A stretch of DNA of 32,369 nt from a virus: positions 1-32,369 of the IMG/VR virus record IMGVR_UViG_3300023301_000058, one strand, 5' to 3'. Positions 1-32,369 of the stretch are shown piece after piece (the stretch's first letter is position 1; every line of letters starts with the position of its first letter). The notes beneath the pieces were generated by a model. The model was not told the DNA's origin and searched no databases. It was given only the letters and a program-made list of their open reading frames with translations. A program made the translations under genes and the position numbers.

Positions 1-1332
1 AAGAGTGAATGTGTAGACATCGTCTGCCTGAGAGACCAAAAAATCAATAAAGTAAGTTGTGTTGTTACTAAGACCAGAAGCTGCTGCTCCATCGGTACTG
101 TAGAGAACCATAGTGCCTTGGTACCAGTCAAGGGGCTCTGCTGCCTGAATTGTGACGTTAGAGCTGCTGTACGAAGTTACAGTTCCCGAGAGTCCATTGG
201 AGTTTGACCCGTCAAAAAACTTTGGTGTTTCGTCAATTAAGTTTATACTTACTTCAGTCTCTGGGTCTCTGTTGTTACCAGCAAAAACTCGAGCCTGATT
301 TGCAATTTTAAATTTACCTGCGAGGTTTGTTTGAATGTCAATTACGTTTCCGCCAGGAGTATCTGTCAACTGAATAGTGGACTGCGACTCTCCTAGCACG
401 CTGTCTTCTCCTAAGAAAAGGACCCCTCTTGGGTTTGCTAGGAAGTAACCTCCCGCAGAGATAATGCTGTAATAAAGAGGTGCTCCTGTTGGAAGACCTA
501 CAAAGTTTTCCGTGCCGCCGTGGGCAACCAAGATTGTGTCGTCAGCTATGTTGGCAGAGTCGATGTCACTCTCAATGCCAGCGATAGTTGCGCTGTTGCT
601 CCAGTCAATGTTTAGCGAAGATAGGGTGTTAGAGCCGTCGAAGGTCTGAGCAGTTGCAGAGTTTGAAGAATCAAAAGACTTCGTCTCAGTGTTTGTTGCA
701 GCAAACTCTTGCGAAATTGTTGAGTTCAAGTTTAGAAAGTAAAAAGGCGTCTTGGTACCAAACCCGTGCGGGGAGTTGGTAGTGACAGTTAGCTCAGAAA
801 AAGTTGCTCCGTCAGTTGTTATACCGTCAGAGTCTGAAAGACGCAGCTGGGAGCCCTGAAAAAACTCTCCAGTGATAATTGAAGTATAAAGGTCTTCGAT
901 AGAAGAAGTTTCAGGCTGAGTATCTCTACAGAGATAAGTGAAAGTAGAGGTGTCTGGGATTGAGTTAATAATGTACGCGCCATCGGCTGTTACAGACTTA
1001 CTGCCTGTAACGTTAATTGGGATACCAACATCTAATCCGTGGGCTAAAGAAGTACTTACAATAATTTCTCGGGTCCCTGCGTTTGTAGTAATCGCATTTA
1101 TACCTGGAATTGTGGTGTCACCAGACTTGGAGAAGAATGACGGGGTGTTGTTGATTAGCTCAACTGTCTCCCACTTGGTTGGCTGTAGGCCGTACTCGAA
1201 GTCGGTGTCAATAAGGTTTTCAGGTGTCGATACGCGCAGCTTAGTTACTGGGTCGATAAACTCTTTAGGAAAACTTATTTCTCCGCCAGTGCCGCCACCG
1301 CCACCAGTGCTTCCTCCAAGGAATCCAGGCAT
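1..1332 (-). CDS. phage tail/adsorption structural protein (3' end outside window)
   Basis: The frame is open for 444 codons from ATG at 1332 to the window edge, so the C-terminus is missing. An AAAGAGGT ribosome binding site lies about 9 bases upstream. The N-terminus has a Gly-rich linker (STGGGGGTGG, about residues 8-17). After it come repeated beta-rich segments with the signature 'HGL/HGF..G....N' (for example STSLAHGLDVG and NSPHGFGTKTP), followed by Tyr/Phe-rich strands ending in TFTYL or TFTL. Such 'HGL' repeats are common in large phage tail and adsorption proteins. The neighbours downstream on this strand are collagen-like fibres and a beta-propeller, which fits a host-contact role. 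The exact function is not recognised. Confidence 0.75.
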   Translation of the reverse strand, partial: MPGFLGGSTGGGGGTGGEISFPKEFIDPVTKLRVSTPENLIDTDFEYGLQPTKWETVELINNTPSFFSKSGDTTIPGINAITTNAGTREIIVSTSLAHGLDVGIPINVTGSKSVTADGAYIINSIPDTSTFTYLCRDTQPETSSIEDLYTSIITGEFFQGSQLRLSDSDGITTDGATFSELTVTTNSPHGFGTKTPFYFLNLNSTISQEFAATNTETKSFDSSNSATAQTFDGSNTLSSLNIDWSNSATIAGIESDIDSANIADDTILVAHGGTENFVGLPTGAPLYYSIISAGGYFLANPRGVLFLGEDSVLGESQSTIQLTDTPGGNVIDIQTNLAGKFKIANQARVFAGNNRDPETEVSINLIDETPKFFDGSNSNGLSGTVTSYSSSNVTIQAAEPLDWYQGTMVLYSTDGAAASGLSNNTTYFIDFLVSQADDVYTFTL

Positions 1333-1404
1333 CAGTCATTACCTCTTTCACAGCTCAATAGTTCATTCAATAGGATAGCACTTACATAAAACATTGATTC
1401 TAAA

Positions 1405-2055
1405 TTAAACGCCGAGCCACCAAGTCGTGCTCAGGGCAATGGACCCTTGCACGCCCCGTGCGCCAGTCGGTCCAAATTGTCCACCTTGAGTTTGCACGAA
1501 CACTCCGTTGAAGTAAACGTAAGTAGTTCCAGTGCTTGTATCAAACCAAGCGTCTCCGTTAAGTGCGTCTTCAATGTTAGGTTGAGTAGGGGCCGCGGTA
1601 AATTTACCGATAGGCCCTTCGGGCCCAGTTGGACCAGGAACCTCAGATTGCGCCCCGACTTCTCCTTGAGAACCCACTGGGCCGCGGGGCCCTGTCGTTC
1701 CTATAGGACCTGTGACAGAAGAATCCGCACCTGTTGGTCCTAGTACGCCTCGCTCACCAAGCTCACCCTGAATACCTTGCGGCCCAGTTACACCTTGCGG
1801 ACCTGTAACACCAAGCCCACCTTGCGGACCAGCAACATCAGAAACTGGACCAGTAGGTCCTTGAATTCCTTGCGAGCCAATGTCGCCAGTTACACCAGTT
1901 GGTCCAGTGGCTCCTTGAATACCCTGTACTCCAACAGGACCAGTAGGGGTTACTCGAAGCGCTTCCCAAACTGTCCCAGTCCATACCCAAGTTTGCGTGC
2001 CAGAAGTGAATTGTTCGTTTATCTCTACAGGAGTTGGGAAGTCAATCGCTGCCAT
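1405..2055 (-). CDS. collagen-like tail fibre protein (short)
   Basis: A 216-residue protein. Residues 1-30 are a cap module (MAAIDFP..., T.TWVWTGTVWEAL) shared with the proteins starting at 5096 and 5811. A Gly-X-Y collagen stretch rich in GPTG/GPQG follows to about residue 150. Next comes a small globular module with GDAWFD...TYVYFNGVF that recurs inside the larger fibres, and a short GPTGARG tail ending in TTWWLGV. Trimeric collagen helices of this type form shafts of phage tail fibres. The start overlaps the stop of the upstream 74-residue gene (TAATG), with AGAGG about 8 bases upstream. The collagen part and the location support a fibre role; the receptor is unknown. Confidence 0.85.
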   Translation of the reverse strand: MAAIDFPTPVEINEQFTSGTQTWVWTGTVWEALRVTPTGPVGVQGIQGATGPTGVTGDIGSQGIQGPTGPVSDVAGPQGGLGVTGPQGVTGPQGIQGELGERGVLGPTGADSSVTGPIGTTGPRGPVGSQGEVGAQSEVPGPTGPEGPIGKFTAAPTQPNIEDALNGDAWFDTSTGTTYVYFNGVFVQTQGGQFGPTGARGVQGSIALSTTWWLGV

Positions 2056-2279
2056 TAGTTATCCTCTCCCGCTGCGGGTGTCTCGTCTTCATCTATTGTA
2101 CGCTGTTCCGACTGAGGCAATACTGGTTCAATTTTGTCAGAATTTTTAAAATCTACGTAAGCTTTTGCCCACTCCGTTGCGGAAGCTATTGACTCCCAAG
2201 GGCCGCTTTCATCAATTACATTTGTCCCAAAAAGAATCTGAATATGAAGTTCTGGCTCAATTAATTTATATGTATGCAT
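2055..2279 (-). CDS. small acidic hypothetical protein between fibre genes
   Basis: A 74-residue soluble protein with an aromatic/hydrophobic N-terminal half (a WESIASATEWAKAYVDF helix at about 28-44) and an acidic tail (DEDETPAAGEDN). Its stop codon shares one base with the start of the collagen-like gene at 2055, so the two are translationally coupled. No clear Shine-Dalgarno precedes its ATG, and it follows the propeller gene by 5 bases, so it is probably read through from upstream. The position among fibre genes suggests a structural or fibre-assembly accessory protein, but no family was recognised. Confidence 0.7.
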   Translation of the reverse strand: MHTYKLIEPELHIQILFGTNVIDESGPWESIASATEWAKAYVDFKNSDKIEPVLPQSEQRTIDEDETPAAGEDN

Positions 2280-2284
2280 AATTT

Positions 2285-3211
2285 TTATAGCGAGTACGCT
2301 ATTCTCCCCTCATTCCCTACAGCGATTGCAATTGTGTTGTCTATTTGCAATAGATAATTAATAGTGCCAAGCCCGAAAGTGGAATTTCTTTGAGTCCAAG
2401 ACTCTGGGATAGGAGAAAGAGCGTTAGCTAGTTTTCCAGCTGAGCCTGCCGCTAAGTAAGTCTCTTCAGTAGAGATAATTGCTTTAATACTGGACGCCCC
2501 GAAAGAGCTCTGCGGGTAAATCTGAGTCCAAGAGGCTCCATTAGCAGAATACGCAACTTTTCCAGAGTCTCCAACAGCTACGTACTGCCCACTGTCTACG
2601 CTTACTGTTACACCATAAATAGTGCTATTTATGAATGACGAAGCTCTCTGTGTCCAATTAGTTCCGTTTAAGGAGCTGGCAAGCTTTCCGTCGTACCCCA
2701 CTGCCAAAACTAAGTTTGGGGCTGCAAACACTTCGTTTATAAAAGTTGGGCCAAAAGAAGATGCCCTGAGCACCCAACTGAGTGCGTCTACGGACGTGGC
2801 TAATTTCCCAGATGCACCTACAACTACCCAAATACTTCCTACGGAAGCATAAGTAATTCCTAGAATTGTGCTAGCCCCAAAACCTGAATTCTGCAAGACC
2901 CAAGTCTCACCGTCGACTGAGGTAGCAAGCTTTCCTATGCTGCCACCAGCCATAAAAAAACCATCTCCGTATGCAACAGAGTAGACATTGCTACCAGAAA
3001 ACGGTGAGTTGGCTTGATACCAGTTGACCCCATTGTCATCTGATATTGCTATCTTTCCTGAATTCCCGACTGCTATCAATCTACTTGAGCCGTCATACGC
3101 GATTGAGTTTATGTCTGTAGTACCAAAAGAGGAGTCGTCAACAGCTATCCAGCCAGCAGGCAAAAAGGGAGCGTCTAGAGTTGCATGTATTGCGTGAGTA
3201 GAAATTAGCAT
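2285..3211 (-). CDS. BNR/WD-like beta-propeller tail protein
   Basis: A 308-residue protein made almost entirely of about seven repeats of roughly 40 residues. Each has a core like 'AVG.SGKLATS.DG..W..R.SSFG...I..V'; clear copies begin near residues 45, 90, 130, 170, 215 and 255. The S.D...W core is the Asp-box/BNR pattern of beta-propellers found in sialidase-like and photosynthesis-factor (Ycf48-like) folds. No catalytic sialidase residues are evident, so binding rather than hydrolysis is likely. It starts one base after the stop of the 627-residue collagen-like gene, without an obvious Shine-Dalgarno, so coupling is likely. It is probably a receptor-binding head used with the collagen shafts. 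Confidence 0.8.
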   Translation of the reverse strand: MLISTHAIHATLDAPFLPAGWIAVDDSSFGTTDINSIAYDGSSRLIAVGNSGKIAISDDNGVNWYQANSPFSGSNVYSVAYGDGFFMAGGSIGKLATSVDGETWVLQNSGFGASTILGITYASVGSIWVVVGASGKLATSVDALSWVLRASSFGPTFINEVFAAPNLVLAVGYDGKLASSLNGTNWTQRASSFINSTIYGVTVSVDSGQYVAVGDSGKVAYSANGASWTQIYPQSSFGASSIKAIISTEETYLAAGSAGKLANALSPIPESWTQRNSTFGLGTINYLLQIDNTIAIAVGNEGRIAYSL

Positions 3212-3212
3212 T

Positions 3213-5096
3213 CTAAGATATCAAGTTTCCGCTTAGTAACCAAGTGTTGGAGCTTAGTTTAATCAACGAGGTTATTGAGTATCTAGACTTTGTTGTCCTG
3301 CGGTTTCCCTCTGAAAGAACCTGAACGCCTTCTGCTCCTGCTATACCTACTTGACCTAAGCCCAACTGAGTCAAAACAATCTGAGTTCCTGTTGGGAAAG
3401 TGTAGCCTCCAGAACCGTCTACTGGGACTGTAACTGTAGTAACTACCGAACTGTTTATTTTTACAATTGACGCAGCATCGGAGGCTTGCAAAGTTACAGA
3501 GTTTAAGTATTGAGGTCCAACTAGGTCAAAGTTGGCGGGACCAGTTGGTCCAATAGGCCCCGCGGGACCAGTAACTTGTGGTCCAGTTGGCCCAGTGATT
3601 CCTTGGGCACCAGTTGAGCCTGTAGGCCCTACAGGTCCTTGGGTTGTCGATACAGCACCTGTTGCGCCTGTAGCACCAGTCGGTCCAACAATCTGCCCAG
3701 CGTTAACCCACTCCGAGCCATCCCAGACAAACAAGTCACCACTTGACTCAACAATATAAGCATCGTTTACGGCATTGCCAGACGCGGGCAGTTGGTTTTC
3801 TTGGAATACAGAACCTACAAAAGTGATTCCAGTCCCCTGAGGACCTACTGGTCCAACGGGGCCTGCTTCTCCAGCACCTACAACAAACTTCCAACCAGCG
3901 TAAGTGTTTCCCAGTCCTATTGCTTTATCTACCTCTAGGGACACGGATGTACCAGAGATGTTAATTACGATACCTTCCATAAAGTTAGTTGGGAAGGTTG
4001 AGCTGGCAAGTCTGGCACGAGTACCAATTGCGAATGCTCCAACAGTATTGACAATAAAGTTAATGTCTTCGCCTGTTGTTATTGTCAAGTTGCTAGAGGA
4101 AGTTACACCAGCGAAACTTACGCCAGTAGGTCCAGCTATTCCAGTTGGTCCTGTAACTTCTGGCCCTGTAGGTCCAATTGGCCCAGTAACTGTTGAAGCA
4201 GCCCCAGTGGGTCCTGTAAATCCTTGCGGTCCTGTTGGTCCTGGAATTGTAGAAGCTGAACCAGTGGCACCCATTGCGCCTGTTGCACCACGTAGACCAG
4301 CGTCGCCAGTCGGACCAAAAGGTCCAGTTGCTCCTGTAGAGCCAGTGGCACCAGTAGGTCCTTGAGATGGGCCAGTTGGACCAACCGAACCAGTGGGCCC
4401 AGTAAGTGATGCGCCAGTTGAGCCTGTTGGTCCCAAAGCTCCAGTTGCGCCAACGAACCCTCTAGGACCAGTTACTCCAGTAGGGCCTGTGATTCCTTGA
4501 GGTCCAGTAGGACCCTCTGAGCCCTGCGCCCCAGTAGGTCCTGTAAATCCTAAGGCACCAGTAGCCCCAGTCGGGCCTTCAGGGCCCTCAAGTCCTATCT
4601 GACCTCTTGCGCCTGTAGGCCCAGCCTGTCCTGTAGGTCCAGTGACATCTAAGCCGTTTGAGCCTGTTGGTCCAGTGTTGCCCTGCGGACCCGTTGCACC
4701 AGAAGGTCCTGTAGCCCCAGCAATAGTTGAGGCAGCTCCTTCAGCACCAGTAGGTCCTGTAGCACCCGTAGGGCCAGCTTGCCCAACGTTACTTGAAGCA
4801 GACTCGACCCAGTAAGAATCGTAATAAATATAAATTTGACCAGTCTCAGAATTAAACCAAGCATCGCCTTCGTCAGCACTCTCGGGTGGAGTTGCAGAAG
4901 TTATTGTGAACGCACCAGTTGGGCCAATCGGGCCAGTGACAGAACTATCAGAACCTGTAGCTCCTGCGGGACCAGTTGGACCAACAATTGCAGAGACAAC
5001 TAAGTTCCAAGCAACGCCTGTCCACGCCCATGTAGACGTACCGTCAGTAAATGTGTCGTTTACTTGAGGTGCATCTGGAAAATCAATCGCTGCCAT
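3213..5096 (-). CDS. collagen-like tail fibre protein (627 aa)
   Basis: It begins with the shared cap module ([14 protein letters not shown]..., [10 protein letters not shown]) and alternates Gly-X-Y collagen (GPTGATG and variants) with small globular inserts. Inserts include GDAWFN...[12 protein letters not shown] near residue 75, a beta-rich insert near 325-400, and [26 protein letters not shown] near 440. The last 90 residues are a non-collagen C-terminal domain ([11 protein letters not shown]... to [10 protein letters not shown]), probably the trimerisation or tip domain. The ribosome binding site AGGGG lies 7 bases upstream. The same inserts recur in the 1550-residue neighbour, indicating module exchange between the fibre genes. 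Confidence 0.9.
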
Positions 5097-5106
5097 TATT
5101 TATCCC

Positions 5107-5811
5107 CTAGCCCAAATCTGCTTCGTAGGTGAACTGAATTAAAATTTTGTCGTTAGCACTGAACAAAAAAGGCGTTGTGTGAGTAATGGCAAACCCCTCG
5201 TCATACTGAGCTACTTGTCCATGGATAAAGAGCTCTAACACACTGGCATTATTGTTATTAAAAATTGCAGTTCCAAAGTAAGTAACTCCTGGACCTTCAT
5301 CTCGTACAACTACTTGTCCTACGGGTTGATAGTTCTCAATTACTCCTGCTGCAGGAAGGCTTATTTTGTAGACTCCATCGCCTCGGGTAAATCCCGTCGT
5401 GCCAGCAATAACTCTTATTTCGCCAGTAATAGTTGCGCCAATAAATGTGTACCTGCCAGTAACGCTACCGTTTCCAATTACTGGGTTTGTATTACTTGCA
5501 GTCAAAACAGGTGTATAGGTCTGCCAAGGCTCAATAGCAAACTCACCTGTGGCACCAGTAGCCCCAGTCGGGCCTTGCTCACCAACGGCGGTTGAGTCAT
5601 CTCCAGTTGCGCCTGTCGCGCCTGTAGCACCGTCGGGTCCTGTAGGTCCTACAACATTTGAGTCAGCGCCTATTGGCCCAGTTGGGCCAGTTGGGCCAAC
5701 CGCACTTGTGCGGACAAGACGCCATGCTTGACCGCTCCACTGATAAGTGTTTGTACCGTTTGTGTACTCATCGCTTATTGATGGATTGGATGGAAAATCA
5801 ATCGCTGCCAT
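5107..5811 (-). CDS. collagen-like tail fibre protein (234 aa) with C-terminal beta domain
   Basis: This is the third protein with the shared N-terminal cap (MAAIDFPSNPSISDEY..., TYQWSGQAWRLV). About 60 residues of GPTG collagen follow (roughly 38-95), then a 140-residue C-terminal domain (EPWQTYTPVLTASNTNPVIG onward). That domain resembles the small beta-sandwich heads ending many phage fibres, with 'W.TYTPVL.....NP..GNG...G.Y..IG..I' as its opening pattern. An AGGG ribosome binding site is 7 bases upstream. The 1550-residue fibre ends with a related domain ([10 protein letters not shown] onward), so both may present similar tips. Confidence 0.88.
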   Translation of the reverse strand: MAAIDFPSNPSISDEYTNGTNTYQWSGQAWRLVRTSAVGPTGPTGPIGADSNVVGPTGPDGATGATGATGDDSTAVGEQGPTGATGATGEFAIEPWQTYTPVLTASNTNPVIGNGSVTGRYTFIGATITGEIRVIAGTTGFTRGDGVYKISLPAAGVIENYQPVGQVVVRDEGPGVTYFGTAIFNNNNASVLELFIHGQVAQYDEGFAITHTTPFLFSANDKILIQFTYEADLG

Positions 5812-5818
5812 TATTGCC

Positions 5819-8800
5819 CTACTCGCTATCCGCTATGTAAGAACCACTGAGGTATAGCATACTCGACGTTGTTAGTGTGGCGGGGGTCACGCCCGTAAAG
5901 GCAGTCAACTGTCCGCTAGCTCCGAGATACCACAAATCTAGAATTGCAGAACCTTGACTACCAAAGCCAATTACGTTATACAACGTAGTTCCTGTGCCGT
6001 CTAAGTCTAGTGCTCCAACAAACGAGTTGGACATTGCAGGCTCTGGAAGAACAGGAAGAGTAATCGAGTACTGGGCAGTACCAAAGTTGCTGACTGTGGC
6101 GCAGTCAACGTCTATATTAAAGACAATAGCTTTACCGTTTTTCACGTAGTTTCCAGTTGCAGGAGTGCCAGAGACGCCTAAGTCGTCCCCGCCAAAGACG
6201 GGAGCGTATGCAATTTCTTGAGGAGTACCAGCAGGTCCCGATGCGCCTGTCGCGCCAGTCGGCCCAATCTTGTCAACAACATCGATAACACCAGCAACGC
6301 TTGGGTCAGTAACGTCTTGATAAATAATTTGTACTGGAGCGTCCAAAGGCACATCGTAGACGATAACTGGGTCTGAGCTAGTTGCGTTTCTACCAGAAAC
6401 AGTTGAGTTGTTGAACGTTCCAGGCACAGTTGAAGTGCTGCCAGATGAAAGTCTCAGCGCCAAAGAGTTTGTCAATAGCACAGCAGAAGTATCTATGTAC
6501 AGTCTTTCACCACGCACTGCGACAAGGTTTGGATTATTCCCTACGACACCCTGAGAAGAGTAGAACCCGCCCTCACCACTTGAAGATAGTACGTATACAA
6601 CACCACCCATAGGCCCTTCAGGACCTACGGAACCTTGAGGTCCAGGAACAGTAGAAGCAGGTCCTGTAGCACCTGTAACAGATGGCCCAGTTGGTCCCAC
6701 TTCGCCTTGAGCTCCAGTTGGTCCAACAATCTGACCAACGCTGTTCCAATTAGAACCATCCCAAATGTACAAGTCACCGTTGTCGTCAACGATGTATGCA
6801 TCATTTATGCTGTTGCTGCCAAGAGGCAAGTTGGCTGCAGTAGATACGCTTCCTTGGACATTTATGGAAGTCCCCTGAGGGCCAATAGGTCCTGTAACCG
6901 AAGGTCCCGTTGCACCAGTTCCGCCAGTTGCGCCAGTTGCACCAACGTCTCCAGTAGGACCTACGGGACCAATTAAGGCTCCTGCTTCAATCCAGCCGTT
7001 GTCAGCTGTGTAAATATAAATTGTGTTTTCTTCGTAGATAACGTAGAAATCTCCAATTGCACCAGCACTGGCTCCCGCTCCTGAGTTGAACTCAGCGAAA
7101 GTGTTATAGAATCCTTGTGCTTGTGAGCCCACGCCCTGCGGTCCAGCGGGTCCAGTGACAATAGGACCAGTTGCACCGACTACTCCAGTTGGACCTAGTG
7201 GGCCGTCATCTCCAGTTGCACCTGTCGGCCCTGTTGGCCCTAAGTCTCCCTGAGGACCTTGAGGGCCTGTTGCTCCACCAAATTCTGAAGTACCAACTTC
7301 AACCCAGAAGTTGTCATAGTAGACAAAGACTGCTCCGTTATTTGTGTCGAACCATAGCTCTCCTGGCTCTGGAGATAGTGGAGGACTATCAGACTTAGGT
7401 ACAAATTCTCCTGCGGAACCAGTTGGACCCGTGACCTCGGAGTCCGCACCTGTTGCACCAGTTGGACCAGTTATGCCCTGCGGGCCAGTTACCGTAGAAT
7501 CGGCACCAGTCGGTCCAGTCTCGCCAGTTGGGCCAGTAATACCTTGAGGACCTTCAACTGTCGAGTCAGCACCAGTAGGACCAGTTGGACCCACCTCGCC
7601 CTGAGGGCCTGTAATTCCTCTATAGCCAGTTGGACCAGTTATGCCCTGCGGGCCAGTTACCGTAGAATCGGCACCAGTAGGTCCTACATCTCCAGTTGCA
7701 CCTGTCGGCCCGATTGGGGCAGCAGAAGTTTCGACCCAGAAGCTGTCATAGTAAACATAAATGCGGCCAGTCTCGCTGTTGTACCAAGCATCGCCTGCAT
7801 CAGGAGTAGAAGGAGGTGTCTCGTTTGCAATAGCAAAGGCACCTAGCTCACCTTGAGAACCAGTCTGTCCTGTTGGGCCAGTTTGTCCTGTAGGGCCTAG
7901 CGGACCTGTAGGTCCTTGAATGCTTCCAACGTTGTTCCAAGACTCGGCTACATTGTCCCAAACATAAAGGTCTCCAGCTACTAAGTAGCCGTCTCCAGCA
8001 TTACCTGTGGGTTGAGCTGCTTGGAGGTCTTCTAAGGTTGCATATGACCCAAGAATTGTTACGCCAGTTCCTTGGACACCTGTCGCGCCTGTTGCACCCG
8101 TAGGTCCTAGCGGTCCTTCAACTTCGCTGTCCGCACCTGTTGGACCGCTTGGGCCTGTCTGCCCAGTTGGGCCTGTTAGACCAATCTCGCCTTGAGGTCC
8201 AGTCTCGCCAGTTGGACCAGTAATACCTTGAGGACCTTCAACTTCGCTGTCCGCACCTGTTGCACCAGTTGGACCAGTAATACCTTGAGGACCCGTTACT
8301 GTGGAGTCAGCACCAGTAGGACCTGTAGCGCCTGGAGTTGTAGATACAGCACCCGTTGAGCCTGTTGGTCCAGTGTTACCTAAATTACCTTGAGCACCTG
8401 TTGGACCAGTGTTACCTGTCGGTCCAAGAACTTGACTCTGAGGCCCAGTTGAGCCTGTAGCTCCAGTCGCGCCTATAGCACCTGTAGGGCCTAGTGGACC
8501 TGAAACACCTGTTGGTCCTTGTATTCCTGCGCCCGTTGCACCAGTAGCACCTTGTGGACCAACTTGGGTAGAATCGGCACCTGTAGGTCCAGTGACTGCT
8601 GGACCTGTTGCGCCCGTAGAACCTGTCGAACCCGTAGGTCCCGTCTCACCGCGAATACCTTGAGGGCCAATGTCACCAGTTCTTGCGAACGTGGCAATAA
8701 TATCTTCTAGATTGGAGAAGCTTGTTGCCAGTCCGCTCAGGTAAGAAACAGGAACTCTAAAGTATCCTGTAGCCTCAGTGATTGCGCCTGTGATAGCAAA

Positions 8801-10471
8801 GATTGCAAAATCGTTAGAGTCAACTTTGTTGGTGATTCGAACGTGTCCCTTGATTGGACTTGTAGAGTCGTCAATCGTGCGAAGGAATTGCTGAACATCG
8901 ATTGCACCGTCGGCCTCATCGTCAATGAAGAGGTTGGTTGCACTCTGAAGGTCAACGTTGTTAAATTTAATTTTTCCAGTGCCAGGGTCGGTGTCTGCTA
9001 CCGAAGTGCTAAAGGTGTAGTCAAAGCTTGCTCCACCAAAATTACCAATAGGGCCTGTTGCACCTGAAACACCAGTCGGACCTTGAACACCAGTTGCACC
9101 CTGCGGGCCAGCCACTGTCGAGTCTCCACCCACCGAACCTGTCGCACCTGTTGGGCCTGCTGCTCCTTGAGAACCAGTTGCTCCTGTAGAGCCAGTGGTA
9201 CCTGTTGCACCCAGTGTGCCAGCAGCACCCGTTGCACCTGTAACTGAGGCACCCGTCGCGCCAACTAAACCTTGAGAACCAGTAGAGCCAGTGGCACCTA
9301 TAGCGCCTGTAGCGCCAACTAAACCTTGAGAACCAGTAGAGCCAGTAGAGCCGACTAGTCCATTCGCGCCTGTTGCGCCTGTAGCACCGACTGACCCTGT
9401 TGCGCCTGTAACTGAAGCGCCAGTAGCTCCTGTATTACCTTGGACACCGCTTGCGCCTGTAGCGCCCGTTGCTCCAACTGCTCCTGTTACTCCTTGTATA
9501 CCTGTTGGACCTGAGACACCTGCGGCTCCAGTTGAGCCGATTGACCCAGTGGGACCTGCAGTTCCTGTTGGACCAGATACACCAGCTGGTCCTGTATTAC
9601 CTAAATTACCCTGAAGACCTATTGGCCCAGTTGAACCCGTGGAGCCGATAGGACCTTGAACTGTGGAGGTTGGCCCAGTTGCACCCGTGGCACCGATAGC
9701 ACCAGTAGCACCCTGAATACCCGTAGGTCCTAATGCTCCCGTGGCACCTGTTGCTCCAAGTAAGCCCGTTGCACCCGTGGCACCAGTTCCGCCAGCTGGT
9801 CCTTGAATTGTTCCAACGTTGTCCCACTCGGAATTAACGTTGTCCCACACAAAGAGGTCACCATTTATAAGGTAGCCATCTCCGATGTCGCCTGTTGTAG
9901 GTAGGTCACCCGTGGATGCCAGAGAACCGACAATGGTGACTGAGGTTCCAGCTACACCAGTTGGCCCAGTGTTACCAATGGTACCTGTTGCACCCGTTGC
10001 ACCTGTAGGACCGCCTGAAGGTCCTGTAGGGCCTTGCGGGCCTTGCTCGCCAGCGCCAGTAGGTCCTGTTGCTCCCTGTGGGCCTACAGAGCCTCTAGCA
10101 ACGTCTGAACCTGCGGGGGAAGTTGTTACTGTGTCTATGGTGTCAAGCTTGGTGATATCTACATCGCTCTCATCTCCAATAGGGAGATAGAAGCGGAATT
10201 CTTTTGGACGTGAGCCCTTGATGCGAATCTTCGCAGTCCAGTACCAGCCACGTGGGCTCAGGTCAAGGTCGTCAGTACACGGAAGCTCAACGGAGAACTC
10301 TCCGTTAGAGTCAAGGGTTAAAACAATGGGGTTAGCGACAATTGTTGCATCGTCGACATCTTCAATTCGGCTCGAAGCCGTGAAGACTACGGTACCAGAA
10401 GCGGGTATACCAGTACCTTTAAGGTACTGACCAACAACACTCCTAGTGTTAACGTCAGGTGAAAAACTCAT
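5819..10471 (-). CDS. giant collagen-like tail fibre protein (1550 aa)
   Basis: The N-terminal domain (about 1-130; [21 protein letters not shown], then an FYLPIG segment) differs from the MAAIDFP cap and probably attaches the fibre to the virion. About 1,250 residues of interrupted Gly-X-Y collagen follow, dominated by GPTG, GATG and GSTG. Recurrent globular inserts are of the [14 protein letters not shown] type, the [19 protein letters not shown] type, and one longer insert near 490-600. The C-terminal about 140 residues form a beta domain. A GGAG ribosome binding site lies 8 bases before the ATG. Frequent ATG and STG triplets and internal exact DNA repeats suggest recent expansion by unequal recombination. 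It may be the main long fibre. Confidence 0.9.
7458..7510. repeat. 53-bp exact direct repeat, copy 1
   Basis: This segment inside the 1550-residue collagen-like gene is identical to 7626-7678, 168 bases away. It encodes the same Gly-X-Y run in frame, so recombination between copies would add or delete 56 residues without a frameshift. Confidence 0.85.
7626..7678. repeat. 53-bp exact direct repeat, copy 2
   Basis: Second copy of the exact repeat at 7458-7510, in the same orientation and reading frame within the giant fibre gene. Confidence 0.85.
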
Positions 10472-10563
10472 AGGCGGCGCTCCAGGTCCATTAAAGCTTG
10501 CCGAAGGGCCGACAGGCAGCGGACTCTTCTTATGCTTTTTATTGTACGGGAGTTCTGCAGGGG

Positions 10564-11769
10564 TTAGTTGTCTCTAACCCCAGTAATTACGCTAATATCT
10601 TGTCTAGGGTTGTGGCCTTCGCCAATTACCATCGTAAGAATTCCTGGAGAAGATTCTAGGCCGTGGCGGTCGCGAAACCACGCACTTCCTGGGTCAACCG
10701 TAGGAGCTTGGAGCCACAATCTGCCACCAATATCCATGGCTTTGAAATTGTGAAAGTGCCCAGAAATCCACACATCACACATACCTAGGGCGGTTTGGCC
10801 TGCTGATTGGCCCTGCAAGTACTTCAAAACGTTGTTACCAGTTTGGTGTCCGTGGAACAATCCCAGCATCGTGCCACAAATATCTATGGACAGGGTCTGG
10901 TGAGACTTTTCAGGGAATCTAAACTCAACGTGACTTAGTGCTTCATTTTCAGCGCATGCGTCTTGAACTGCGGAGGCAACTTCGACATTCCACCCGTCGG
11001 ATGGGTCTGAAATTACTTGTCTGGTAACTTCATCGTGGTTTCCATTGACTACGGGAACAACAATTCTGTCTGCCAATGGTGCAAAGGCCTTGATTTGAGC
11101 CATAAGAACTCTACGAGCAACTCTTGTCTGCTCTGTTAGCCCCAAATCTGAAGATGCTAGGCCTTGCAGCTTGCCATTCTGGGAAGTATTGCCCTCAACG
11201 TGGTCTCCAGGAAGAGGAATGACTACAGTTCCAATACTGCGACCAATTTTTCTAAGGTCCCTGAGTCTTTGGACGCCTAAGGTTGTCATTTCAAGAAGAC
11301 GTGACACAGTCTGAGCTGTGCCGTCATCTCCTTGCTTTTTACCGAGCTGCTGGTCGCTAGGGGCAAAAATATAAGCCAGACTGCCAGAAGTAACTTTTTC
11401 TGGCTTGCCTGGCTTCCATTTAGAGACTTCAGCTACTAATTTTTCTAAATCAAAGTCTCTTTGACCAAATCCTGCAGCTGGCTTGAGCGAAATCCTGTGA
11501 GCTTCTAGCCACTCTCCAGCGTGATTTTGCCACTTGGACTTTCTTACTGAGACAACCTCCCACTGTTCGGGGTTAAGGTCAAACTCTTCTAGTAAATCTT
11601 TTTGGTCTGGAATCTCGCCAGCGCTTCTAGGCGTTGAGACGATGAACCCACCGTTCTCGTCAATTTCCATTCGGGGACGCCAAGACTCTGGGGCGTTCAC
11701 TAATTTTGTATCGGACCCACTCGGTCCTGGACTAACTAGAGCTAAAAACTTGTCAGTTAACTCAGACAT
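10564..11769 (-). CDS. calcineurin-like metallophosphoesterase
   Basis: A 401-residue protein. The C-terminal two thirds carry the motif series of the calcineurin-like superfamily: SDQQLG near 138-143 (in place of D-x-H), GDHVEGN at 188-194, GNHDE at 243-247, HGHQ at 306-309 and GHFHN at 337-341. These ligands would bind two metal ions for phosphoester hydrolysis. The first motif has Gln where the usual His would be, so activity may differ from the typical enzyme. Residues 1-130 are an uncharacterised extension. Its start overlaps the stop of the upstream helix-turn-helix gene by one base (TAATG). Whether the substrate is nucleic acid or a small phosphoester cannot be told. Confidence 0.88.
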
Positions 11770-12062
11770 TAAGACGCCTTCTTTTTTAGGTCTCTACGAG
11801 CTACACTATTCATCCCTGTAAAGCAACGGCACTGCCTACGGCGGTGCGTTGATATAGAGGAAAAAGCAACGTCATATCCTTCACTCAAAAGAATGTCGTG
11901 GATTTGTCGATTAGAGACGGTCGTGGCGCTAGATGGCTGAGACATAAGCAACTCTAAAGCTTCTAGGTCTTCTCCCTCAATTAGAGAAAGAAGCTTGGCT
12001 ACGCCGCAGGGCAAACCAGAATCTGTGCGGGGGGTGGCGCTCAACTTTTCGGCTAAACTCAT
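11769..12062 (-). CDS. small helix-turn-helix DNA-binding protein
   Basis: A 97-residue protein. Residues about 50-80 read RQIHDILLSEGYDVAFSSISTH and then RRRQCRC, which fits a helix-turn-helix with a basic recognition helix. The C-terminus is strongly basic (RRDLKKKAS). The layout resembles small HTH proteins encoded beside phosphoesterases in actinophages. A strong GGAGGT site sits 5 bases before the ATG, and it is coupled to the phosphoesterase by a one-base overlap. It may regulate this operon or act with the phosphoesterase on DNA; neither can be shown from sequence alone. Confidence 0.75.
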   Translation of the reverse strand: MSLAEKLSATPRTDSGLPCGVAKLLSLIEGEDLEALELLMSQPSSATTVSNRQIHDILLSEGYDVAFSSISTHRRRQCRCFTGMNSVARRDLKKKAS

Positions 12063-12090
12063 AAGTACCTCCAGTAAGGCGGAAAGACTT

Positions 12091-12096
12091 ATTATA
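12091..12096 (-). promoter_or_regulatory. candidate -10 box (TATAAT) before the HTH/phosphoesterase operon
   Basis: The minus strand reads TATAAT 29 bases before the ATG at 12062. I see no good -35 at 16-18 bases, so this is a candidate only. A separate TTGACA upstream on the same strand (about 12152-12157) is not correctly spaced from it. Confidence 0.35.
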
Positions 12097-12210
12097 AGTC
12101 CCGCGATAACTGTAACACTAAGTGCAAACTTTTCGACTTATAATACTTACGGCGTGTCAAGTATCTAATAAAACTGTTTCAAAAGTCCCTACTTATGGCG
12201 ACTATATGCC

Positions 12211-12648
12211 CTAATTATCCTTTTTGGAAGGGGTGGGTACTTTTTTTCTGGTCGGCTTTTTGGCTTGTTTTTCAGGCGTAACAATTGGGATATAGACCGA
12301 GTTGGCTAAAACTTGAAGAAGAATGGTGCGGGTTTCTTCGTTTTGAGTGCTGATTTTATTTAGAGAAGTCTCTAAATCTTCAGTCTTACGGGCCACATCT
12401 GCAAGGCTTAGGCCTCCATTAGACTTTGGATGGATGGGAGCGGTGGCAATTTCAATCTCTTCTCTGACAATTTTACGTAAAGACTTAGACCAAACCTTAG
12501 ATGTGCCAGCAACAACCGCTGCAAAAGCAATTAAAGCACTTAAGTAGATAGCAATGTCTCCGATGTCCAAAACATCAGCCGTGCCTGGCTCCCACCAATT
12601 GGCCGCGTCAATAATCACAGCTGGAAGATTGTATGAAAGAAATTGCAA
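12211..12648 (-). CDS. single-span membrane protein with coiled coil
   Basis: A 145-residue protein. A hydrophobic segment (about 29-48, IAIYLSALIAFAAVVAGTSK) would cross the membrane. It is followed by a Lys/Arg-rich amphipathic stretch, a predicted coiled coil (about 85-112, ARKTEDLETSLNKISTQNEE) and a very basic tail rich in Lys and Pro. The start is taken as TTG at 12648 because no ATG or GTG is available further upstream in frame and a GGGG tract lies 7 bases before it; GTG at codon 11 is the alternative. A holin or spanin role is conceivable, but no lytic enzyme is nearby and no family was recognised. Confidence 0.65.
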   Translation of the reverse strand: MQFLSYNLPAVIIDAANWWEPGTADVLDIGDIAIYLSALIAFAAVVAGTSKVWSKSLRKIVREEIEIATAPIHPKSNGGLSLADVARKTEDLETSLNKISTQNEETRTILLQVLANSVYIPIVTPEKQAKKPTRKKVPTPSKKDN

Positions 12649-12679
12649 GAGAATGCCCCGTCTGAGTAAGCTTGTGTTA

Positions 12680-12707
12680 CTTATAGTGTATATTGAAACT
12701 CGTTGAA
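12680..12707 (-). promoter_or_regulatory. candidate minus-strand promoter for the membrane-protein gene
   Basis: On the minus strand, TTCAAC (12702-12707) and TATAAG (12680-12685) are separated by 16 bases, 32 bases upstream of the TTG start at 12648. The -35 is weak. Confidence 0.4.
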
Positions 12708-12714
12708 CGATTAG

Positions 12715-12743
12715 TAGACAGCGGACTGCGCTAGGTGTATAGT
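12715..12743 (+). promoter_or_regulatory. promoter for primase-polymerase gene
   Basis: TAGACA (12715-12720) and TATAGT (12738-12743) are spaced by 17 bases, with a TG two bases before the -10 (extended -10). The start codon of the primase gene lies 87 bases downstream. Together with the minus-strand promoter at 12680-12707 this makes 12649-12830 a divergent control region. Confidence 0.6.
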
Positions 12744-12830
12744 TTCCCTACTAAGCTAAAAATTTTTTAAGTTACTTAACTATCTTCCGCGAACGTTGAG
12801 TAATCTTCCCAGCGATTTGAGGAGGTTGCG

Positions 12831-15455
12831 GTGGATAACAAGGACAAGAGTCGTCTCGCAAAAGCGTCGACATATTACCCAAATTTGAATTGGAAGATTC
12901 TTCCATGCCATGGAATTGACAACGGTCGATGTACCTGTAATAAGACCCACGGTGAGCCCAAGGAAGTTGGAAAGCACCCTGTAATAGGTCAGTGGAATGT
13001 TGAATCAACTTCAGACATTGACAAGATTAACAAATGGTGGAGCGCCAACCCTGAGTACAACATCGGCGTACATTGCTCTAAGTCTGGCTTTTTAGTCATT
13101 GACATTGACCCACGCTCTGGCGGTCCAGAATCCTATGTAAAATTTTTAGAAAAGCTCGAAGGCGAGCTACCCCCAACCGTTGAGGCCATCACTGGTATCT
13201 ACAACGGTGACGACAGAACTAGTGGCCGTGGACGCCACATTTATTACAAGTGCGACCCAGAAGAAGACTTAGTCGGAAACCTCAACTCTCTTGAGCTAAA
13301 GGGTGTTGACATTAAGCACAATGGGTATGTTCTTATTTCTCCTTCGAGGCACCACTCTGGTGTTACTTATGAATGGGCTGAGGGCTGTGCGCCTTGGGAG
13401 ATTGATATGGCAGAGGCTCCCGAGGAGCTTCTGAGTATTCTCCGTAAACAGCGTCGTCGCACCTCATACAACTTTGCTGGTGGAGGCGACTGGGACTGGG
13501 TAAATGACGTAGAAGATTTTGACTACGACAAACTCATTAACGACGGAATTGACGAAGGGGAGCGAGCTGTACAGATTTATAAGCTTGCCTGCCACCTAGC
13601 TAATCAGTATGGAACGAATACCAAAAGCGCCAACCTTATTGAGACGTTTATGATTAGGTTTAATCACGATAACGTTCGACCTCCTATGGAGCTAGAGGGC
13701 ACAAACTCTTTGATTATGCACGTTCGTCGTGGCATACAGTTTGTTGCGGATAACCCTAAAGAGCAGAGGCTCGACGCCAACGTAGCTGACTGGCATAAAG
13801 ACCACGCCGTAAAGATTACTGCATCCAATGGAGCAGCTAAATCCCCAACAAAGCTAGTTCCGCTTCTTGGTGTCGTGCCTCCCGAGACTTACTCAACGGA
13901 TGGTCTAGACGAAGACATCTACCGTCCGTACGAGCACGGTGTAGCTGAGCTGATTGAGCAGGGAGCTTCTATCCACGAAGCTACCAGTGTCTCAAACATG
14001 GATGTCCCCAAAGACCCTGACGCTATTGATGTTCAAGACGGAGGTACACCAGGAAAACGTTCTCTGTCAGACACGGGCAACGGACGTCGGCTTGTGGATA
14101 TTTTTGGCAAAGGAGTTCGATACAGTACTGGCCTTGGTTGGTTTGTTTGGAAACAGGGCTATTGGAAGCCTGACACCGAAGACCTAGAAGTCCAAGAACT
14201 TGCAAAACGCCTTGGAGCATTTATTGGGTCTGAATCTGCCAACCACAGCCTAGATAATCAAAATGAAGTAATCAAGTGGGCACATCAATCTCGCAACAAC
14301 TCTCGGTTGCGCGGGGCAGTAGATAGTGCTAAGTCTGACCCTAGGGTTGAAGTACCCATTGACACGTGGGACAATGACTCAAACTTGTTGGGTGTTCTCA
14401 ACGGCGTGATTGACCTAAAGTCAGGTGAGCTTTTGAAAGGTCGTCCAGACCTACACATTACTCGCCGTGCTCCAGTTACATACACTCGTGGCCACCGAAA
14501 CGCTCGCTGGGAGAAGTTCCTAGACGATGCAACTGGTGGAGACAAAGAGTTCCAAGAGTGGCTACAAAAAGCCGCTGGATACACACTTACTGGCTCTAAC
14601 AAGTATGACATCCTGTTTTTGGTCTATGGACCTGGTGGTTCGGGTAAAAATACTTTCGTTGAGGCTTTGGTCAAGTGCCTAGGTACTCAGCAGTACGCTT
14701 GGCCTCTGGACTCGTCAATCTTGGCTCAGGGCGACGGAAAGGCCAACAGCACGGACTTGTACCACTGGGCTCAGTTGCGTGGACGCCGAATGGTCTGGGT
14801 AGACGAGCTCCCCGACTCTGAGCGTATTAAAGAAAACTCTGTAAAGAAGTTGACGGGTTCTTCTGAAATCTCAGCGCGTTCTCCTGGAGAGCAGCCTTTC
14901 ACGTTCCAGTCTCAGGCGAAGCTATGGATTTCTACAAACCACCGTCCTATCATTACGGATGATGCCATGTGGCGTCGTATCAGACCCATCCCGTTTGACA
15001 AGGTGCCTCTTCACCCAGACCCAAACCTTAAGGACTACATCTTTGACCCAGAGGGCGGGCTACCCGCTGTTCTTGCTTGGGCTGTCGAAGGTGCAATGCA
15101 GATTCTAAACTCCAATGACCCTGACGCTCTTGGTTGGTGCGTACGAGTTCGAGAAGCAGCTGATGTCTATCGCAAGAACGAAGACCGTATTGGAATCTTC
15201 CTTGCCGAAGAAACTGAAGAAGCTACAGGAATTGAGACGACAATAAAGACTATGTTTAGCGTCTACCGTGTTTGGTCCGAGGACCGTGGCGAGCGCTCGA
15301 TGACTCAAATTGCATTCACTAGAAAGCTTCTTGAGCGTGGTATGGAGATTGACGGTACTGGTTCTCGCGCAACTATCAAAGGTCTCAAAGTTATTTCAAG
15401 GATGACGCCTACAGATATGAACTGGCAGACAATGACTTCGATAGCTAGGTTCTAA
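12831..15455 (+). CDS. bifunctional primase-polymerase / SF3 helicase (phage P4 family)
   Basis: An 874-residue replication protein. The N-terminal archaeo-eukaryotic primase-like domain (about 15-195) has the catalytic DIDPRSGG at 91-98, RGRHIYYK around 133-140 and GVDIKHNGYVLISPSRHH near 158-175. The C-terminal helicase has a D5-like N-terminal region (about 480-590), Walker A GPGGSGKN at 600-607, Walker B VWVDE ending at 658-659, sensor motif LWISTNHRP near 698-706 and an arginine-finger segment MWRRIRP. Walker A has Asn where Ser/Thr is usual, with Thr next. GTG at 12831 is chosen because GGAGG lies 6 bases before it. It would unwind DNA and make primers at the phage origin. Its stop overlaps that of TerL (CTAA). 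Confidence 0.95.
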   Translation: MDNKDKSRLAKASTYYPNLNWKILPCHGIDNGRCTCNKTHGEPKEVGKHPVIGQWNVESTSDIDKINKWWSANPEYNIGVHCSKSGFLVIDIDPRSGGPESYVKFLEKLEGELPPTVEAITGIYNGDDRTSGRGRHIYYKCDPEEDLVGNLNSLELKGVDIKHNGYVLISPSRHHSGVTYEWAEGCAPWEIDMAEAPEELLSILRKQRRRTSYNFAGGGDWDWVNDVEDFDYDKLINDGIDEGERAVQIYKLACHLANQYGTNTKSANLIETFMIRFNHDNVRPPMELEGTNSLIMHVRRGIQFVADNPKEQRLDANVADWHKDHAVKITASNGAAKSPTKLVPLLGVVPPETYSTDGLDEDIYRPYEHGVAELIEQGASIHEATSVSNMDVPKDPDAIDVQDGGTPGKRSLSDTGNGRRLVDIFGKGVRYSTGLGWFVWKQGYWKPDTEDLEVQELAKRLGAFIGSESANHSLDNQNEVIKWAHQSRNNSRLRGAVDSAKSDPRVEVPIDTWDNDSNLLGVLNGVIDLKSGELLKGRPDLHITRRAPVTYTRGHRNARWEKFLDDATGGDKEFQEWLQKAAGYTLTGSNKYDILFLVYGPGGSGKNTFVEALVKCLGTQQYAWPLDSSILAQGDGKANSTDLYHWAQLRGRRMVWVDELPDSERIKENSVKKLTGSSEISARSPGEQPFTFQSQAKLWISTNHRPIITDDAMWRRIRPIPFDKVPLHPDPNLKDYIFDPEGGLPAVLAWAVEGAMQILNSNDPDALGWCVRVREAADVYRKNEDRIGIFLAEETEEATGIETTIKTMFSVYRVWSEDRGERSMTQIAFTRKLLERGMEIDGTGSRATIKGLKVISRMTPTDMNWQTMTSIARF

Positions 15456-18400
15456 CGGTTAGGGTTGAAAACCTTAGCTCCACTAGAACGAAACGGTGGG
15501 AGCTTTCTTGCAGCAGGAGATTTAGCAGTTAGCTTTCCTCCATGAAATCCTGCAGGTGGCTTAATTAGCAAAGCTGTCATGGCGTGAACCAAAGCGTCTA
15601 CTCGGTCTGGGGAGCTTCGAGTCTGCTCTGGAATCCAGGAAGTCATTTGAGACTCAAGGTCTGGTAGATAATTTACGTGGTGAATTCTAGATTGCTCGTA
15701 AGCCAAAACAATCGGCTCAGCTCTCAAAGCTTTACCATATTTTGAGTGAACTTCTAAAACCTTTACGCTAGGGTCGATAGCGTTGATTGCGTTACGGACC
15801 AAAGCACCACCTTGGTTTACTTCGGCAACAACTGGTGCGCCCCAGCGACGAGCCATCTCAACGACTTTATTAGCCCAGACTTCTGGGGAGCCGTGGATGG
15901 TAGCGTCCTCCAGAACCCAAGCGTGGCGCTTGTACAAGTCTCTGTCTCCAGTGGATGCGCAGACGACGATACCGCAAGCGTCCCTTGGGTTTTCAGCTAC
16001 CGAGGGGTCAACACCTATAACTCTCAGAGGGGTGCTAGGTGGGTAAAGAAGTTCTCGTGCCTTTTCAATCATGTCGATTGTCCAAAGAGCGCCGTCCACA
16101 TCGTCCAGCATTTCTCCGTAGAGCTCCTGCTGCGCGAGAGATGTTCCTTCGTATACTCCAGTAATTGTGTCCAAGTATGCGCCCGACAAGTTTCCAGCGT
16201 TGTCCAAGGTGGAGCCCTTGGTTATAACAACTTTTGAACCTGTGGTTTTTACAAGCTTGGCTTCTTCAATAAGTTTGTAGAGAAGCGGTACTCTTTTGGG
16301 AGTTGTAGTCACAACCATCTGAGGGTTGGCTCCAAGACGGGTACCAACTCGTACGTTGTCAAAAGCAGTCATGCCAGCAGAGTCTGGATTCTGCCGCCAA
16401 GCCGCCACTTCGTCGGACCAACTATGTGTGTTGGATGTTGGGACCATACCTTCGCCCGCAAGATACAAGTGACTTGCAGAGTCAACTGTTATGCATCTCA
16501 TAAATTTTGGAGTGGTTGGGGCAATAGACACAATAGAGTGCTGAGTAGACTGATACTTCCACTCGTACCTAGCTTTAGCTAACTTACGTGGATTACGCAC
16601 GAGTGGGATAGGGGAGTTAACTTGAACGTACCAAGACTGCTTATCTAGCTGTAGTCCGCTTCTACTTCTACGCTTGCGAGCATACACTTTAGGGACTAGC
16701 CCTAAACTTCTAGCAAGTTCTATATACCCGTCAATCAATGCTTTGTTTGTATTAGTAAACCTAAAAGAGCCACCTGGCTCAACGCCCCCGTCGGAATCAG
16801 TAAGCCCCTGTAGCAAAGCAAGACGGTCCTCTGCACTTGCTCTTAAGTAAATCTCGGGAACGTGCTTATTTTTGTAAAGGCCTAGCTCTCTCCACGGGCC
16901 TATTAACTCCGCAGCCCAAACGTGGTCTTTGTTTATATCTCTACTGACTAATCCTGAACGCTCTAATTCCTCTAAAAGCCATGATTTGTCATCTGTGCTG
17001 GTAGCAATGTAGCTAGGCTGGGCGCTTGCGCCGTCTCCTAGAACTAGTCCGAGTACCCAGGGGTTTATTGGCAAGGGTTCGGAGGACGGTAAGTAAGTCA
17101 CTGCTTTTGTTGCAGGAATGTATAAACGTCTTTTGGTATTTGCACGTAGCTGGTTAGTGTCTTTTACTTGGTGATTTGTGGACTCTCTGCCAAATCTCTC
17201 AGTTGCCCACGTTTCGGGGATGACTCCATCAAAGTGGGTGCTGACGTAGCGAAGGTCGGTGTTTGTGAGAACTTTCCACCTGTGCTTGCCGTCTGCGTCA
17301 ATGTGTGTTCCGTTTGAGAAGTTCAATCTGTAGCTGTCTAGGGATAGCTCAGTCTCGTGAACTGCCGTCACGTTGCAGGGCTTACCCAACTCATCGAATA
17401 CAGCGTCTCCTACTTTTAGGTCCCCCATAGTTGACCATCCAGCAGGTGTAGGTATTGGGGTGGCTATGTCCAGCCTAAATTGTGGTCCACGCAAACCATC
17501 AGGTTCGTCGGCAGTGTTTCCAGTAAAAAATACTTTGCCGTCGTGACGTGCCAACCATGTTTTGTTCTTTGCGGTTGGGCACCATACAATTCCTGTGTAG
17601 TTCTCTAAAGTATAAGTACTTCTGCCGTCACCCCACGCTCGGCCTTTGCTGCTCTGCAGGTTTGCTGCCCGAGGGAGAGTTGTGTAGGCGCTCCCGCGAT
17701 AGTGTGCTCCATACAAAGTGACTGTCTCACCTTTATACTTAGGGTGACGAGTGGTGTACGAGTGGCTGTACCCAAGCAAAGTAAGTGCATAACCAAAAGC
17801 ATCTCTTCGTCCTGCACTCTTCTGTTCAAAAGAGCCGCTACTTCCTCTCCTGTGCCCGTCGCCATCCATACATGCGTTAACAAATATCTCTAACTGACTG
17901 ACCGTCAGCGAATTCATAAATTCTATAGTGGGTATTTTTTCTACAGGGTCGATGAAATACTCTAAAATTTTAGCGGAAGAGTCGTTGTCTAGATAGTAAT
18001 TAAGCGCCCCGTTTCCTGAAGAATCTAGCCTGACTATCCAAGACTCTCCTTTTATTTTTTGGCCAGGAGCCTTTGTTTTTTCCCGCTCTGGTCCAAATAA
18101 ATCTGTAAGAGCTTTATGTATAGATGCGCACTTATCTGGGTTCACTCTCATGGATTGGGCTATAGACAGTGAAACTGACCTAGGTCTCTGATGATAGAAA
18201 ACTAGAGCATCTTCTATGTTTTCACCTAATTTATCGCATATATCTATGAGATTAGTCATCCCCCAAGCGCCGTTATTTTTTGTAGACGTAGGTTTGATAA
18301 TTTTAGGTTTGCCGTCTTTTTTATGACACCTTAGTGGAGCAATTCTGTCACTAAGCCATTTTTCCCAGCCAGGCTGGTCTATGAGAACTAGAGACCTAGT

Positions 18401-20527
18401 TTTAGATTTGAAGTCTTTGGACTTAACGGAGCCTTCAGTCATGTACCAAGCGCAGAGCTCCACTAGAGCATCAGAGTGTGTGCTGGTTGTGGGTACATCA
18501 GAGCACGGTGCAGAAGTGATAAGCCTGACTTTTGTGTGCGACTCTCCTTTAATAATGGAGTCTGTAGTGGTCAATTTTATTTCACCATTTCGAAGCTTAA
18601 CTGGCCATTTATGAGTCAAGGTCGAAACCGATGAATGGTGCCTTCCAGAAAATCTTGCTACTGGTTCGTCAACTACATCAAATGTGTGAACACCTTTTAC
18701 TGGATTCCACTCTGAAGAACCAGTGTCAGTGTTTAGAGTGAGTATTTCGTCTCCCTCACTCAAGTTCCCGTGAGTCACCCAGCCCCTATCTTTCGTAAGG
18801 GCTTCAGTGTCAGGGGTCACGCAAAAGAGACTGGCAACGTTACCGTTTGGCCAAGTGAGTCTTCGCTTAGAAGGTTCGTAGTGTGGCTTCTCTGAAGGAG
18901 GAGAAATGTTCATTATACCACTTTCTCCTTCGACCAAAACATCTCGAACGTCGGCCGCGGTACGGGCTACGAGACCGAATCTTCGTTGCCCTGTGGTTGT
19001 GTATTTTGCCTGCTCGCGGACCCATTCGGCACCGAGACGAGTGTTGTGCGTTGGGATGAGAGCTTCGCCAGCAAGGTACATGGAGTTAGGTGAGTCAACG
19101 GTGAGGCATCGGCTTAGTATGGGGGTTATTTCCTCAAAAGAAACAATCATGCGATGAAAATTTCTAGACGCCTGATTGCCAAGAGGAATAAACCGTTTAA
19201 CTTTTCTAGGAAGCTTAAAAAAGTTACGGGTTGGTCTCCACGTGACTAAATAAGCAAGTTTACCAGGAGTACGCGTACCGTCTTTAGCAGTCGCGTGAGT
19301 CTTTTTTTCCACCATAGTAGGCTTCTGCCCAAGCGAGCGAGCAAGGAACATGACGCCGTCGGCAAGATTTTTATTAGTATTCGAAAATTCTATATATCCC
19401 GATTTAGCGTCAATAAATCCATCAGAGTCTAGTAGGCCAGCTAAGAGCTCCCAGCGTTGGTCGGCTGAGGCGTATAAATACTCAGCGGGGATGTGCTTGT
19501 TCCCTAGGACCCCTATTTTTCGTAAGTCAGAGCTAAGACCCCTAGCAGTTACAGAACCTGTATTAGGGTACATTAGTTTTCTATACTTTGCCTCTGTTGG
19601 AGTGTATCCTGCAGCTGAAATTGCATCTACGAGGTGGCCCATGTCGTCACGATGCTGGGTAAACCCGCCAGAGGAGGTGTTCCCGTCACCTTCCCAATAC
19701 CCAAGTAAGTACGGGTCAATAAGTAAGTCAGCAATTGGCGTTGAAACATCCCCTGTTACGGGAATTGAGTGGTTTAAGTCGCCTCTGTCGTTGTAGGTGA
19801 AAGAGTCTACAATTTCCTGAGTGTTGCGTATTTTTGGCCCTACGCCTGTCTCTTGCCTGGCGTAATTTATGGTCGAGTGAAGATTTCTGCCAGCTTGCAT
19901 GTGAGGGGCAAGGCTTGCTCTATTAACTCCAAGCTTGGTTGCAGCTGTCCTAACCGACATTCCAGCGCCCACAAGTTCAAAAGCGCGGTCAATAGTAGAC
20001 ACGGGGATGCGAGACCCTAGTCTCAGATGAGAAACCGTGGACTTCCATTGAGGCCAGTTATCGGGAAGGCCTTTGGACCCGCCTACGTTTCGGTTGTAGG
20101 CTTTTCTGTCTGAGTGTGTCCATGTTACCCATTGGTGCTCTTCACCTGCGTCCAAGGTAGTGCCGTCTGAAAAAGTCAAACGAAACATCCTCTTGGGTAT
20201 ATCAGGGACGTGAGCTTGCAGTACTTTAGTGGGTTTACCATTTTCATCAAAAATGGTGTCGCCCGTTTGAATGTCCCCGATAGTTTTAAAGTATGTAGAC
20301 GTACCATCTGTACAGAGTATTGGAGTGGACATCCTAAGAAATTTCCCGAATCCGCGGCCTGCCATAATTAACCATACGTTCCAGTCGTCACCTTCGGGTG
20401 CTAACTGCTCGGGGCGAGCCCAAACGTTCCAGTCCCACATGAGCTGGTCCATGTCCATATCAGCAAGGACAGCCTCTTGCTCCTCTATGGGCAAAAGCGC
20501 AATAAACTCCATTAAGCTCTTGCCCAT
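15452..20527 (-). CDS. terL: terminase large subunit precursor with three inteins
   Basis: The 1691-residue precursor would splice to a 473-residue terminase built from extein residues 1-62, 496-568, 1005-1017 and 1367-1691. The spliced enzyme has Walker A GRGFGKT (57-62 plus T496), a GLRGPQ segment before the Walker B region SWSDE (acidic pair 1372-1373), coupling motif VTTTPKR near 1406, and nuclease acidic residues D1507 (VIGVDPS), E1569 (VVAEVNQ) and D1644 (PDRVDAL). It is the packaging motor that cuts and translocates DNA into proheads. Every splice junction is followed by Thr. The 158-codon gene upstream ends 7 bases before it. Splicing is inferred from motifs and from the perfect restoration of terminase motifs across each junction. 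Confidence 0.96.
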   Translation of the reverse strand: MGKSLMEFIALLPIEEQEAVLADMDMDQLMWDWNVWARPEQLAPEGDDWNVWLIMAGRGFGKFLRMSTPILCTDGTSTYFKTIGDIQTGDTIFDENGKPTKVLQAHVPDIPKRMFRLTFSDGTTLDAGEEHQWVTWTHSDRKAYNRNVGGSKGLPDNWPQWKSTVSHLRLGSRIPVSTIDRAFELVGAGMSVRTAATKLGVNRASLAPHMQAGRNLHSTINYARQETGVGPKIRNTQEIVDSFTYNDRGDLNHSIPVTGDVSTPIADLLIDPYLLGYWEGDGNTSSGGFTQHRDDMGHLVDAISAAGYTPTEAKYRKLMYPNTGSVTARGLSSDLRKIGVLGNKHIPAEYLYASADQRWELLAGLLDSDGFIDAKSGYIEFSNTNKNLADGVMFLARSLGQKPTMVEKKTHATAKDGTRTPGKLAYLVTWRPTRNFFKLPRKVKRFIPLGNQASRNFHRMIVSFEEITPILSRCLTVDSPNSMYLAGEALIPTHNTRLGAEWVREQAKYTTTGQRRFGLVARTAADVRDVLVEGESGIMNISPPSEKPHYEPSKRRLTWPNGNVASLFCVTPDTEALTKDRGWVTHGNLSEGDEILTLNTDTGSSEWNPVKGVHTFDVVDEPVARFSGRHHSSVSTLTHKWPVKLRNGEIKLTTTDSIIKGESHTKVRLITSAPCSDVPTTSTHSDALVELCAWYMTEGSVKSKDFKSKTRSLVLIDQPGWEKWLSDRIAPLRCHKKDGKPKIIKPTSTKNNGAWGMTNLIDICDKLGENIEDALVFYHQRPRSVSLSIAQSMRVNPDKCASIHKALTDLFGPEREKTKAPGQKIKGESWIVRLDSSGNGALNYYLDNDSSAKILEYFIDPVEKIPTIEFMNSLTVSQLEIFVNACMDGDGHRRGSSGSFEQKSAGRRDAFGYALTLLGYSHSYTTRHPKYKGETVTLYGAHYRGSAYTTLPRAANLQSSKGRAWGDGRSTYTLENYTGIVWCPTAKNKTWLARHDGKVFFTGNTADEPDGLRGPQFRLDIATPIPTPAGWSTMGDLKVGDAVFDELGKPCNVTAVHETELSLDSYRLNFSNGTHIDADGKHRWKVLTNTDLRYVSTHFDGVIPETWATERFGRESTNHQVKDTNQLRANTKRRLYIPATKAVTYLPSSEPLPINPWVLGLVLGDGASAQPSYIATSTDDKSWLLEELERSGLVSRDINKDHVWAAELIGPWRELGLYKNKHVPEIYLRASAEDRLALLQGLTDSDGGVEPGGSFRFTNTNKALIDGYIELARSLGLVPKVYARKRRSRSGLQLDKQSWYVQVNSPIPLVRNPRKLAKARYEWKYQSTQHSIVSIAPTTPKFMRCITVDSASHLYLAGEGMVPTSNTHSWSDEVAAWRQNPDSAGMTAFDNVRVGTRLGANPQMVVTTTPKRVPLLYKLIEEAKLVKTTGSKVVITKGSTLDNAGNLSGAYLDTITGVYEGTSLAQQELYGEMLDDVDGALWTIDMIEKARELLYPPSTPLRVIGVDPSVAENPRDACGIVVCASTGDRDLYKRHAWVLEDATIHGSPEVWANKVVEMARRWGAPVVAEVNQGGALVRNAINAIDPSVKVLEVHSKYGKALRAEPIVLAYEQSRIHHVNYLPDLESQMTSWIPEQTRSSPDRVDALVHAMTALLIKPPAGFHGGKLTAKSPAARKLPPFRSSGAKVFNPNR
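16430..17476 (-). mobile_element. intein 3 in TerL, class 3 type, LAGLIDADG endonuclease
   Basis: Residues 1018-1366 (349 aa), inserted between GPQF (to 1017) and THSWSDE (from 1367), next to Walker B. The first residue is Arg, not a nucleophile. The class 3 triplet is present: W1084 (block B, KHRW), C1345 (block F, RCITVDSA) and T1364 (block G, VPTSN). The penultimate residue is Ser instead of His, with terminal N1366. Endonuclease motifs are VLGLVLGDG (about 1158-1166) and LLQGLTDSDG (1238-1247). Its sequence resembles intein 1 in blocks A and F (for example FDE.GKP and LYLAGE). Confidence 0.88.
17516..18823 (-). mobile_element. intein 2 in TerL, class 1 type, LAGLIDADG endonuclease
   Basis: Residues 569-1004 (436 aa), from C569 (CVTPDTEALT) to N1004 (VFFTGN), followed by T1005. 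It has an N-terminal Cys, block B STLTHKW with H639, and block F/G typical of class 1 inteins (YTGIVWCP..., then GKVFFTGN). The penultimate residue is Gly rather than His, a known variation. Two degenerate dodecapeptide motifs (about 687-699, LVELCAWYMTEG, and 879-891, LEIFVNACMDGDG) mark a LAGLIDADG homing endonuclease, possibly weakened. Removal joins VASLF to TADEPDGLRGPQ, a normal terminase segment. Confidence 0.9.
19043..20341 (-). mobile_element. intein 1 in TerL, class 3 type, LAGLIDADG endonuclease
   Basis: Residues 63-495 (433 aa), inserted within Walker A between K62 and T496. Residue 1 is Phe, so there is no Cys/Ser/Ala nucleophile. The block A pattern (STPILCTDGT, then TIGDIQTGDTIFDENGKPT) is intact. 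The class 3 triplet is present: W133 in block B (EEHQW), C474 in block F (RCLTVDSP) and T493 in block G (IPTHN). N495 is the terminal Asn. Endonuclease motifs LLGYWEGDG (about 274-282) and LLAGLLDSDG (361-370) are seen, with an HTH-like insert (about 180-215). The boundaries restore GRGFGKTR exactly. Confidence 0.9.
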
Positions 20528-20534
20528 AGGTCAC

Positions 20535-20999
20535 CTATTTCTTTGAATTACGCTGCAAACTTCTCTGTACTCCATAATACAGGGGCGCGGCTGAGCTGAG
20601 TCCTAATTCCTTTGCCAAGTTGGAAAGAGAGATACCGTTCTGGTATTCCTCGGCCAACTGGTCGTGATAGAGGTCTCCGTCTTTTTTACGAGCAGAAGTC
20701 ACTCGAGACGCGGCTGATTTGATGTCCTGATTTTTTACGCGAACCTTTGGCCTAAAAGCTGACACAGTAATGTCATTCATAACAACGCGACGACGAACTC
20801 CCGCGTACGCTACTTCCAGTTTCTTTGCAAGCAAAGGAAGACTTCCGCCTTTGTTATAAAACTCTGTGAGCAATCGCGTGTACTCCCTACTTGCTTCGTG
20901 GGCTGGCGAGGACTGGTTACGAGCACCATATGCCTGCTTTGCCTGCGGCAGGATAGGCACAATCATTGTTGCGTATTCTTCTACGAGCTCATAGCTCAT
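20535..20999 (-). CDS. probable terminase small subunit / HTH protein
   Basis: A protein of 154 residues from ATG 20999, chosen because GGAG lies 6 bases upstream; an ATG at 21011 would add four residues but has a poorer site 13 bases away. It has two HTH-like segments: GGSLPLLAKKLEVAYAGVRR in the middle and GISLSNLAKELGLSSAAPLY near the C-terminus. Between them lies a basic region (PKVRVKNQDIKSAASRVTSA). It ends 7 bases before terL. Small terminase subunits bind the packaging site through HTH domains and usually sit just before terL, so that role is inferred from position and fold. A transcriptional regulator is the alternative. Confidence 0.75.
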   Translation of the reverse strand: MSYELVEEYATMIVPILPQAKQAYGARNQSSPAHEASREYTRLLTEFYNKGGSLPLLAKKLEVAYAGVRRRVVMNDITVSAFRPKVRVKNQDIKSAASRVTSARKKDGDLYHDQLAEEYQNGISLSNLAKELGLSSAAPLYYGVQRSLQRNSKK

Positions 21000-21083
21000 G
21001 TAATTCTCCATCTATGTCTTTGTTTCCTAATCTGTCTACTATGACACTATCATACGCAAGGCCCTAAACCTAATCTATAACCT

Positions 21084-21089
21084 TAAGGT
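21084..21089 (+). promoter_or_regulatory. TAAGGT -10 box, leaderless-type, 7 nt before ATG 21097
   Basis: The TANNNT hexamer ends exactly 7 bases before the ATG and no Shine-Dalgarno is present at useful spacing, which fits a leaderless transcript. Confidence 0.5.
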
Positions 21090-21096
21090 TTATCGC

Positions 21097-21297
21097 ATGT
21101 ATTATCGCGTGTCAGTTCTAAAAAAGTTGTATGATTTACTTATGGACTTTTTGATTATTCTTTTAATTGTGGCTGCAGTGCTGGTGATTCTGTGGGTTCT
21201 GTTATTGGTAATGTCTGGGCTTATTTTGCTCTCGGCGGTCGCTAAGCTAAAAGACGAGTGGCTAATCTCAGCGCGTGAGCTAGACAAGAAAAACTAA
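21097..21297 (+). CDS. small membrane protein
   Basis: A 66-residue protein. Residues 16-48 (MDFLIILLIVAAVLVILWVL and onward) form one long or two short membrane spans, followed by a charged cytoplasmic tail (KLKDEW...ELDKKN). ATG 21097 is supported by a TAAGGT box 7 bases upstream; an internal ATG at 21142 has no signal. It is the only plus-strand gene here and converges on the recombinase gene, with stops separated by a single base. No family was recognised; a holin-like or superinfection role is possible but unsupported. Confidence 0.6.
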   Translation: MYYRVSVLKKLYDLLMDFLIILLIVAAVLVILWVLLLVMSGLILLSAVAKLKDEWLISARELDKKN

Positions 21298-21298
21298 T

Positions 21299-21988
21299 CT
21301 AAGAAGTCTCGGAAGTGTCAACTTCTGTAATGTCCTTCGAAAAGGACACAAAAACGTGCCGAACAGTACTCGCGTACCACTCTTTACCTTTGTTAGTTGT
21401 TGGAACTTCCTCTTTGTTCAGCTTCTGAGCTATAACGTTAAAAGAGAGACCAGCGTTTCGTTCCTTCCAAATCCGCTCTTTGAGCTCAATATCTAATACA
21501 GACCTGGGCCCAATGTTAACTCCCCAGACTTTGCCGTTATCACGTCGGTCTTGATGGACGTCCTTCTGGCGTAGAGAAATCATTCCTCTTTCCATCTCGG
21601 CCATGGCAGACATTATTGTGACGACGAACCTTCCTTGGTATGTGGCAGTGTCTAGCCCAAGGTCGAGCAGGGCTAATCGCCATTCGTACTTATGAGAACG
21701 GTCAACAATGCTGAGGAAGTCTCGAGTGGAACGAGCTAGTCGGTCCAGCCTCGTAACATACATAGCTTGAGCAAGCCCAGAGTCCAGTTCTTCCAGTGCC
21801 TTCTTCAGCACTGGTCTACCTTGAATACTCTTCCCTGAGCGCCCCTCTTCTCTAAGAACCACAGGCGTATAGCCAGCCAACTCGGCAGCAGCGATTAGCT
21901 GCTTCTCCTGAGCCCCGAGGCTCATACCGTCTGCTGCTTGCATTTGAGTTGATACTCGTGCGTAGCAGTACGCAATACCCTCTGGCAT
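21299..21988 (-). CDS. serine recombinase (resolvase/invertase family)
   Basis: A 229-residue protein with the catalytic Ser in YARVST (S13) and the resolvase signature TRLDRLARS (80-87, with R83 and R86 as the expected active-site arginines), then the long E-helix region (VVTIMSAMAEMERGMISLRQ). The C-terminal 70 residues (SVLDIELKERIWKERNAGLS onward) contain an HTH (FNVIAQKLNKEEVPTT). It is too short for a large serine integrase and resembles resolvases or invertases. It could resolve genome dimers, invert a segment or integrate; no crossover site was recognised. The start overlaps the stop of the 67-residue membrane-protein gene (TAATG). Confidence 0.93.
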   Translation of the reverse strand: MPEGIAYCYARVSTQMQAADGMSLGAQEKQLIAAAELAGYTPVVLREEGRSGKSIQGRPVLKKALEELDSGLAQAMYVTRLDRLARSTRDFLSIVDRSHKYEWRLALLDLGLDTATYQGRFVVTIMSAMAEMERGMISLRQKDVHQDRRDNGKVWGVNIGPRSVLDIELKERIWKERNAGLSFNVIAQKLNKEEVPTTNKGKEWYASTVRHVFVSFSKDITEVDTSETS

Positions 21989-22191
21989 TAATCTACCGAG
22001 TGCATTTTGAAAAAGCTTTGCTTCTCTTCGCTCTTCTTCTTCGCTTTGCCTAAGGTTGCGAAGAGGCTTTTGACCAAACCGTAAACCAAAACAATGGCGA
22101 TGATAGCGATAGCGAGAACCAAAATAGAGCCGAGCAGGAACATACCTAGCTCAAAAGCAAACTCGAATGGTGCTTTCCAATTGATATTCAT
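21988..22191 (-). CDS. small single-span membrane protein
   Basis: A 67-residue protein with a hydrophobic span at about 14-44 (GMFLLGSILVLAIAIIAIVL and following) and a Lys/Glu-rich cytoplasmic tail (GKAKKKSEEKQSFFKMHSVD). AAGGT lies 5 bases before the ATG, and an extended -10 lies 29 bases before it. It is coupled to the serine recombinase by a one-base overlap, so the two are co-expressed. No family was recognised. Confidence 0.75.
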   Translation of the reverse strand: MNINWKAPFEFAFELGMFLLGSILVLAIAIIAIVLVYGLVKSLFATLGKAKKKSEEKQSFFKMHSVD

Positions 22192-22219
22192 AATTACCTT
22201 CTTTCTGTCGTTTAACTAC

Positions 22220-22228
22220 ACTATAGCA
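22220..22228 (-). promoter_or_regulatory. extended -10 promoter for membrane protein/recombinase operon
   Basis: The minus strand reads TGCTATAGT, an extended -10 (TGN TATAGT), 29 bases before ATG 22191. A second TATAAT on the same strand (22265-22270) is further upstream. No convincing -35 was found for either. Confidence 0.5.
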
Positions 22229-22351
22229 TACAGTGTTATGTCTAAAACTGTATTACTTATTTATATTATACCTAATGTTCATTTGGAGTTCGTACAATTT
22301 AGGCACTTTGCCCAGTAAATACAAGGAAAATGCCCCTATAAAACTTCGTGC

Positions 22352-22380
22352 AAAACTCGTTTTACGAGCTCACTCTCCCT
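22352..22380 (+). repeat. CTC-rich boundary element, copy A
   Basis: This copy reads CAAAACTCGTTTT, then ACGAGCTCACTCTCCCTG. It overlaps the end of the HNH gene. It contains the small inverted repeat CTCGT-TTT-ACGAG (22356-22368), which on the minus strand is followed by TTTTG and may act as a weak terminator. Confidence 0.45.
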
Positions 22381-22810
22381 GTGAAGTCAAAGCAAGAGAT
22401 AGGGCTTTTTGCTTAGCTTTAGCACGCTTACGTTCTCGTGCGTCAGTATTCTTTAGGGGTGCACAGAGAGTACATCGACAGTTTCTCATACCTGTCTTGC
22501 CGCCTCCGTGCCCAACGGAAGACACCTTAATGGTTTTCTCTTTGTGACATGGGACGCATAAAAGTTGACACTTAAGGCTCTCTGCTCGGATAACATCCAT
22601 GCTCGCACTAGTGAGCCTTTTGGATATGGGGAAGGATTTGTTTTCGGGGTCGATATGGTCGAACTCCAAATCACTTGTCTTGGCGCACTTAACGCACTTT
22701 CCGCCCATTTCTAAAATAAGCGATTCTCTGCGCTCGCGATAGCGATTAGCTAAATACTCACGCATGTATGCGTTGTAGTCTTCTCTGTCCTTTTTCGGCA
22801 TTTTTCGCAC
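22370..22810 (-). CDS. HNH endonuclease
   Basis: A 146-residue protein with the HNH core: a CVKC zinc pair (C39, C42), FDHIDP (D51-H52), and CQLLCVPCHKEK (C85, C88, H89). An unusual second Cys cluster CRCTLC (111-116) and a very basic tail (ARERKRAKAKQKAL) follow. The family cuts DNA; in phages such proteins are either free-standing homing endonucleases or packaging helpers. GTG at 22810 is chosen because GGAG lies 5 bases upstream and the gene begins directly after the stop of its neighbour (TGAGTG); ATG at 22801 is the alternative. Its ribosome binding site lies within a copy of the boundary element. Confidence 0.9.
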   Translation of the reverse strand: MRKMPKKDREDYNAYMREYLANRYRERRESLILEMGGKCVKCAKTSDLEFDHIDPENKSFPISKRLTSASMDVIRAESLKCQLLCVPCHKEKTIKVSSVGHGGGKTGMRNCRCTLCAPLKNTDARERKRAKAKQKALSLALTSQGE

Positions 22811-22824
22811 TCACACTCCGTTAA
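22801..22824 (+). repeat. CTC-rich boundary element, copy B
   Basis: Reads TTTTTCGCACTCACACTCCG then TTAA. This copy spans the HNH start codon and its GGAG site, as read on the minus strand. Confidence 0.45.
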
Positions 22825-23377
22825 CGTATTGAGGAGAAGTGACTTCTGCCATAGACCTCAGTTGGTCAAAGGGAACTCTCCAACGGCGCTTGCTAGATAT
22901 CTGAGTAAGCTCAAAAATGGACTGTCGGCACTCAGAACCCCACATCCACCCAACCGCTGTGTATGGCGGTGATACGTTATCTCTGTCCCTCGGCTTCATA
23001 TCTTCAAGCCCACCAACAAGGAGTACATAGGCAACATCTATGTCGTCGCCTTCTTCATGCCTCAGGGACCAAGTCGAGTCGTCCAACCTTTTATTGGTGA
23101 AGCAATACCTAATCTCGTAGGGGGGAACATCTGCGGCGGACTTCCACTTATTTACGTGGGGAACAAAATCACTAAGGCCAACCATTCGAGCAAAGGCCAT
23201 TTCAGAGCCAGCAGCAACTGAGTGTTGCCAAATCTCTGCAACGTCTCCTTGGGAGTATCTTCGATTAGCTTCGGGCCTTGCGAGGTAGGGCTCTTGGCGT
23301 TCAAAGCCAACGCGAGCGCAAGTTGCTTCTTCTTGAGGGGTCAGGGAGTAGCTCCACTGAGAATTGTCGTTTGTCAT
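22811..23377 (-). CDS. hypothetical protein with EIRY/GW motifs
   Basis: A protein of 188 residues from ATG 23377. This start is chosen because a TAGTAT box ends 7 bases before it and no Shine-Dalgarno exists; the frame extends to a TTG at 23398. The central region has EIRYCFTNKRLDDSTWSLRH, then DIDVAYVLLVGG and YTAVGWMWGSECR. This E-R...D-D-V-LV...GW order resembles a small family of phage and plasmid proteins possibly related to nuclease folds, but I cannot name it securely. The C-terminus is basic and aromatic (SSKRRWRVPFDQL). It is directly followed by the HNH gene without a gap, so the two may work together. Confidence 0.7.
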   Translation of the reverse strand: MTNDNSQWSYSLTPQEEATCARVGFERQEPYLARPEANRRYSQGDVAEIWQHSVAAGSEMAFARMVGLSDFVPHVNKWKSAADVPPYEIRYCFTNKRLDDSTWSLRHEEGDDIDVAYVLLVGGLEDMKPRDRDNVSPPYTAVGWMWGSECRQSIFELTQISSKRRWRVPFDQLRSMAEVTSPQYVNGV

Positions 23378-23384
23378 ATAATAG

Positions 23385-23390
23385 ATACTA
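23385..23390 (-). promoter_or_regulatory. TAGTAT -10 box, leaderless-type, 7 nt before ATG 23377
   Basis: The minus-strand TANNNT box has a 7-base spacer to the ATG and there is no ribosome binding site. Boundary element copy C lies directly upstream. Confidence 0.5.
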
Positions 23391-23395
23391 CACCA

Positions 23396-23430
23396 CAAAA
23401 CTCGTTTTTTCGCGCTCTCGCTCCGTAAAG
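23396..23430 (+). repeat. CTC-rich boundary element, copy C
   Basis: Reads CAAAACTCGTTTTTTCGCGC then TCTCGCTCCGTAAAG. It is the most complete copy and lies just upstream of the TAGTAT promoter on the minus strand. Confidence 0.6.
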
Positions 23431-23481
23431 GGAATCTTTTTTAGAAATGGGGCAGTTTAGGTGTGGGGGGAGTGTGAAGGC

Positions 23482-23532
23482 GGAGGTGCCAGACCAATCG
23501 AGAAATCCCAATCCATGATTCCTGGCACCTCC
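23482..23532. repeat. perfect inverted repeat, 11-bp arms
   Basis: GGAGGTGCCAG (23482-23492) pairs with CTGGCACCTCC (23522-23532) across a 29-base loop in which AATC and GATT can form a short inner stem. No T tract follows on either strand, so it is not a typical terminator. A structured RNA or a protein-binding site is possible. Confidence 0.8.
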
Positions 23533-23557
23533 CCTAGATACGTTTTCCGACCTCCTC

Positions 23558-23597
23558 ACGGTTGTCTTCGGTTTACCTAGTGAAGAAACACAACCGT
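23558..23597. repeat. perfect inverted repeat, 8-bp arms
   Basis: ACGGTTGT (23558-23565) pairs with ACAACCGT (23590-23597) across a 24-base loop. It lies 25 bases from the first inverted repeat in the same non-coding island. Confidence 0.7.
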
Positions 23598-23656
23598 ACA
23601 CTTACGCAGCAGTCGTACATGCCTCCACACCAACTATCTTAGCGGTATTCGTAAGT

Positions 23657-23690
23657 GCAAAACCCGTTTTTCTGCGCTTCCGCTCCGACA
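23657..23690 (+). repeat. CTC-rich boundary element, copy D
   Basis: Reads GCAAAACCCGTTTTTCTGCG then CTTCCGCTCCGACA, matching copy C closely. It lies just beyond the terminator of the 114-residue gene. Confidence 0.55.
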
Positions 23691-23720
23691 AAAAAAGAAA
23701 CCCCCTCCAAAAGGAGAGGG
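23690..23720 (-). terminator. rho-independent terminator of coiled-coil gene
   Basis: The minus strand reads CCCTCTCC-TTTT-GGAGGGGG (23720 to 23701) followed by TTTCTTTTTTT (23700 to 23690). The hairpin starts 27 bases past the stop of the gene at 23748-24092. Confidence 0.75.
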
Positions 23721-23747
23721 AAGCTATTTTGCAAAGCTGGTTGGCTA

Positions 23748-24092
23748 CTACAGTATGTCTCTAACAAGGCTATCTATATCATTTACTTTGTTGTAAATGT
23801 CGTCGTACTTAGTCTCCCAATCGGTGCATGCTGTCAAGGCACTCTCTAACTGGTCATTCGCGGCAGCTAGCTCGCTTTTCAGAGCATCAATTGCTTCTTG
23901 CATGTCCCCTCGCTCGTTATCATCCATCATTTGGCCTTTCTCTATGTTTATAAGTGAAATAAGTGTCTCAAAGCCGCCACGTGCAGCGAGAGCATCGCCC
24001 TCAAGACCAAAGTAGTAGTCCCTATACTCCGCGTTGTCCCTGATGTACTCAATCAATTCAATTGCGTGTGCGGACTTAGCTGTTTTCTCCAT
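23748..24092 (-). CDS. hypothetical coiled-coil protein
   Basis: A 114-residue acidic protein. Residues about 58-95 (DNERGDMQEAIDALKSELAA then ANDQLESALTACTDW) have a heptad pattern consistent with a coiled coil. The N-terminal part (EYIRDNAEYRDYYFGLEGD) is helical. It is likely leaderless: TAGGGT ends 6 bases before the ATG and there is no Shine-Dalgarno. A rho-independent terminator follows the stop, so it is a one-gene transcription unit. Function unknown. Confidence 0.75.
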   Translation of the reverse strand: MEKTAKSAHAIELIEYIRDNAEYRDYYFGLEGDALAARGGFETLISLINIEKGQMMDDNERGDMQEAIDALKSELAAANDQLESALTACTDWETKYDDIYNKVNDIDSLVRDIL

Positions 24093-24098
24093 ACAAGA

Positions 24099-24104
24099 AC
24101 CCTA
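24099..24104 (-). promoter_or_regulatory. TAGGGT -10 box, leaderless-type, 6 nt before ATG 24092
   Basis: The minus-strand TANNNT box has a 6-base spacer to the ATG. Confidence 0.5.
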
Positions 24105-24150
24105 CACATAAAAAAGGTATAAAGCAATCTAAAATAAGCTATGGTTAGGT

Positions 24151-24387
24151 ATGGCTAATTTTGGGTGGTGCGCAACGTCAAACCACGCTGGCTGTAGAGT
24201 TGAGTTTGAGAACTGGGCCGTAAAAAGCGAAATGATTAAGTGCGAATGTGAGTGTCATGGGAATCGAGAGACAGCCAAGGAACATGATGGAGGAGCAGAT
24301 TTACCAGCAGGGGGTGCAGGACGAAAAAAGAAGAATCCTAGGCCTACTAATGCTGGACCTGCTTCTACTAAACATGAAGAATCCTGA
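24151..24387 (+). CDS. small Cys-rich (zinc-ribbon-like) protein
   Basis: A 78-residue protein. The first 40 residues carry Cys/His pairs (GWCATSNHAGC at 6-16, then CECECHG at 31-37) arranged like the small zinc-binding proteins of actinophages. The rest (NRETAKEHDGGADLPAGGAG onward) is low in structure and lies over a second gene in another frame. A TATGGT box ends 5 bases before the ATG, slightly short for a leaderless start, and AGG overlaps this spacer. The C-terminal half may be only tolerated sequence, with the overlapping gene under stronger selection. Confidence 0.6.
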   Translation: MANFGWCATSNHAGCRVEFENWAVKSEMIKCECECHGNRETAKEHDGGADLPAGGAGRKKKNPRPTNAGPASTKHEES

Positions 24388-24442
24388 GCAGTTTGTGAAA
24401 AGAGCTGTTCAGATGATTGAACAAGAAGACAGATTTAGCTAG
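24287..24442 (+). CDS. small hypothetical protein, out-of-frame overlap with upstream gene
   Basis: A protein of 51 residues beginning MEEQIYQQGVQDEKRRILGL, then a Leu-rich helix and NPEQFVKRAVQMIEQED. The 'Y..G..DE..RI..LL' pattern is common in small phage proteins. ATG 24287 is preferred because AAGGA ends 5 bases before it; GTG 24248 and ATG 24257 are in-frame alternatives. It overlaps the upstream Cys-rich gene by 101 bases in a different frame, and its end overlaps the convergent gene at 24435 by 8 bases. Function unknown. Confidence 0.6.
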   Translation: MEEQIYQQGVQDEKRRILGLLMLDLLLLNMKNPEQFVKRAVQMIEQEDRFS

Positions 24443-24650
24443 AACGCCTTTGGACACCAGTAACGCGAGCAAGTTCTAGCGTTGCGTAGGCTTGGGCTAT
24501 TTGAGCGTAGTGCAGCCCGACATCGTAGCCCGCAGCGGTTTCAGCCTTAACAAGAAACTCGACAGACTTTCCCTTAAAAGATGGTAACGCCATACGCTCT
24601 TCGAACTGTCTGGCGTCTCGTTCTTTTGCGTCATACTCGTAGTTATTCAT
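24435..24650 (-). CDS. small hypothetical protein
   Basis: A protein of 71 residues from ATG 24650 (MNNYEYDAKERDARQFEERM...), chosen because TATGCT ends 7 bases upstream; an ATG at 24662 would lie inside that box. It has a charged helical N-terminus, then a segment EFLVKAETAAGYDVGLHYAQ and an Ala-rich helix (IAQAYATLELARV). It is divergent from the pyruvyltransferase-like gene. No family was recognised. Confidence 0.65.
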   Translation of the reverse strand: MNNYEYDAKERDARQFEERMALPSFKGKSVEFLVKAETAAGYDVGLHYAQIAQAYATLELARVTGVQRRSS

Positions 24651-24657
24651 ACAACTC

Positions 24658-24663
24658 AGCATA
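24658..24663 (-). promoter_or_regulatory. TATGCT -10 box, leaderless-type, 7 nt before ATG 24650
   Basis: The minus-strand box has a 7-base spacer and faces the divergent plus-strand box at 24671-24676, only 7 bases away. Confidence 0.5.
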
Positions 24664-24670
24664 CACCCGA

Positions 24671-24676
24671 TAAGAT
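24671..24676 (+). promoter_or_regulatory. TAAGAT -10 box, leaderless-type, 7 nt before ATG 24684
   Basis: The plus-strand box has a 7-base spacer to the ATG of the pyruvyltransferase-like gene. Confidence 0.5.
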
Positions 24677-24683
24677 TGAGTTA

Positions 24684-25403
24684 ATGATTTACGAATGGAA
24701 ACTAGACGGGGTAACTCGAAACTTTGGTGACGCTCTGCCAGAAGTGCTGCTTGACCCTTTGAAGCACCACGAGTGGTCTTTGGATGCTAGCAGTGTGCAC
24801 TTCCCTATTGGAAGTGTCATAAGCAACACGCACCTTGAGCTCGCTGCCAACGCTGGAAAAATTGCTGTTTTCCACGGCTGTGGTTGGCGAGGTGAAGGCC
24901 TAAACCCAGAGTTGCTACAAACTGCAGAGTTTGATGGGGTACGAGGCCCAAACACTCAAGCGGAGCTTAGAAAGCACGGGATTCAAACTGAAATCACTTT
25001 AGACCCTGCGTACATGCTTCCAGGAATCTACCCTAAGTCTTCGCCTAATGGTCTTGCGTTTGCAGTAAGGCACATTCTGGATAAGTCGGACTACACGGTC
25101 AACTCAATACACGAACTAGGCGCAGACGCACTTTTCAGCCCCGTCGTTGAGGACCGCGCAGACATTATGGCCTTCATAGATAAAGTCTCTGGAGCAAGGT
25201 TTGTTTTGGCAGGCTCGATGCATGCCGCAATTGTTGCTCACGCGTATGAAGTTCCCTTTGCCCTTTTGGGTGGAAAATACATAGACTGCGAGCCTAAATG
25301 GTCGGATTGGCTAAACTCTGTAGGAGTCACCGACGTCAGCTTCGTGAATAATGTTAAAGACGGCAGAGAGTGGTACAAAGCTGCTCTAGGCACTAAAAAG
25401 TGA
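24684..25403 (+). CDS. polysaccharide pyruvyl transferase-like protein
   Basis: A 239-residue protein. Family-type motifs: NFGDALPEVLLD (13-24, like the 'N.GD.l....' opening), an FHGCGWRGEGL segment (about 63-73), GVRGPNTQAEL (about 84-94, typical of the family), TLDPAYMLPG, and SMHAAIVAHAYEVPFALLGG near 177-196, which is the conserved S.H..I.A...g.P.i segment. Family members transfer pyruvyl groups onto cell-envelope glycans, so the phage enzyme may alter the host surface or decorate a phage glycan. The pyruvyl specificity is inferred from family only. Leaderless start. Followed directly by boundary element E. Confidence 0.8.
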   Translation: MIYEWKLDGVTRNFGDALPEVLLDPLKHHEWSLDASSVHFPIGSVISNTHLELAANAGKIAVFHGCGWRGEGLNPELLQTAEFDGVRGPNTQAELRKHGIQTEITLDPAYMLPGIYPKSSPNGLAFAVRHILDKSDYTVNSIHELGADALFSPVVEDRADIMAFIDKVSGARFVLAGSMHAAIVAHAYEVPFALLGGKYIDCEPKWSDWLNSVGVTDVSFVNNVKDGREWYKAALGTKK

Positions 25404-25430
25404 TTTTTCGCGCTCCCACCCCGTAAAAAG
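25395..25430 (+). repeat. CTC-rich boundary element, copy E
   Basis: Reads AAAAAGTGATTTTTCGCGCT then CCCACCCCGTAAAAAG. It overlaps the stop of the pyruvyltransferase-like gene and ends just before the ribosome binding site of the next gene. Confidence 0.5.
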
Positions 25431-25438
25431 AGGAAATA

Positions 25439-25666
25439 ATGCAACCAGATATAATTTGGGAAAGCCAAGTAGATAATTACTCAGTGATTATTGAGTCAAT
25501 AGGTGAAAACATGTGGCGAGGCAATCTAAAGATTTATGACTCGCAGGAAGAACTTGTCTACCAACGCGAAGTAAGCGTAAAGCGTGGATTAGAAGTTGGC
25601 GGAGATACAAATAACTTCCGCGAGTGGGAAAAAGTTATTAAGACCTGGATTAACCAATACAGCTAG
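25439..25666 (+). CDS. small hypothetical protein
   Basis: A 75-residue protein, MQPDIIWESQVDNYSVIIES and onward, predicted to be a small beta-rich fold with a C-terminal helix (FREWEKVIKTWINQYS). An AGAGGAAATA site precedes the ATG by 6 bases, so translation uses Shine-Dalgarno, unlike several neighbours. Its TAG stop shares two bases with the stop of the convergent gene (CTAG at 25663-25666). No family was recognised. Confidence 0.7.
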   Translation: MQPDIIWESQVDNYSVIIESIGENMWRGNLKIYDSQEELVYQREVSVKRGLEVGGDTNNFREWEKVIKTWINQYS

Positions 25667-25908
25667 CTTGCAGGCGTTTGCGCCTTAGGGTAGTTGGCAG
25701 CATTATCTGCCCACAGCTTTTCAGTGAGGTCCTCTGGGACTCTATCTCCCGCTCGGCGATGGCCGCCTAAGTGGTCAACCATCTCCTGAGTGGACTCGGC
25801 TACCCAAGCCCTGTCCATCATGTCCCCGAAGGTGCACATCACGCAGGCTACACCGCGCTTGGTCCCGTGGACAGAAACATCGTAAGTTGGAATAGTTGAA
25901 TAAATCAT
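25663..25908 (-). CDS. small hypothetical protein with CxxC
   Basis: An 81-residue protein with VACVMCTFGDMMDRAWVAES near the middle and DHLGGHRRAGDRVPEDLTEK toward the end. The single Cys pair plus downstream His residues could bind one zinc ion. The 'H...G...P..l...L' C-terminus recurs loosely in the protein at 26245-26481 (MHIQQGHKVPSGLMN). Likely leaderless (TATACT, 6 bases). Confidence 0.7.
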   Translation of the reverse strand: MIYSTIPTYDVSVHGTKRGVACVMCTFGDMMDRAWVAESTQEMVDHLGGHRRAGDRVPEDLTEKLWADNAANYPKAQTPAS

Positions 25909-25914
25909 TCTTTT

Positions 25915-25920
25915 AGTATA
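25915..25920 (-). promoter_or_regulatory. TATACT -10 box, leaderless-type, 6 nt before ATG 25908
   Basis: The minus-strand box shares two bases with the plus-strand box at 25919-25924. Confidence 0.5.
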
Positions 25921-25924
25921 GAGT
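25919..25924 (+). promoter_or_regulatory. TAGAGT -10 box, leaderless-type, 6 nt before ATG 25931
   Basis: The plus-strand box overlaps the divergent minus-strand TATACT. The whole divergent control region between the two genes is 22 bases. Confidence 0.5.
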
Positions 25925-25930
25925 GATGAT

Positions 25931-26248
25931 ATGAAAAAAGCAATGAGATTTGAGATAAGAGATTCTGAGTGGGCTCAGAATCTTCAAGACGGTTTAGACG
26001 AATACATGATGGGGCTCTACGAATCTGTAGATGCTGAAGAAGGCACGCCTGAGTCTGAAAAAGCTAATGAGACAGAAAGCGGAATCCCGTTCTGTGCTTG
26101 CAATGTCTGCGAGGGTCGAGAGATTTTGTCGTTCGTTGCCCCAAGGATTATTAAAGGCTACTTAGATAAAAAGATTGGCTTTGCAGAAGTAGAAGATGAC
26201 TTTGAAGGTCGCATCATTGAGGTGCCGACCAGCCCAAGGAACGACTAG
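25931..26248 (+). CDS. hypothetical protein with CxCxxC motif
   Basis: A 105-residue acidic protein: a helical N-terminal half (WAQNLQDGLDEYMMGLYES), a flexible acidic middle (EEGTPESEKANETE), then PFCACNVCEGREILSFVAPR, with a CxCxxC that may bind metal, and a C-terminal segment (KGYLDKKIGFAEVEDDF). Likely leaderless. Its stop shares bases with that of the convergent gene (CTAG at 26245-26248). Function unknown. Confidence 0.7.
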   Translation: MKKAMRFEIRDSEWAQNLQDGLDEYMMGLYESVDAEEGTPESEKANETESGIPFCACNVCEGREILSFVAPRIIKGYLDKKIGFAEVEDDFEGRIIEVPTSPRND

Positions 26249-26481
26249 TCCTGAAGTAGGTACTGAAGCTGAACCAAGTTCATCAATCCTGATGGGACTT
26301 TATGCCCTTGCTGGATGTGCATCTTAATGTGACGCTGGGCTTCGTTTACATCCATCATCTGAACAGGCTCCCAGATACGCATTTCGAGCCTGTTGCTGTG
26401 GATGCAGAAAAAGTGTCTTTTGTCGTGCGAAACAACCAAATGGATGTCGGAAGTAGCTTTGTCTTTTTGTGCAAGAAGCAT
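26245..26481 (-). CDS. small hypothetical protein
   Basis: A 78-residue protein beginning MLLAQKDKATSDIHLVVSHD. It has a beta-rich N-terminal half and an amphipathic His-rich helix (NEAQRHIKMHIQQGHKVPSG). AAAGG lies 6 bases before the ATG. No family was recognised. Confidence 0.65.
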   Translation of the reverse strand: MLLAQKDKATSDIHLVVSHDKRHFFCIHSNRLEMRIWEPVQMMDVNEAQRHIKMHIQQGHKVPSGLMNLVQLQYLLQD

Positions 26482-26541
26482 TTAGTGCCTTTCGTCTATA
26501 CACTCAATAATAGTAGTAGAAACGACAAAAGTTTGCTTAAA

Positions 26542-26892
26542 CTATAAAAATCTTTTGATTGGAGCGCCGAGAGCTTCTAAGAACTCAATCTGCTCTTCAG
26601 TCAAGATGTCGAGAACTTCCTTGAGCTTTTTATAGTTCTTTTTATTGAAGATTACAGACTCTCCCGCCATAGTGAACTCCAGTTCGATAACACCCATCTG
26701 CCAAAGCTCGTTGGCAGTTTGGGACAGCATCTCATTGTGATACTTATAGAATTCGGGGAAAATATCGGCACACTTGGGAGTTATTACGTACGTAGGCTGG
26801 TCGTCAGTCATGCCCACAAGCTCAACGGCTCCGCTTTCAAGGAGCAAGGAAAATATGTAGTCCGCGGAGTCGCGATTTGGAATATCTGAAAT
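26542..26892 (-). CDS. hypothetical protein with probable ATT start
   Basis: A protein of 116 residues if started at ATT 26892, reading (M)SDIPNRDSADYIFSLLLESG and onward. The frame closes at a TGA just upstream and contains no ATG or GTG before codon 28. GGGAG lies 7 bases before the ATT, while the only other candidate (TTG 26847) has no ribosome binding site and would cut off a helix. The fold looks helical: SADYIFSLLLES at the start, FPEFYKYHNEMLSQTANELW in the middle and a KLKEVLDILTEEQIEFLEAL C-terminus. It follows the acidic 98-residue gene by 17 bases. Confidence 0.65.
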   Translation of the reverse strand: MSDIPNRDSADYIFSLLLESGAVELVGMTDDQPTYVITPKCADIFPEFYKYHNEMLSQTANELWQMGVIELEFTMAGESVIFNKKNYKKLKEVLDILTEEQIEFLEALGAPIKRFL

Positions 26893-26909
26893 CTTCGGGC
26901 TCCCTTTCC

Positions 26910-27206
26910 CTAATCAGACTCTGGGTCAAGGTCGTCCAGGTCATCATCATCTTGAGGGATAAAGTCTTCAGGATAAGGTTCTGGGTAGTCCTCTGGGTCT
27001 ACGCGCTCAACGTACATAGACTCTTCCTTCATATCCGCGGCAATCATAGCCACGAGCAGGAGAGCTTGCTTGTCGCGAAAACCTGCTTTTATGAGGGACT
27101 TGTGAAGCTCGTGCATGTGCACTGCTTCTTCGTCTAGAGGAGAGAAACCAAGGTTGTCTTCTAGGACATCAAAGTTCGGCTCGTCTGGCGTCGGGTTTTC
27201 GCTCAT
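26910..27206 (-). CDS. acidic hypothetical protein
   Basis: A 98-residue protein. The middle has a His/hydrophobic helix (EEAVHMHELHKSLIKAGFRD then KQALLLVAMIAADMK). The last 30 residues are strongly acidic (DPEDYPEPYPEDFIPQDDDD and more). Acidic tails of this kind occur in DNA mimics and in phage inhibitors, but nothing specific supports that here. TAGGAT ends 6 bases before the ATG and overlaps an AGGATGGG that could also act as a ribosome binding site. The downstream gene (ATT start) follows at 17 bases. Confidence 0.7.
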   Translation of the reverse strand: MSENPTPDEPNFDVLEDNLGFSPLDEEAVHMHELHKSLIKAGFRDKQALLLVAMIAADMKEESMYVERVDPEDYPEPYPEDFIPQDDDDLDDLDPESD

Positions 27207-27212
27207 TGACCC

Positions 27213-27218
27213 ATCCTA
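27213..27218 (-). promoter_or_regulatory. TAGGAT -10 box, leaderless-type, 6 nt before ATG 27206
   Basis: Minus-strand TANNNT with a 6-base spacer. The AGGATGGG here could instead serve as a Shine-Dalgarno, so this is the least certain of the set. Confidence 0.4.
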
Positions 27219-27246
27219 ATGCGTAAAGAGACCGTTGATTCCATAT

Positions 27247-27363
27247 CTAGACAGTTACAGTAAAAGCCAAAGACACTTTTGTACGTCCAAACATGTTGGA
27301 ACGAACCGCGTCTATCCCTCCCTTAGGAGTTTTTATTACGTCAATGTCGGCGGTATTGGGCAT
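27247..27363 (-). CDS. 38-residue hypothetical protein
   Basis: Reads MPNTADIDVIKTPKGGIDAV, then RSNMFGRTKVSLAFTVTV. It fills most of an otherwise empty gap and has codon use like its neighbours. It has no Shine-Dalgarno but has TACACT ending 6 bases before the ATG, the same leaderless arrangement as nearby genes. It ends in a beta-strand-like Val/Thr/Phe stretch. No family was recognised; its small size keeps confidence moderate. Confidence 0.5.
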   Translation of the reverse strand: MPNTADIDVIKTPKGGIDAVRSNMFGRTKVSLAFTVTV

Positions 27364-27369
27364 TTCTTA

Positions 27370-27375
27370 AGTGTA
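27370..27375 (-). promoter_or_regulatory. TACACT -10 box, leaderless-type, 6 nt before ATG 27363
   Basis: Minus-strand TANNNT with a 6-base spacer, in front of the 38-residue gene. Confidence 0.45.
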
Positions 27376-27391
27376 AGGTAGTTAAAATAGC

Positions 27392-27419
27392 TTGACTTCT
27401 ACAGGAAAGTGTGTATAAT
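27392..27419 (+). promoter_or_regulatory. strong sigma70-type promoter
   Basis: TTGACT (27392-27397) and TATAAT (27414-27419) are spaced by 16 bases. The start codon at 27445 is 26 bases past the -10, leaving room for the ribosome binding site. It is one of the best consensus promoters in the window and drives the two-gene unit 27445-28139. Confidence 0.8.
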
Positions 27420-27444
27420 AGAATGTATCGGCGAAAGGGAGACG

Positions 27445-27765
27445 ATGGCTCGTAAGAAAAAAACAGAGATAAAAGCAGACAACCCCGCTGCACACTGGAT
27501 TATAAAAGACAAAGTTGTTATTAACGGGCGTCACGTTGAAAAGGGGACAGAGATTTCTATAACTGGCGAACGCGGTCGGTTCAAGTTTTTAAGGCACATA
27601 TATAACCCAGCTATCGATGTTGAGTGGATTGATTGCTACGGCGGAAAAAAGGGTACGTGGGAGTGGCGGTCGTTCCATCTGGGCAGAGTGAAGCGGGTGC
27701 ACTACAAAAAGAAGATTCGTCTGTCCGATAAAGAAATCAAAGAGCAGGGTAAACTGGACACATGA
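27445..27765 (+). CDS. conserved actinophage-type hypothetical protein
   Basis: A protein of 106 residues from ATG 27445, beginning MARKKKTEIKADNPAAHW. The frame extends upstream, but the TATAAT promoter lies inside that extension and GGGAG is just before this ATG. The core (KDKVVINGRHVEKGTEISIT, GERGRFKFLRHI, WIDCYGGKKGTWEWRSFHLG, RVKRVH) matches a pattern I associate with a small conserved protein of actinobacteriophages. It is probably an SH3-like or OB-like beta barrel; its role is not known. It overlaps the next gene by ATGA. Confidence 0.8.
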   Translation: MARKKKTEIKADNPAAHWIIKDKVVINGRHVEKGTEISITGERGRFKFLRHIYNPAIDVEWIDCYGGKKGTWEWRSFHLGRVKRVHYKKKIRLSDKEIKEQGKLDT

Positions 27766-28139
27766 AATGCATATCTTCGTGTGGCTACTCGCACAAACCA
27801 GACAATTTGACTTTGCTAACTCGTCACATAGAAGACTGTATGGCAAACGGTTACTGCAAAGCTTTGACTGAAGACCCCAAAGTGGTTTGGCAAGACGGTG
27901 AATTCACAGTTGTGCCTCATTTAAGTGCTTCTAAAGAGAATGCTAGTATACCCGTCTTCGAGATAAAACTTATAAAAAAGGCCCCAGTCAAGCTGACTCC
28001 AACCAACACAAAAACTGCAGGAGAAGCAGCTTCTGGAAGAATAAAAGGAATTAACGCTTCTATGAGTGTGGCAGAGAAATTAAAACCTCAAGAGCAGCAA
28101 GCCCCAATAGGAAAAACAATACGGGCTAATCTAGACTAA
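27762..28139 (+). CDS. hypothetical protein with N-terminal Cys/His cluster
   Basis: A 125-residue protein. The N-terminus (MKCISSCGYSHKPDNLTLLT then RHIEDCMANGYC) has four Cys and several His that may bind zinc, in a C2H2-like order (C-x3-C...H...C). The C-terminal half is low complexity and basic (KLTPTNTKTAGEAASGRIKG). Its start overlaps the previous stop (ATGA), so it is co-expressed from the promoter at 27392-27419. Function unknown. Confidence 0.7.
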   Translation: MKCISSCGYSHKPDNLTLLTRHIEDCMANGYCKALTEDPKVVWQDGEFTVVPHLSASKENASIPVFEIKLIKKAPVKLTPTNTKTAGEAASGRIKGINASMSVAEKLKPQEQQAPIGKTIRANLD

Positions 28140-28142
28140 AAG

Positions 28143-28382
28143 CTACTTAGACAACAACATTTCTGACTCATCAAGAACGTCTTCTGCGATTTCGTAGAGG
28201 GCAGTTTTGTTTGCTAAGAAGTGGTGTCGGCAGAAGTGTAGCTTGCCAGTAGCTAGGGTCACTGCAAAGTATGCACTCTGAGGACATGCATCACAACGTT
28301 CAAACTGAGTCTCCCAAAGCTTCTCTAAAGTCTCTGTCTGCTCGCTGTTGTCGGTCCAAGTTTCAGTAGATTCATTAGTCAT
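28143..28382 (-). CDS. DUF7455-like zinc-binding protein
   Basis: A 79-residue protein. The core FERCDACPQSAYFAVTLATG then KLHFCRHHFLAN has the CxxC...C..H arrangement of the small actinobacterial DUF7455 family ('CD.C...A...V....G.L.FC.HH'). A C-terminal helix (EIAEDVLDESEMLL) follows. The match is by pattern only. GAGGG precedes the ATG, and it overlaps the DUF3039-like gene upstream by 8 bases, so the two form one unit. Both families are typical of Actinobacteria and their phages. Confidence 0.78.
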   Translation of the reverse strand: MTNESTETWTDNSEQTETLEKLWETQFERCDACPQSAYFAVTLATGKLHFCRHHFLANKTALYEIAEDVLDESEMLLSK

Positions 28383-28617
28383 TTAAGCCCTCGTAGATTT
28401 CTTTGCATGTAGGGCAAATTGGGTAGTTATCTGGGTTACGATGAGCGACCCAAAACTTTCCGCAAAGCGCCATGATTGGTAGTCCATTTACTAATGATTC
28501 CATCGCCTCATCCGTGGGAGCGTAGTGCGAGTTGCGCTCGTGGTCCCCGTCATCAGTCCAAGTACTGGTACTGGTGTCTTCTTGGGCTAGCGAGCCTATC
28601 AAAGGTTTGAGTGTCAT
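28375..28617 (-). CDS. DUF3039-like zinc-ribbon protein
   Basis: An 80-residue protein. The sequence HYAPTDEAMESLVNGLPIMA, then LCGKFWVAHRNPDNYPICPT and CKEIYEGL, follows the DUF3039 pattern ('ALCG..W.P.rdP...PvCP.CkeiY'), with C52, C68 and C71 as likely metal ligands and an upstream His. DUF3039 is an actinobacterial family of unknown function. Likely leaderless (TAAACT, 6 bases). The N-terminal TSTSTWTDDGDHERN is shared loosely with its neighbour's ESTETWTDNSEQTE, suggesting a common ancestor or exchange at the 5' ends. Confidence 0.82.
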   Translation of the reverse strand: MTLKPLIGSLAQEDTSTSTWTDDGDHERNSHYAPTDEAMESLVNGLPIMALCGKFWVAHRNPDNYPICPTCKEIYEGLND

Positions 28618-28623
28618 TTACAC

Positions 28624-28629
28624 AGTTTA
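28624..28629 (-). promoter_or_regulatory. TAAACT -10 box, leaderless-type, 6 nt before ATG 28617
   Basis: Minus-strand TANNNT with a 6-base spacer; it overlaps the last codons of the upstream gene. Confidence 0.5.
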
Positions 28630-29583
28630 GTAGGTAACGGGCTGTAGTGATTCGAGAACGGTCTTAACTGGGAGCACCGCGATGTGACTGGAAACGTCTT
28701 CACGTCCAAAAGATATTAGGAAGTCCTTCTCCCGCATAATTAATCCAGCCGCAAACTCCACTCCTGACTTGTAGAACTGGAACGGCTTAGACAATCCAAT
28801 AATGTTGCCTTTATAGTCGTACTGAGCAAAGTAATGAAAATAGTGCATGTCCTGAGTTTGAACTGTCCCAAAAGTAGTTGAGTTGACTCCTCTGGCAACT
28901 TGACTGTACTTCTTGTGCAGGACTGCTAAGTACGTGTTGTTTCCAAGGAGGTGGAGGTTGGTACTGCCCCTAAGCATGGAAAGCTCTGGCTTGTCTGTCA
29001 TGTAGCTAGTCAAGCGATTGTTTTTTATCGTTGCATTGGGCCCATAGACAAAATCAAAGTGAGGGTTCTGCTGATAAGGAGCCATCCAGTTCTTCTCTGG
29101 GCGCATTGGCTCTGGTCCTGGATGCTGCACGAAGTCAATAACTTTGACTGCTTTAGAATCTAGCTTTGCTACAGCAGTGCGAGCAACTCCAGGATGGTCA
29201 CCTTCGGTAACTATACATGTGAAGTTCCAAGAATTATCACGCCAGAATAGCTTGGGGTCCTCGAAGCCACGAGGAAACTCGGACTCTAGGCCATTAAAGT
29301 CAATCTTGCGAAGGTTTCGTAGCTTTAGATTGTTGTCTAACTCTGAGAACCAAACCTGAGACTTGAAAGAGTCACCTTCTAAGAGTTGATAAGACTTAGC
29401 GCTGTTGATTATGAAATTGCTAGAACGGATGGCTATTGCCATGCCCTTCTTGTTTTGATACCCGATAGACGGGTTAAAAGCTGACCAGTTGGGGCGGGTG
29501 CGCTCGATGTTCCTGAGCAGGTCAACTACACTCCCGCCAAGCTGTTTTATTGTGGGAGCGTTTTCTGGCCTAAGGTCACGCAT
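28627..29583 (-). CDS. GH130/GH43-like five-bladed beta-propeller enzyme
   Basis: A 318-residue protein. The motif order (FNPSI at 36-40, RGFEDPKLFW at 105-114, NWMAPYQQNPHFDFVYGPNA near 165-184, RGSTNLHLLGNNTYLAVLHK near 205-225, then GVEFAAGLI and FLISFGREDVSSHIAVLP) resembles GH130-type glycoside phosphorylases/hydrolases with 'EDPR/K' and 'H' motifs. It may act on a host-surface glycan. With the pyruvyltransferase-like gene, this gives two glycan-related genes within 5 kb. The specific reaction is unknown. Likely leaderless (TAGACT, 6 bases). Confidence 0.7.
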   Translation of the reverse strand: MRDLRPENAPTIKQLGGSVVDLLRNIERTRPNWSAFNPSIGYQNKKGMAIAIRSSNFIINSAKSYQLLEGDSFKSQVWFSELDNNLKLRNLRKIDFNGLESEFPRGFEDPKLFWRDNSWNFTCIVTEGDHPGVARTAVAKLDSKAVKVIDFVQHPGPEPMRPEKNWMAPYQQNPHFDFVYGPNATIKNNRLTSYMTDKPELSMLRGSTNLHLLGNNTYLAVLHKKYSQVARGVNSTTFGTVQTQDMHYFHYFAQYDYKGNIIGLSKPFQFYKSGVEFAAGLIMREKDFLISFGREDVSSHIAVLPVKTVLESLQPVTY

Positions 29584-29589
29584 AACAGG

Positions 29590-29595
29590 AGTCTA
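29590..29595 (-). promoter_or_regulatory. TAGACT -10 box, leaderless-type, 6 nt before ATG 29583
   Basis: Minus-strand TANNNT with a 6-base spacer; no Shine-Dalgarno precedes this ATG. Confidence 0.5.
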
Positions 29596-29597
29596 TC

Positions 29598-29702
29598 TTA
29601 CTTGCGCCAGAACTTATGCCCAGCCCACCAAACTACTAAACCAGCTATAAACAGCCCATACACCCACGCGGTCCCAAATACTTCTCTAAAAAAGTCTTGA
29701 AT
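29598..29702 (-). CDS. 34-residue membrane peptide, probable ATT start
   Basis: Reads (M)QDFFREVFGTAWVYGLFIAG, then LVVWWAGHKFWRK: an amphipathic N-terminus, one membrane span of about 18 residues and a basic tail. No ATG, GTG or TTG lies in frame in the codons before it. The ATT at 29702 sits in TAATT, overlapping the upstream stop codon by one base just as TAATG does for other coupled genes here, with GAGG 7 bases before it. It lies between the 87-residue gene and the beta-propeller enzyme. Confidence 0.5.
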   Translation of the reverse strand: MQDFFREVFGTAWVYGLFIAGLVVWWAGHKFWRK

Positions 29703-29965
29703 TATTTTGCCTCTTCTATAGACACTACCTTGGTGGAGATTATCCAACCGTCTTTACCGCCTAGGTACATGCGCTTCCCAACCTGAATTGGAAGTCTCTT
29801 ATCCGCGTCTTTGGGCTCGTAGGGCTGTGGGATTTCAGAAGTAGGGTTACCGTCCTCATAATCAAAACAATAGCTGTACCAAAACTTGAATTCAAAGCGC
29901 CCATTACGCACACAGTAGCCACCAGCTAAGTTATACACTGTGCCTGATTCAGTTGTTATTATCAT
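29702..29965 (-). CDS. hypothetical phage protein
   Basis: An 87-residue protein, MIITTESGTVYNLAGGYCVR and onward, with a C-terminal KRMYLGGKDGWIISTKVVSI segment. It looks beta-rich; the 'SGT.Y.L' opening and 'GKRMYLGG...W..ST.V..IE' ending resemble a small protein found in many actinophages. GGAAG lies 7 bases before the ATG, and the start overlaps the stop of the 50-residue gene (ATGA). Function unknown. Confidence 0.75.
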   Translation of the reverse strand: MIITTESGTVYNLAGGYCVRNGRFEFKFWYSYCFDYEDGNPTSEIPQPYEPKDADKRLPIQVGKRMYLGGKDGWIISTKVVSIEEAK

Positions 29966-30114
29966 TTGGTCTTCCTGTCCCAGAAGAGCACGAACACTCT
30001 CTTGCCAATAATGATGTCCAGAGTTGGTTGTGTCTTCATGTCGTACAGGTTGATACCAAACACATAGTGAGTGCCCAAAGAGCCAGAATCTCTGTAGCTT
30101 CTAAACCTAATCAT
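29962..30114 (-). CDS. 50-residue hypothetical protein
   Basis: Reads MIRFRSYRDSGSLGTHYVFG, then INLYDMKTQPTLDIIIGKRV and FVLFWDRKTK. An AAGG site lies 6 bases before the ATG, and its stop overlaps the ATG of the next gene (ATGA), which strongly supports it being real. It looks like a compact beta-rich protein. An inverted/direct repeat lies 12 bases upstream of its start. Confidence 0.7.
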   Translation of the reverse strand: MIRFRSYRDSGSLGTHYVFGINLYDMKTQPTLDIIIGKRVFVLFWDRKTK

Positions 30115-30125
30115 CTTGCCTTTCC

Positions 30126-30150
30126 AACTGTTCGGGATTTCCGAACTGTT
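30126..30150. repeat. operator-like inverted repeat upstream of 50-residue gene
   Basis: AACTGTTCGG (30126-30135) and CCGAACTGTT (30141-30150) pair at 9 of 10 positions with a 5-base loop. AACTGTTC is also repeated directly (30126-30133 and 30144-30151). No T tract follows, so a protein-binding site or RNA hairpin is more likely than a terminator. Confidence 0.6.
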
Positions 30151-30174
30151 CTTTGTGGTGAGAATTGTTGGCTA

Positions 30175-30780
30175 CTATCTCGCATGGCCAAGGTTAAGCT
30201 TTGGCATTCCGCCCTTGCTGAAAGACACAATAAGGTCTCTACTAACAAGGCTAAAGTTGAGGTAGTCAAGCCAGGCCTCAGCGGCAGAACTCTTTACGTA
30301 GGCAACAGTTGCGTGAGATTTAAAACTCGTAAACGTATCAACGTGCGGCAAGAAAGATAGCAGACCTCTGGCCTCAGCCAATGCTGGAGCCTCGGTGTAT
30401 ACTCTTGCAACTATGCATGCGTAGTCTTCATCAGGATATGGCGATGGAAAGGCGTCATACCCAGTCACTGGGAGCTGCCTCGGGCAAGCCCAGTCGGCAA
30501 GAAGCTTATGAATAGTATCTTCTTGTTCATATGCCTTTGTGAGTAGCCCATAAAGCAAAGTTACGTGCGCTCCAGCTGTGACATCACCTTTAATCCAAAA
30601 ACGGCGACTGTCGCTCGAGGTGTATAGGTCTTCTGAGCTAATTGCTCCTAGGCTATAGCCGCGCTCGAGTAGCCCATCGGAAAACTCTACCTGAAGCATA
30701 ACGCATCCAAGATTGCTGGGGTCAACGCCAGTCACATCAGGCAGCCATGGGAATTCGTGGATAGACCGTTGGTCTTTCAT
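30175..30780 (-). CDS. 2H phosphoesterase / LigT-like
   Basis: A protein of 201 residues from ATG 30780, chosen because GGAG lies 5 bases upstream; ATG 30792 is in frame. The two hallmark histidine motifs of the 2H family are seen: AHVTLLYGL (H72, T74) and SHATVAYVK (H156, T158), about 84 residues apart, as in 2'-5' RNA ligase and cyclic phosphodiesterase folds. Some phage 2H proteins cleave 2'-5' oligoadenylate or cyclic nucleotide signals, and others act on RNA ends. The substrate here is not known; an anti-defence role is possible but is inference. Confidence 0.85.
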   Translation of the reverse strand: MKDQRSIHEFPWLPDVTGVDPSNLGCVMLQVEFSDGLLERGYSLGAISSEDLYTSSDSRRFWIKGDVTAGAHVTLLYGLLTKAYEQEDTIHKLLADWACPRQLPVTGYDAFPSPYPDEDYACIVARVYTEAPALAEARGLLSFLPHVDTFTSFKSHATVAYVKSSAAEAWLDYLNFSLVSRDLIVSFSKGGMPKLNLGHAR

Positions 30781-30818
30781 TTTGCTCTCCATTCTCTTTG
30801 ATTAACCATCTTGGTTCC

Positions 30819-31589
30819 TTACTTAATCACGTTATCGTCGCCCGTAATAGTGCTGCCAGTGGCATTACAGCTGACAACATTATTATTGCCCGTAATGGTG
30901 TTAGCACTGCCAGTACACTCAGCCCCGCCAACTCCATCTTCACCGTCAGCTCCATCGATTCCGTTAGTGCCGTCAGCTCCGTCAGTGCCGTTAGTTCCAG
31001 CAGCTCCGTCGATTCCGTCAGTGCCATCGGTGCCATTAGTGCCGTTAATTCCGTTAAGACCCTTAGTTCCGCCTTTACCGTTAGCTCCGTCAGCTCCGTC
31101 AGTGCCATCGATTCCGTCAGTGCCGTTAGTTCCGTCGGCTCCATTAGTACCACTGGTTCCAGCAGTTCCATTATTCCCGATAGCTCCACTGGTTCCGTCA
31201 GTTCCGTTCGTTCCGTTAGTTCCAGCAGCTCCGTTACTTCCGCTAGACCCTCTAGAGCCATTAGAGCCGTTCGCTCCGTCAGCACCGTCAGCACCGTCAA
31301 CGCCATCGGTGCCGTTGATTCCTGCAAGTCCTATTGCTCCGATAGCGCCTTCTTCGCCGTTAGAACCTTTAGCACCGATTGCGCCGTTGGTTCCGTTCGT
31401 TCCGTCAATTCCATCAACGCCATTAGTTCCGTCAACGCCAGCTTTGCCGTCAACTCCATTTATCACAATGGGGGTAACCATTGGAACTGCTTGAGCCTGA
31501 CTCATCGCCATAAAAAGTAAGGCTATTGAGATAGTTACCAAACTTGCTGATTTGATTACTCTCTCAATTACCGATAATGCCTTAGTAAT
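30819..31589 (-). CDS. secreted collagen-like Gly-X-Y protein, probable ATT start
   Basis: A protein of 256 residues if started at ATT 31589. The signal peptide reads (M)TKALSVIERVIKSASLVTIS, then IALLFMAMSQAQA with likely cleavage after AQA, about residue 33. About 180 residues of GTN/GTD/GAD/GID triplets follow, then a C-terminal Cys-containing segment (GGAECTGSANTITGNNNVVS, then CNATGSTITGDDNVIK). GGGAGG lies 6 bases before the ATT. The triplets are Asn/Asp-rich, unlike the Pro-rich GPTG fibres, so the origin differs. Export from the host cell is implied. The gene overlaps the upstream stop by 8 bases. Confidence 0.75.
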   Translation of the reverse strand: MTKALSVIERVIKSASLVTISIALLFMAMSQAQAVPMVTPIVINGVDGKAGVDGTNGVDGIDGTNGTNGAIGAKGSNGEEGAIGAIGLAGINGTDGVDGADGADGANGSNGSRGSSGSNGAAGTNGTNGTDGTSGAIGNNGTAGTSGTNGADGTNGTDGIDGTDGADGANGKGGTKGLNGINGTNGTDGTDGIDGAAGTNGTDGADGTNGIDGADGEDGVGGAECTGSANTITGNNNVVSCNATGSTITGDDNVIK

Positions 31590-31995
31590 CTTGTGCCTCC
31601 CTGATTGTTGCCTCTAGCTCGTCTGCCGTGTAAATTTCCCAATTTTCGCTCAAATAAAGCGCCCTAACTTCTTCTTCGATAATGGGTTTGTTGGCTTCCT
31701 TGGTTTGGAATACTTTGATGATGCGCTCACGCTCTAATTGAATTCCATCTTTCAATCCCTCGCTGTAGCCATAAGAACACCCGTCCGAGTATGCATTATT
31801 CTCTTTATGGGTTTCGTATTGGTAGTTTTCCGACTGGGACTCACTTTGAATGTCTGACAACGTAGAGGCTAGTCCTGGGTCTTGAAGTGCCGATGCCTCT
31901 AGTGACTTGCGGGCGAGGCGGTGGGCGAAGCTGTCACCCGAGGCTTTTGACCATGCAAGACGAAGATTGTGCTCGCGAGGATTGGTTTCAGTCAT
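31582..31995 (-). CDS. hypothetical protein
   Basis: A 137-residue protein with a charged N-terminal helix (EHNLRLAWSKASGDSFAHRL), a Ser/Gln/Tyr-rich middle and a helical segment YGYSEGLKDGIQLERERIIK of a type common in small phage proteins. AAGGG precedes the ATG by 7 bases, and its start overlaps the upstream stop (ATGA). Its end (EATIREAQDY) resembles the end of the partial gene at the window edge (LEAQDD), pointing to a duplicated gene junction. Function unknown. Confidence 0.7.
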   Translation of the reverse strand: MTETNPREHNLRLAWSKASGDSFAHRLARKSLEASALQDPGLASTLSDIQSESQSENYQYETHKENNAYSDGCSYGYSEGLKDGIQLERERIIKVFQTKEANKPIIEEEVRALYLSENWEIYTADELEATIREAQDY

Positions 31996-32249
31996 CGGTT
32001 TACCCTTCCTAGTCTTCGGATTTCATCCTTATACGCGTCAGTGGAACGCCAAAGCTCTTCGTCTGCTTTTTCCCATTCACGATATTCTTCGGTTCGTTCA
32101 GCTATAGCGTCTGCCTCATCCATGGCATTCCGAGCGTTGTCTGCTTGTGCCTTCAATTCAGTGAATACTTCAGTTTTAGCCATCATGTCTTTGAACTCTG
32201 GGGTTGTTTTGTACTTTTCCCAAAGCTCATCTAGTCCTTGCTCAGTCAT
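31992..32249 (-). CDS. small coiled-coil hypothetical protein
   Basis: An 85-residue, highly charged helical protein (for example KAQADNARNAMDEADAIAER, then TEEYREWEKADEEL), probably a coiled coil. GAGG precedes the ATG, and it overlaps its upstream neighbour by 8 bases and its downstream neighbour by 4 (ATGA). Function unknown. Confidence 0.7.
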   Translation of the reverse strand: MTEQGLDELWEKYKTTPEFKDMMAKTEVFTELKAQADNARNAMDEADAIAERTEEYREWEKADEELWRSTDAYKDEIRRLGRVNR

Positions 32250-32369
32250 CTTGTGCCTCTAACCATGCTTTGTATTGGGGTGTTGCACGCAAGGCAAGAA
32301 AAGCAGTAATCCCACATTGATAGTCTTTTCTCATGTCTTGACGCATCGTTTTGTACTCAAGTGTGCCTA
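32242..32369 (-). CDS. hypothetical protein, 5' part outside window
   Basis: The minus strand is open from the window edge and ends with YKTMRQDMRKDYQCGITAFL, then ALRATPQYKAWLEAQDD and a stop at 32242-32244. The start lies beyond the window. It overlaps the next gene by 8 bases and supplies its ribosome binding site. No family was recognised. Confidence 0.65.
   Translation of the reverse strand, partial: GTLEYKTMRQDMRKDYQCGITAFLALRATPQYKAWLEAQDD

Follow-up and report, generated by a model that had tools for sequence, protein, structure and literature searches.

Results

A collagen-like reading frame opens at an ATT codon

The window, that is, the whole stretch of DNA analysed here, is a single 32,369-base contig of IMG/VR. 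The features at the locus are listed below, with the basis of each call.

32242-32259, minus strand: sister junction GAGGCACAAGATGACTGA; its ATG lies at 32249 and its overlap is likewise 8 nt (sequence)
31582-31995, minus strand: upstream gene, 137 aa, with C-terminus ...ELEATIREAQDY before the stop (ORF, homology)
31596-31601, minus strand: Shine-Dalgarno GGGAGG, in the terminal codons of the upstream gene and 6 nt 5' of the ATT
31587-31589, minus strand: ATT in start-codon position (sequence; ATG in homologous junctions)
30819-31589, minus strand: secreted collagen-like gene read from the ATT, 256 codons plus stop (open frame; Pfam)
31488-31589, minus strand: predicted 34-residue signal peptide (rule-based)
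31521-31572, minus strand: hairpin in the signal-peptide codons, -19.8 kcal/mol, z -5.4 against shuffles
31539-31541, minus strand: rival start codon TTG, anti-SD duplex -2.2 at ~16 nt, inside the hairpin
30921-31457, minus strand: Gly-X-Y collagen-like region (sequence, Pfam)
30819-30920, minus strand: C-terminal cap AECTGSANTITGNNNVVSCNATGSTITGDDNVIK, with two cysteines (sequence)

Read 5' to 3' on the minus strand, GGGAGG (31601-31596) is followed by the spacer CACAAG (31595-31590), by ATT (31589-31587) and then by ACT AAG. A sequence-only reading had placed GGGAGG ahead of ATT ACT AAG, and the 256-codon frame does open there. This frame overlaps the 137-aa gene by 8 nt and is open from 31613, with ATG, GTG and TTG absent in frame until TTG 31541; the next in-frame ATGs are at 31511 and 31505. 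No usable canonical start thus lies in frame upstream of the AUU.

The upstream protein ends in EAQDY at 31582. The sister junction sits 660 bases upstream of the ATT, behind an ORF ending in EAQDD, and carries ATG at the equivalent position. The sequence-only reading had matched the two junctions and had noted that both upstream proteins end in EAQD; both observations hold, each protein having one further residue. A frameshift joining the upstream ORF to the collagen-like frame was rejected, as no slippery heptamer was seen by eye near CAAGATTACTAAGG and a signal peptide in mid-protein would make no sense.

Elsewhere on the minus strand, the terminase large subunit (15452-20527) is 1691 aa long. 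It matches the 469-aa TerL of Actinomycetia phage DSL-LC01 in pieces (63-72% identity), between which lie about three long insertions carrying LAGLIDADG/Hom_end matches; this terminase appears to contain three inteins. At 21299-21988 lies a gene for a serine recombinase (PHROG 95 and 125), of the integrase/invertase type. Several long collagen-like proteins of the GPTGATG type, one of 1550 aa with a Pfam Collagen match, occupy 1405-10471 and are probably tail fibres.

The ATT reading encodes a predicted secreted protein

The protein read from the ATT begins ITKALSVIERVIKSASLVTISIALLFMAMSQAQA followed by VPMVTPIVINGVDG and matches Pfam Collagen (PF01391) with E=1.7e-27 and 95.4 bits, against a gathering cut-off of 27.2. 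Its predicted signal peptide was called by rule (positive n-region, hydrophobic core and A-X-A motif) rather than by SignalP. The n-region has a net charge of +2, the h-region is LVTISIALLFM, with an 11-residue Kyte-Doolittle (KD) mean of up to 2.7 in the core, and the cleavage motif is AQA, so that the rule for Sec secretion bears out the proposal that a start at the ATT yields a signal peptide ending in AQA. Among frames lying behind a Shine-Dalgarno at non-start codons, ~0.8% pass the same rule, in a background set of 814 kb made up of the window and loci of related viruses.

The accompanying statement, that the signal peptide is lost with any later start, went too far. Initiation at TTG 31541 would retain the h- and c-regions (MVTISIALLFMAMSQAQA); what it drops is the charged n-region, leaving no Lys or Arg. 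A start at this TTG, with an 18-residue signal peptide and the ATT unused, was accordingly weighed as an alternative. The codon is canonical, the hydrophobic core and AQA site would be kept, and its position 41 nt past the upstream stop makes re-initiation conceivable. Against this, its anti-SD duplex reaches just -2.2 at a distance of ~16 nt, the n-region would be uncharged, the strong Shine-Dalgarno of the ATT would be purposeless, and the TTG is buried in a stable hairpin. The hairpin (18-nt arms, 83% complementary, 8-nt loop) starts 17 nt past the A of the ATT and spans the TTG. We regard initiation at the TTG as distinctly improbable. The hairpin was also considered as a conserved element and rejected, since no similar structure occurs in the two related viruses described below (L196 and L197).

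For the collagen-like gene itself, the searches returned no ortholog in which conservation of the codon or of the N-terminus could be followed. Exact-peptide scans of viral contigs returned no relatives of the whole 137-aa, 205-aa or collagen-like proteins, and the phage collection searched gave no match. Matches in bacterial genomes were to the collagen repeats, and the C-terminal cap (30819-30920) had no relative, its query matching only low-complexity repeats.

Two viruses with the upstream family, L196 and L197, also encode a short protein with a signal peptide and a collagen-like region, MYKITRLISSLATVGLLTLIAVGLNSGSFAA..., and their two genes are 83% identical. The architecture of signal peptide plus short collagen-like repeat is common to these proteins and that of the window, whereas the N- and C-termini differ. 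Because the N-terminus is not shared, they provide no direct test of the window's start. In L196 the gene begins CTG-ATG-TAT behind GGAGG. In L197 the corresponding sequence is TTG-ATT-TAT; here the ATG is lost, and the TTG, which by eye shares bases with the stop codon of a short leader (MLEELTPQRSRLLS), probably takes over as start.

Homologous junctions carry ATG at the position of the ATT

The C-terminal part of the 137-aa protein is homologous to an IMG/VR family ending in IREAQDD or IREGQDD. Scanning of IMG/VR, covering records other than those close or near-identical to the window, found GAGGCACAAGATNACTRA in 31 stretches and the sister form GAGGGACAAGATNACTRA in 23. Several of these stretches hold relatives of the C-terminus of the upstream protein, and their alignment found 30 loci. 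At most of these the ATG of the following gene overlaps the stop as GATGA; some instead have a GAATGA tail, in which the ATG is displaced by one base.

These junctions resemble that of the window in the homologous upstream C-terminus, the Shine-Dalgarno within the tail, its spacing and the 8-nt overlap. They differ in the start codon, which is ATG in all those found and ATT in the window only; the non-canonical codon is thus not conserved among the junction relatives. In distinct junctions of this form, the variable base is G in 49 of 52 and A in the other three, which lie in unrelated contexts; none has T. The comparison with related phages suggested in the sequence-only reading therefore places ATG at the position of the ATT. 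Because G is found in 49 of the 52 junctions and T in none, the T of the window is a derived G>T change, which replaces ATG by ATT and, at the end of the upstream protein, Asp by Tyr.

The exact 16-mer with T, GAGGCACAAGATTACT, occurs in 16 IMG/VR contigs, in each case in mid-gene and with unrelated downstream frames. As every match lies inside an unrelated gene, these contigs were rejected as parallel ATT junctions. Two GATAAC matches that precede a long frame (L009 and L020) run, judged by eye, into an apparent ribonucleotide reductase and offer no start.

The EAQDD or EGQDD ends of several unrelated small proteins (loci L034-L063 and L165-L177) provide a Shine-Dalgarno and an overlapping ATG. 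Such a tail resembles a junction module that these viruses share and may have exchanged.

The same comparison bears on whether the T is genuine. An error of sequencing or assembly, or a rare, transient and defective variant caught in the contig, could account for it, the virus truly having ATG. Homologous junctions have G, the T alters a conserved upstream Asp to Tyr, single-base errors occur in metagenome contigs, and the T is seen in one contig with no relative sharing it among records more distant than the near-identical ones. However, the contig is otherwise free of signs of error, its large ORFs being intact, so that it does not appear error-rich; moreover, an error would have had to strike one of ~100 start-codon bases in 32 kb. 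We consider an error or defective variant unlikely, though it carries more weight than the other alternatives.

A strong Shine-Dalgarno precedes the ATT

The anti-SD duplex 5' of the ATT has an energy of -10.9 kcal/mol, with 6 nt between GGAGG and the codon. Only 0.3% of the ATT codons in the window (n=1019) have an equally strong upstream duplex. Among the scored genes, only a 97-aa gene comes near it (-10.7); the plus-strand GTG of an 874-aa gene has a stronger duplex (-12.7).

A strong Shine-Dalgarno might be taken as compensation for a weak codon. This was ruled out: relatives with ATG and REGQDD tails have duplexes of -11.4, and since some ATG relatives are equally strong, the Shine-Dalgarno did not evolve to rescue the ATT. 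After GGAGG-like sites in the 814-kb set, ATT occurs 81 times, with no excess, versus 259 times for ATG, which is in excess. ATT starts are therefore no habit of these viruses, and the ATT of the window stands on its own evidence.

That evidence agrees with the original suggestion that the ATT is exactly in the place of a start codon: homologous junctions have ATG there, a strong Shine-Dalgarno lies at 6 nt, the n-region it opens has a charge of +2, and no canonical start with a ribosome-binding site competes. The ATT at 31589-31587 is well supported as the place of initiation and, in our judgement, is very probably so.

Discussion

A model for initiation at the AUU

Junction, homology, Shine-Dalgarno, open frame, signal-peptide features and direction of change, all visible at the level of sequence, are consistent with the following model. 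The ancestor would have had a junction common in phages, where GAGGCACAAGATGACTRA, the 3' end of one small gene (EAQDD and stop), also supplies the Shine-Dalgarno and an overlapping ATG to the gene that follows. A single G>T change would then have replaced this ATG by ATT and made Tyr, in place of Asp, the final residue of the upstream protein. Ribosomes translating or binding the upstream 3' end would be positioned by GGGAGG with AUU in the P site, and initiation with fMet at AUU would be coupled to the upstream gene, probably with a yield below that of AUG. We infer that the T is genuine, that ribosomes decode AUU and that the yield is lower. Overall, we think it reasonably probable that this is a real initiation site at which AUU, if the base is correct, is decoded at reduced efficiency.

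Two other outcomes of the same change were considered. The start may have been lost, leaving a recent pseudogene that is not usefully expressed. Conversion of an ATG into ATT would be typical of the first step in such a loss, but the repetitive 256-codon frame is intact and an AUU preceded by a strong Shine-Dalgarno generally yields some protein (PMC13009471); we consider loss of the gene highly improbable. Alternatively, the ATT may be fixed in the virus, where it would keep the dose of the collagen-like protein IF3-sensitive and low compared with that of the coupled upstream gene, the hairpin denying ribosomes access to the TTG. Such a regulatory role is a speculative extension that we consider improbable. 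Decoding of AUU at reduced efficiency remains the reading we favour.

Genes started at AUU are few, and they are missed by gene callers restricted to ATG, GTG and TTG. At this locus such a caller would trim the n-region of the signal peptide or choose the wrong start. The homologous junctions also illustrate that the final codons of a small phage gene can persist as the ribosome-binding site of the next one.

Comparison with known AUU starts

An AUU start within a phage gene has a precedent in phage T4, where gene 26* starts at an internal AUU of a baseplate gene; in the window, the AUU instead lies in a stop-start overlap. The start codons of E. coli infC (ATT) and of Streptomyces infC (ATC) and sigR (GTC), which are repressed by IF3 (PMC5472188), likewise fall outside ATG, GTG and TTG. 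Whereas those are regulatory and conserved across relatives, the ATT of the window is one derived change in a single contig with no sign of conservation. In E. coli, re-initiation is less inhibited by overproduction of IF3 when a Shine-Dalgarno is present (PMC2268962). A parallel in ribosome binding is offered by S. aureus cvfC1 (AUU) and ccpN (AUA), which also have a strong extended Shine-Dalgarno; the AUU of cvfC1 gives ~10% of the yield of AUG (PMC13009471). The S. aureus starts are conserved and measured, whereas the strength of the window's Shine-Dalgarno is found in ATG relatives too and so is no compensation. If the base is correct, the ATT of the window is most likely one more example of the known but rare genes started at ATT, and a phage case set against its ATG relatives would demonstrate how a single base can weaken the start codon of a gene that is nevertheless retained.
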